Below are positions 1 to 64,000 of a stretch of DNA of 64,000 nucleotides, piece by piece. Positions within the stretch are counted from its first letter, which is position 1, and each line of letters begins with the position of its first letter. Position numbers and translations under genes: made by a program. The notes beneath the pieces are model-generated. The model was not told where the DNA came from, did no database searches, and saw only the letters and a list, made by a program, of their open reading frames with translations. Source of the DNA: Bedellia somnulentella (Eukaryota; Arthropoda; Insecta; Lepidoptera; Bedelliidae); contig OY755190.1 of NCBI GenBank assembly GCA_963576735.1, positions 3,031,695-3,095,694 of the forward strand, written 5' to 3'.

Positions 1-2358
1 ACTTGTAATAGCGTCCAGAAAACTGAGTGTGAGTTTACGTTACACTGTAATGTAATGGATAAGAAGTAGAAGAGACACGAATAGTTTATTCTCTCCTTTT
101 TCTAAGTATAAACGAAGTTCTTCTTGCAACTCGCTCTCTGCCAACAGCATGTGTGTTTATTGTACATTATAATATTTTGCATACAAATTTTTGACATTGA
201 CAGCGATAATCTTACAACTTGCGACACAGTCGACGGTCGCTGAAGATACATAATCTGGGGGCCGGCCAAATATTTAGCACCTAGACATCGAAGGGTTAAA
301 AAGATTAAATAAAACTCACACTCAGTACTCACTGATTAGTTTGTAACGACACAGAATTTTGACAATACGTACAGCGTATTAGACAATCACTTTCAATGTG
401 TTAAGCTTATGTCTTACTACTTAAACTTATCATATAGACCATTAAATCTTACTCAGTCATGACTTATTTTGTGTATTGTGAACAAGTATTGCGTAAAGTC
501 AAAAGTGACCCGTTATAAATTATGTTCGTGTGGATAAGCCAGTTAACATATGCTATCATTATAAAATGAGGCATACAATATTATTACTGTGTCGTCACTG
601 ATAGTTCTTAATAAGTTCATACATAATTTGACTAATATAGTATTATCAGAATAGTGAACACATTTTTTTTATTAATTTATATATAGGTTATTATTAAAGC
701 CGAATAAAGTATATAACAATCACCTTTACTAAATCCAGTTACTATATATATAATTCTGCACGTTGATGCTACAATACTAGTAGTTATTATCCAGTTAAAA
801 TCGATATTTTTAACATTTGGACGGTATTTTATAAAACATATACCAGTCCAAAATTGTGTTAACTTTTAAGTGAATTATCCGTGAGATCAAAAGTTTACCT
901 AATTTAAAGTGACTTAAATAAGCTATAAATAAATATTATCACACGGTGGAATGTTTCAACATGTTAAGGCAACATTGATATAGAGTAAATAAAGAGATTT
1001 TGAATAGTTTAATGGGTTGTATCCCTGTATTCCTGTTATGTTTACTAAAGAAATTTTAGCACCTTCAAACTGAATGAATGAATGATTCATATGACAATAG
1101 TATACCGAATTATTGATGAGACATTTATATATTAATGGTAAATTACCAGCTTAAGGGTATACCAATAATCCATGGTAACAATGAGGGAAAAATTAATCAA
1201 CGATAGAATTGCGAGTTTGAAGGAATGACAGAAATAATATTTCCATTTTGTTATATTTCAAACACACGGTTTACAATATACTATGTTAATAAAGCCTTTA
1301 TTCATTAGTCTATTTTTTTCTTAATACTTGGTTTCTGAAGTTAAGTAAAAACGTGGCTGAGAAATTTCTAATTCCTTAGCTCTGGCTACCCCATCTAGGG
1401 ATTTATAGCCGTGAGAATATGTATGTATGAAGTTAAGTAATATAGAGAGTAGAGAATACTAAGTTATTGTTAAGTAAATTAGCAAATTCTGCCTAAGAAT
1501 TTTTGGAATACCATTAAACTGTCCCATTTATTGCCAAATAACTGTGTGAGAAAATAAGAACATTATAGAATCATTGATTTGATCTTAATACTAGTTAAAC
1601 CTAGTTCGATATAAAGTATATTGTGTTCAGAACACTGTCAAGCTGCTTTTACAATAAAAGCTCTTAAAATCTATAATTTAATCACAATTACATTTTTGGT
1701 GTTTATTGCACATCTAAAATTTAACCAATAAGAATTTTGCCTACATTTAATTGTGTAAACTTAATTAAAGAAGAGATCTTACATTGATAAGTAAGTATAT
1801 GATAAAAAAAAGACAAATTTTTCCACCTAACAAATGCCATTAAAGTTTAAAGAAACTGTTAAGACGTCAGTTTGAACATCAAATGTTTGAATTGTTTGTC
1901 AAGGGTAAAATGGTCTTACCATTAAAGGCAATAATAAATCAAAGTCTTTCTAAAACTCCCTTTAAGCCGTTTTTAAATAATTTTATTAACTAAAAATGGC
2001 TTGTATATTTTGGTCAAATCTTTAATATTTCACTATGTCTGAAGTCAAATGTTTAGGAGAAACACTTCTAGATCCAGAGGGGACAGATTTATTTTCATCA
2101 TAGGGGTATTTTTAGTATTATATTGCTTACCATTATGACTCCACAAAGAAAACCTAAGGAGATGAAGGTAGTACATGAAGGATGCCTATGAATGTTCTAC
2201 TAATGCATATATTGATCTTACCAAGGCGGGCAATCTATGATCAGATTATTTTGAGTTTAAGTACAACTTTGTTATGTAATATAAATTGGTTACAGACGAA
2301 ACAAAAACTATTTATGTCATACTAGTAAAATTACTATTGCTTGAATTTTGTGATGAGT
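1..2358. other. 3' flank and probable 3' UTR of unc-119
   Basis: This AT-rich stretch lies downstream of the unc-119 stop codon on the minus strand. No ORF with recognisable similarity is visible. Several AATAAA signals occur on the minus strand, for example at 2088-2093, 1982-1987 and 1297-1302, so the 3' UTR probably ends within it. Which signal is used cannot be told from sequence. One fragment of the (TATG)n-tailed repeat lies at 1353-1429. Confidence 0.5.
1353..1429 (+). repeat. Family A SINE-like repeat, 3' fragment
   Basis: This is a short 3' piece of the window's commonest repeat. It carries the motifs gtggctgag, ctctggctacccc and atttatagccgtgag, then a (tatg) tail. Strand is given so that the tetranucleotide tail is at the 3' end. 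Confidence 0.75.
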
Positions 2359-2477
2359 TTATATATTAATACCTCCATTGTAAGCATAGTCAGCTTTGTT
2401 GTGCATAATCAGTTTGTTGTCAACGAAGTAAAAACTATCTGAACATGTCTCGAACGGTGTTGCAATCATTTCTTCGA
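2359..2477 (-). CDS. unc-119: unc-119 exon 3 (stop codon)
   Basis: This short terminal exon is read from the acceptor tttcag just above 2477. It encodes [19 protein letters not shown], then [17 protein letters not shown] and a TAA at 2361-2359. It keeps phase with exon 2 and matches the conserved end of the UNC119 family. A GC-rich inverted repeat lies only about 60 bp upstream of its acceptor. Confidence 0.94.
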
Positions 2478-5400
2478 CTGAAACATAGAGAATGAACATG
2501 AAATGGCCGCCAGACTGAACATAAATTTATTGGTTAAAGCGCTTTGCAGACGATGGGGCGGAGTGGTCTTTTTGTCCGCGAAGCAATAAATACCGCGTCT
2601 GCCCGTCGATGTTTGAGGTGCGTTCTTTTTGCCCCCCGCGTGCGTTGGTAGAATAGGATTCACTTTGTCACAGGCATCGACGGGTAGACGCTGTTTTTAT
2701 TGCTCCGTGGTCAAAAGCCCGCCCCGCGCCGTCGTCTGCGCCGCGCCTAAGAGTACGTAGTACTGATTCTTGATAACGACAAATGTGCTTTATCTTTGTA
2801 AAGTTAAAAAAAAATATGATTTATTCACAAGAACAAGAGTTACAAATGATGTTCATTTCATACAATATATCAGCCCTTTACTTGCTCTACTAATTGGCGT
2901 GTAAATGTTTAAAAAGTAGTACATTACCATTATCAAGTCAATTAAAAAAGATCTAAATTATAAAAAATCACATATTATTCTAAATAACGCAACACAGTAA
3001 TAATTTATGATAAATGATAAGATAATATTAAAATCTTCCCAGATCGGCCCAGCTTCGCACGGGTAGAGTTGTTTTTTAAATATCTGAGGTTACTTTCTTA
3101 AGTCACTGCTCAAGCATTGTGAAATTTAGCGCAATGTTTTCAATTTATTAAATTTATGGCACTCCCTGAACAGTGTAGTTTGTTGATTTTGAATGCGCTT
3201 TTATGAACGGTTCAGTATTTCCGTTTAATAGCAAATTTTGGAATAAAACACTATGAAGTATTTATAACAATCTAAAAAAGAAATCATTACGTGATGAGGA
3301 TGCAACTACTGGCGCCATCTAGTATGTTATATGTAAATTAGTAAAGATTTGGTTTTGGTCACGGGCGCGATGGCTTATTTTATGTATAATTTCGGTGTTT
3401 CTCTACCGATTTCTATGATTCTTTTTTTATTGAATAGGTGATAATGTTACCTTTTTTAAATTAGGGATGAGTGAGAGTTTTAATAACGTAAGAGTAAACA
3501 AATATAACCAGAATGTTCCGAACTGCTAAGCTATCAGGAATTACACGTGTTATTGTGAGTCAACCATAAAAGATAGACATATACTGTTGGGGATTTTTTT
3601 TTAGATAATTTTACGAAGAGTATTTCCTACATACATGATTTCTATGTTAGTTTAACCATTAAGGCTGCATACGCGACGGAAGCTTAAAAAATGGAGTAAC
3701 TTTTCCCGTTTTCCCAAAATTTCCCCAAATTCCCCTTCACTACTCTGCTGAAAAGTATACTATAACCTGCCCAGGAGTATGGAGAATAATTGTGCCAAGT
3801 TTCGTTAAAATCCGTCGTTTAGTTTTTGTTTCCATAAGGAACATACAAACCGACAGACAGACAGACAGACAAAAATTTTACTGATTGCATTTTTGGCATC
3901 AGTATCGATCCCTAATCACCCCCTGATAGTTATTTAGAAAATATATTTCATGTACAGAATTGACCTCTCTACATATTTATTATAAGTATAGAATTGGTGT
4001 CAATAAAAGCAAAAAATAATAAAAATTAAATAGTAACAAATTAATATTTTCTTAATATAAAAAAATATTGAAATGAAAAAAGGAAATAGTGATATCTCTT
4101 GGAAGTCTAGCCTTAAAAGATATACCAAATCGAATACACTTCTGAATACTGTAATTGGACTTTTTATAATTGATAATACTTTAAAAATTCTTTAAAAATA
4201 AATAATAAAGCTTACCCAGATCTGGTGGTAAAGTTGGGAACTCATAAATATGCTCACAAGTATTCCTTGAGTGAGGAATACAGAATCCAAATTCAAAATC
4301 AAATGTTTTCAACAACCTGTTCCTGAAGTAGTGCTTCTCAATCATTCTAAAGTTGTTTACTGGACGAGAACCTACAGTGAACTCCACACTGAAACAAAAT
4401 TAATTTAATTAATAACCTTGCTAGATACATACATACACATACGGCTATAAATCCCACTTTTGGAAAGTTGAGTGGGGAGAAGATGGTAAAATAAAGGTTG
4501 TTGTTGATGGGTCTCCAACTGCATAGCCCAAAAATCCCTTAAAAGCCCTAAGGTAGTGACATTCGAAGCCGACACTACACAGCTTAGAATGTCACTACCT
4601 TTTTCTACCCACGGGTGTTGTAAGCGGCGATTAAGAGTATGGGGCTTTTAAAGAGATTTTTGGCTAGCTGTGTAGTGTCGGCTTAGAATAGAACTACCCC
4701 ATTTCTTCCGGTATTGGACTTTTAAGTAATTTTTGGGGGATGCGGTGGGAGATCAATCACCAACAATCTTCATTTTACCATGTTTTCATTACTCAACTTT
4801 CCAAAAGTGGGTAAGGAATTTCAAATCCCTTAGCTCTAGCTACCCCTTTTAGGGATTTCTAGCTGTGAGTATATGTAAATGTATGTATATCACTCAGTAT
4901 TTCTTACTGCACTATGTATGTGAAATAAACCTATGATTAAAAATACAATTTCATCTGATAAATTAAATTTAAACAACCAGCTGAAAATAAAAGATGTTAT
5001 TAAAGGAAAGAAAAATTTCGACACTGGCGTATACCCGAAGGTCGCGGGTTCGAACCCCGCCAGTGTCGAAATTTTTCTTTCCTTTAATAACATCTTTTAT
5101 TTATGAGTAATAATCCCCACATGAGGAATTCATGTCAAAAAACATTAAACCAGCTGAAAACCATAGTCTTTGGATTCCCTGATGTCCTTGATTCTTGGAG
5201 AGTGGCTGTAGACAAGCCAAAATAACTTTACTGAGGGTCAACAAGCAAGTACATAAACTGTACAGCAACAAAGTATATAAACTTAACAAAAAATGTATAG
5301 TTGGAACACAGCCACCCTCACAGGGCACGGCCCTTTTAACAAACACTTGTTTACCTTGAGTGTTACAGATAGCTCTCTGTGCAGAGCATGCATGGAAAAG

Positions 5401-5976
5401 AAATAAACAGCTGTGCACATGCTCCTCGAATGTATAGGTGTAGCAGATTACAGTGTAACACACCTAGGTGATCCTATTCATGTTATGGGGATCCTAAACC
5501 TTCTTAGTGAGCTGGGATGGCTAGAATAGTCCCATTTCGTTATCACGCAAAATAGGCGCAAAGTAGACTCGACTAGCGGAAAAATACCCGTTCACAATAC
5601 AAAACAATAGGAAAATCAAAACTTACGTAGCTCCAACAGTTTTCAGCTTCAAAAATTGAGGTGTGAACTGATACCGCACGAATCTTCCAGCATTAGGATC
5701 CAACGGATCATCTCCAGACTCCTCATTACCCTCATTGTCAACACCAAAGTCCGTAGGAGGCTTAGCAATTTCAAACAGCACAGTCCCAGTTTCTAGATCC
5801 CGAATTTTGAATCTTGTAAAATCGATATCATAAACATTCGCTTCAGGAGTGCACAGATAAGTCTCTGCTATCCGATCCATGTGTAAAACATCTTCAGGAG
5901 TTATATATTTCGATATGGGGCCATCATTACCTTCAGTAGCTGGTATTGATTCGCATTTCTTGCCAACTAAACTCAT
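2359..5976 (-). CDS. unc-119: Unc-119 lipid-binding chaperone, complete three-exon gene
   Basis: The coding sequence is the join of 5976-5627, 4388-4216 and 2477-2359 on the minus strand: 642 nt, 213 aa. Both introns have GT/AG ends and the phase is kept at both junctions. The product contains the GMP_PDE_delta/UNC119 beta-sandwich. Recognisable blocks are [83 protein letters not shown] and [20 protein letters not shown]. Family members bind the N-terminal acyl group of myristoylated cargo such as G-protein alpha subunits and Src kinases, and release it through ARL2/ARL3. In worms and flies they are needed in neurons. Length and C-terminus fit the family (about 210-240 aa), and the acidic, poorly conserved N-terminus is usual. 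The next gene, vib, is divergent. Confidence 0.96.
2535..2749. mobile_element. GC-rich MITE-like inverted repeat in unc-119 intron 2
   Basis: Two imperfect inverted arms of about 65 bp (about 2546-2612 and 2673-2739) flank a 60-bp centre. The arms carry GCAGACGATGGGGCGGAG and its partner CCCGCCCCGCGCCGTCG, and CCGTCGATG against CATCGACGG. The block is far richer in GC than its surroundings. Ends resembling TTA...TAA fit a short DNA-transposon derivative, but the superfamily is not certain. Confidence 0.6.
3044..3990. repeat. Dispersed LINE/SINE-tail-like repeat fragments
   Basis: About 3044-3068 has the phrase cccagcttcgcacgggta. About 3690-3985 reads from ttttcccgttttccc through tttcgttaaaatccgtcg, a (GACA)n run at 3851-3872 and gtatcgatccctaatcacccc. 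Both are typical of the 3' ends of RTE-type insect retroelements. No protein is encoded. The family is an inference from pattern. Confidence 0.45.
4216..4388 (-). CDS. unc-119: unc-119 exon 2
   Basis: The acceptor is tttcag at 4389-4394 and the donor gtaagc starts at 4215. The exon encodes [15 protein letters not shown] through EFPTLPPDL, the core of the lipid-binding beta-sandwich. Confidence 0.96.
4425..4583 (-). repeat. Family A SINE-like repeat (internally deleted)
   Basis: On the plus strand it begins with a tacatacata tail and ends ccgacactacacagc, so the element is read on the minus strand. It lacks part of the middle relative to longer copies. It lies in unc-119 intron 1, next to two opposite-strand copies. 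Confidence 0.75.
4584..4889 (+). repeat. Two family A SINE-like copies, the first truncated
   Basis: 4584-4662 is the 5' part of one copy (ttagaatgtcactacc to gagatttttgg). 4667-4889 is a second, fuller copy, from gctgtgtagtgtcgg to gtgagtatatg and a (tatg) tail. With the minus-strand copy just upstream they form a head-to-head cluster. Confidence 0.72.
4985..5102. repeat. Perfect 44-bp palindrome with a tRNA T-arm in its loop
   Basis: The left arm 4985-5028 and the right arm 5059-5102 are exact reverse complements over 44 bp. The 30-nt loop between them reads gtatacccgaagg, then cgcgggttcgaacccc. The loop includes a tRNA TpsiC arm and pol III B-box motif (GGTTCGAAC). Part of the arms (cgacactggc / gccagtgtcg) looks like a tRNA acceptor stem. 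A fold-back duplication of a tRNA-derived retroposon is one explanation. Confidence 0.85.
5627..5976 (-). CDS. unc-119: unc-119 exon 1 (start codon)
   Basis: The exon runs from ATG at 5976 to the donor gtaagt (5626-5621). It encodes residues 1-116 and the first two bases of codon 117 (VGA-T). The start is chosen because it is the only ATG before the conserved ITPEDVL block and it follows an A-rich leader. An acidic insert (about residues 78-95, [12 protein letters not shown]) precedes [14 protein letters not shown]. Confidence 0.95.
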
Positions 5977-8640
5977 TTTAAATTATTGATTTTGATGTGA
6001 AAATAATTAACTGACCATACCAGTTTAAGTTAAATTTATACTATCAAAATGTTCAAATATACACTTAAACCAACACCAAAAACGTACATAATATGATTAT
6101 ATTTAAATAATATATTTCAGAATCAAAATAATCGATCGCCTGTGTTTGTGTCGTTTATTTTGCAGTTGTTTTTTTAAACGTGTAATGTGGCATTTACCGA
6201 TTACGTATATATCACTATAAATTTGCCAGTACCAAATAAAATAAAGTGTTTTATAATGTGATTCGTGCACGGTGCATTCCCGGCTCAATAGTTGTTACAA
6301 CACAAGCATGACGAACACGGTTTGTTTAACTGCGTAGTACACTAGAGATTTTGGCATATTATTAAGAGCAATACTAAAAATTGCACATTTGTTGAGGTGG
6401 TGTATTATATACTCTGAAAAGAATCTTGCTTGACAGAATAATGGGGAAAGAAAAACTTTATTATCGGAGGTGGTGTAGCCCTATTGTTCAACATGTACTT
6501 CAAAGCGACAACTTTTAATTTCATTTATTTCGCACCAAATCTCAAGCAAACTCCCAATTAAAAAGTTAACCTATCCAGTAGGGTATCAGTCGCCTCCACA
6601 GATTACAATATATGGTCGCCTCAAAAGGTAAGGCATTCAACCATTATCCTGACTCAGGCTCCATAGAGGCCATTGAACGAACGCGCTGTGCAGCATTGGA
6701 AGCAGAGTTCAAGAGGTTTACTTGAATCCCCTCCACAGTACATCATCCCAAGACTTCTGAGACGGCTACATTGTCAAAGTAGTGTGCAAAAAAAGTGCCC
6801 TGCCTCACAACAACGTAGCCATGGCGTCCCAATGAAGCAGGACACTCATTGAGACGTAGAAAAGTTCGATAAAGTCAACTCGGCTTTACACTATTTTGGA
6901 AGTAGCTGTCAGATATAGAACAAAACTACGCCGGAAGTTAAGACAATGTCAAAACGGTCTAGTTAAACGTCATGATAATGCCATTGTCACCGAAAAGTCA
7001 TTACCATTCAGAGTGACCAGCTTAAACTACAATTCCCCGAAATCCTGTTGCACAGACAGTAGACGCGGATTCTTTACCTCACGGGTACGAGGTTAACGAG
7101 CATTGTCTAATTTACTTATATACTTATTTATTGATATGCCTAACCTTTTCGTAAATTTTAATTGAATTCGGCTATATTTATTAAGAGATAATATATAAGA
7201 TTGTATAACAGAAAACAAACAAATAACATATTGTAAACAAATTAATTATACATTTCATAACACAACATCTATAGATATATATATCTGGACTAGCAAAGTG
7301 CAAATTTGCTGATTGTTAATCGAAAAAAGATTGGAGGTATCAGAGATTATTGTTAAAATAACGACAATAGCATACACAACAAAAACAACATGTTTAAGAA
7401 CATAATATCTCGAAATGGTTTTGTAATCAGTATCACTTTTATAAAACGTTGCATACCGAATTTCTTGCCGATCAAGGGTATTTTATGATATACACTTCTT
7501 AAATAAATAAAATGAACTTACTTGCTCCTACAGTTGATTAAACTTAAACTATTTTAACAGTTCTTTAATGGTTATAAAGGTACCCAATTAATTAAATAAC
7601 CACTTATCACCATACATTATATTTATTAACTTCTAATCAACCAAAGTTTAAAACCTGGTAGAGGAAATCCACGGTTAGGGCAAGATACGAGTAGGATCAT
7701 TTCTAACAGAAACAAAATTAATCAAACTTCTTTCAACTACGTGCGCTTCCGTACTTTGCAAAGTAAAGAGCTCTTTTATGTTAATTTTATTTTAAGTAAC
7801 AAATTAATATTTTATATTTTCGTTTACAATAAGGTCAAGATGGTTTATATTATTTTGTTTTCAGACTCAAATTCAAACATTCACGCCGAATCTCCGAAGG
7901 CACGGTATAGGTAGTAATACTTTTGAACATTACGAACCCACGTTTTTCTCGCATACTGTTGTATGTTGTGTGTATGTGATTGTACTACCCCCAGTGCCAG
8001 CCTCGTTTAGGTTTCCTCACGATGTTTTCCTTCACTGTTAGCAGCCATAATAAATTAACTACAAGTATGCACACTCCTCTGCATGATAGGTGGGTGTTCT
8101 GCCCACTGACCTATTACGGGTGTTCTACTTTAAACTATTTGACTTTAATAGCAGTCATTGTTAATATGAAAAATCCAATATATATATATATATATATATG
8201 TGTTTTGCGCGCACTAAAAAGGGTCGAGTCGAGATTAAAAAGACAGACCATTGATTAAGGTATGAATTGATCTCTCTTACTCTCCATCGACCCATGTACT
8301 TGAAGAGAGAATTGAACAGAGATTTAATATTTATGTTTGATTTTTTTTCAAATGCATAGGACATGCCTGAAATTTAATTACAAAATCCATTTTTTATTTA
8401 CTTTAACTAATAAAAGTAGGGTTAAACTTTTGATTTATATTTCAGTGAGCTGGTAACCCAAATTCAAGACATGACGTAACATCCGTTGCGTCATGAAGCA
8501 TGCGCCCTGTCATAATTTGTTCGGGAGTCGATTAAAAAATTGCAATTAAAGTAGACACCAAAGTATTATATTAGTTCGCCAAAATTTCAGTGTTAGTGAA
8601 GTGTCTCATGTGTTTATAAGTTAATATATAAAATAGCACC
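5977..8640. promoter_or_regulatory. Divergent intergenic region between unc-119 and vib
   Basis: These 2.66 kb separate two start codons that point apart, so both promoters and any 5' UTR exons should lie here. No clear TATA or initiator motif can be defended. 6580-7095 is less AT-rich than its surroundings and has no recognisable protein. A degraded tRNA-SINE lies at 7877-8120 and an (AT)n run at about 8179-8199. Confidence 0.5.
7877..8120 (-). repeat. Family B tRNA-derived SINE, degraded
   Basis: The plus strand reads ttcacgccgaatctccgaagg, then tttcctcacgatgttttcc and ggtgggtgttctgcccactg. This is the antisense of the tRNA-related SINE found several times in the window. Many substitutions and a central change mark it as old. 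Confidence 0.65.
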
Positions 8641-8657
8641 ATGATTATCAAAGAATA
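8641..8657 (+). CDS. vib: vib exon 1 coding part
   Basis: ATG ATT ATC AAA GAA TA is followed by the donor gtacgt. It encodes MIIKE and two bases of Tyr-6, the conserved PITP N-terminus. It is too short to appear as an ORF. The start is fixed by the family's N-terminal pattern and by phase with exon 2. Confidence 0.92.
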
Positions 8658-11600
8658 GTACGTATCAAGGTTATGTGTCCTTCTCCGGTTGTGAAAATCG
8701 ATTTTTGCCAACCGAAGTTTTCCCAGACCTTCAACAGCTGTCGTGGATTGCCGCTTTACTAAGTTATCGTACGAATAACTAGTAAACTGTGTAAATTATT
8801 TTGATTTATTGATTTGGAAATATATGTTATTTTTTTGATAAAACTCTATGGCAATCCTCTAACTTATAATTTACAATAGTAGTTATAAAATTTCAACTAT
8901 ATCTTTTAAACTAGTAAGAGTATTATTAATTTGAGTATTAAAATGAAATCATTTTTCCTTTTTCAGTCGTGTTACACTGCCATTAACTGTAGAAGAGGTA
9001 AGTTATTGTAACAAACCTTTGTTCTCTTTGGACTCTATCTTGATATTAAATGCTAGTTTATCAAATATGAACTATCCACTGAAAATTTGAAAATTACATT
9101 TTAATAAATATTTATTATCAATATAAAATTAATATCTCATACTACTGAGAATTCTAAATCCATTTAGGTTTTAATTTTCCAACCATATGCCTAAATAGTT
9201 GGTGTTCTGTTTAATTTGTATCACAAATTTCTGAGTATTGTATCTATAAAGGATTACAGGATTACTCATAGAAACTAAACATTGTAAGTAGACTGTTAGT
9301 TTCCTGAACCAGAGCTCAGTAGTATGAAGATATTATGCATTAGTAATTTTCAGTTCAAATAAGATGATAAAATTAACTAACTGTGCTAGTTGCCAACAAT
9401 ATATTATAGTTGAATAAATACACTATAGCTAGGCAAATTTTAGTTTACGAATTTATTCCCTTAGTAGTGCCATTGTATGTGGCCCCTAGCTGACTTTCTC
9501 TATCCAACCCAGTTTTATTTAAAATCTGTTTGACATGATATTTTCAAACATCCTTATAACTCCAGTGGTTTAGAATAGAATAGAATATCACTTTATTGCA
9601 CATCAAACACAAATTTACAAAAATAATATGATCAAGCAGTTTACAGTTTACTAATCCTTTTAGAGTAGCTGTTCAGAGAATGATCTGAAAAAATACATGT
9701 TTAACCGTTTCCTCATCCCAATGCAGTCATGAAGGGCCTACATAGTGGGCTTCTTTTATTCCTAGTAGTGGAACATGGCTAGTAATTATTCTTGTTAGGG
9801 CCGGCGCTGACTGCCGGCATGGCATGGCAAAGGATGTCGGTACAGATATAGCGTTTTTAATCTTATTACCATGAGTATAGAATTCATTTTACTTTATTTT
9901 GACACAACGATGCCGACGTTCTGTCCTACCGCGGCCTCCCTCGGCATCGTTGTGTCAAAATGAATTCTATACGCATGGTAATAAGATTAAAAATGCTATA
10001 TCTGTACCGAAATCCTTTGCCATGCCATGCCGGCAGTCAGCGCCGGCCCTTACTTACCTATTCTGTTAATGTGTTAATCAACTAATTAAGTTAACAGAAA
10101 ATTCTTTCTTTGGAGCTATTAAATATATAATAGGTGACTATATGTATGTGAAATGTGTTGATGCTGAAATTATTTTGCATCATAAACTGAAATTTATTAG
10201 CATACTTAATTCTTGCAGATACAGATACCCTTGTTATTCATTAATACTTGAGTAAAGTATTTTATTATCTTGATAAGCTTATCAAATAGACAGTGTATTC
10301 TAATCATAATAGTATAAGCTTACAAATAAAAACTTCTTCAATTTTTTTAAATGTTGATGTGTCCATCCAAAAATTTAAATTCCATAAATATTTTAAATAA
10401 TGTTGTATATCATCTAAAATTCATATTTGTATATTCATATGGATATATTATTATATTAGAAAACAAACTTTGCTTGTAATTTTATAGGAAAAAGATGTTT
10501 CTGCAATTAACTGAGAAAAGTATAGAGTTGAATTTGGTTTAATTATCTTTAAATATGTTAATGGAATCAGTGAGTAATGAGAGCATATAATAATTACTTT
10601 TTGTACAGTACAAATATAATAAATATAACCTGCAAATACTTTGCAGATTAACAAGCATAGCTATTGCAAAAATGGATTGAAAGCATAAAATTGACAAAGA
10701 CTATGTCAATAGTTTTTTTATAATAAAATCATACATACATATTTGTACTCAAACCATTAATCCTATTGGGGCAGGCACATACTGACCACCACTTTGTAGA
10801 ATCCTAGCAAACCTCTAAAGCTTGACTTGATCATATCCCATCATAGATTTGCTTATCTTACTATTTTTATTAATTACATACATACATATACTCACGGCTG
10901 TAAATCCCATGAAGGGGTAGCCAGAGATAGGGAATTAAAAATTCCTCAGCCACTTTTGGAAGTTGCGTGGGGAAAAAATGGTGAAATAAAGGTTTTTGGT
11001 GATGGGTCTCCAACCGCATCGCCCAAAAATCCCTTAAAAGCCCTAATACCGTTAGTCACCTCTTACGTACACCCACCGGAAGAAATGGGGTAGTGCTATT
11101 CTAAGCCGACACTACACAGCATATTTAGCATTTTATTAATATTTTTTTATTTTGTTCTCACAGTACCAAGTAGCTCAGTTATACTGCGTGGCAGAACTAT
11201 CAAAACACGAAACTGGTGGTGGTGAAGGAATTGAAGTCTTAAAAAATGAACCCTTCAAAGATTTTCCCTTACTTGGTAAGTAACACTTTTATTACATTAA
11301 TATATATGTATAAGGCTTATATTTCAGAAGAAATTGATGGATTTTTACCAACATATTGGTGTTAAGCCTAAGCATGTACCTAGGCATAAGAATGTAGTCC
11401 ATCAAAAAAAAGAAAATATGTACATTTTATGAGATTTTTATTTGCCAGCTGCATTTTAATAGACATTTTGAAAACCTATCTAGTGCACTTCCTTTTTAAC
11501 CTGTGCCTTCCCGAGCACTAGTGAAGGACAAGTACCGTCAAAACCCGGGAACAATAGAATTATTTGCGTTTAGCTAAACATTATTTAACTCTTAAAATAA

Positions 11601-14600
11601 AAGAAATAAGGGGTTAATTCAAACACGGTAACCTGGCCATCGGGGGTTGACGGTACTTTTATTTCTGGCTACTCTGGGAGCCGGCGGGACATGAAAGGTT
11701 AAAAACAGTTTTTAGTACAGCTTTACGTAAAGCGTTACATTTCTTTCATGGATGTAAGGTACGAAATTGTGTTTGTTTGCACAATTCTAAGTTTAACATA
11801 ACAAAGCAACAACATGCTTGTTTCATTATGAACTATGTTTAAGTATTAAGTCACAGTGACTGGTAAAACCTTGTCTATTGGGTGCGTTAGAATAGCAATT
11901 TATTTCTGTGCATGGCATTAACTTTTATGGATACCATAATACCAACCCTTCTCATACTTAAGATGTTATGTAACTAATTTTTCTCCACTTAAAGTGCTGT
12001 ATGTCAGCAGAAACAGTTGCTTTTTTAAAACTGGCAAGTTTATTATTATAGATATGGTGGTATATACTGTATTGTACCTACAAACATTAGCTATATTGCT
12101 GTCAAGTGTCTGTTTAGTATAGCTCTAGCATGTTACCCCCGACATTGTATGAGGTGATTCAGGGTACTGGGGCTCTAAGTATTGGTTGGGTAATGTGGCT
12201 GGAGATCCATCATCAACCATCCTATATTTCATAATCTTTTCCCCTCTGAACTTTTAAAAGATGGGAAACCCTTTAGTATCTGAAAGCTATCCCAAAAAGT
12301 TCAACCTTTGCATTGGATGGCGGTTTTAAAGATTTGCTGATCATCTGGCCCTTCCTGCCAAAAATAAAAAGCCCTTTGCTTATGAGATTACAAATATTCA
12401 AGAAACAAAAACTTGCGTACATTACTCATAGGATGCGATGGGATACTGTTATTCTAAGCAGACATTTCATAACTTTAGAAAGGACTAGTGGACCGCCCCA
12501 GTTTCTTATGAGGAGTGTTACTTTTTTAATATCTAAAGTTTCTTCAATCACTGCTCACCCTTCATGAAATTTTGCGTGATGATTAGCCCAAACAAACAAA
12601 GTTAAAAAAACTTAATCTTTTTATTATATTAATAAAAATGCATTTAACATATTTAATGCCATTAATGGTAGATCTTTAATATATTTTACAGCTGACAAAC
12701 AGGGTTCTAAAACTACTGCTACCACTTCAGATAAAGAAGATTGTAATTTTTGTCCAACTTGCGTTTCCAAGGGTGAACAGTATTTATGCTTTTATTTTAT
12801 TTTTGTAGAACATTGCTCATTTACGACACTTGTACTAAAACGGTTTAGTTCCTATTTTGTTTAGATATCACTTGGTTTTTGTAGATGGGGTAGCCATTGT
12901 TGAATCAACTCTTAAAGCCTAGGTGGTAGTTTGTATTTACATATACGAGGGTGGGTCAATAAGTCCGTGACTTTTGGAATAAAACACAGATTTTTTGATA
13001 AAAAAATAATTTTATTTTTCAACGTAGTCTCCCTTGAGCTCTATACACTTTGTCCAACGCTTCTCCAATTTTTATATCCCTTCCAAAAAAAAAATTATTT
13101 GTCGAGGACCTCAAAATAGGCCTTTGTTTCAAATCTTTTTCCACCTAGCCATTTCTTCAGGTTTGGGAACAAGTAGTAGTCGCTCGCAGCCAAATCTGGA
13201 GAATAGGGCGGATGAGGGAGCAATTCATAGCCCAATTCATGGATTTTTGCCATGGCAACTGCACATGTGTGCACCCTTGCATTGTCTTGGTGGAAAAGAA
13301 CGTTTTCCTTTCCCAAATGAGGTCGGTTTTTTTTCAAATCATCATTGAATCGGTCCAATAAGTTGGCATAATATCCCCCATTGATTGTTCTTCCCTTTTG
13401 TAGGTAGTCAATGTGGATTATCCCGCGTGAATCCCAAAAAACAATCGCCATAACTTTATTGGCTGACAAACCCACCTTGGCCTCCTTTGGCGCCGATTCA
13501 CCCTTAGAAACCCACTGTTTTGACTGTTGTTTGGTCTCTGGTGTGTTGTGATGGATCCATGTTTCGTCCACGGTTACAAAACGGCGCAAAAACTCCTCCA
13601 CATTGCGATTAAACAACGCCAAACCTTCCTGTGAAGTTGTTACACGATTGCGTTTGTGGTCGACTGTGAGCAAACGCGGCACCCATCTTGCGGAAAGCTT
13701 TCTCATGCCCAAGAGATCATTCAAAATTGAAACCACTGAGCCATGCGAGATCCCTACGGCTTCCACAATCTCTCGCACTTTCAATCTTCGGTCGGCCAAC
13801 ACCATATCGTGAATTTTCTCGATTGTTTCGGGTGTAGAGACCTCAACTGGGCGTCCAGGACGTTCGGCATCTTCAGTGCTTGTACGGCCACAACGAAATT
13901 CAGTAAACCATTTTTTTACCATTTAAATCGATGGTGCAGAGTCCCCATAGTATTTATCAAACTTAGCCTTGGTCTCGGTAATGGTTTTTTTCGCAAGAAA
14001 TAATGCTTAATAAGCACACGAAATTAACTTTTTTCCATTTTCTCCTCAAATTTGTGAGTAGTCTGATAAAAATAGTCAAACACAAAACTAACTGACGCAG
14101 CAAGTTAAAATTTAGACAGGAGTCAACTGACAGATGGCTGTTCACAGGAGCAGTATTGCTGTTTTAGTAAAGAGGTCAGAAATTCAAAAAGTCACGGACT
14201 TATTGACCCGCCCTCGTAGTTGGTCTAGTTTGTCAAAGTTGGTCCATATATGATGCACTATCAAAGTGCTAACACTAAAAATAGGTGGTCAAAAAGATTA
14301 CTACCTTTTACACATTTCGTATTCTAACCAAGGGCCAGAGAAGCCTCGTATTTTATCTTTGCCCTGTTCATATCTGTAACTAAATTTTATAAATACCTTA
14401 CTGCTTCAATGGTCTATCATGGCTACAACCCTAAAAAACGTAAGGTAATGTTTACACAGACCTTGAGATTTAGCAATTCCTCGCCGAGATTTAGAATTAG
14501 AGAGAGATGGAGATAGTCAAATAAAACATCATCTGAAAAGGGTTCTAGACCATATCGCCAAATAATCACTCAATCTTAGATGCTTCGAACTACTCACAGT

Positions 14601-17600
14601 AAGAGTTCAGTAAATGCTATTTCAAGCCGACACCGTTTATTCCTCACAATTTTTACTCGTGGAAACTCACACATTTAGTTTTCCTAGATATGCCTTCCTT
14701 TACATACATACATACATACATACATATTCTCACGCCGTCAGTTCCCATTGGGGTAGGCAGAGACCATCGATCGCCACCTTGTGGCCTTCCTTTATTGTTA
14801 ACTATTTTGGTGAGTACACTACGCATCTGAATAAAGCCGCGTTTATCCATTACAAAAAAACTGCCTCGTGTCTACTGCATGAAAAGGCACAGGTCAGGAA
14901 CGGATTCAAAGCCCAACGCTCTAAAAAGGTTGTGGGTATAGGTACCTAGAAATCTCTTGGCCATAGTGATAAATATCATCAGCTTCAGCCTCAATAGACC
15001 ATAAAAGTGAGGTCGTAGGTCGATTAGGTTTGTGGGCGCATGTCCATCTTGCCTATGTGGCTGGATCCGCGCTCGACACAGGTAGACATGATTTATACTT
15101 GAATCCATATCTCAGCATTATAGTTGCCACTGAATCACAAAGGTTTGATGTGTATCAAAATAATCGCCTCTGCGCCCGCCGGTCTTTAAACATTTGATAT
15201 CTGTTGGAGTAATGTTAGAGCGCACACTACTGCGGACTCACTCGCACATAGCAGTGTCTCACTCATATTCCTACATCGCGGTATGTAAATGTTTTTCGAG
15301 CTAAGCATAAATACAAATTATAAGTTGGTACATTATGTACCAACTATGATAGCAGGGTGTACTGGCCAGTATATCTTTGCTGTTTCCTCATATCTATACA
15401 ATCAATCCTAAATCGTGTAAAGATAGGCATAGATGATATCTTTCGATACACCTTGATCCTCGCATACCACGTACTTTAAGGCGCCGTTGGTTCAGCGAAA
15501 AATATCATCTGAGGGGGTGCTGCCCCCGCGGGCGCGGGGAAGCGCCTACGCGCCGATCGAGCGGCCGTCTCCTCGACGCGACGCCGCGTGCGCGCGTTTT
15601 AAAAACATACGAGTACAGTAGGGTAAGCAATACAGTTATTGTCAACTCGACAGTTTTAGCCACTCGCAAATATTTTCTATGGTATGGGTTCGGACATTTG
15701 TTTATGATTATTAACATTTTCTTTCTAAAATATTTACGAATGGTTATAACAGTCAGGGTGACGAAAACTGTATCGCTTACCCTAGGTTATCAATTTCAAA
15801 AATAGTTTCTACCATGGCCGTTTACAATATAAAATATAACATAACATAAACATAAACGTTCACGCCGTTTATCCCCGAAGGGGTTGACAGAGGTACCAAA
15901 TACTTCTGAACTCTCATGGCTGCGCCATCTAGTGTCCAGAGAAGGTACCACGTTTTGCTAAGACAGTGTACTCACGTGATAGGGGGCAGGCCTATCGCCG
16001 TTTTGTACGAATACACTGTCACATGACTAAGTACAACTCAGCCATGTGGGTTTCCTCGCGATGTTTTCCCTCACCGTTAACAACCATGATAAATTAACCA
16101 CACATATGACTTTAGAAAAGACAAATTGGTGTAGGCCCGACCTAGGATTGGAACTCCCGCCCTTCTGTTTTTGGGCGGGTGTTCTACCCACTGGACTATC
16201 ATGTCGTCGTCGTATAAATTATAATGATACGATAGATTTGTCTACCCCTGTCAGTTTAACAAAATTATTACAGTGATAATTTCATAACTTTTGTCGTGTC
16301 GTGTCGGCTTAGAATAACACTACCCCATTTCTACCCGTGATCGTAAGAGGCGACTAAGGGTATAGGGGCTTTTTAAGTGATTTTTGGGGCGATGTGGTTG
16401 GAGAACCGTCACCGAAATCATATATTATTACCATCTTTTCCCAAATCAACTTCCAAAAGTGGCTGAGGAATTTCTCATTCCAAAGCTCTGGCTATCCCGT
16501 TAAGGGATTTATAGCCGTGAGTATATGTATGTATATAATTTTCAGTTTACACCTGTAACTATTTAATATTATTAATTGAAATTAGAAGTTACTTTAACGG
16601 TTTTGTTCTTTTTCCCATTCCTAATAAATTAAACAATAAAATATAAAAATGAGTGCAATCTATGAATTGAATGAATTCTTTTATATTTGCTAATGCTAAC
16701 CGTACGCACGGTCACTCTCACGCCTACATTGACGCGCATCGTATACAGATAGGTCACTCGCACACTAACGGCGCCGCACGCGCGTAAATTGTAAGATCTG
16801 TAACACAAGGCGCGCGCGACATAGGTCCATCCCCTAAAGCAGCTCGCCGAGCACTGAGCGGGCGGCGGGCGGCGCTCGGGCTCGAGTAGGACTGCGAATA
16901 TCGATGTTTTTAAAATATTTGTTTTATTGAATTTATTAAAAAAGAAAACTAATCGCCAATTATTATTAGAAATACAAATGCTCAAATTATGATGCAAGTT
17001 ATATGTAAGTAGGTAAAATAAATAAAATATAAAACGATTTTAAAGAGTGTAATTAGAGGTATGTTGGCGATTTTTTTCTATCGAGCGAAAATGTTTTAAT
17101 CATGTTTCGAATCGCCAATTTTACAGCAGAAAAGCTTCAAGATTTTGATGTATTTTTTTCAAAACCATATTGTTATAAACATACGCATTATAATGTTTCA
17201 AAAACTCTGTTCGCTGCACTAACGGCACCTTAATCTATATTTATACACTATTGCGGTATCGGCTGCCTCGAAATTTCCCAACATTCAAGACCTTCATATT
17301 TAAACATGTTTGATGCTAATATGTATTAGGTGTTCGTGATTTACCTTATATTATTAGCTACAATTTTTATTTAACATATATACATACATATACTCACGGC
17401 TATAGCTTTGGAATGAGAAATTCCTGAGCCACTTTTGGAAGTTGATTGGGGAAAAGATGGTAATAATAAATGTTTTCGGTGACGGGTCTCCAACCACATC
17501 GCCCAAAAATCACTTAAAAAGCCCCTATACCCTTAGTCGCCTCTTACGATCAACCACGGGTAGCAATGGGGTAGTGTTATTCTAAGCCGACATTACACGG

Positions 17601-20600
17601 CAATTTTTATTTTACATTATTTTAAACATCAGTATTTAACTTATTCCTTAATTTAAAAGTATTCGATGTAGAAAGTATAGTCGTTTGAGTGAAGAATTGA
17701 TTAGACAAAATAGCAAATCGTTATAACTTATGTTGAAGTAGGAAAAGTTAATAGTTTTTATTGAGTACTTGTATACGTTATTATGGTATCTTTGATTACT
17801 TGATTACACAGATATAATGCATCATCAATTGTACCGTTTGCGAAACTACCGATTGCCAAGTTGAATATATTATGTTGATGTTTTATGATATTCATTTTAA
17901 ATGTAACTTTTTGTTGTTGCGTTTTTTGTATGAGCACAGTATTGGTCATTGATAACTTTACGAGATAAGGCACTATTCATATCGTTTTAAGTAGTACCTT
18001 TCATGTTTTATTTATTTATTTAAACACTTTATTGTATACAGATGGAAACAGTATTTAACAAAATAGGTACAGATGATAAGAGTTAACAGTCTATGTACAC
18101 AGAGGCGGACTTATCGCCGTAAAGCGATTTTTTCCAGTCAACCTTTATGGTGAGGTAATACAAATAAATCTTAGTCCATATATTTCCTCTATGTGGGCAA
18201 TTGCGTAGCCATGGTGAGGCAGGGTGGGGTTCTTGCCCCGCCCTAGCTCTTACCTGATAAGGTACCTTATCAATACAAAAAACTTATGTATAGAAATTAC
18301 GCACATAATATTGTTGGCCCTTCGACTACCCACGGCTTTCTATGCCGATGTTTGTGGGGTTCGAACCTTGACCGATGGTTTCACGTGTCCTTAAAATCAT
18401 GGAATCGTCTAGATTGTTCTGATTATCAGGTGATTAATTCTGAAAATTATGGGGTTGTGTAGGATACTTCATAGTGAGTGAGTAAAGTATCAGCACACGA
18501 TCACCCACCGCCCTGGACAAAACTAGGTAATATGGTAAAAGGATTGGAATTTGACAGTCGACAGGCGTTATATTATTACAATTGCTATGATAATAAAATG
18601 AACTAGTTATTATTATTTTAAATATATAACTAATAAAATAAGATGAGCAAATAGTTGAAAAAATTGCTCGTGATTTAGAAGTACCATTACCTCTACAACA
18701 CCTTCGGGGCTGGACGGCGTGAACGTTTGTCGCGGGTTGGGTTGGGTAAAAATAGCTATATGTAATAGCTAAATTCATTAACCTTGCTAAGTCCTGGGCG
18801 GTGGATGTTCGTGTGATAACACCTTAATGATCCATGTCATGCGACAGCCGTGATAGTCCAATGAGTAGAACGACCGCCCGTCAATACAGACAGGCGTAAA
18901 TTCAAATCCCGGGTTGGGCCTACACAAATTTATTAATTTGTCATGGTTGTTAACTGTGAGGAAACCGGCTAAGTTGACGTCATGTAACAGTGTATTCGTA
19001 CCAAACGGCGATAGGCCTGCCCCCATTCACGTGGTTACTCTGAACAGCAGGTGAAAACGTCACGTGATGTTCAGAATTATTACTCCTCTGTCAATCCCTT
19101 CGGGGATATACGCCGTGAACGCTTGAGCTTGAGTCTTTTGAGTCAGGCGTTAAAAAATATATTTTAATGTCTGAACGAATGTCTGACTACGCTCACAGGG
19201 AATACTATACTTTACGTTACTACGTGATTACTCATTTTGCAATATTAACTCACAATTACAACTATATGTAGTGACTCAACACTATGTTCTTAATATTACT
19301 CGCAAGGTCATCTTCATTTAGTAGGAAAATTCCTAAAAACAGTATCAAAAAAACAAGTTCACCGTATATCCTTGAAGGGATTGGAAAGGCACTAGTTTTT
19401 TTTTAAAACATCTCGTGTATAACTAAATTTTTATACGGTATTATTTTCTTAGAAAATGCTTGTAAGTAAGGGGGCACGTAAAGTTTTGATAGACCACTTT
19501 ACGTTCTTGACCACTACCGCTACGCGATGGATGGATAGGATAAGTTTATATATTACCGACTAATATCTATTATAAACGTGTTTAACAAAGCTAAGCTTTT
19601 ATACAGGCCCTTGGTTCATCATCTGAGCATACTTCCTAACCAATAATACAACCAATAGTAGCCAGTACACTGACCATACATTTACAGACGGCTATAAATC
19701 CCAAAGAGTTAGCCAGAGCTTCAGATTTAGACGGTTTGAATGAGATAAAAATATACGATACTATGTAAGTGCGAAAGAGATGGCTGTTTTATACTACGCG
19801 ATATCTAGTTAAAAGGTCGCTCATGATAGCTGGGCAGAAATAAACACTGTTAATACAGTAACACAGTCTTATGCGTAAATAATTATGAAATCATTTATGT
19901 GAGCCGCTTATATTAAGATTTTATCAATTCGCAATAAATAATGCAAAATTTAACCTGAACAAATTTGTTAAAACAATATCTACGTCGCCGTAAAAGAATA
20001 CGTTCATTATCATTTTAGTCATCGATTATATAGTTTTAATGGTTATTGTTTTATTTGCTATTGTTGGTAATCCTTATGTTGTGAGGTGTAGAGTTGAAAG
20101 TGGCGTGTGCGCAGTGGTGTGACGTCAGAGCGGTTATGTTTGTCCGGAGTTTACGTTTGTTTAGGTGTCGCACGGCCAAGGTGCATTACGTATGTCAGCC
20201 GATATGGCGGGTAGGCCAATTCTCTTATATATTTCTGGCAATAAACTGTACCGTTTATCATTAGGTAGTTACAAGATGATAGGCCCCTGATTAAGGATGG
20301 GTCGATTGGGTCGTATATTTTTTAAATTTTCTTTGTTTCATTATCATTACTATATACATAATATTATCTTTATTCGAATCTGCAAATATACACCGCGCAT
20401 ATCTTATTTTTTATTTGTCTTTCTTGATTATATTTAAGTTGCTACTTCTTTGGATCTGTTGTAATTGGAATCAATTTATCGTTGTATCACGGCTGTATGT
20501 TTTTTCCTTAAAAATTTTACCATGTATAAACGAAACAATTCGAAGTAGGGGCCAGACACGCAGACACAAACATGAACTGGAACCTGAAACAACACAAAGT

Positions 20601-23600
20601 ATGAGCTAGAGTAGAGATAGAAAGGACGAGTTTTTCATGTCTTCGTTTTTAAAAATTGGTGGACAATAAGGTGTTGCCAACGCAACATTGGGGAAGAAAA
20701 CTGTTACCCAAATTAGATTACTGCAATTGAGAGAAGGCATGAGGGGTCTTAGTCGTACGAAATTGATAATGATATTACTTAGTATATAAAACAGAATAGC
20801 GGCCCAGTAGTAGACTAATATCGAATATGATGTAATTTAAAATTTTACACACTACAACCAACATCGCGCCTATTACTAGCGTGTACCCGTGGTTTTATAT
20901 GCTTGGCACTATTACCAGCCGGCATTAGTATTTGAAAAATCAGGAAAGAAACAATATTTTATGTGGACTAAGTTTTTTTTTACATACACACTTAAACTCT
21001 CGGCTATAAATCCCAAAAAGGGGTAGCTAGAGCTTGAGAATTAAAATATCTTTAGCTCAATAGCTTCTAAGATAGATAGAAATAGGATAATGCTATTCTT
21101 AGCCGAAAGTACACCGCCAAGACTTTCTTAAATAAAAATATGTCCAATCCTTATAACTTATTCTGAAACAAGCACGTTTTGATTCTACAATGTATAAACA
21201 TAACGAGCCTTATCAAAGTTTACACAGATTTATATTAACTAGCAATCAAGCACAACATTCTACGCGGAAATGAGTGGTTCTAAAAAATATTTCCAGTTAA
21301 TAACAATAACAGCTTAAAAATGTTTGCAAGAAAATGATAAACTGACTCAGAATTGTTTACTTAAGAGTTCAAAATTATTCGTAAATTAATTGCAAAATAT
21401 AATGAGCATGTCATGTATGAGGATGATGAATGTGAGAGAAGCAAGACAAGTTGGTCACGATCGCACAAAGAAGCGATAGAAAGTCCCAGTCTACCCTAAT
21501 GGCGGTCAATAGCGTGAAGGAAGTGAGTAAGCAGACGTGCCTGTGCCACGTGCATCATTAGAAAGAGATCGTATGTCAATCGAACTTAAAACTAGGTATG
21601 TGAAGTAATGATAAAGACATACATACATACATACATATACTCACGGCTGTAAATCCCTAGAAGGGGTAGCCAGAGCTAAGGAATTAGAAATTCCTCAGCC
21701 ACTTTTGGAAATGTGAGTGGGGAAAAGATGGTAAAAGTAAAGGTTGTTGGTGATGGGTCTCCAACCACATCGTCGGGAAAAAACGGGGTAGTGGTATTCT
21801 AAACCGACACTACACAGCAATGAATGATAAAGAATAATAGAAAAATATCTTTTGTAACTAATGTACTAACAATGCAGTACTGATAATGATGAATGACCAA
21901 TACCATTCAACAAAACTATTATAGCCTTGTCTCCCTCCCTCTTCTTCATATGGTATTCATAGAAATTCAAAAAGAGGCGTTAAATGAACATCACATAGGA
22001 AGTAAAAAATATATTTTAATATCTTGTCTAGGAATCGTGCCAAATATGGAGATCGCAATGTCTAGTTTCTTAACTAGGTCAGCTAAGAGGTTTCAGTCGA
22101 CGGCATTGAACTTTCGAATGGACAAGACGCAGTCTGCGATTGCCAGTTTAATTTTCTTAACATATGTTCTCTCGGTTATTCCTCATCTTCAAATAACTCT
22201 AATATGCACAGGATTTGGTCCCATCCACTGTGAGGGAAAACATTGTGAGGAAACCCAAATGACTAAATTGTACTTAGTCATGTGACAGTGTATTCGTACA
22301 AAACGGCGATAGGCCTGCTCCCTATCACGTGAGTACACTGTCCAAGCGAAACGTAAAAGAGTACCCACTCTGAACACCAGGTGACAATGTCACGTGATGT
22401 TCGGAAGTATCATTACCTCTCTGCCAACCCCTTCGGGGATGTTCGGCGTGAACGTTTGAATCTTGAGATTTGCTCCCATTTATTGATCGCTGGCGAAAGA
22501 TTTTTGACCAGCAGCAGACCCACAATCGCCTTGCACAGCCCGCACACCCTAAACTGAAGATGTGTGTGACGGATATATTAGTTCAATTGAACATCATAAA
22601 GTTTTATTACTTGCTATTCAAATTATCCACAGAGGTTTTTCCCACTATGTTTTCTCTAATTGATAAGGTGTCATTACACTAGAGATGTGCGAGTTTAATG
22701 TGTTTTATAAACAACCAAAAAGATCGCTTCTTTAACCTCGCCTCCTTGAGCATCCTTATTGCGCCCTATATTATTATCGCTAATAAATGACCATCAGTGG
22801 AGGCCTATACGAGCGCTATTTTATCGACATGATATCGGTTAGAATGAGATAGCAGTATGCGATACAAAGTAAGTGCGTAAGAGATGGGTGTTTTAATACC
22901 ACGCGATATCTAGTTAAAACAAAAAGGACGCTAACTAGCTACGCTGATATGAATAAAAATATCTGAAGATGTAGGTCAACTTCACGGTTTAAAAACCAAA
23001 TGCTTCAGAGGGCAAGCACGAGCGCTATTTTATCGACACGATAACGGTTAGAATGAGATGGCAGTATACGATACTAAATAAGTGCGTAAGAGATGGCTGC
23101 TTTATCGCACGCGATAACTAGTTTAAACACGGCTCGTGCTGCAGGTTTTGTGAGGTAGTTTAACTGCTTAATGTATAAGCCTTATACATTTAAAGAGTAA
23201 TACTGAAATCTCAAATCTTTTTTTATACATTGGTATGTAGTGACAATAGAAGATGATAATAGGCAATTACTGACATGAAAACGACAAGAATGGCGGTGTA
23301 ATAGATGTCTTTCATTCGTTGTACATGTGTACGTATAACAGCTAATTATACAAACTGTTTCCGGATTTAATTAGAGAATTTACTACTTAGTAATAACCTT
23401 GGGTGCCGAGTGGGAATGATCCTTCTGTAATATGCAAGAGATTTGGGTTCAAGTCGTGTATTTTTAGTGTAGATAACTGTTTTTTTTTAAATCATACATG
23501 TAGGTCAACAGAATCAAATATAGATCTATATATTTAAACAGACATAAATTAGACAAATATCCCGCTATATCCGTTTTTATACGGAACAAATTCTGTTATC

Positions 23601-26600
23601 AGCATAATAGGCTATTTGACTAAGTTTTGAAAACGATCTTACGGTGTTAATTCGTTTACAAGGAGCCCTAAAAAAATATTTTTCTGTCTTCATTTCAGCT
23701 ATTTTATTATAAATCGAAAAAGAAAATGCAATATTCAAATGTGCCGCGAAAACGCGACTTTAAGTAATATGGCGGCTGTAGCACAAATGACGTCAATTCC
23801 GCATTAAACACCAATGAGCGTAGCGATACACAGTCTGTTTATGTGCAATCTACGTCATTATAGAAATAGCCAATCACGGTCGTTTTTAGTCACGTGACAG
23901 TTGCATCGAAAATACTTATTTTTGAAGACGGATTTTAGCGAAATAATGCAATATTCTTATCTCGCATTATTACATATTGCTCCAAAAAAGAATTATTAAG
24001 ACTAATGAAATAAAAGAAATGTATATTTTTATTACAGTCAAATAGCCTATTCAATAGTGCCATGCCATATCTAATTATCTGCATCACACATAAGTCTCGC
24101 AGACATGGGATCCCGCTGTGTGTAGGCACTTTAATACTATAGTCTATAGTATTAATGTCCCTAGACATCAATACTATAGTCGTCTCGGACGACATTCACG
24201 GACGAAATGGGTTATGTGGTTAATTTATTGCTCAATTTTATGTCTAAGCCGACACTACACGGATAGTTTAATTTAAACGTGTTTATAAACATAAGATAGA
24301 TAGATAAGACATTTATTGCAAGAAAAACACATTACATTAGAATTTACAATGATTCACGCACTAGGCATTGCCTGTGTCGCATGAATCTAGGGAACACATT
24401 TAAAATACACAACAAATAATACAAGTCTTAATTAAGAGAGAAAAAGAAACAAAAAACTGGTTTAAATAAAAATAAAACTAACTAAATTACAAAAGCAACT
24501 AAGTAATAGTTTGTGCATATTGCGAAGTGTTTAGTTACGAGTTTATGTGTGTGTGTGTATTGGATATGTATGTGAGAATGAATTACTGTGTGTATGTGCG
24601 AAGGTGAATATTTGTGAGTGAGTAAGAGTGTGTATGTATGAATGTGTGTGTGATAGACAACTAATTAATTAGTGCACAGTTGTGGCGTACTAGCCCGTAC
24701 ATCTGTACCATACCCCCAAGATAAACGACGGCATGTAAAAAGAGTCGATCTTTGACCTACCTTTCTGGGATATATATATTGTCATGGGTATAATAATTTT
24801 CTTGAAAAGTATTTACCAGCGTTCTACTGTTTAAACTGGTAAAGTTGTTTTGTTGATAAATTGCTATGGCAGCTAGCCAAATGTGTCCAATTTTAAGTAC
24901 ACATTGAAATATGCTTCACAATGACAAATACGTAGATGTTTTTTTTAATCAAATGTCTCGCTACTAAAGTTGCAAGTTAAGTGGTGAAATTTTGTGAAAT
25001 AAAGGGTCAAACGTATATCTCTAAGCCACTTCCACTTCATTCATCGTTATTTTAGAGGACTGTTCTGTTCTCGTTCCTGTTCTGTATGGTAGTAGATGTT
25101 ACGTATGTTAATAGACGAATAAAAGAAGATTAAATTCAGAGGAAATGAGATCCCTCTGAAACTCTGCAGTTTATGTAATGTTAAATTATGCGACAGAGTT
25201 CGAAATTGGGTTATTGTAGAATTTGTTCGTAATACCTTCGCGCGTACTCTGTAGACCAATCATGAAAATTATGAAAATGGGTATATCAAGACCTCGATAG
25301 GACATAGAAATTAGGATGGTTTTTAATGTCGGTTTTTCACTTCAACGACAATTTTATTCGTAAATAAAATAGGGCCAACGGCGCCATTTTAAAAAGATAG
25401 TTTTTTGCCGTGTAGTGCCGGCTTAGAATGTCACTACCCCTTTCTACCCACGGGTGTCGTAAGAAGCGACTAAGGGTAGTATCTTTTTGTCTCATCTACT
25501 TATTAAGATTTCAATGCGACAGAACGATACTTGAGTTGTTCTCAGCTGGAATACTCAATTCAGAAATCGGGCGTAAGGGTATGAGGCTATTATCAGTGTT
25601 ATTTGGGCGATGCGGTTGGCAACACATTACTAACGATACTATTTTACTTCTACCATGTTGTCCCCTATCAACTTCCAAATGTGGCCAAGGAGTTTCTAGC
25701 TCTGAAGTTCTGGCTACCCCTTTTTGGGATTTATGGCCGTGAGAATACGTATATATGTATAGTTTTTTTTGCATCGTGAGGTCGACTTCTTTGGTAACAG
25801 ACTATTATCTAAATAAAGCACTGATTACCCCATTTCAATTAGTGTAGAGTACACGTGTTCATTACATGACTATCTGTATCTATTGTGTACTCAGATAAGA
25901 ATGCGCAGTTATGTGATGTTTATACGTATCAGTGGTGTGAGGAAAACAAGGTTTATGAATGACATAGTTTATGTTGTAGCAGCTGGCTTAATACCTACTT
26001 TATGGTTACGGCTTTAATGAGCAGATGTGTAGCCAGAGCTTTAAATCTGAAAATATAAATAGCTCTTTAGAAATGGGTCACAGATCACCAATTACCTAAA
26101 TCCCTTTGTCGCATCAAAAAAAATAAACGGAAAGAGGTGGAGTATAACATATAGCGCCATCTAGTGTCCAGAGAAGGTACCCACGTTTTGCTTAGACAGT
26201 GTACTCACGTGATAGGGGGCAGGCCTATCGCCGTTCTGTACGAATACACTGTCACATGACTAAGTACAACTCAGCCATGTGGGTTTCCTCACGATGTTTT
26301 CCCTACCTGTGTGAAGTTGGCAGCCAAAACTGGCAGCCATTATAATACGACCAAATTAAGAAGTAAAATACTTTTTGGTTCCATTTACCAGAATAACATG
26401 TAAATCCAAAGTATTTACTAATTATAATGTTATATGTATCGATACTCATCCGGACATACATCCATATTCATCTGTAGACAGTGCCAAAGCCTGCAGATAA
26501 AATGAAATTAAGCATGGGAGCCGCTCCAGAAAAACCCTCACCTCTCCTAAACCAAGACCCGTAACACTTTGTGGTTACATTCATTGTAAAGCCTATTACA

Positions 26601-29600
26601 TAAGCTATCAAATGATGGTATAACAAGATCCCGCTTTGCCGTCAGAGTAAAGAATATTCGACGGAGAAGATGACAGCGTATACAAGTATAAGAAATATAA
26701 CGGACGCTCCAGAAAAATCGTCACTTCTCCTAAACCAAGACCCGTAACACTTAGTGATTACATTCATTGTAAAGCTTATTTAATAAGCTATCAAATGATG
26801 GTATAACAATATCCCGCTTTGCCGTCAGAGTAAGGAATATTCGACGGCGAAGATGACAGCGTATACAACTGTAAGAAATATAACGGCCGCTCCAGAAAAA
26901 TCGTCACCTCTCCTAAACCACAACCCGTAACACTTTGTGGTTACATTCATTGTAAAGCTTATTATATAGGCTATCAAATAATGGTATAACTGTATCCCGC
27001 TTTGCCGTCAGAGTAAGGAATATTCGACGGAGAAGATGACAGCGTATACAACTGTAAGAAATATAGCGGCCGCTCCAGAAAAATCCTCACTTGTCCTAAA
27101 CCAAGACCCGTAACACTTTGTGGTTACATTCATTGTGAAGCTTATTATATAAGCTATCAAATGATGGTATAACAGTATCCCGTTTTGCCGTCAGAGTAAA
27201 GAATATTTGACGGAGAAAATGACAGCGTATACAACTGTAAGAAACATGGCGGCCGCTCCAGAAAAATCCTCACTTCTCCTAAACCAAGACCCGTAACACT
27301 TTGTGGTTACATTCATTGTAAAGCCTATTACATAAGCTATCAAATGATGGTATCACAAGATCCCGCTTTGCCGTCAGAGTAAAGAATATTCGACGGAGAA
27401 GATGACAGCGTATACAAGTATAAGAAATATAACGGACGCTCCAGAAAAATCGTCACTTCTCCTAAACGAAGACCCGTAACACTTTGTGATTACATTCATT
27501 GTAAAGCTTATTTAATAAGCTATCAAATGATGGTATAACAATATCCCGCTTTGCCGTCAGAGTAAGGAATATTCGACGGCGAAGATGACAGCGTATACAA
27601 CTGTAAGAAATATAACGGCCGCTCCAGAAAAATCGTCACCTCTCCTAAACCACAACCCGTAACACTTTGTGGTTACATTCATTGTGAAGCTTATTATATA
27701 GGCCATCAAATAATGGTATAACTGTATCCCGCTTTGCCGTCAGAGTAAGGAATATTCGACGGAGAAGATGACAGCGTATACAACTGTAAGAAATATAGCG
27801 GCCGCTCCAGAAAAATCCTCACTTGTCCTAAACCAAGACCCGTAACACTTTGTGGTTACATTCATTGTGAAGCTTATTATATAAGCTATCAAATGATGGT
27901 ATAACAGTATCCCGTTTTGCCGTCAGAGTAAAGAATATTTGACGGAGAAAATGACAGCGTATACAACTGTAAGAAACATGGCGGCCGCTCCAGAAAAATC
28001 CTCACTTCTCCTAAACCAAGACCCGTAACACTTTGTGGTTACATTCATTGTAAAGCTTATTACATAGGCTATCAAATGATGGTATAACCGTATCCCGTTT
28101 TGCCGTCAGAGTAAGGAATATTCGACGGCGAAGATGACAGCGTATACAACTGTTAGAAATATAACGGCCGCTCCAGAAAAATCGTCACCTCTCCTAAACC
28201 AAAACCCGTAACACTTTGTTGTTACATTCATTGTAAAGCTTATTATATAAGCTATCAAATGATGGTATAACCGTATCCCGCTTTGCCGTCAGAGTAAGGA
28301 ATATTCGACGGAGAAGATGACAGCGTATACAAGTATAAGAAATATAACGGCCGCTCCAGAAAAATCGTCACTTCTCCTAAACCAGGACCCGTAACACTTA
28401 GTGATTACATTCAGTGTAAAGCTTATTTAAAAAGCTATCAAATGATGGTATAACCGTATCCCGCTTTGCCGTCAGAGTAAGGAATATTCGACGGAGAAGA
28501 TGACAGCGTATACAAGTGTAAGCAATATAACGGCCGCTCCAGAAAAATCGTCACCTCTCCTAAACCAAGACCCGTAACACTTTGTGATGACATTCATTGT
28601 AAAGCTTATTACATAAACTATCTAACAATGGTATAACAATATCCCGTTTTGCCGTCAGAGTAAGGAATATTCGACGGAGAAGATGACAGTTTTTCCAGCT
28701 TAACTATGAAATTTATGACCACATCTTTTTGAGCGAACACGTTTTCAAGTGTTTTTTGTAAGAATTTATCAATATATTTTCATTTCCTATTATATGTATA
28801 CGCTGTCATCTTCTCCGTCGAATATTCCTTACTCTGACGGCATAGCGGGATAATGTTATACCATCATTTGATAGCCTATGTAATAAGATTTACACTGAAT
28901 GTAATCACAAAGTGTTACGGGTCTTGGTTTAGGAGTAGTGACGATTTTTCTGGAGCGGCCGCCATATTTCTTACAGTTGTATACGCTGTCATCTTCTCCG
29001 TCCAATATTCCTTACTCTGACGGCAAAGCGGGATACGGTTATACCATCATTTGATAGCTTATATAATAGGCTTTACAATGAATGTAATGACAAAGTGTTA
29101 CGGGTCTTGGTTTAGGAGAAGTGACGATTTTTCTGGAGCGGCCGTTATATTTGTTAAACTTGTATACGCTGTCATCTTCTCCGTCGAATATTCCTTACTC
29201 TGACGGCAAAGCGGGATACTGTTATACCATCATTTGATAGCCTATATAATAAGCTTTACAATGAATGTAACCACAAAGTGTTACGGGTCTTGGTTTAGGA
29301 GAAGTGACGATTTTTCTGGAGCGGCCGTTATATTTGTTAAACTTGTATACGCTGTCATCTTCTCCGTCGAATATTCCTTACTCTGACGGCAAAGCGGGAT
29401 ACGGTTATACCATCATTTGATAGCTTATATAATAGGCTTTACAATGAATGTCATGACAAAAGTGTTACGGGTCTTGGTTTAGGAGAAGTGAGGATTTTTC
29501 TGGAGCGGCCGCCATGTTTCTTACAGTTGTATACGCTGTCATCTTCTCCGTCGAATATTCCTTACTCTGACGGCAAAGCGGGATACGGTTATACCATCAT

Positions 29601-32600
29601 TTGATAGCTTATATAATAGGCTTTACAATGAATGTAATGACAAAGTGTTACGGGTCTTGGTTTAGGAGAAGTGACGATTTTTCTGGAGCGGCCGTTATAT
29701 TTGTTAAACTTGTATACGCTGTCATCTTCTCCGTCGAATATTCCTTACTCTGACGGCAAAGCGGGATACGGTTATACCATCATTTGATAGCCTATATAAT
29801 AAGCTTTACAATGAATGTAACCACAAAGTGTTACGGGTCTTGGTTTAGGAGAAGTGACGATTTTTCTGGAGCGGCCGTTATATTTGTTAAACTTGTATAC
29901 GCTGTCATCTTCTCCGTCGAATATTCCTTACTCTGACGGCAAAGCGGGATACGGTTATACCATTATTTGATAGCCTATATAATAAGCTTTACAATGAATG
30001 TAACCACAAAGTGTTACGGGTCTTGGTTTAGGACAAGTGAGGATTTTTCTGGAGCGGCCGCTATATTTCTTACAGTTGTATACGCTGTCATCTTCTCCGT
30101 CGAATATTCCTTACTCTGACGGCAAAGCGGGATACGGTTATACCATCATTTGATAGCTTATATAATAGGCTTTACAATGAATGTAATGACAAAGTGTTAC
30201 GGGTCTTGGTTTAGGAGAAGTGACGATTTTTCTGGAGCGGCCGTTATATTTGTTAAACTTGTATACGCTGTCATCTTCTCCGTCGAATATTCCTTACTCT
30301 GACGGCAAAGCGGGATACTGTTATACCATCATTTGATAGCCTATATAATAAGCTTTACAATGAATGTCACCACAAAGTGTTACGGGTCTTGGTTTAGGAG
30401 AAGTGACGATTTTTCTGGAGCGGCCGTTATATTTGTTAAACTTGTATACGCTGTCATCTTCTCCGTCGAATATTCCTTACTCTGACGGCAAAGCGGGATA
30501 CGGTTATACCATCATTTGATAGCTTATATAATAGGCTTTACAATGAATGTCATGACAAAAGTGTTACGGGTCTTGGTTTAGGAGAAGTGAGGATTTTTCT
30601 GGAGCGGCCGCCATGTTTCTTACAGTTGTATACGCTGTCATCTTCTCCGTCGAATATTCCTTACTCTGACGGCAAAGCGGGATACGGTTATACCATCATT
30701 TGATAGCTTATATAATAGGCTTTACAATGAATGTAATGACAAAGTGTTACGGGTCTTGGTTTAGGAGAAGTGACGATTTTTCTGGAGCGGCCGTTATATT
30801 TGTTAAACTTGTATACGCTGTCATCTTCTCCGTCGAATATTCCTTACTCTGACGGCAAAGCGGGATACGGTTATACCATCATTTGATAGCCTATATAATA
30901 AGCTTTACAATGAATGTAACCACAAAGTGTTACGGGTCTTGGTTTAGGAGAAGTGACGATTTTTCTGGAGCGGCCGTTATATTTGTTAAACTTGTATACG
31001 CTGTCATCTTCTCCGTCGAATATTCCTTACTCTGACGGCAAAGCGGGATACGGTTATACCATCATTTGATAGCCTATATAATAAGCTTTACAATGAATGT
31101 AACCACAAAGTGTTACGGGTCTTGGTTTAGGAGAAGTGACGATTTTTCTGGAGCGGCCGTTATATTTGTTAAACTTGTATACGCTGTCATCTTCTCCGTC
31201 GAATATTCCTTACTCTGACGGCAAAGCGGGATACGGTTATACCATTATTTGATAGCCTATATAATAAGCTTTACAATGAATGTAACCACAAAGTGTTACG
31301 GGTCTTGGTTTAGGACAAGTGAGGATTTTTCTGGAGCGGCCGCTATATTTCTTACAGTTGTATACGCTGTCATCTTCTCCGTCGAATATTCCTTACTCTG
31401 ACGGCAAAGCGGGATACGGTTATACCATTATTTGATAGCCTATATAATAAGCTTTACAATGAATGTAACCACAAAGTGTTACGGGTTTTGGTTTAGGAGA
31501 GGTGACGATTTTTCTGGAGCGGCCGTTATATTTCTTACAGTTGTATGCGCTGTCATCTTCGCCGTCGAATATTCCTTACTCTGACGGCAAAGCGGGATAC
31601 GGTTATACCATCATTTGATAGCCTATGTAATAAGCTTTACAATGAATGTAACCACAAAGTGTTACGGGTCTTGGTTTAGGACAAGTGAGGATTTTTCTGG
31701 AGCGGCCGCTATATTTCTTACAGTTGTATACGCTGTCATCTTCTCCGTCGAATATTCCTTACTCTGACGGCAAAGCGGGATACAGTTATACCATTATTTG
31801 ATAGCCTATATAATAAGCTTTACAATGAATGTAACCACAAAGTGTTACGGGTCTTGGTTTAGGACAAGTGAGGATTTTTCTGGAGCGGCCGCTATATTTC
31901 TTACAGTTGTATACGCTGTCATCTTCTCCGTCGAATATTCCTTACTCTGACGGCAAAGCGGGATACAGTTATACCATTATTTGATAGCCTATATAATAAG
32001 CTTTACAATGAATGTAACCACAAAGTGTTACGGGTTTTGGTTTAGGAGAAGTGACGATTTTTCTGGAGCGGCCGTTATATTTCTTACAGTTGTATACGCT
32101 GTCATCTTCGCCGTCGAATATTCCTTACTCTGACGGCAAAGCGGGATACGGTTATACCATCATTTGATAGCTTATATAATAGGCTTTACAATGAATTTAA
32201 TGACAAAGTGTTACGGGTCTTGGTTTAGGAGAAGTGACGATTTTTCTGGAGCGGCCGTTATATTTGTTAAACTTGTATACGCTGTCATCTTCTCCGTCGA
32301 ATATTCCTTACTCTGACGGCAAAGCGGGATACAGTTATACCATCATTTGATAGCCTATATAATAAGCTTTACAATGAATGTAACCACAAAGTGTTACGGG
32401 TCTTGGTTTAGGACAAGTGAGGATTTTTCTGGAGCGGCCGCTATATTTCTTACAGTTGTATACGCTGTCATCTTCTCCGTCGAATATTCCTTACTCTGAC
32501 GGCAAAGCGGGATACAGTTATACCATCATTTGATAGCTTATGTAATAAGCTTTACAATGAATGTAATCACAAAGTGTTACGGGTCTTGGTTTAGGAGAAG

Positions 32601-35600
32601 TGACGATTTTTCTGGAGCGGCCGTTATATTTGTTAAACTTGTATACGCTGTCATCTTCTCCGTCGAATATTCCTTACTCTGACGGCAAAGCGGGATACAG
32701 TTATACCATCATTTGATAGCCTATATAATAAGCTTTACAATGAATGTAACCACAAAGTGTTACGGGTCTTGGTTTAGGACAAGTGAGGATTTTTCTGGAG
32801 CGGCCGCTATATTTCTTACAGTTGTATACGCTGTCATCTTCTCCGTCGAATATTCTTTACTCTGACGGCAAAGCGGGATCTTGTTATACCATCATTTGGT
32901 AACTTATGTAATAGGCTTTACAATGAATGTAACCACAAAGTATTACGGGTCTTGGTTTAGGAGAGGTGAGGGTTTTTCTGGAGCGGCTCCCATGCTTAAT
33001 TTCATTTTATCTGCAGGCTTTGGCACTGTCTACAGATGAATATGGATGTATGTCCGGATGAGTATCGATACATATTACATTATAACTAGTAAATACTTTG
33101 GATTTACATGTTATTCTGGTAAATGGAACCACAAAGTATTTTACTTCTTAATTTGGTCGTATTATAATGGCTGCCAGTTTTGGCTGCCAACTTCACACAG
33201 GTGTTTTCCCTCACCTTTAGAAAAGACAAATTGGTGTAGGCCCGACCCAGGATTGGAACTCACGCCCTTCTGTTTTCGGGCGGGTGTTCTACCCACTGGA
33301 CTATCATGTATGTGGGGTATTGCTTTTCTAAGTCGCTGAATGACAGTTAATAATGTCACGTGATTAGTAGAGTAATTGATACGTAACCTACACGTTTTAA
33401 CAGAGTATAAATCTGTTTATTGTTCATGTAAATCCTGGCACTAAGTGTTCACTTAACTTAGAGACAAAAGTTATTATGTTCAACTAACTCGTTTGGTATC
33501 ATTCATATAAAAGTACAGTAATTGAGGCGCATTTTATTGTGTTTTCCTTGGTAACTATTCTGAACATAATGATTTAGTATTGTCGTTATACGATTTATTA
33601 TTATAAAAAACTTGTCTTTACAATAATATTTTCTATCTTTATAATCTTCATCCACATCCAGGCAGTGCCGCAGTACATTGCTGTCGGTGCGTTCAGATGT
33701 TTGTGGTACAATACTGCGCTCTTACTAGCTGGATGCTCTATAGAATTCGGCCATGATGGGTGCTACAAATATTTCTATGGCATTTCTTAAGACTTGGTGG
33801 CGATTCGAATAATCTTGACCCATGAAAAAAATCGACCATTTAAAAAAATCAATGAGAAAAGGTCGTATAATATTTAGAAATAATAATTATGTTAACTTGG
33901 TAACTGAACTTTAACATGAACTTCCCACTATGATTTTATTGATGTATTCCATTAACCGTCAGAATCAATGAAATTTTATAAATTACTAGCCGACCCGACA
34001 GACTACGTACTGCCAAATTGACTTACGACAAAATTTTAGGCGTTTTTTTCCGGTACTCTTAGTTCAATCAGGCGTGTTATATTTTATTGCTCAAATTTTC
34101 CCGGGATAAAATATCCTATTTGATAATTTGGGTCATTATCTAGCGTTCTGCCAAATTCCATTTATATACATCATGTAATTGAGGAGCCTTTTCGCCTCAA
34201 ACATACAAACCTCTAAACTTTCACATTTATAATATTAATAGGATACCATTTTCCTTTCGATTTTGAAATCCACAGGAGCATGTTACTTTAAGCACTGAAG
34301 TGGAATAAACAAACTTAAGCATTTCTAATATTATCAAGATATGATCAGAGACCTAAAATAACATATTAAACACCATATTAAAAATTCACAACCCAACAAT
34401 TCTAACCCCAATTTCCTTCCACAGGCGGTCGCTACTCCTCGGGCCAATACACGTACAAGATCTACCACGTCGCGTCGAAAGTTCCCGCGTTCATTCGGAT
34501 GATCGCGCCCAAAGGATCCTTGGAGATCCACGAGGAGGCCTGGAACGCGTACCCTTACTGCCGGACTGTGCTTTCGGTATGTTATTAGCTGTATTTATAT
34601 AGTAAATTATGCATAGTCAAATAGATTAATTCTGATCTCTAATAGAGTTATGTAATTTTTCATTATCTTCAACTGGAGAGAAGAAAATTCTGCCCTTAAT
34701 ATCGCTACAAAAACCACTTTTATATTTATATAACATAACATAACATAAACGTTCACGCCGAATATCCCCGAAGGGGTTGGCAGAGGTACTAATACTTCTG
34801 AACATCACGTGACTTTGTGACCTGGTGTTCAGAGTACCCACGTTTTGCATGGACAGTGTACTCACGTGATAGGGGGCAGGCCTATCGCCGTTTTGTACGA
34901 ATACACTGTCACATGACTAAGTACAACTCAGCCATGTGGGTTTCCTCACGATGTTTTCCCTCACCGTTAACAACCATGATAAATTAACCACACATATGTC
35001 TTTAGAAAAGACAAATTGGTGTAGGCCCGACCCAGGATTTGAACACTAGTCGTTTGCACGATAACCGAGTGTTCTACCCACTGGGCTATCACGGTTGTAT
35101 ATTTATAATCATTGGCTAGTATATAAAAGATAAGAAAAGCCAAAGATAGACTAAAGTTTCTCTCAGGGCTCTCCAAAGGTTTCTTGACTAAAAGACTTCA
35201 TCGGTTATTATTAAGTGATGTAGCAACCTCTAGTCCGTGATTTTGAGCAAGCATCAGCGGGCTCATTCGCACATATAACATCATCTTCCTAAGATAGTGA
35301 TCGCGTTATCAACGTAACCTCCAAATACAAAACATTAGTTGGTGAACAGTATATATTTGCTGCACCCATAGCATAAAGAAAAGTAACTGAAAGAGGCAAT
35401 GCTGTTTAATCTGTGTACTGATCTTATGTTACCGAAAGAAAGTTTTAGTTCTCTGGGTGAAATCTCTTAAAACAAGATGATTAGTACTCGTTTATTTAAC
35501 CGTGTACAAGCACACATCATTATTATGTAGAAACTAAGATTCAGCACTTTGTTTATGTATATAAACCGCTTTGTTAGTCATTTAAGTTTAGTTCAATACA

Positions 35601-38600
35601 AGAAATTATACCATACACTTGTCGTTTTATTAACACGGTGTAATCAAGATCGATCTTATCAAGTATCTTGTACAGGACACAAGACCCTGTACATAGTGGT
35701 CCTTCGACAAAAAGAATTCAGAGTCTTTGTGTGTCTTGAGTGATTGCGAATCGGTCACCGGCTTCCCACCAGCGGGTTCCACCGGTGTATTGAGAAGGCG
35801 CACGTCCACATCACTTGAGCTAACGCACTGACGCTGATGGTTAACAAGCGACCAAGGAATCAAGTCCACTACAATATCAAGGTTAATTGAACTCATCAAG
35901 ATATCAAGTTATCAAGAGTAGAGAATAGCTGAACCCTATTTCTACGCAATAAGCGCTAAAAAGGTACCTTACTTTTATCAATCATCACGTACAGGAAACA
36001 AGACCTGTACATAGTGAGCTAACGCACTGACGCTGATGGTTAACAAGCTACCAAGGAATCAAGTCCTTCACATTATCAAGATTAATTCAAGGTATCAAGT
36101 TATCAAGAGTAGAAAATAGCTGAACCCTATTTCTACGCAATAAGCGCTAAAAAGGTACCTTACTTTTATCAAGCATCACGTACAGGAAACAAGACCTGTA
36201 CATAGTGAGCTAACGCAAGGACGCTGACAGTTAACAACCGATCAAGGAATCAAGTCCTTTACATTATCAAGGTTGAATCAAGTTAACAGGTTAACAATCA
36301 TCACGTACAGGAAACAAGACCTGTACATAGTGAGCTAACGCACTGACGCTGATGGTTAACAAGCTACCAAGGAATCAAGTCCTTCACATTATCAAGATTA
36401 ATTCAAGATATCGAGTTATTAAGAGTAGAAAATAGCTGAACCCTATTTCTACGTAATAAGCGCTAAAAAAGTACCTTACTTTTATCAAGCATCACGTACA
36501 GGGAACAAGACCTGTACATAGTGAGCTAATGCACTGCCACATGGTTAACAAGCAACCAAGGAATCAAGTCCACTACAATATAAAGGTTTATTGTGCTCAG
36601 CAAGATATCAAGAGCAAGAGTAGACAACAGCTGAACCCTATTTCTACGTAATATTTTTTTATCAAGATCTATCCAGAAACTAGAAATCAATAATCAATGG
36701 AGTTGCCAAAACAAGTTCACGACTATGGAATCCTCACGCCGAAAACAAGAATCATATCGTTCCAAACCAAGCACATCTATGAAAATTTCTACACGTGCCA
36801 AAAATATAGTCCGAAGAAGCAAGTTTATACAAACAGCTAGGTAGCAACATCGCAAGATAGCAAAATGTCATGATTAAGAAACTCAATTGCAGTTTTTGTC
36901 AAAGCAATGAACATAGCATATATTTTTGCACAGAGTTTAATGACCTGACGCCAGCCCAAAGAAGCCAAGCAATAACGAACATTAAAATGTGCTGCATTTG
37001 CTTGTATCAGCACTATGACAAGACAAGATGTCACAATACGATACTGCATGAAGCTTATTAGAACATGCGGCAATAAATTAAACCAAACACTTCACACCAT
37101 ATTACTATAAGGCCGTCTACAGAAGTACTATTGGCCGCAATATTCAAAGTTTTCGGAAATAGAAGATATTGGAAAATCTTCCTAGTTATCTTCCTTCCAA
37201 GATACATCGAGTTTTACAAGAAAACGACAATCCAACTGGAGAAAAGTAGTTATCAAGTGCGGCTACCACTTACAGCAAACCTTAGCGATATAGAATAATC
37301 AAGAAACGCCACCGTTGCACGATTATAAAGAACACGACAAGTCACACTACAAGGGGATCCTCGATTAATTAAAACATGGGTGTTTAGAAATCGGATACCA
37401 TAATGAACTACTTACAAGTAAACAAGATAACGCGCGCTCGTCACCCGAGAACTATCGCACGCGCCGCGGTCTTGTAAATGGGATCGGTTACGTAGCAAGT
37501 GAGCTGTTCGGCGTATTAGACGAAAGATTTGCCGACCAATATAAACAAGATATCGAGTCATTACAAGAAGACCAGAAACATGTCATTACTTTTGAAATAA
37601 GAATCCCTCTTATCAGCAGATATTGTTATGAGATTTTGAAGATATACCAAGTACCCAAATCGAGAGACGGAAAGATGTACAGTGTTGTACCCGTAGCCGA
37701 ATACATAGCTATAAACATGCGACATGACAAGTATGTCAAGATGACGGAAATAGATGTCCGACACTGCACTATGCAGGCAGACACATATTTCTGTCAAAGT
37801 CAGAAACCTGAATACCACTTCAAGGAAGGTAGAAACCTTTGCGAGACTGAAAATTCCGCTTGCAAGACGGAAACAAAACCATGCATCGACACCTGGCATG
37901 AAACACATGCACTGAATACTTATTTATTTTTCTGTTGCCAAACATGCAATGTGAGATCGGTATGTGAAGATCAAATGACATCACTACAGATAAGTGAAGC
38001 AGGACTTGTTACCATAGGTCATGGATGCATTATTAAGACAGATCAGCTAGCAATTTACCCACATAGAATACACTCCAGCGACTTCAAGATAACACCGGAA
38101 ATGTATTTACCCAAAAAGGCACCAATAAACGACATCATAAACATATCGATACCTCATCTCTTATGGCGGGAAAACCAAACAAGTGGTAATAAAAAAAAAC
38201 ATATAGAGATTGATAACATGATCACAGCCTTAAAGGACAAGGAAAATGAGGCTATTATAGAAGGAAGGAAGATATCATATCATGACATACATCACTATGC
38301 CATGATACGAGGGCTGCTATTTATGTATCCGGAATAAAAAAAAGAAACAAACATATATCAATTAATATGGTTTTATTGCTTCTCAAAATATTCGCCGCTC
38401 AGATCTATACACTTTTGCATGCGTTGAAACCAATTTTCATAGCACTTTTTCCACTCAGACTGAGGTATCTCCAAAACGTGCATTTTGAACGCATCGACTG
38501 CCTCTTCGCGGCTCGAAAAACGTTGACCACGTAATTTTTTCTTCACATTTGGAAATAAATAAAAATCATTGGGTGCCAAATCAGGGCTGTACGGCGGATG

Positions 38601-41600
38601 ACCTGTCAATTCGATCTTTTGAGCTTCTAAAAACTGAGTTGTGACGGCCGACCTGTGACAGCTAGCATTGTCGTGATGCAGAATGATTCTACGTTGTCGG
38701 TTAGTCTTTCTTATTTGTTCAAAGACTTCCGGCAAACAAATGGTCGTATACCACTCCGAATTAACAGTTTTACGATTCTCTAAAGGCACTGTAGCTACAT
38801 GGCCATTTATACCAAAAAAACAAGCGACCATTTGCTTCAATGTGCTTTTTGCACGAATAACTTTTGTTGGGTTCGGCTCATCTTGGAACACCCACACCGT
38901 GGACTGCTGCTTAGTTTCGGGGTCGTAAGCGTAGATCCAAGATTCGTCACCTGTGTAGATATTATAAACAGCTTTTGACGCACCACGGTTGTATTTTTTT
39001 AACATTTCTTTGCACCAATCGACACGAGCCTGTTTTTGATCAATACTCAAGTTGTGCGGAATCCAACGGGAGCAAATTTTTTTTACAGCTAAATGTTCAT
39101 CAAGTATCTTATGTATGCTCGTCATACTAATGCCCAGAGATGCCTCTATCTCACGATATGTAACATGACGATCTTGAGTTATTAGTTCCCGGACAGCATC
39201 GATGTTTTGAGGTACAACGACCGTTTTAGGGCGACCTTCTTTAATTTCATCAGTAAGCTTAGATCGTCCACGATTAAACTCGCTAAACCAGTGATACACA
39301 GTGGTCTTTGAGGGTGCTTCATCCCCAAAAGTCGAAGTAAGCTGATCGATGCACTGTTTTTGAGTTAGACCACGCCGAAAATCGTAAAAAATCATGGCAC
39401 GAAAATGTTCACGAGTTAAATCCATGGTGGTGAAGACACGCAATTTTCAAAATGACGCTACGATGTGAAAACAATTGACAGTCACATAAAAATAAATGTA
39501 TTCTAAAGCTAAAGAGTTCTATTTTTAAATGATGTAATTACTTTTTAAATTATTGTTCTGTAAGTGGCCAGTTCCGGATACATAAATAGCAGCCCTCGTA
39601 TACACGCTGATGGGCATAGTCGGTGTCAAAATTATTGTGTACCTGGTACGCCAAATCAAATCAAGGAATGCACCTCCCACGCCGAACACAAGGATTACGA
39701 TCGCCGCGCCAGCCCCCACCGTGCGGGACCCGCCGCCGCCGCCCGCCGTGCCAGAGCATCGGCAGAATGAGGACATCGAGCTACGGACCATACAACGAGA
39801 ACGTCGGGGAATAGGAACGTCACCGTTGTATAGAAAAACGTTTAGTCATGTCTCGGAGTAGTTCTTTTTTCAAGTAGAATAAGTTAAAAATCATATATTG
39901 TTAGTTTTTTCTTATTTGTCCCTCGGGAATATGTACAAGCACACATCATTATTATGTAGAAACTAAGATTCAGCACTTTGTTTATGTATATTTGTTGTAC
40001 AAAAGGTATCTTAGATTTTACATCCACATCCAGGCAGTGCCGCAGTACAATGCTGTCGGTTCGTTCATATGTTTGTGGTACAATACTGCGCTCTTACTAG
40101 CTGGATGTTATATAGCATTCGGCCATGATGGATGCTACAACTATTTCAATAGTTCTTCTTGCATTAAGATCCTTAAGACTTGATGCTTTATTTATTTAAT
40201 TTTACAATTTACAACTAATTCACGCCAATGTAAAATCCGTCGTATATACCCTGTGCTCGTTTCTTCTTACTTTAGTACACAATGAAGTATGATTACAGAA
40301 ATATACACATGTCGTATTGTGGCTCTAATATGTAATTTTCAATTTCAGAACCCCGGCTACATGAAAGATAATTTCGTCATTTGCATAGAGTCCCTGCACG
40401 TTCCTGATGCTGGGGATCAATATAATGTAAGTATTTTATAACAACTCCTATAAATTGGTCTTAATTTTTTTCCCATACTAAACTGCTAATGTCTCGTGGC
40501 ATAGTCATAACGTTATAAGCTATACTGGACACAAATACTCGTGGTAGACGGTGTAACAAAACGTGCAAATGAGACAGCGCACGTCACGTTCTATTCACTC
40601 CTTATGGGTGACGTCACAATCTCGTAGAGATTCGCGTTGTATTGTTTTCTCGAAAATATAGAAAAATGAAATCATAAATTTTAGCCAGAGCTTTGAAATC
40701 ACAAAATTCTTCAGCCTATTTTCGAAATTAAGTGAGGACAAGATGGTAGAAATAAAGTATCGTTGGTGATGGGCCTCCAACCGCATCGTCCAAAAATCAC
40801 TTAAAAAGCCACGATACCCTTAGTCGCCTCTTGCGATCATCGAAAATCTAAGTCGTTTTTAGATATTGCTTGTGGTAGTTTCAGTTTAACATTGATGAAC
40901 GAAACCTTGAAGTTTGAATAGATGTGACTTCGCATTTTCCTGATTAAAATTGTCACAAATTGCAATACATATCATTATGTTAATCACCTAAATCGTGATT
41001 TGAATGTTTAATACGATAACGATTTATCATTGTGTGCAAGTTTTTATGTGTTGAATTTGTTATAACTTTTTTTTATTGCGTTGGATCTTTAAACTTTAAA
41101 CCTCAGAATGCTTTTGATCAGTTGAACATTAAAAATAAATAAAACTTATGTGTTAACCAAAGGTTCTAATGCATTATAAATAAGTTTATCTTTGTAACAT
41201 TACCGCGTCTGTTATCCACTTATTCATACATACATACATATACCGGCTGTAAATCCCTAGAAGGGGTAGCCAGAGCTAAGGAATTAGAAATTCCTCAGCC
41301 ACTTTTGGAAATGAGAGTGGGGAAAAGATGGTAAAAATAAATGTTGTTGGTGATGGGTCTCCAGCCGCATCGCCCAAAAATCCCTTAAAAGCCCAATACC
41401 GTTAGTTGCCTCTTACGTACACCCATCGGTAGAAACGGGGTAGTGATATTCTAAGCCGACACTACACGGCACTACTTATTCATACGAACCTTTAAATTTA
41501 TATACATATATTTAGATGATTTTTGCCAATAAATCGGAGTGATTTAGTTTTCAACTTTACTTGCCTATTAAACATAGACTTAGCGCGATCATCTCACTGC

Positions 41601-44600
41601 ATTGTTCGGTACGTGGCAGCCACTCTAGCTCCTTTGAAGCTCGAAATTTACCAGTCCTGTCCGCAATTTGCCTTGCCTGATTGTTCTTAGTTTAGCAGAT
41701 CTTTGGAACTAAATCAGATAATGCGGTACTTTAATACTATACATCTCGTTAATCGTGTCTTAGTCATTTTTAGTTACTTATATTTTGTGTAAATTGATAA
41801 GACCACTGGTCATGCTTACTTCTATTCCGTAACATAACATGTGTTTAACGTTTTAGTTATGATATGCAAGACAGAGTTTTCTATTCTATTATATTCTTTA
41901 CATACATACATACATATACTCACGGCTGTAAATCCCTAGAAGGGGTAGCCAGAGCTAAGGAATTAGAAATTCCTCAGCCACTTTTGGAAATGATAGTGGG
42001 GAAAAGATGGTAAAAATAAAAGGTTGTTGGTGATGGGTCTCCAACCGCATCGCCCAAAAATCCCTTAAAAGCCCCAATACCGTTAGTCGCCTCTTACGTA
42101 CACCCACCGGAAGAAATGGGGTAGTGCTATTCTAAGCCGACACTACACAGCAAATATGATTAAAATAACTAAACAAATGATTTCTAAAACCAATAAGTCT
42201 AGCTCTTGTTATCTTCAATAAGATTTATTTTGCCTCGCATAATTTTTCATATAACTGTTAAAAAACATCAAGTGTAAAACATCTGACCTTGCAACCAAGA
42301 ATAGTACTAATTAATATCTTAGATTTCGTCTCGTTTTCCTTATTTTAATTTCAAAGTGCCACACGGAACTATTATAATTATTTGTCATTATATTGTTCAT
42401 CATTTAATAGGTGTAATAGCTCGTATCTGAATCTACTAATAGGTCTAGGGGGTTCAAAGGCCGTTTAGGAACACTTAGGACTTAATTTGGCTCATTATCT
42501 TTTAATGCTTGATTCCTTTTTGATCTGTACATCACGTTTGCTACGTGTGAGCTCACACCCGATACATACATATACACATGCCATCATATTCCATTGTGGT
42601 AGGCAGAGACTATTGATCGCCACTTTGTACGATACTGGCAAACCTCTCTAGCTTCTCTTATCTTATCTTTTCATACATGCTCTTTTATTCTTCATACTCC
42701 AGACACCAGCTTTTTTGAGCACACTTGGACCTTTGTAGCTTATATTCAGTCAATGTACGTTGATACATATACTATGATTTCAAAAATGTCTGAGATGTTT
42801 TTATTAGCGTAGAATTAAGAAGTAAGGACATCAGTAATGGTTCTGACAACATCACAGATTACCAGTTCGCATCACATCAATTATTATTATTATTCAAGAT
42901 AATACACTAGCAGCAATATTTTGCTGATGCGTGTATATCACTGCACTTGTTTTAAATATTTGTCAAGTCTGTTTTTAAAAGAGTTCACTGAGGGAGCACT
43001 GATCACTGTCTCTGGTAGTTTGTTCCACACGTCCACAACACGGTTTGGCAAAAAATTGAGTCTCGGATTGCTTGTACACGAGGAGTGTGATAGTTTTAGA
43101 GAATTTTCTCTCAAGTTCCTATTTTTGTTCATTACAAACATATTTTTTAGTCCTGGTACATTGTAGTAGCCCGTCAATATCTTATATGTAATAAGGTCTC
43201 CTCGTTTCCTCCGTTCTTCTAGCGTAGTATTTGTTGTAACAGTGTAGTGTTTTGTAATTACAAAACAGTAACAGTGTGATTGTTGTAACAGTGTAGTGTT
43301 TTAGAGATCTTAACTATTTCTTCCCGCGGTAATCCTATATGGACTAAGGGTTTTAAGGCATGTTAAGTGACTTTTTGGCGATGGAGCTAGAACCTTACCA
43401 TCTTTTATTAGACTATCTTTTCCTATATCACCTTGCAAAATTAATTATGGATTTTTAAGGCTTTAGGCGTCAATATCGCAACATTGAAACAAGTTTACTA
43501 AGTTCCGCTGTTATATGTGAACATAGCTGAAGTAAACATTATCGCAGGATGTCGTAAATCGCAACGATAACATAATATTAAGCGTGGACTTAGAATACTG
43601 ATAACAAATACTCGGTTTCTGCAAGGTTGGTTTGAAATTCGGTAAAAACTTTTTACATAGATTGGTGAATGGGGTCGAGTCGTCTATTAGTATTTTGTAA
43701 TAGTCTTTTGGCATTTGAAACATAATATCTAAATAAGATTAAGTAAAACGTATACAAAATACAAGATAAAACACAAAAAGAGACATAAAAATAACCTCGT
43801 AACCGGTGTGGTACTAGTAATTGGCATTATAAATTATGTAACAAAATTACAACTTTCAGTAAATACCTACTTGTCCACATCTGATATACGGTAGCCACAA
43901 AAAATAAAAATACAGGCATGTAATCTCATATCACAAATGCTCATGGGTATAAATATAAATATTATTATACATACATATACTCACGGCTATATTTCCCTAG
44001 AAGGGGTAACCAGAGGTAAGGAATTATAAATTCCTCAGCCACTTTTGGAAGTTGAGTGGGGAAAAGATGGTGAAAATAAAGGTTTTTGGTGATGGGTCTC
44101 CAACCGCATCGCCCAATAATCCAATAAAAAGCCCCAATACCCTTAGTCGCCTCTTACGACACCCGTGGGTAGAAAGGGGTAGCGACATTCTAAGCCGGCA
44201 GTACACGGCATAAAATTTAAAATATTATCATTTCAGTCACATAAAAGATTCCATTATCAATATTCCATATAGACAAACAACATAGATATCTGATTAATTA
44301 AAATTAGCACATCTTATCCTAAAATTTTCCAAAAAGAAGACTGACATAGTTTATCCGTATTTATAGTGTTATGATTCCGTGTAGTGCCGGCTTAGAATAG
44401 CACTACCCCATTTCTTCCGATGGGTGTACGTAAGAGGCGACTAACGGTATTGGGGCTTTTAATGGATTTTTAGGCGATGCGGTTGGAGAGCCATCACCAA
44501 AAACCTTTCTTTCACCATCTTTTCCCCACTCAACTTTCCAAAAGTGGCTGAGGAATTTCTAATTCCTTAGCTCTGGCTACCCCTTCTAGAGATTTATAGC

Positions 44601-47538
44601 CGTGAGTATATGTATGTATGTAATCTCATATCACAAATACTCATGGGTGGGTATAAATATACGTAATAATTATTTCAGTCAAATAAAAGATTTCATTATC
44701 AATATTCCATATAGACAAACAACATGGATTAGCACATCTTATCATAAAATTCTCCAAAAAGGAGACATAGTTTTTTTTTCTGTCTATTTGATTAAGACTA
44801 CGTATGAGTTCTATTTGACTTTGGGGTACCACACAAACATTATTTTAGGTTGTTATCAGAACAGTTTTCATTTATTAAATTATAAACCTTTCACCTGTCT
44901 TTTGTGGACTTTCCTTTCTCTTGCATTGTATCAATTATATTGTATGGGCAAATTAAGAGTACGGGCAAGGTGGGTCTATTTACTGTATTTCTCATGAATT
45001 TCCACTAAAATTACTATATGCACATCCAGGCAGTGCCGCAGTACATTGCTGTCGGTTCGTTCAGATGTTTGTGGTACAATACTGCGCTCTTACTAGCTGA
45101 CTGCTTTATAGCATTCGGCCATGATGGGTGCTACAGATATTTTGGTTTATTTAGTCTGTTCGTCATTATTTTCTAGGACACTTTATTTTTGCGCGTTAAC
45201 AAAAACAATATTATAAATGTGCAATAACCCTTTACTATATTTCTTTAATACTTTTCAGCGCCCAATTTGCTTTTATTGTCCTCTTGAACGTAACCTTATT
45301 TTCAATAAATAAAACTAAATATATTTCGAATTTACATATTTTTTCAACCTTTGTCCGTCTACTTGCCCCGGTAAATCTCGGAAATAGCTGGACTGATTTT
45401 GATGAGAATTCCTCTGGCAGATATGTGTAGTTGTGAAAGTCTGCCAGCAATAATATTTTTTGTAAATATATTTGAAAACTTTTATAACGCCAATCATAGC
45501 AATTGACATTGTTATCCGTATACACCCTGTATTTCATTACAAAATTATCTCCAAAACAGGTCCACGAACTCTCCCCCGAAAAGCTGAAGATCCGTGAAGT
45601 AGTCAACGTGGATATCGCCAATGACCCTATTCCAGCCAGCGACTACAATCCCAAGTACGACCCAACCAAGTTCAGCTCCAAGAAGGCTGGTAGGGGTCCT
45701 CTTGTAGGGGATAATTGGAAGAGCAAGGTCAACCCGGTCATGACTTGCTACAAACTTGTCACTGCTGAGTTCAAGTGGTTTGGATTGCAGGTAAGAAATT
45801 GGTGTGATTTTAATGATTTTATGACTTGGTACATGGTGCTCTAGACAACAATAGTTTCGTCCTTATCTCTTCTTACATCCATTAATATCATATGCGAAGA
45901 TTCTTTTTGTGATCAGTATTTAGTTGTTGACAGGTTATATCGACTAGTAAGAGCTAATAATTATATCAAAAGTCGTATTCTACAAACATTTGCCTATTTT
46001 ACTACAAATAGCTTTCGTTTAGCCTTGGGGGTGTTTGTGGCCCTAATCAAAGAGATAGAAGAGCTATGGACGAAATTATGATTGTTGTCTTGGCGACTAG
46101 ACTCCTTGATTCACAGGTTTTATGAGTAATATGCAATAATCTTGCTGACAATACGCTAACGTAGATATTATACCTTAGTTTAAGATCTAATATTACTATT
46201 TCCACATCCAGGCAGTGCCGCAGTATAATGCTGTCGGTTCGTTCAGATGTTTGTGGTACAATACTGCGCTCTTACTAGCTGGCTGCTCTGTAGCATTCAG
46301 CCACGATGGGTGCTACAAGTATATTATAGAATAATCCCACTAAAACGCTTACACTATTAACCTTAATCAATACTGTAGGTTGTAAAAAGTGTTAATCAAA
46401 ACTGTAGCAGTAAACTTTGTTAATACAATATGTCTACTATAGTTCCCGGTGTATACCACTATAAGACTACGATATGAGAATATTGGATTATGATTTAAAA
46501 AGCATTACTATTTTAAAATGAAAATATTCATTTATTTCTCTTTCAGAACAAAGTAGAGAGTGTCATCCAAAAATCAGAGCGGCGGTTGTTTACTGTGTTC
46601 CACAGGTCAGTATTATTGATTTTTAATTTGATTACACTGTATTTAAATAATGAGTGAGAACTTCTCACTCATTATTTTAATACACATGAGAAGATATCTT
46701 GGAGTGATCTGGTTTGTGTGAATAATATGACAACCAACAGTAATGTTTTGAAAGTGGATAAAATATGAAGATTAGAGGGTACAGAAAAGATATACTGGCT
46801 AGTGTGCAACTAAGATTTTTCTTAAGATTTATTTTTAAGTCGGTGTAATATTGTAATGTTATCCGCCAATATGTGCGTAAGAGCTTTTACTAGATGGACG
46901 GATGTGAGGTCGCTATAGATTGCTCTATATATAACCTATTATGTACTCATATACGTGTTCAAGATAGGAAATAGGAAGATTTTGATATTTCCACATCCAG
47001 GCAGTGCCGCAGTACATTGCTGTCGGTTCGTTCAGATGTTTGTGGTACAATACCGCGCTCTTACTAGCTGGATGTTATATAGCATTCGGCCACGATGGTT
47101 GCTACAAAATCTATTTAAATTTTAATTGTCCATGTTTGATAAAATAAGTATTAAGTTGTCGTTGTGTTCTCGAAAGTTATTTATATGTTTTGATAGATTG
47201 CCTGGCATAGTGAATAAACCATAAGAGGATTTTGAATTATTTACGCAAAAAGTAAAAAGAATTAGTTTTGAAATACTCAAAATGAGTCCTACTTTTCAAT
47301 ACATAGTGGTAACATTCAAAACAAACTTAACACGAAACTTAAGCTGAATAATCGTGGGTACTTTATACGAAAATAACCCAATCATTAATTTAATTGCAGA
47401 CAAGTATTCTGCACCATGGACGACTGGTACGGCATGACGATGGCCGACATTCGCGCTCTCGAGGAACGCACCAAAGAGGAGCTAGAGCGGCTCCGTCGCG
47501 AGGGCGAAGTGAGAGGCATGTCCGCCGACAACGAGTAA
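8641..47538 (+). CDS. vib: Class I phosphatidylinositol transfer protein (vibrator / PITP), complete eight-exon gene
   Basis: The coding sequence joins 8641-8657, 8967-8997, 11164-11275, 34425-34576, 40349-40426, 45560-45790, 46547-46605 and 47400-47538: 819 nt, 272 aa. All seven introns have GT/AG ends and phase is kept throughout. The product is a single START-like PITP domain of usual length (about 271 aa). Blocks seen include [98 protein letters not shown] and [14 protein letters not shown]. The family exchanges phosphatidylinositol and phosphatidylcholine between membranes and supports phosphoinositide signalling. The fly gene is needed for cytokinesis. Introns 3-7 each carry an H/ACA snoRNA-like copy, so the gene also looks like a snoRNA host. 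Confidence 0.97.
8658..8966 (+). other. vib intron 1
   Basis: This 309-bp intron has a gtacgt donor and tttcag acceptor. A compact hairpin at about 8683-8711 pairs CGGTTG with CAACCG around an AAAATCGATTTT palindrome. No H/ACA copy of the family found in later introns is seen. Confidence 0.8.
8967..8997 (+). CDS. vib: vib exon 2
   Basis: This 31-nt exon lies between tttcag and gtaagt. It completes Tyr-6 and encodes [10 protein letters not shown], ending in phase 0. It is a micro-exon found by splice signals and family similarity. Confidence 0.95.
9572..9650. repeat. LINE 3'-end-like fragment
   Basis: The run gaatagaatagaatatcac, then tttattgcacatcaaacac, resembles 3' tails of insect LINEs with GAATA-type repeats. 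It is short and carries no coding information. Confidence 0.4.
9798..10049. mobile_element. PIF/Harbinger-like MITE, near-perfect hairpin
   Basis: This 252-bp element is in vib intron 2. The ends read GGGCCGGCGCTGACTGCCGG and its reverse complement, flanked by TTA on both sides (9795-9797 and 10050-10052). Arms of about 110 bp pair almost throughout; the left arm has a small extra actttatttt. A 3-bp TTA duplication with GGG-starting termini fits PIF/Harbinger. No transposase is present. Confidence 0.82.
10733..10850 (-). repeat. Family C short repeat
   Basis: It begins catacatacata and contains ctattggggcaggcacatac and ccactttgtagaatcctagc. Related copies lie at 14700 and 42561 with the phrase ttggggtaggcagagac. 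Strand is given with the tetranucleotide tail at the 3' end. Confidence 0.6.
10876..11120 (-). repeat. Family A SINE-like repeat, near full length
   Basis: It runs from the tacatacatata tail and ctcacggctgtaaatccc to ctaagccgacactacacagc. It ends 43 bp before vib exon 3, so it adjoins the splice acceptor region. Confidence 0.85.
11164..11275 (+). CDS. vib: vib exon 3
   Basis: The exon runs from the acceptor ctcacag to the donor gtaagt and encodes [20 protein letters not shown] and [17 protein letters not shown] plus the first base of Gly. The glycine-rich ETGGGEG loop is diagnostic of class I PITPs. Confidence 0.97.
12150..12305 (+). repeat. Family A SINE-like repeat, degraded
   Basis: Recognisable only by phrases such as gggtaatgtggctggagatcc, catcatcaaccatc and cataatcttttcccctctgaac. 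Heavily mutated, so an old insertion. Confidence 0.5.
12946..14216 (-). mobile_element. mariner element, TIRs intact, transposase broken
   Basis: This 1271-bp element has terminal inverted repeats that begin CGAGGGTGGGTCAATAAGTC at the left and match at the right with one visible difference (gggtgggtc against gggcgggtc). It is flanked by TA at 12944-12945 and 14217-14218, the mariner target duplication. The transposase frame is on the minus strand. The length is normal for a full-size mariner. Confidence 0.95.
13012..14038 (-). pseudogene. mariner transposase (DD34D), inactivated
   Basis: The longest open part is 13922-13095 (275 aa). It shows the HTH region, the linker WVPRLL, the first catalytic Asp in VDETWIHH, the second in [10 protein letters not shown] and the third in [14 protein letters not shown], 34 residues apart (DD34D). 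The N-terminal part continues upstream to an ATG at 14038 but is broken by stops at codon 5 and just before MVKKW, and by a one-base shift in an A run. The last 25 or so codons are cut off by a stop and a poly-A run at about 13083-13097. The sequence looks closest to the irritans-type mariners, by eye only. It should be inactive. Confidence 0.92.
14700..14800 (-). repeat. Family C short repeat
   Basis: A run of (taca)n is followed by tattctcacgccgtcagttc, ccattggggtaggcagagac and atcgatcgccaccttgtg. Same family as 10733 and 42561. Confidence 0.65.
15478..15605. repeat. GC-rich block related to dispersed repeat X
   Basis: The start, ggcgccgttggttcagcga, resembles the terminus of repeat X (ggtgccgttagttcagcga at 54725). 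It is followed by gagggggtgctgcccccgcg and other CG-rich sequence, unlike the AT-rich intron around it. No gene is visible. Confidence 0.5.
15838..16203 (-). repeat. Family B tRNA-derived SINE, full length
   Basis: The plus strand runs from ataacataaacataaacg and gttcacgccg to ttctacccactggactatca. Read on the minus strand it starts with a tRNA-like A box region (gatagtccagtgggtagaac) and B-box-like sequence. It then has a non-tRNA body and ends in a (ttatg)-rich tail. The gggggcaggcctatcgccg core identifies the family. Confidence 0.85.
16298..16540 (+). repeat. Family A SINE-like repeat attached to repeat X
   Basis: It runs from gtgtcgtgtcggcttagaat to gtgagtatatgtatgtatata. The same junction with repeat X recurs in inverted orientation at 61050, so the insertion predates spread of the composite. 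Confidence 0.82.
16541..17240 (-). repeat. Dispersed repeat X, uninterrupted copy
   Basis: Its reverse complement is found in three pieces on the plus strand: 54721-55101, about 59000-59267 and 61002-61050. Shared landmarks are acctctaattacactcttt, gcgcgcgccttgtgttacag and cgtgcgtacggttagcatta. This copy lacks the P-like and LINE insertions present at 54.7-61 kb and so acts as an empty site. The minus-strand 122-aa frame across 16629-16997 is repeat sequence, not a gene. Confidence 0.82.
17378..17600 (-). repeat. Family A SINE-like repeat with target-site duplication
   Basis: The copy is flanked by caatttttatttaacat (17361-17377) and caatttttattttacat (17601-17617), a 17-bp direct repeat with one mismatch. 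That is the signature of retroposition. Sequence variants are shared with the 16298 copy. Confidence 0.85.
18003..18150. repeat. LINE 3'-end-like fragment
   Basis: The run tatttatttaaacactttat, tgtatacagatggaaacag and gaggcggacttatcgccgta resembles 3' ends of insect non-LTR elements. No reverse transcriptase is attached. Confidence 0.45.
18695..18740 (+). repeat. Family B SINE 3' fragment
   Basis: Contains accttcggggctggacggcg and tgaacgtttg, the 3' end of the tRNA-SINE. Confidence 0.5.
18849..19126 (+). repeat. Family B tRNA-derived SINE, sense orientation
   Basis: It starts cgtgatagtccaatgagtag (A-box region) and has attcaaatcccgggttgggc (B-box region and tRNA 3' side). The body includes ggcgataggcctgcccccat and it ends cgccgtgaacgcttgag. 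Confidence 0.82.
19730..19840. mobile_element. MITE D, partial copy
   Basis: Shares gaatgagat...tacgatact, gtaagtgcgaaagagatggc and tacgcgatatctagtt with the copies at 22795 and 23020. Ends are not clear here. Confidence 0.55.
20985..21115 (-). repeat. Family A SINE-like repeat, partial
   Basis: Contains ctcggctataaatcccaaaa, aggggtagctagagcttgag and a diverged end cttagccgaaagtacaccgc. Degraded and shortened. Confidence 0.65.
21617..21824 (-). repeat. Family A SINE-like repeat, internally deleted
   Basis: Begins with catacatacatacatacata, then ctcacggctgtaaatcccta, and ends cgacactacacagca. About 50 bp are missing after ccaaccacatcg. Confidence 0.8.
22226..22460 (+). repeat. Family B SINE, tRNA head missing
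   Basis: Contains gagggaaaacattgtgagga, aaacggcgataggcctgctc, caggtgacaatgtcacgtg and ttcggggatgttcggcgtg. It lacks the tRNA-like 5' part, as expected of a 5'-truncated retroposon. Confidence 0.75.
22795..22935. mobile_element. MITE D copy
   Basis: Shares gagcgctattttatcgacat, ggttagaatgagatagcagt and cacgcgatatctagttaaaa with the copy at 23020. Terminal pairing is weaker than in that copy. Confidence 0.6.
23021..23146. mobile_element. MITE D copy with inverted termini
   Basis: This roughly 126-bp element has inverted ends AGCACGAGC and GCTCGTGCT. Internal phrases also invert (ttatcg...cgataac against gcgataactag). It is the best preserved of three copies within 3.5 kb. Confidence 0.68.
23606..24051. 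mobile_element. MITE-like element with 16-bp TIRs
   Basis: AATAGGCTATTTGACT at 23606-23621 is exactly inverted at 24036-24051. The 446-bp body has no long ORF. The host duplication is unclear, so the superfamily is not assigned. Confidence 0.68.
24241..24660. repeat. SINE end, LINE-like tail and TG-rich tract
   Basis: ctaagccgacactacacgg at 24244-24262 is the terminus of family A alone. 24296-24420 (gatagataagacatttattg, then gcctgtgtcgcatgaatcta) resembles a LINE 3' end. 24541-24660 is a degenerate tgtg/gagt-rich simple repeat. Confidence 0.45.
25405..25760 (+). repeat. Family A SINE-like repeat, interrupted
   Basis: The 5' part (ccgtgtagtgccggcttaga to gcgactaagggtag) and the 3' part (gggcgtaagggtatgaggct to ggccgtgagaatacg) are separated by about 95 bp of unrelated sequence. 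The frames of about 90-100 aa over it are shadows. Confidence 0.72.
26150..26304 (-). repeat. Family B SINE, piece left of the fold-back element
   Basis: Contains gcgccatctagtgtccagag, gatagggggcaggcctatcg and cctcacgatgttttccct, and stops abruptly at 26304. The rest of the SINE resumes at 33203, after the fold-back element. Confidence 0.88.
26510..28690 (+). repeat. Direct tandem array, 12 units of about 183 bp
   Basis: Units begin about gccgctccagaaaaatc, near 26519, 26703, 26886, 27069, 27252, 27434, 27618, 27800, 27984, 28167, 28349 and 28533. Each has aaaccaagacccgtaacact, tacattcattgtaaagctta, ccgctttgccgtcagagtaa and gaagatgacagcgtatacaa. Units 1-4 and 5-8 are nearly identical as blocks, a 732-bp higher-order repeat. 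Each unit carries CCGTC...GACGG around GAATATTC. Confidence 0.95.
28691..28795. other. Central spacer of the fold-back element
   Basis: About 105 bp of unique AT-rich sequence (cttaactatgaaatttatg through cctattatatg) between the two inverted arrays. No promoter or ORF is recognised. It would be the loop of the giant hairpin. Confidence 0.8.
28796..33000 (-). repeat. Inverted tandem array, 23 units of about 183 bp
   Basis: Units begin about gtatacgctgtcatcttc, near 28797, 28979, 29163, 29346, 29530 and so on to 32825, a steady period of about 183 bp. They are the reverse complement of the 12 left units. Variant combinations recur as blocks, for example 29163-29880 against 30262-30980, so the array also grew in multi-unit steps. 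It is almost twice as long as the left array. Confidence 0.95.
33203..33308 (-). repeat. Family B SINE, piece right of the fold-back element
   Basis: Starts with the duplicated gttttccct and continues caaattggtgtaggcccgac and ttctacccactggactatca, the tRNA-like head on the minus strand. It completes the SINE cut at 26304, with a small internal deletion after tcacc. Confidence 0.88.
33652..33770 (+). ncRNA. Box H/ACA snoRNA-like copy 1 (vib intron 3)
   Basis: This 119-nt sequence is shared by five vib introns. The 5' hairpin has a CCACA/TGTGG base and CCGCAG/CTG-CGG upper stem. The H box ACAATA is at 33708-33713. The 3' hairpin has GCGCTC paired with GGGTGC and GCTGGATGCT facing AGAATTCGGC. 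ACA at 33765-33767 lies 3 nt from the end. It is 655 nt upstream of exon 4. By family, such RNAs guide pseudouridylation of rRNA or snRNA; the target is unknown. Confidence 0.85.
33988..34240. repeat. Dispersed repeat, RTE/SINE-like tail
   Basis: Runs from ctagccgacccgacagacta to cacatttataatattaatag. The terminal wording and bounded shape are typical of widespread insect retroposons. No coding part. Confidence 0.5.
34425..34576 (+). CDS. vib: vib exon 4
   Basis: The acceptor is cacag and the donor gtatgt. The exon encodes [39 protein letters not shown] and [11 protein letters not shown]. It is clearly richer in GC than the flanking introns and lies 23 kb downstream of exon 3. Confidence 0.97.
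34730..35094 (-). repeat. Family B tRNA-derived SINE, full length
   Basis: Runs from taacataacataaacgttc and acgccgaatatccccgaagg to ttctacccactgggctatca. The tRNA-like head is on the minus strand; ccaggatttgaacactagtc is the B-box region. It has the same body as the 15838 copy. Confidence 0.88.
35503..35562 (+). repeat. 5' LTR start
   Basis: First 60 bp of the left LTR, identical to 39932-39991. The sequence just after it (gtttatgtatataaacc) looks like an LTR TATA box. The 3' limit of this LTR cannot be set because the right copy is truncated. Confidence 0.7.
35660..36660 (+). repeat. Tandem repeat in LTR leader, period about 185 bp
   Basis: At least four copies of a unit with cgtacaggaaacaagacctg, tacatagtgagctaacgcac, gatggttaacaagctaccaa and gaaccctatttctacgcaat. 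A diverged first copy is at about 35670, then about 35990, 36172, 36300 and 36490. One copy is shortened. Many units carry atcaag repeats. Confidence 0.85.
36870..37061 (+). pseudogene. gag-like zinc-knuckle fragment
   Basis: The 63-aa frame contains [17 protein letters not shown] followed by [15 protein letters not shown]. This C-x2-C-x(n)-H-x(n)-C double-knuckle layout, with a short ALxP/R-rich linker between, is typical of the gag region of BEL/Pao elements. Capsid and all pol domains are absent. It is a leftover of the LTR element. Confidence 0.6.
38308..39598 (-). mobile_element. mariner element with intact TIRs and transposase
   Basis: This 1291-bp element is flanked by TA at 38306-38307 and 39599-39600. 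The terminal inverted repeats are identical for 27 bp, starting CGAGGGCTGCTATTTATGTA. The single long ORF is on the minus strand. It is inserted in the envelope frame of an LTR element, so it is younger than that element. Identical TIRs and an unbroken ORF suggest recent arrival. Confidence 0.96.
38373..39425 (-). CDS. mariner transposase (DD34D), apparently intact, 350 aa
   Basis: ATG at 39425 is chosen because it begins [19 protein letters not shown], the usual mariner N-terminus; an upstream TTG would add six residues. Domains: paired HTH DNA-binding region (about residues 1-110, with GRP-type AT-hook-like GRPK), linker SRWIPHNL, catalytic core with Asp in [14 protein letters not shown], in [11 protein letters not shown] and in [14 protein letters not shown] (34 residues between the last two). 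C-terminus is [12 protein letters not shown]. Length and motifs are complete. It would bind the element's TIRs and cut and paste it into TA sites. Activity cannot be shown from sequence. Confidence 0.94.
   Translation of the reverse strand: MDLTREHFRAMIFYDFRRGLTQKQCIDQLTSTFGDEAPSKTTVYHWFSEFNRGRSKLTDEIKEGRPKTVVVPQNIDAVRELITQDRHVTYREIEASLGISMTSIHKILDEHLAVKKICSRWIPHNLSIDQKQARVDWCKEMLKKYNRGASKAVYNIYTGDESWIYAYDPETKQQSTVWVFQDEPNPTKVIRAKSTLKQMVACFFGINGHVATVPLENRKTVNSEWYTTICLPEVFEQIRKTNRQRRIILHHDNASCHRSAVTTQFLEAQKIELTGHPPYSPDLAPNDFYLFPNVKKKLRGQRFSSREEAVDAFKMHVLEIPQSEWKKCYENWFQRMQKCIDLSGEYFEKQ
39932..39991 (+). repeat. 3' LTR, truncated to 60 bp
   Basis: Identical to the first 60 bp at 35503. It is followed directly by unrelated intron sequence and, 32 bp later, by an H/ACA-like copy. 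A deletion removed the rest of the LTR. Confidence 0.72.
40024..40142 (+). ncRNA. Box H/ACA snoRNA-like copy 2 (vib intron 4)
   Basis: 119 nt, no indel relative to the other copies. H box ACAATA at 40080-40085, ACA at 40137-40139 and 3 nt after it. In the 3' stem GCTGGATGTT pairs with AGCATTCGGC; the C-to-T change turns a C-G pair into U-G. It lies 206 nt upstream of exon 5. The overlapping 63-aa frame is not taken as a gene. Confidence 0.85.
40349..40426 (+). CDS. vib: vib exon 5
   Basis: This 78-nt, phase 0 exon lies between tttcag and gtaagt. It encodes [15 protein letters not shown] and [11 protein letters not shown]. Confidence 0.95.
40679..40845 (-). repeat. Family A SINE-like repeat, degraded
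   Basis: Recognisable by tagccagagctttgaaatca, gatgggcctccaaccgcatc and tacccttagtcgcctcttgc. Both ends are missing. Confidence 0.65.
41226..41470 (-). repeat. Family A SINE-like repeat, near full length
   Basis: Runs from catacatacatacatatacc, ggctgtaaatccctagaagg, to ctaagccgacactacacggc. Very similar to the copy at 41900. Confidence 0.88.
41900..42151 (-). repeat. Family A SINE-like repeat, near full length
   Basis: Runs from tacatacatacatacatata, ctcacggctgtaaatcccta, to ctaagccgacactacacagc. Closest in sequence to 10876 and 41226, so these are probably a young subfamily. Confidence 0.9.
42561..42680 (-). repeat. Family C short repeat
   Basis: Contains gatacatacatatacacatg, ccattgtggtaggcagagac and tattgatcgccactttgtac, then a cttatc-rich end. 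Matches 10733 and 14700. Confidence 0.65.
42938..43238 (-). pseudogene. LINE ORF2 C-terminal fragment
   Basis: The frame reads [20 protein letters not shown], then [20 protein letters not shown] and [15 protein letters not shown]. This is the region just after the reverse transcriptase of CR1/Jockey-type LINEs (ERRxRGDLI...VVxxWNxLP...SFKxRLD). No RT core is attached. A 5'-truncated retrotransposon remnant. Confidence 0.82.
43968..44210 (-). repeat. Family A SINE-like repeat inside duplicated sequence
   Basis: Runs from catacatatactcacggct to ctaagccggcagtacacggc. The other copy of the duplicated sequence lacks it. Confidence 0.85.
44377..44620 (+). repeat. Family A SINE-like repeat between duplicated segments
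   Basis: Runs from ccgtgtagtgccggcttaga to gtgagtatatgtatgtatg. Opposite in orientation to 43968; the two could form a long hairpin in a transcript. Confidence 0.87.
45020..45138 (+). ncRNA. Box H/ACA snoRNA-like copy 3 (vib intron 5)
   Basis: 119 nt. ACAATA and terminal ACA (45133-45135) are conserved. The 3' stem is GCTGACTGCT against AGCATTCGGC, in which one change (G to A) keeps a pair with U and one makes a mismatch. The first base is G instead of C, weakening the 5' closing pair. It lies 422 nt before exon 6. Confidence 0.83.
45560..45790 (+). CDS. vib: vib exon 6
   Basis: This 231-nt, phase 0 exon is the longest of the gene. It encodes [20 protein letters not shown], then [40 protein letters not shown] and [11 protein letters not shown]. 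The DPTKFxSxKxGRGPL block corresponds to a regulatory-loop region of the family that carries a known phosphorylation site in vertebrates. Confidence 0.97.
46202..46320 (+). ncRNA. Box H/ACA snoRNA-like copy 4 (vib intron 6)
   Basis: 119 nt in a 756-bp intron that holds nothing else recognisable. H box ACAATA and ACA at 46315-46317. In the 3' upper stem GCTG faces CAGC instead of CGGC, so a U-G pair has become U-A. It lies 226 nt before exon 7. Confidence 0.87.
46547..46605 (+). CDS. vib: vib exon 7
   Basis: This 59-nt exon lies between tttcag and gtcagt. It encodes [19 protein letters not shown] and two bases of Arg. Confidence 0.95.
46991..47109 (+). ncRNA. Box H/ACA snoRNA-like copy 5 (vib intron 7)
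   Basis: 119 nt in a 794-bp intron without other repeats. H box ACAATA and ACA at 47104-47106. The 3' upper stem is GCTGGATGTT against AGCATTCGGC. One change in the basal stem (GGTTGC instead of GGGTGC) leaves a mismatch. It lies 290 nt before exon 8. Confidence 0.85.
47400..47538 (+). CDS. vib: vib exon 8 (stop codon)
   Basis: The acceptor is attgcag. The exon completes Arg and encodes [20 protein letters not shown], then [20 protein letters not shown] and SADNE, with TAA at 47536-47538. This is the amphipathic C-terminal helix region of PITPs. Confidence 0.96.
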
Positions 47539-50285
47539 CTGTCAATGTCACACACGAACTTTCACCCACTGGCCACGCGACCGACCAACCGACCAACGTA
47601 ATCTGACAGCTGTCACTTAAAATGTCACTTTTGAAAGCCGCGTTTGCCCGCGTCCAAGAAAACGATGAGTTGACGGGACATGTTGGCCTATTTTTATGTC
47701 GTAATCTGAGATGATACAAAATGGCGCCCGAATCAAACGTCAAAAGATGCATAGTTTTCGTGGATGATGTAAACGCGGCTTAAAGTCACTCGTAATCACG
47801 GGCGTAACGTCTTTAGTTTTTTGTCCCCTAAGCCAGCTACTTAAATGCAACTTTATGTATAGATATTTTTTTATAGGTTTAATTTTATTTTGTGGTTTAT
47901 GTACATAGCGATGGGACGACTTTATTTTAGCAGTTGTATTACATTGGTTGATTAGTTACCAAAGCATGGAATGTTTTTATTTTAAATTTTATCGGACGTT
48001 ACCATTAAACCATACAACTATTGCTTTGCCCATAAAATATGACATTGATAGTTGATTCTGAATGTTTAACGTTCTTGATAGCACAAAAATATCTGATGTA
48101 TTGGCTATATTAATAAATAATTCTATTTCAAATAATGTAGGCAGGTCATGTAGCAAAGTTCGTGGTTGTAATTCGATTTATTCCTCGTTTATGGTCATTA
48201 GGATAGTCATTTAATAACAAGTAGCAATATTATCTAGCCAAATGACTGCTGGCAGTCATAGTTCTTCGATGTTACTATTTGACTTCTATCATATTAATTA
48301 ATGTTATCCAAAGTCGTTTGAACGGGGATGTGAAATCGAATATCTTTAGCTAAATGTTTTTGAGATGTGGAATAGATACAATATGTATTTAAAACGATTA
48401 TATAAGTGGTAGTTGATGGTTTATAGATATTGCTAACGTTGAAAGATTGTATCGGAATGGAGAATGCACTGATCGCGAAGCATTTAACACCTTAGATTCA
48501 TTATGTATTGTAAACATTGGTATCCGCGTGGCACTAATAAAAGAGGCAAAGATTAAGTATCTATACAAAAAAGACAATCGCACTAGCGAGTAAATCGTGG
48601 CTGTCCAAATATTTTATGATGACTGAGGATATCTTGGTCCTTAATTTCGTTGGTCCGTTAAAAGAATGCTAATTTCCTCAAATGTTTGTCATAACTTTTC
48701 TTTAGAGAATTATTTTATTTAATTTTTGAACAGATATGTCACGCTGTTTTTATATTGTATATTGTAATTGATCAGTCAATATTACTTGCAATAAGATGAG
48801 CCATCGCCATCTTGCAAAACAGTTTAAGATGGCCGCTGAGCGCCTTCCATATTAAAAAACCAAATCAATAAATTGTCTCTTGTCTGTTTTATCATTCGTG
48901 CCATGCCGATATCGATGTTTAACAAGAAGCTCGGTGATTGGTCCCTGATGGCGGACAATACTTTGGCTGTTGTGTATAATGATAATATATTGTAAGTAAT
49001 GTAATAATGTCCGTATGTTGGTTGAGGAGTGGTATCAAATTTGGTGCAATAATTATTGTTTAACCATATTAATAATGGGGTTCGTCAAGATGGGGTGTTG
49101 CTACTAAACGGTTTGAAGGTTTCGGTTCGGGGTTCTAGTATAATAACTGTTATTAACTATTTATTAGTAAGAGCAGCATCCCTATCATGTAGCGATACAT
49201 TTCGTGTAGTCTTCAATCAATGCAAAGCGACGAGTGATGCTTTTGTTCTAAGTATTTCTAATTCTTTTTGTTAAATAACAAATCAGTATTTTGATATTGT
49301 GTGACATTCCATAACGTTATGAACATGTCCTTGTTGTCCCCTTTAATCCGTTATGTAATTTTAGCTCTCTCCAGTTTGACTCGCTCTCGGGTTAAAGTCA
49401 ACGTACCAAAAATAATCATTTTTTGTGATTAACAGTGAAGCTTATATTTTAAATTAATATCATATATAATTGAATATATAAACATCTTAGCGGTTTTGTT
49501 CCTTCATATAAAACGTTACAATTTGGGTGGACTGAAATGTCCTGTATTTTTCTTTTACATTGTGAATAGTGATAGTCAAGTTTTCTTAATTCACAATCAT
49601 CAAATAAATATTGTTTTAATATTGCACTTTCTTTAATTTAATTATATTTAAGTTTTTTTACTTGTATAAAGTATACACGGTTCAAATATAGTTTGGTGCA
49701 TATTTGACGTATTGTTTTTTTTTTTCATCTTTTTCAGGCTTTATTTTTTGTCGTGTTTGCACTAGATAATACGATGTTACAAGTATACCTCATACATTGG
49801 GCACTAGAAATTGTGTATGAAATACAGTTAATCTGAATATTTTTGGATCTTTTAAAGTACAACTTGGTGTTTCAAATGAGGGACGTAAACTATATTAAAA
49901 TCTGTCATTATTTTCTTAAGTAGTGAGAATGCACCTTATTATTTGTAGATTGCTAGTTACAATCAATTTTGAATGAATGGGATAATATTCATTAGGAAAT
50001 CGTTCAACTTCCTCAAAATATTCAAATAATGTCTAAAATAATATCAGTGTTTTAGGATTAATATGTTAGCGAGAAAGTAGCGGTTAAAACCGAATTATTA
50101 AGGTTACCGCACCTGTTCTTGTAAAATTGCGCTAAAATTGTCAATTTAAAAAGTTGTTTAGCTATCTATGAAGTGTTTCGAGTTCTCTCAAAGACTAGCA
50201 TGTCTATTTATGTAAATGTAATTGTTGTATTTATGAACTATGAATATTTTGATGCCAACAGAAATAAAAGTAATTTAACCTGTAA
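47539..50285 (+). other. vib 3' UTR and downstream flank
   Basis: No ORF of interest is seen. An AATAAA at 48867-48872 is followed by a GT-rich stretch (ttgtctcttgtctg), making it the best first polyadenylation site. A second AATAAA lies at 50263-50268. The 3' UTR is therefore about 1.35 kb or about 2.7 kb. Repeats begin again after about 50490. Confidence 0.6.
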
Positions 50286-50493
50286 TCTATGGTTTTTGTT
50301 GTAGTTAGAATCAATTTATTATCCCGACATAGGCCACTTACTTTGCCAAGTCAAGGATCACACCTATGCTTATAACAAGGAAAGATTTTTTTATATGTTT
50401 GTAATGAATAGACTCCGAAACAACTCAACCGATTTCTGAAATTCTTTTATTAATAGAAACCTGAAACCTTCAAAAGAAACAGACTATTATATC

Positions 50494-50595
50494 ATACATA
50501 CATAAACTCGCGGCTATAAATCCCTAGAAGGGGCAGCCAGAGCGTTAGAACAAAAATTCCTTACCCACATTTAGAAGTTGAGTGGGGAAAAGACT
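50494..50595 (-). repeat. Family A SINE-like repeat, partial
   Basis: Runs from catacatacataaactcgcg to gttgagtggggaaaagac; the element's 5' half is absent. Confidence 0.75.
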
Positions 50596-50771
50596 AACGT
50601 GTTAAGTCGCAGGATATGGCTAGCTCAGTACATACTTACATATAATTTGGACTTAAACAGTAAGGAAGTGTAGGCAGCCCATCCACATTCTAACTTCACA
50701 TTTCGCCACTTAAAGCAATCGACACTAGAGTAAACGGTGAAATACGAGGGGCATGCCAGATGAAACTAGAT

Positions 50772-51000
50772 ATATACATATACTCACGGCTATATTTCCC
50801 TAGAAGGGGTAGCCAGAGCTAAGGAATTATAAACTCCTCAGCCACTTTTGGAAGTTGAGTGGGGAAAAGATGGTAAAAATTAAGGTTTCTGGTGATGGGT
50901 CTCCAACCGCATCGCCCAAAAATCCAATAAAAGCCCCAATACCCTTAGTCGCCTCTTACGACACCCGTGGGAAGAAAGGGGCAGCGACATTCTAAGCCGG
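50772..51000 (-). repeat. Family A SINE-like repeat
   Basis: Runs from tatatacatatactcacggc to cagcgacattctaagccgg. It abuts the mariner fragment at 51009 and may have inserted in it. Confidence 0.82.
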
Positions 51001-51008
51001 CCGGCCGA

Positions 51009-51585
51009 CTGTCGCTTTGATTCGTGATCATAGTTATATAGCCATGTTTCGTCACCAGTCAGTATATCATATACGTTTTCTTTTTCTCACCTCCGTTGAA
51101 TTTGTCTATCATGAATTATCCACCCGACGGTCATTCTGCTCATCGGTAAGTTTGTGCGGCACCTGTCTCGAACAACGTTTACGGAGAGAAAGGTGGTCGT
51201 GAATTATGGTTTGCATTGCTGCTGATCCAATTCCTAGTTCTCGCTCTAGCTCTACATATTATGTAATTCGTCGGTTTTCGCGAATAAGTTTTTCGACTGC
51301 ACGAACATTTTCTTGCGTGACCGCGGTTGACGGCCGTCCTGTCGTCGCTTCATCTTCGAGAGATCCCCGTCCTCTTTTAAATTCAGCAATCCAATTGAAT
51401 ACTGTTGCTTGGGAACAAGCAGACTCACCAAAAGTAGTAGCCAAAAGTTCAAAACATTCTTGAGGCCTTTATTTTGAAACCTTTTTTAAAGTCAGAATAA
51501 ATCATAGCGCGAAAATCAGGTCAACTGGGCTCCATGGTTGCAAGTGAATTCCCGCCAGATTCTCAAAAAAATGATGCTCATTCAA
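51009..51585 (-). pseudogene. mariner-like transposase fragment
   Basis: On the minus strand the N-terminal DNA-binding part is seen at 51444-51259: TVFNWIAEFKRGRGSLEDEA, TGRPSTAVTQENVRAVEKLI. Further along, LTGDETWLYNYDHES (about 51060-51015) is the first catalytic Asp region. The rest of the catalytic core is missing and the parts are in different frames. This is a third, different mariner lineage in the window. Confidence 0.8.
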
Positions 51586-51588
51586 AAA

Positions 51589-52156
51589 ATAATTTTTAAC
51601 AAAAAGAAAACCGACTTCATAGAAAAACAACCGAAAATAAACAATCTAGTACTAAAAAGTACGAAATAAGTTTTTTAATTGAATATGAGTACTGTGATTG
51701 ATACCTTAGCAATGTCTTTATTCCACACGCGTCAGTTCAACCTACCTAAACATTACAATTCTCTTAAATTAATTTGTGAGCCGGTGCCAGCCTCGATGAT
51801 TATTGATAATAAGAAGTGTTTATTTCGCACTTCATATACATGTAAAATGTAGGATACCTTGTAGTTGTAGGGTAAATTGATTTTTGTACGATATAATATT
51901 TTTTAGATTGTAATAATCAGAGATAGATAGCAGGGTGAATTTACTTTTGTTTGTCTGGCACCGACTCAAAAATTAATTTAAGAGAATTTTAATATTTAGG
52001 TAGGTTGAACTGACGCGTGTGGAATAAAGAAATTGCTAAGGTATCAATCACAGTACTCATATTCAATTAAAAAACTTATTTCGTACTTTTTAGTACTAGA
52101 TTGTTTATTTTCGGTTGTTTTTCTATGAAGTCGGTTTTCTTTTTGTTAAAAATTAT
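51589..52156. mobile_element. Fold-back/MITE element with arms of about 190 bp
   Basis: The left end ATAATTTTTAACAAAAAGAA is inverted at the right end (52137-52156). The arms contain accgacttcatagaaaaaca, agtactaaaaagtacgaaat and ccacacgcgtcagttcaacc, all matched in inverse order on the right. The centre (about 51795-51970) is unique. No ORF. 568 bp in all. Confidence 0.85.
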
Positions 52157-52359
52157 TTTATTTTACGAGTTTTAGAGATGGGTAGACCTGGCAAAGATGC
52201 CTCTCGGATGAGGAAGCGACAATTACTGTATTATTCTTCGTATTTCCGGTATTTCTATTATAGTACGATATTAAATAGGCTCAACCATATGTAACCTTAC
52301 ATTGTTCTTAAAATCCTTCGAAGGGCGATGGTCTTCAATTCTACATCTCAAGAAAGACT

Positions 52360-52527
52360 CAAACGCTCACGCCGAATATCCCTGAAGGGGTTAGCAGAGG
52401 TAGTAATACTTCTGAATATCACGTGACATGTCACCTGTTGTTCAGAGTACCCACGATTTATTAGGTAGTGTTCTCACGTTATACAGGGCAGGCCTATCGG
52501 CGTTTTGAACTAATACACTGTCACATA
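52360..52527 (-). repeat. Family B SINE fragment
   Basis: Contains aaacgctcacgccgaatatc, cacgtgacatgtcacctgtt and agggcaggcctatcggcgtt. The tRNA-like head is missing. Confidence 0.72.
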
Positions 52528-52544
52528 ATTGTGAGTTTCGACAG

Positions 52545-53050
52545 TCCCCTCGATTTCCTGGGATGCCATCATCAGATCCTGGTCTCATGATACTTTCTCG
52601 GTAACAATAACATAACAAAAGAAATGTTTAGTGAACCTGTACTTCTCCTCATAAAAGCTACGAAGAGGAGTATAAATCTATATAGAATGTGGAAAGAACT
52701 GTTTCCTAATACCTAGTGATTGAGGATCCACACCTTCTATCATCAGCTCAGCAGCATAACAATATGATTTTCAGAAGCAAATGCCAATATAAGTTCAGAA
52801 AATATGTAAAACGCGGTACATTTGCCTATAAAATTTGAGGGTTCCCCTCGATTTCTCCAGGATCCCATCATCAGACCCTGATATCCTCATCATGGTACCA
52901 ATCCGGGAGTATCTTCTTTCGAATAAAAAAATAATAATCAAAATCGGTTCATAAATGGCGAAGTAATCGGCGAACAAACATAAAAAAAAAAAAAAAATAT
53001 ACCGGTCGAATTGAGAACACTCCTTTTTTTGAAGTCGGTTAATAAAAAAT
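52545..53050. repeat. Lepidopteran-type retroelement tail repeats
   Basis: Two related stretches, cccctcgatttcctgggatg (about 52553) and cccctcgatttctccaggat (about 52846), are followed in the second case by tcggcgaacaaacataaaaa, an A run and tttgaagtcggttaataaaa. The end is typical of widespread moth and butterfly retroelement 3' sequences. Confidence 0.5.
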
Positions 53051-54720
53051 AAATAAAAGAAGTGTGTTCTATATTCAAATATGTCAATAAAAACCAGCCT
53101 ATAAGATGGTGTATATTTTGCCAGTGTCAATTAAATGAGAAAAGAGTATAGCTAACTTCTATTGGTATGCCCCTCGTAAATACCCACAAAAAACCTTCTG
53201 AAAAAACTAGCCAAACCTCGATGGAGCTGCTAGTTTATGTCTAAAAAAATATTATATCAGTGCCATCTTACTGAGATTTCTTTATTATTATAGTAAATTT
53301 TATATGACTAGCTGTGTACTCAAACGTGAAACGTATAAAGAAGGGAAATAATAATGGTTCCGAAAAATAAATGAATCTCCAACTACATCTGTCCGACTTT
53401 TATTTTAATAAACCAGCGTTTTAATAAATTACTATCAAAAAACCCATAAGATACCGAAAAATTTAAATGAATTTAACATTCACCTATGAACAGGATAGAA
53501 TTTCATTTTTACTTACAAATATATTTAACTTCGAATAATAAAACTAAACTTACCGAAACCGAATAAAATACTGAACCTCCGAAAAGTTTATCCATTGGGG
53601 GGGTTGGGGGTTCTAAAGCTCCCTGCAGGTGAAGAAAAGTTAGGTCTCATTTAGCTAGGTTAGGTTATGTATAAAACGAGCGAGCGAAGCGCAGTGGAGC
53701 GAGCACCTTAAATGCATAATCCCTATGAAACATGTAGTGTAATTTATGAATAACTTGTAGGCAAGTAAAGGTAAAAATTACAAACCATTGTTATCAGCAT
53801 AATTTTAGTTGGTAGAAAAGTATTGTGGCAATAAACAGACATATAAATTTTTCGAAGATTTAAGTATGTCATTCGCTCGTTTCGTCATTTTTACTCAGAC
53901 AAAAGTAGTCGGAAATTTAGTATTTTAGGCAGTAAATTGAATATTTTTTGTAAGGACAATTATTATTTTACTATCGGAACTTTTAGTACTACCCTATAAA
54001 GAATGTTCAACGGCCAGTCATATAACATAGCGTATAATTATTTAAAAAACTGCGTTCTGATCCTATCCAAAGGTCCTCAAATAGGGGCCTCAAAATGCAG
54101 CGAAATGGCTCCAGTAAAAGTAAAGGGTAGTATGGATGGCAGTGTTTGCTTCGCGCTCGACTTGGCGGGGGGCACTACCGTGCCCCAGATTGGTAATAAA
54201 TTATTATCCACCTATAGCTATCACATAATAGCTCTCTTCAAAGTAATGATAACATAAGATTTGGGATGAGATAACAGAATAAAACCAAATAAGAATGGTG
54301 TTGGTAACAATAACATTTTATTATTTAATAGAACAAATTACTTATAAATAAAAAAGACACATAAAATGACTGGTTTAACTTAATAATACAGTTGGTGATG
54401 GAGTGCAAGTTCAATTGGAATAAAATGAACCAAAATTTAAAATCTGGCTTTTGAGAGTGCCAAATGTAATGAGATCTATTAACAAACATTTTAAATATAA
54501 TAATTTATTGTGCCAATTATATGTTTCACAAATTACATAAAATAAACTGAAAATGTATTTGTAACAGAAATACTTATGGACAAATAAAATATAGTTTTAA
54601 AAAAACTATATTTGTGAAACTTAAACGCTAAAGTGTGTGTCTTGTGTATTTGAGTTTTGTGCATGAAATATATTGTATTGCACAAATAATTAATATCAAT
54701 GAAGTAGCTGCAACACCGTA
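53051..54720. other. Gene-free AT-rich stretch
   Basis: Nothing firm is found. An 84-aa frame at 54003-54257 has no recognised motif and is probably chance. A two-unit TTAGG-like motif lies at about 53679. Confidence 0.6.
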
Positions 54721-55101
54721 TTAAGGTGCCGTTAGTTCAGCGAACAGAGTTTTTGAAACATTATAATGCGTATGTTTATAATTATATATAACTATATGGT
54801 TTTGAAAAAAATACATCAAAATCTTGAGGCTTTTCTGCTGTGAAATTGGCGATTCGAAACATGATTAATAAATTTTCGCTCGATAGAAAAAAATCCCCAA
54901 CATACCTCTAATTACACTCTTTAAAATGGTTTTATATTTTATTTATTTTACCTACTTACATATAACTTGCATTAATTTGTGCATTTGTATTTCTAATAAT
55001 AATTGGCGATTGTTTTCTTTTTTAATAAATTCAATAAAACAAATATTTTAAAAACATCGATATTCGCGGTCCTACTCGTGCCCGAGCGCCGCCCGTCGTG
55101 G
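54721..55101 (+). repeat. Dispersed repeat X, first piece
   Basis: Starts ttaaggtgccgttagttcag and matches the reverse complement of about 16880-17235 (for example cctctaattacactctttaa and aacatcgatattcgc). The next piece of the same repeat starts only at about 59000. Confidence 0.82.
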
Positions 55102-55302
55102 CTATTCCCTAGAAATGGGGATAGCCACCCCTCCCCTCCATCGCCTGGGGAGGTGCTCAATGACCGGGGGGGACGTTCCCCCCCGTGACGAAGCTGGGCC
55201 ATGGGGGCAACCCCGACGCCCATCCCGCGCGTGCCGAGCCTGGTCTTTCCGCGCGTGCCGAGCCTGGTCTTTTGTGCCGCGTGGATGTTTCCGTTCGAGC
55301 CC
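55102..55302. other. GC-rich segment between repeat X and the P-like insertion
   Basis: About 200 bp of high GC, with the direct repeat gcgcgtgccgagcctggtct. It is absent from the copy of X at 16.8 kb, so it is either an insertion here or a deletion there. The short frames on both strands overlap each other and carry no motif. Confidence 0.5.
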
Positions 55303-55465
55303 GCTCAGAGCCACGCTAGGATCTCCACCCATAATTTTGATGTGATGCTGAATTTATATGGAAACTAAAGCCATCTATTACGGTTCGCTAAAACTATTTA
55401 GTTGATGGTGATACCTTACCTAAAAACGCAAACGTAAACGGGAAAATACATTTTTATTCTGTTAT

Positions 55466-58044
55466 GTCCTTGTATAAACCTAGCCCAAAAACCTACAGAC
55501 TTCTCAGCGAAATTTGTATCTTACCTAAAAAAAAAACTTTACAAAAATTCTTGCAAAAGGTAAATTTAAAGCCTGGCGTTGATAAAATGATGAAAAAATG
55601 TTTTAAGACTTAAAAAAAAGTGCAATCAATACCCAAATCCCATAGATATTGTACCGTTGTGTTTGATGAGATGGCAACAGCTCCAAGCTTAAGATATAAT
55701 AGAAATAACGACGAAATCTGTGGGTTTGTTGATGATGGCACAAATAAAACTCAACATTTTGCTGACCATGTCCTAGTTTATATGGTTAGAGGTATAATAA
55801 AAAAATTCAAACAGCCGGTTGCATACAGTTTTTGTAGTGGCACTACCAATTCGGTATGCAAAGTTTTACAAAAGTGGTGCTGATTACGAAATCATTTCGA
55901 GATATTATGTTTTTAAAACATATTTTCTTGAAATGAAATCAAAAAAAGCTAAGATGACCGTTATTTTAACAAAATACTGTAACAGTATTTGACCTTCAGC
56001 GTTATTTCAAAGACAATCGTTTTTGCAGTTTATAAATAAAATATCGAAAATGAAAAGTTTGTTTAGTATAATATCGTCATAATTTCATTTGATCACAAAT
56101 TCGTGAAATGTTTTGCAATCAGCAACATTTTTATTTAACATTTTCGCTTTATTTGCATGTCGCTACGTGATATTTTCGATCGATGACGTCATTAAGTACA
56201 AACGTTGAACAATCTTTAAAAAATCATAACTTTGCAATTACTCATTTTAGATGTTAAATATTCAAATTAGTCTTTTATTTTCTTGTTTGCTATCGAATAA
56301 AAATATTCAATAAATACCAAAAAAATACTTTGCATACCGAATTGTTGGCAGTAATAAATAAATTACAAGAATATGGCTTGTTTGTCATTGCCATAGTTTG
56401 CGACTAGGGGGCTACAAATATAGCTGCAGTGAACTCGTTGCTTAATGATACTAAGGGGGTATACCTCCGAAAGAATGAAGAATGGGAAGGTGGTTTTTTT
56501 GAGGTTGGGGGCAAAAAAATCTACCCAATTTATGATCCTCCTCATTTGATGAAGGGAATCAGAAACAATCTTCTGCTAAAGGACCTGAAATGCCAAATTA
56601 ATGGTAAAACATGTACTGCCAAACGGGATCACATTATTAATTTGTACAGACGAGCTCCAGGATATAAAGGTGTTAGAATGGTACCGAAATTAACAGCAAG
56701 ACATGTAATCCCAAAACTCATTCCTAAAATGAAAGTGAAGCACAGCACTCAAGTATTCAGCAGGAGTGTTGGTGTTGCTATGGGATATATGGCCGGTAAG
56801 AACATAAATAATACGTCATTTGTCCATCATCATCATAAACACAGTGATTTATTAAGATTTAGAAATTATTAAGATTAATTCACCAATGCATTTTTTTCTA
56901 TTTCTGAAAATGGAAAATTGCCAGAGGAAGCGAAACAAACGGCTGATGTGCTTATTTTATTTGATAATTTATTTGATTCCGTCAATGGCAACTTTAGCAA
57001 AGTTAAGGGAGGTAAAATATATAGATCGGCGTTAACTCCTAACTCTCCACACCATAAGCTCTGGCGAGATAGCATACCAATTCTTAAGAGTATGAAATAT
57101 TTGAATAAACGAGGTCAAACAAAAGTGGTTCCTTCTTTAACCAGTTGGATCAAAACTCTGGAGTCTTTCAAAAACATTGCCAGACATATGTTCAGTCGCA
57201 GTTCAGTCTTTTATTAAGAAATTTTAACCAAGACCCACTAGAAAACTTTTTCGGTGCCATACGCTCCCACCGCCAAAGTAATATAATGCCTGATGCTTTT
57301 GCATTCCAATCAGCATACAAAACAATATTAATAAATAATTTAAGCTCGGCTCATTCTATTGGAGCTAATTGTGAGAAGGATCAGTCGAGGTGTCTACATA
57401 GTTTACGTTACTTCTTTAAAGAGGACCATATTCCAGTGCATGACGAAATAATAACAATAGACGAAGAAGATTTGAACGTAAACTTTGTAGACACTGAAGC
57501 ACTGATCCATAGTCAAACGGCCGTAGATATTGAAAAATGTGCAGCAATTGGCTATTGCAGTGGGTGGCTAGTTAAGAAAGCAAAAAATCTAATAAAAGGT
57601 TGCAAAACGTGTAAATAAAATATAGAAAGCTCCGAGGTGTTGGAATTCCACAATTTTATTAAAGCAAAGGAATACTCAAATAAGAGTTGGTTATGCTATC
57701 CGACCAGGGCAATATTCGACTACTTTTGTCAATTGGAGAGTATAATAGATAGCATTTTTTCCAGAGACTGCACAAGAAAAGGGTTTAAAAGTTACATAAA
57801 ACTTGTTGCAACCATAAATTTAGATTTTAACTTTTTAACCTGTGAAAAACATAAGCAGTCTCTGGAAGATTTCTTATTAGAAAAAATGATCATATTTTTT
57901 ATAAATAACCTATGTAAGGAGTTAACGTTCATATTGAATGGGAAACATGAAAATTTTGATGGGGAAAATATATTAAAAAAGGGAGCTTCCGAGTATCATT
58001 CAAAAAACAAGCTCAGAAGGAGAACTGACAAACTGGTCAAGTAG
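55466..58044 (+). pseudogene. P-element/THAP9-type transposase, multiply disrupted
   Basis: Pieces in order: the helical domain before the core (SPKTYRLLSEICILPKKKTL), then RYCTVVFDEMATAPSL with the first acidic residue and FADHVLVYMVRGI. After a nested insertion come VCD-stop-GATNIAAVNSLL, YPIYDPPHLMKGIRNNLLL, and after further breaks NFNQDPLENFFGAIRSHRQS with the conserved Glu. C-terminal frames run to 58044. The N-terminal THAP zinc finger is not seen. Breaks include a TAA near 55612, the nested MITE, a TAG where Gln is expected after VCD, stops near 56871 and a frameshift near 57190. It should be inactive. Confidence 0.85.
55852..56339. mobile_element. MITE nested in the P-like transposase
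   Basis: CGGTATGCAAAGT at the left and its inverse at the right are both bordered by AATT. The 488-bp body has small hairpins and no ORF. It separates the FCSGTTN block from the ELLAVINKLQEYG block of the transposase, so it is younger than the P-like element. Confidence 0.75.
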
Positions 58045-58725
58045 TAGGAGTTTAATATGGAACATGCAAATGCTGTTTTTTTACAAACAATTTATTCTAA
58101 CATTAAACTATCATGAATAACGTTAATAATACAAATTTAAATTTAATTAAAACCAACCAAGTTATTAGCTATCAAAAATAATGTTTCATCTCTTTGTCAC
58201 TGAAACGATCTGTGACGTCAGTTCTGCAAATCGCATACAAAACAATTGAAGATCGTAAGCGTTTCGTAAGGCGTTTGCAGTAATGACACAGGTCGTCTCT
58301 CCGTCTCTTTTTATCACATAATTGAATCGATGTATCTTCCATATTTTAAAACATTACAAAAAAAATATATTTACGGTACTTAATGGAAAGGAAAATTCTT
58401 TCAACATAAATGATAAAAAAAGTACCTATGCATCTTCCCTATTTAAGGTTAAGGCCAGGATCAGACATATAATAAGTTTATGGTTTTATTTTAAAAATAT
58501 TAACTATGAATAAACAAAAAACTGTGTAATAATCGGTCTTTTATTTATTGAACTACAGCATATGACGGTCAGCTTAAACATATTATTTTGATTTTAAATA
58601 TCTAAGTTACTTCTGTTACGATTTAATATTATCTTTACATCAATCCAAACCTTAAGTATAAAAGTATGAACAAAGTAGAAAGAACTCAGAAGCTCAAAAT
58701 CAAAATACATATTTTAATGGTTCAG
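58045..58725. other. 3' non-coding part of the P-like insertion
   Basis: AT-rich; a 63-aa frame at 58322-58513 (NRCIFHILKHYKKNIFTVLN) has no clear motif. It could be a last scrap of transposase or chance. Confidence 0.45.
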
Positions 58726-58839
58726 GTGGTCCGTCAAGCTTTGAACGGTTTTAGAATTTTTTAAACAGTTTTTGTATTATGTTACAATATACAAAAACTG
58801 TTTAAAAAATCTAAAACTGCTCAGAGCTTGATAGACCAC
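58726..58839. repeat. Inverted repeat, arms about 51 bp
   Basis: gtggtccgtcaagctttgaa at the left faces gagcttgatagaccac at the right; the inner parts aaacagtttttgta and tacaaaaactgttt pair exactly. Loop about 12 nt. It lies in the 3' non-coding part of the P-like element. Confidence 0.82.
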
Positions 58840-59004
58840 CCAAGAAGGAAACAAATGAATTGAATATTCCCGCCAACGCCGTCACCATGGTAACGAACGT
58901 TTTAGCGAATTTGACTAGATGGCGTTAGTTTCCATAGTTTTAGCAATTGGTAAAGAAAGAAACGTCTTACTCCAGTGGTATAATTCTAGAGTCTTTGCTC
59001 AGAG

Positions 59005-59267
59005 CTCGGCGAGCTGCTTTAGGGGATGGACATGGACCTATGTCGCGCGCGCCTTGTGTTACAGATCTTACAATTTACGCGCGTGCGGCGCCGTTAGTGT
59101 GCGAGTGACCTATCTGTATACGATGCGCGTCAATGTAGGCGTGAGAGTGACCGTGCGTACGGTTAGCATTAGCAAATATAAAAGAATTCATTCAATTCAT
59201 AGATTGCACTCATTTTTATATTTTATTTATTAATATATTAGGAATGGGAAAAAGAACAAAACCGTTA
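59005..59267 (+). repeat. Dispersed repeat X, middle piece
   Basis: Matches the reverse complement of about 16590-16850: ctcggcgagctgctttaggg, gcgcgcgccttgtgttacag, aatgggaaaaagaacaaaac. It is cut after ccgttaa by the LINE insertion. Confidence 0.83.
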
Positions 59268-60721
59268 ACTCTCATATTTCAAAATTGTTTGTCTCAAGGT
59301 ATATTCCCCGAGTCATTAAAAAAAGCTGTGGTTATTCCGATTTATAAATCGGGGGATAAAAACCAACCAAATAATTACAGACCGATTTCTCTTCTTCCCA
59401 CTTTCTCTAAAATTTTGGAAAAAATAATGAACAGTAGGTTAATAAAATATTTAGATGAAATATCCTTTCTCTCAAGTTGCCAGTTTGGTTTCCGTAAAAA
59501 GTTATCACTTGATGACGCAGTCCATTGCCTTACAAATGAAATTGTGCAAAATTTGGACAAAGGTATGCATGTTATAGGGATTTTTCTCGACCTCAAAAAA
59601 GCCTTTGATACAATTTCAATTCCAATTTTATTGCAAAAATTAGAAAATATCGGCATTCGGGATACTCAGTTAAAATTATTTGAAAGTTATCTTAGTAATA
59701 GACTTCAGTGCCTAAAAATTGGAGACAATTATAGCACATTTTTAAAAAACCACCCCTTTGGCGTCCCTCAGGGTAGTATCTTAGGACCCAGCCTATTTTT
59801 GATTTATATTAATGAGCTATGTAATCTCCAACTTAATAACGGCACCATAGTTTCATATGCAGATGACACAGCCTTACTTTTTTCTGCAAAAACAATAGAC
59901 GAAGCTTATAAATTCGCTCAATCTGGCTTTAGTATTGTGAATGACTGGCTTTTTAATAATTTTCTGTCCTTGAATACTGATAAAACTATGTATATGATTT
60001 TCGCAAGGAACACTTCTACACCATTACTCAATAACACCCCGCTTTATGCACATCACCGCACTTGCACTGATAGCGCACCATGCCTATGCTCAACTATCTC
60101 CAAAGCAATGAACATCAAATATCTTGGAATTACTCTCGACGTTACTTTAACTTTTAAGGTCCATATTAATGCACTCTGTAATAGAATTAGAAAACTTATA
60201 GTAATATTTAAAAAGTTGAGACACATATGTGACAACGCTTTAATAAAGCAAATCTATCAAGCGCTTGGTCAATCCTTACTGACTTATTGCATAAAATCTT
60301 GGGGAGGTGCTGGCATAACCACTATGTTAAAACTGGAACGAGCTCAAAGAGCGCTACTTAAAGTAGCTACTGCGCGCCCTTTCTATTTCCCTACTACCGA
60401 ACTATATAAACAATGCAAAGTGCTAACTGTGCGCCAGCTCTTTATTCTATTCACTGTTCTAAAACAGCATGCTAGCTTATACTTCAACCCTTATACACTA
60501 AATAGGAGGCGAAAGGATATAGTATGTTTGAATACCTATAGTGCAAAATTTTCCATTACAAATAGATTCTTTATATTTTAGGACCATACTTATATAATAA
60601 AATTAATAGATTACTAGAATTATATAACTCAAACAACTTTGAATGCAACAAAAAACTTCAATCGTGGCTATTAAATCTTACATACACGGAATCAGAGGAA
60701 TTGCTTAATATAATAAGTTAA
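59268..60721 (+). pseudogene. 5'-truncated LINE reverse transcriptase (Jockey/CR1-type)
   Basis: The frame is open to 60581 and shows the RT blocks in order: AVVIPIYKSGDKNQPNNYRP, QFGFRKKLSLDDAV, GIFLDLKKAFDTI, FGVPQGSILGPSLFLIYINE, and the catalytic YADD at 59856-59867. It continues with NIKYLGITLD and the thumb region to RPFYFPTTELY. A one-base shift near 60581 moves the last part (GPYLYNKINRLLELY) to another frame, ending at TAA 60721. Endonuclease and ORF1 are missing, as in a normal 5'-truncated insertion. The ATG at 59244 belongs to the flanking repeat and is not the real start. Confidence 0.9.
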
Positions 60722-61001
60722 TATAAGATGTTTTTATTTATTTTTTTATCATAATAATACAATTAGTTAGATACAATCGATTTCTGATAATAATTTATAC
60801 ACTACTTACCAATACCATTATATGAAAACTGATAGTTTAAGCCTTTTTTGTTTATTGTTGCCTGAAATACAGGTAAATTACCTAGCTCAGGAACAGGAAA
60901 ATGTTATATTTTGTACTTTAAATAATTAACTAGGTTAAGACGAATATTATGTACTTTTGAAAACTGAATAAATTTTTTTTTTTTTTTTTAAAGTAACTTC
61001 T
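60722..61001 (+). other. LINE 3' UTR
   Basis: AT-rich sequence after the RT stop, ending in aataaa followed by a run of about 16 T, where repeat X resumes (agtaacttctaatttcac). An A-rich tail would be expected, so the T run is unusual. Confidence 0.6.
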
Positions 61002-61165
61002 AATTTCACTTAATAATATTAAATAGTTACAGGTGTAAACTGAAAATTATATACATACATATACTCACGGCTATAAATCCCTTAACGGGATAGCCAGAGC
61101 TTTGGAATGAGAAATTCCACAGCCACTTTTGGAAGTTGATTTAGGAAAAGATGGTAATAATATAT
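61002..61165 (+). repeat. Repeat X last piece with attached family A copy
   Basis: agtaacttctaatttcact to about 61049 matches the reverse complement of about 16541-16598. From 61050 a minus-strand family A copy follows, as in the other copy of the composite. It is truncated at about 61165. Confidence 0.8.
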
Positions 61166-61396
61166 GATATATGATTGATTGATGATTTAATATATGATTT
61201 TTTTTTTGGGGGTAGATGTAAGAAATGAAACAGTGCTCTCTTGATAAAAATTTAATATTTAATTGATTTGTACATAAAAGTGATTAAATTAATGTTCTAA
61301 AGTCACTTAGTGAACTAACACTTGCCAGCAATTATTATCTATAAGGAGCCATCAGGTTTAAGAAACTAACCTTAAAAAACTACACTGTCCTGCACA

Positions 61397-62140
61397 ATGG
61401 AGGCCAAGTTAATCCAAGACTCGCTGGATGGTATGAAGGATGCACTCAATAAGCAGATGGCAGCCTTTGAAGATAAGCTGCATCATTCTAGTGCACCTGA
61501 AGCTTCTGTCGCTGGTATCTCCGCAGAATTTGTTGCATTCCGCCTGTTTGTAACCCAGACGATATCCTGTCTCCAGAAGCAGATAGAGATGCTAGCCCAC
61601 GAGACAGACCAATTGGAGATGCGAAGCAGGCGCAAAATCCATCTCATTCATGGTGTGGCTGAGACCAAAGATGAAGACACAACTGCGCTCGCTACAAAGT
61701 TGGTCACTGAGAAGCTCTGTGTTACTAGTTTTGTTTCCACTGACATTAGCCGCTGTAAACGTATGGGGCGCTCTATAGGCAATCGAACTAGACCTATATT
61801 GCTCAAGTTTAGAGACCTGGCTGTTCGGGATCAGGCATGGTCTTCCAAAACAAGACTTAAGGGTACTGGAGTCACATTATCAGAGTTCCTGACTAAACGG
61901 CGACACGATGCCTTCATTGCAGCGCGGGAGAAGTTTGGAGTGACGCAATGCTGGACCCGCGAAGGGTTTGTTCATATTTTGGCACCGGATGGATCGCGGC
62001 ATCGTGTAATTACTGTTGCTGAGTTGAGAAAAGTTCCGAGCGCTCCTGCACCCGTTGTTTCCAATGCAGGCACTTCTAATTTACCTCCGAAACCCCAGAA
62101 GACGAAGACAACCAGGCCCGTACGCGCAGCAAAGAAGTAA
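61397..62140 (+). CDS. LINE ORF1 protein, 247 aa, intact
   Basis: ATG at 61397, TAA at 62138-62140. The first 95 residues are rich in charged and heptad-like leucines (coiled-coil region, KQIEMLAHETDQLEMRSRRK). They are followed by an RRM-like and C-terminal domain with FVSTDISRCKRMG, RTRPILLKFRDLAVRD and TLSEFLTKRRHDAFIAAREK. This is the layout of LINE ORF1 proteins, which coat element RNA as a trimer and act as nucleic-acid chaperones. A lysine-rich tail (KPQKTKTTRPVRAAKK) suits RNA binding. It precedes an endonuclease frame, so the two are ORF1 and ORF2 of one element. No break is seen. Confidence 0.85.
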   Translation: MEAKLIQDSLDGMKDALNKQMAAFEDKLHHSSAPEASVAGISAEFVAFRLFVTQTISCLQKQIEMLAHETDQLEMRSRRKIHLIHGVAETKDEDTTALATKLVTEKLCVTSFVSTDISRCKRMGRSIGNRTRPILLKFRDLAVRDQAWSSKTRLKGTGVTLSEFLTKRRHDAFIAAREKFGVTQCWTREGFVHILAPDGSRHRVITVAELRKVPSAPAPVVSNAGTSNLPPKPQKTKTTRPVRAAKK

Positions 62141-62797
62141 CAGTAATCTATATTGTATGTTTTTCATAAGTAGGCTAAAACATCCCTATTTTTTCTGTTT
62201 TTAGTATAAATTGCTCCACATTCTTCTTATTTAAATGTAACGTTTTAATCACATAAATTACTACTTTAAGGTGATTTGTACAACACAATTTCATTGCAGG
62301 GTAAATGGTAAACTTTTTCTTTTCATTTTTCGATGTATAATTTTTGACAATAACAACCTCAGTTTTTTTTTTCTTCTCTTTTATGTTTAATGAACAGGCA
62401 AAGGTTTTTTTAACCATGCAGCCAATTTTTGGATTGTGGCTTCTTTCATATTAGTTTAATAATTTCGCCAATGTGTGTTACAAATTACCTTGTAAATTAT
62501 TGCGTTTTATGTACTTACATATTGGAGCCAAATTAACTTTTTTTTAATGTTCCTTATTTTCGAGGTTTTTTAAATTGCTTACATTCTTGGAACTATTTAT
62601 ATAATGTACTTGTAATAGCTTTTCATCCACCCAGCTGGCAAGTGGTGGTTCATTGTTTGTATTTTTTGGTATACAAACCTATAAGTTTTTTAATTAGTAT
62701 TGATAACTATTTATTATTATAAATATATATATATATATCTCGTATTTATTCATTATATATTAAAATACACACTTAATTTTTATAGTCTATAATAATT
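62141..62797 (+). other. Spacer between LINE ORF1 and ORF2
   Basis: 657 bp of AT-rich sequence with an (AT)n run near 62724. This is long for an inter-ORF gap. No third ORF is supported; the minus-strand 80-aa frame is low-complexity. Confidence 0.6.
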
Positions 62798-64000
62798 ATG
62801 CAACAAAACCCGAGTGATGATGATACGAGTGATGTTTACCAATCCTTCTCTTCCTCTGACGACGACTTGGACAGTAGCGGCAGCTTTTACAGTGTTCCCT
62901 CACTAGCTGAAACGATACATGCCCATTTCTCTCCACTTCATACAAATTTTAATATTATTCATATTAACGCTCAAAGCATACCAGCTCACTTTCCCGATAT
63001 GTTGTCTTCATTCAATAGTAACAGTATTCACGCAATTCTTGTTTCTGAATCTTGGCTCAAACCATGTCTTCCCTCAGCTTCATACTCTTTACCAGGTTTT
63101 CAGCTAATAAGAAACGATCGTGTAAACGGCCGTGGTGGCGGAGTTGCTATCTTTCTCCGGGCCCATATTCCATATTCAGTTATCAGCACCTCAACCCAAC
63201 CCCCGCCATCAAATGCCGGTGAACACCTTTTCTTAGAATTAGTCTTAGGACACAATAAGGTTTTATTGGGTGTCTACTATAGTCCGTCACTTCAATTAAA
63301 TTTTTTTCCTTCTTTTGAGAAGATCTTAGAAGATCTCACCCCCTCTTACGATCACTCAATTATTATGGGTGACTTCAATACCTGCCTCTTAAAAGGTGAT
63401 TCGCGTTCTAAATCCCTAACTTCGATATTCCATGGCAGTAATTTTCATATATTACCCCTTAATGCCACTCATAACTTACCAAATTGCACGCCATCTCTTC
63501 TCGACCTTATAGCGGTCTCCTCCCCTAACCACGTGGCTCTGCATGGCCAAACTGCTGCAGATGCTTTTTCTCATCACGATCTAATATTCTTGTCCTATAA
63601 AGTCCGGCCCCCTAAAAATAAGTCTAAAATTCTTCTGCAGCGCAGTTTTGGTAGTATAGATCTGGATAAGCTGAGACATGATGCTTCTAATATTGACTGG
63701 ATGACATGTACCACAGCGGCTACTATCGATGAACAAGTCAACACTTTTAATACAAAACTTACGGCACTGTACGATATTCACGCTCCCGTTAAATCAGTTA
63801 AAATGAAGCATTTTCCGGCACCATGGCTCACAGACGAAATTAGGGATCTATTGATGAAAAAAGAACGAGCCAAGTCAAAGTTTAAGTCGCGACCATCAGA
63901 TCTAAACAAGGAAAAGTATGTGTCGATTCGGAATCACTGCAATAAGGTGTGTAGGGATGGACAGCGAAACCACATCCACGAATCCGTTGAAAATGGCGAT
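62798..64000 (+). CDS. LINE ORF2, endonuclease part (runs off the window)
   Basis: The frame is open for 401 codons from ATG 62798 to the window edge. After an acidic, serine-rich start (DDDDTSDVYQSFSSSDDD) comes an apurinic-type endonuclease domain: NIIHINAQSIPAHF, ILVSESWL with the catalytic Glu, GRGGGVAIFLRAH, LLGVYYSP, IIMGDFNT, SLLDLIAV and FSHHDLIFL. This domain nicks target DNA to prime reverse transcription. The linker after it (APWLTDEIRDLLMKKERAKS) leads to the RT, which lies beyond 64000. Intact as far as visible. The family looks Jockey/CR1-like. Confidence 0.92.
   Translation, partial: MQQNPSDDDTSDVYQSFSSSDDDLDSSGSFYSVPSLAETIHAHFSPLHTNFNIIHINAQSIPAHFPDMLSSFNSNSIHAILVSESWLKPCLPSASYSLPGFQLIRNDRVNGRGGGVAIFLRAHIPYSVISTSTQPPPSNAGEHLFLELVLGHNKVLLGVYYSPSLQLNFFPSFEKILEDLTPSYDHSIIMGDFNTCLLKGDSRSKSLTSIFHGSNFHILPLNATHNLPNCTPSLLDLIAVSSPNHVALHGQTAADAFSHHDLIFLSYKVRPPKNKSKILLQRSFGSIDLDKLRHDASNIDWMTCTTAATIDEQVNTFNTKLTALYDIHAPVKSVKMKHFPAPWLTDEIRDLLMKKERAKSKFKSRPSDLNKEKYVSIRNHCNKVCRDGQRNHIHESVENGD

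Follow-up and report, generated by a model that had tools for sequence, protein, structure and literature searches.

The question raised by this locus is what the 119-nt sequence might be that recurs in five successive introns of a single lepidopteran gene. The window, that is, the whole 64-kb stretch of Bedellia somnulentella DNA analysed here, contains the gene and all five copies. On the evidence of the sequence, the copies are very probably genes for box H/ACA snoRNAs, lodged within introns 3–7 of a vib-like PITP gene, and their expression is predicted. The observations beneath this reading are the sequence of the copies, their positions, their exclusivity in the genome and their fit to the H/ACA rules.

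The host gene was delimited by protein matches. A tblastn search with a human PITP protein located six coding stretches, all in order and on the plus strand, and an N-terminal peptide located a seventh, short exon. With their borders set at splice sites taken from the sequence, these are exon 2 (8967–8997, the peptide match), exon 3 (11164–11275), exon 4 (34425–34576), exon 5 (40349–40426), exon 6 (45560–45790), exon 7 (46547–46605) and the last coding exon, up to the stop codon (47400–47538). Exon 6, the largest, also matches Pfam IP_trans (E 4.4e-28). An exon 1 with the start codon would lie upstream of exon 2. These matches point to a vib-like PITP gene, which would encode a lipid-transfer protein, vib being the fly name.

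The 119-nt sequence occurs once in every one of the final five introns that separate coding exons, numbers 3–7 when the putative exon 1 is counted. On that count, the splice-site reading agrees with the first-pass annotation, which had assigned one copy to each of introns 3–7. The distance from the copy to the next exon is 654, 206, 421, 226 and 290 nt for copies 1–5, so that the earlier estimate of 200–660 nt becomes a measured range of 206–654 nt.

All five copies are present on the plus strand, in the sense orientation of the gene, each 119 nt long and alignable without gaps, as had been claimed. Copy 1 lies in intron 3 (33652–33770), copy 2 in intron 4 (40024–40142), copy 3 in intron 5 (45020–45138), copy 4 in intron 6 (46202–46320) and copy 5 in intron 7 (46991–47109). 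Any two of them differ at 7–11 of 119 positions, and therefore the "same sequence" of the earlier description means 91–94% identity between copies; 101 of the 119 alignment columns are invariant across the five. The flanks are a different matter. When compared in 10-nt blocks, their similarity is low past about 10 nt on each side, the best first blocks agreeing at 9/10 positions upstream (copies 3 and 4) and 8/10 downstream (copies 1 and 2). The description of the surrounding intron sequence as unrelated is thus borne out beyond about 10 nt either side.

A DNA search of the whole genome (548,867,130 bases in 486 contigs) with copy 1 as the query, a search that far-diverged copies could escape, returned five candidates and five matches, which are the five vib-intron copies. 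A pattern search with the snoRNA core gave no match in bacterial and archaeal genome contigs.

Box H/ACA RNAs have a hinge box of the form ANANNA, an ACA located 3 nt from the 3' end and a guide pocket placed 14–16 nt upstream of the box. The consensus fold of the five copies, obtained with RNAalifold, comprises two hairpins, a hinge and a tail. The hinge box ACAATA, which fits ANANNA, occupies nt 57–62 in all five copies (33708–33713 in copy 1, and starting at 40080, 45076, 46258 and 47047 in copies 2–5). The ACA triplet is found at nt 114–116 of 119, again in all five (33765–33767 in copy 1, and starting at 40137, 45133, 46315 and 47104 in the others), which is 3 nt from the inferred 3' end. 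Both boxes are therefore as invariant, and the ACA as close to the end, as the first reading of the sequence had held. In the energy-best fold with this architecture, upper stem base and box are 15 nt apart in the 5' hairpin (H box, 57-42) and 14 nt apart in the 3' hairpin (ACA, 114-100).

Thermodynamic measures lend no support to this class and in part speak against it. The H/ACA fold is the minimum-energy fold in copy 1 only; in copies 2–5 another fold is better by 3.9, 0.9, 0.8 and 5.4 kcal/mol, respectively. The free energies of the copies are near the level of shuffled sequences (z from -0.52 to -1.87), and among 200 shuffles per copy 45, 16, 30, 56 and 6 fold as well as copies 1–5, the lowest number belonging to copy 5.

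The pattern of substitution in the stems leads to a similar assessment. The consensus fold has 34 pairs, of which 27 are unvarying, three show a one-sided change with pairing kept and four deviate by breakage only. Counted over pairs and copies, there are 170 cells, with pairing intact in 164 and broken in six: 1-55 in copy 3, 68-109 in copies 2 and 5, 82-95 in copies 3 and 4, and 84-93 in copy 1. The pair 68-109 belongs to the lower stem of the 3' hairpin. No compensatory (double) change was found among the 34 pairs in the five copies, and every one of 500 column shuffles matched all the observed covariation measures. Covariation is uninformative here because the five copies are too alike. 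The pairing-preserving changes to which the first-pass annotation had drawn attention (U-G to U-A in copy 4, C-G to U-G in copies 2 and 5, G-U to A-U in copy 3) are real, but the argument built on them is weaker than claimed, since it omitted the six broken cells and there are no compensatory changes.

The fit to the H/ACA class was also assessed with a scanner built from general H/ACA rules (a hinge box and an ACA, each with an upper stem whose base lies 14–16 nt before it and with a lower stem close by) and applied to both strands of the 64-kb window. Under the strict rules, 34 box pairs passed on the plus strand, headed by copies 4, 1 and 3, and copies 2 and 5 failed. Because of this failure the rules were relaxed: one mismatch was allowed in lower stems of at least six pairs and the limit on lower-stem energy was moved from -3 to -1.5. 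The five copies then led the 42 passing ACA sites of the plus strand, with scores of -40.3, -40.2, -40.1, -35.3 and -35.3, an unrelated plus-strand site at 15001-15076 (-35.3) tying with the weakest copies, 2 and 5, at the printed precision. On the minus strand, 34 sites passed, and two of them, at 26239-26300 (-38.6) and 15418-15477 (-37.0), outscored copies 2 and 5. These three high-scoring places may be chance or hairpin-rich repeats.

Among 24 dinucleotide-shuffled windows, scanned on both strands, one contained a site scoring -40.1 and another a site scoring -38.9, and -34.8 was the best score in the remaining 22. A site at least equal to the weakest copy (-35.3 or lower) was consequently present in 2/24 shuffled windows and one at or below -40.0 in 1/24, which means that, by this measure alone, chance should produce a site of such grade in about one of every 12–24 windows. 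Conservation across the five copies adds to the H/ACA case, although the copies are not independent of one another.

The family has no counterpart among the Rfam models. A search of the whole window gave no match at the gathering score, and a relaxed search (E up to 10) of copies 1 and 5 gave sub-threshold matches only. The sole H/ACA family in the relaxed search was the worm ceN101, over copy 5, with an E value of 4.2, its score of 12.8 bits falling short of the cut-off of 70. An Rfam match is needed for assignment to a named family, not for membership of the box H/ACA class.

Possible targets were sought in the rRNAs and snRNAs of the same genome. The rDNA was located by pattern and taken from two sequences (L015 and L021), in which 28S can be read except for its last part; that part could not be located in the assembly and was replaced by an arthropod sequence and L004, scanned in nine registers. 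The exact 18S motif occurs at 33 places in the genome and the exact 28S core motif at one. The rDNA unit L015 departs from 28S sequence shortly past the conserved region at which insect R1/R2 elements insert.

For the 5' hairpin, registers in keeping with the 14–16 nt spacing (nt 6-9 with 43 on) gave no good or perfect site in the genome's own 18S, 5.8S and readable 28S. When every register was scanned in which the base of the upper stem can pair, the top site was the same 28S place in all five copies, UGAAC-U-A-UGCCUGG. The match extends over 12 nt and is perfect in each copy, with 5 + 7 Watson–Crick pairs: nt 40-44 pair upstream of the candidate uridine and nt 7-13 downstream. This uridine is the U of UGAACUAUGCCUGG, about U1102 if numbering begins where the Rfam match does. 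The proposed left arm is CCAGGCA (33658–33664 in copy 1) and the proposed right arm GUUCA (33691–33695 in copy 1), both on the plus strand and at equal offsets in the other copies, and both invariant in all five.

In this register, 18 nt separate the base of the upper stem from the H box (57-39), 2–4 nt above the usual 14–16. A lower stem ACAUC/GAUGU (nt 3-7 with 45-49) can directly adjoin the pocket, as an alternative to CCACA/UGUGG. Copy 2 loses one pair of ACAUC/GAUGU, and its change G45U falls outside the pairing arms. Shuffling of the arms, carried out over all registers with copy 4 alone, gave a match as good in 9/300 cases; in the 28S register alone, any perfect site was obtained in 4/2000. 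The register was picked after the search, so that about 0.03 (9/300) is the fairer chance figure, with the second hairpin uncounted. In the nine-register scan, 3/60 shuffles did as well as the 28S register. The runner-up was an 18S site (local position 1373), scoring 30.0 versus 31 for the 28S site in copies 3–5 and 31.5 in copy 2. The change U38G in copy 1 would abolish this 18S pairing and spare the 28S one. The 18S site was dropped because copy 1 cannot form it and because it leaves two unpaired nucleotides at the top of the pocket. Guidance of pseudouridylation at about U1102 of 28S rRNA by the 5' hairpin is accordingly put forward as a tentative assignment. The literature consulted, PMC2653536 and PMC9045821 included, did not show whether man or yeast has a pseudouridine at the corresponding place.

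We regard the 3' pocket as an orphan. Its rule-obeying registers (nt 71-76 with 101-106) gave no good site in the genome's own 18S, 5.8S and readable 28S, and no convincing target emerged in the rRNA searched or in the genome's own U1, U2 and U6, the three snRNAs scanned. The top site for the 3' hairpin, at 28S local position 3254 (score 27.5–30.0), was rejected, as it requires a different upper stem and was equalled by 46/300 shuffles of copy 4. A 28S site near GGUGGUAGUAG was set aside with one mismatch, three unpaired target nucleotides and 5/60 shuffles equal to it. A first scan, on stand-in sequences and protist-like 28S, had suggested for this pocket a site in a stand-in U2 and a place in L003; the genome's own U2 has an extra A there, and its scan shows no such site. 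The comparison of pockets with rRNA and snRNA proposed in the first-pass annotation has thus yielded a candidate 28S match for the 5' pocket and nothing convincing for the 3' pocket.

The 28S match could itself be fortuitous, the RNA being a snoRNA or scaRNA of the H/ACA class with some other target, such as an snRNA or the end of 28S. The 18-nt spacing from the H box and the fact that registers obeying 14–16 nt have no perfect rRNA site both favour this view, as does the chance figure just given for one hairpin; on the other side, the genome's own U1, U2 and U6 lack a convincing site. Such a different target is a possibility to be taken seriously, though not one we would assume. A further doubt concerns how many of the copies are functional. 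One or two of them could be active and the rest decaying pseudogenes kept alike by gene conversion, and the broken lower stem of the 3' hairpin in copies 2 and 5, together with the change in copy 2 that adjoins the 5' pocket, speaks for that view. The H box, the ACA and both proposed arms of the 5' pocket are nevertheless unchanged in all five, which makes decay of most of the family unlikely.

Two alternatives would remove the copies from the snoRNA class or change their mode of origin. A SINE or snoRNA-derived retroposon that landed several times in one gene would account for a conserved unit whose ends are sharp and whose flanks are unrelated, the structure expected from insertion of a copied mature RNA. 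Many copies elsewhere in the genome had been named at the outset as the mark of such a mobile element, yet the search with copy 1 found five places, all in introns of this gene and all in sense. Since the matches are confined in this way, a high-copy SINE is refuted. Furthermore, inspection of the flanks by eye shows neither an A-rich tail nor a direct repeat of at least 6 nt. Repeated landing of a mobile retroposon is therefore extremely improbable, while a one-off local retroposition could still have been the route of duplication. The regular occurrence of one copy in each successive intron could also suggest a repeated cis element, acting as a splicing enhancer or through pairing between introns and never released as an RNA. 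Against this reading, the spacing of boxes and hairpins fits the H/ACA rules at least as well as that of any other plus-strand site in the window, and the distance to the next exon varies from one intron to another. In addition, all the copies have the same orientation and so are not complementary to one another, which argues against pairing between introns. A cis element is, on this evidence, very improbable.

The preferred reading remains that of an intron-processed H/ACA snoRNA family multiplied from intron to intron, as originally suggested; it is supported by the boxes, the two hairpins and the pocket distances of the energy-best fold, by confinement to five places and by published precedents, with expression as a prediction. 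We infer that the family is transcribed, processed, assembled into RNPs and functional. Each copy would be freed by splicing of its intron, debranching and exonuclease trimming, with the RNA ends shielded by the H/ACA proteins dyskerin, NHP2, NOP10 and GAR1. The product would be an RNA of about 119 nt with the order hairpin–hinge–hairpin–tail. The family would have arisen by repeated copying inside one host gene, after which the RNA unit alone would have been kept while the flanks diverged. The multiple copies probably raise dosage. In its fullest form, this proposal describes an H/ACA family outside Rfam that fills the last five vib introns, raises guide dosage, guides 28S modification at about U1102 through an 18-nt 5' pocket and has a nearly invariant 3' pocket for a target outside the rRNA searched; that all of these elements hold together is rather doubtful.

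The arrangement has precedents. One-per-intron placement and multiplication within a host are already established in flies and vertebrates. PMC1821038 describes DmSnR60 a–d, four box C/D isoforms in introns 6–9 of Drosophila mfl. As in the vib family, a single snoRNA has its isoforms spread over consecutive introns of one protein-coding gene, with one isoform in each. The DmSnR60 isoforms guide methylation as box C/D RNAs, lie some 70 nt ahead of the 3' splice site and have the pseudouridine synthase gene itself as host, whereas the vib family is of the box H/ACA type, has a lipid-transfer host and stands 206–654 nt away from the exon that follows. Vertebrates, chicken among them, have snoRNA paralogs cis-duplicated into different introns of one host gene, and the authors of that study infer purifying selection on the guide regions and structure (PMC2653536). 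The same paper reports 28 box C/D versus only 6 box H/ACA among the duplicated snoRNAs of chicken, with about 90% of H/ACA snoRNAs in single copy. These cis-duplicates resemble the vib family in their duplication within one gene and differ in being vertebrate families. In fly S2 cells, 95% of the expressed snoRNAs are intronic, as stated in PMC13228274; its main text has no word starting with "vib".

Parallels within the H/ACA class reportedly exist in Drosophila, where Huang et al. (2005) are said to have described multi-isoform families whose members share the introns of a single gene. Those families belong to other genes and have other sequences than the vib family, for which Rfam gives no sequence match. 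In a collection with a minority of the snoRNA papers, no H/ACA snoRNA in vib was named among the matches listed, and no report of the vib family was found for Lepidoptera among them. The family is most likely a new addition to a known arrangement.

What the locus offers is a clean and countable case of snoRNA multiplication in one host, with five copies, no other match in the genome and diverged flanks. If expressed, it would allow asking why some guides stay multicopy. The family would also tie a lipid-transfer housekeeping gene to RNA modification and fill an annotation gap, because Rfam 15 has no match at cut-off, while knowledge of how H/ACA RNAs work stays unchanged by it.

The introns and surroundings of the gene contain several further features. 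A tandem array in intron 3 (28726–33053) ends about 600 nt before copy 1 and is composed of 23 overlapping 300-nt blocks with a spacing of 183–184 nt, 19 of the 23 matching the reference block at 95% or more. In intron 4, an open frame of 322 aa (37369–38337, plus strand) has no Pfam match and may be a fragment of an insect retroviral-type envelope. Two long open frames of the minus strand (13095–13922 and 38373–39446) have translations that we take to resemble mariner-type transposases. Elsewhere in the window, a plus-strand frame at 59151–60581 is a reverse transcriptase (Pfam RVT_1, E 1.1e-33), and another at 56408–56872 matches Pfam TNP-like_GBD (E 3.2e-08), which suggests a DNA transposon fragment. 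Finally, a minus-strand frame at 5623–5982 matches Pfam GMP_PDE_delta (E 2e-16) and probably belongs to a neighbouring gene on the opposite strand.
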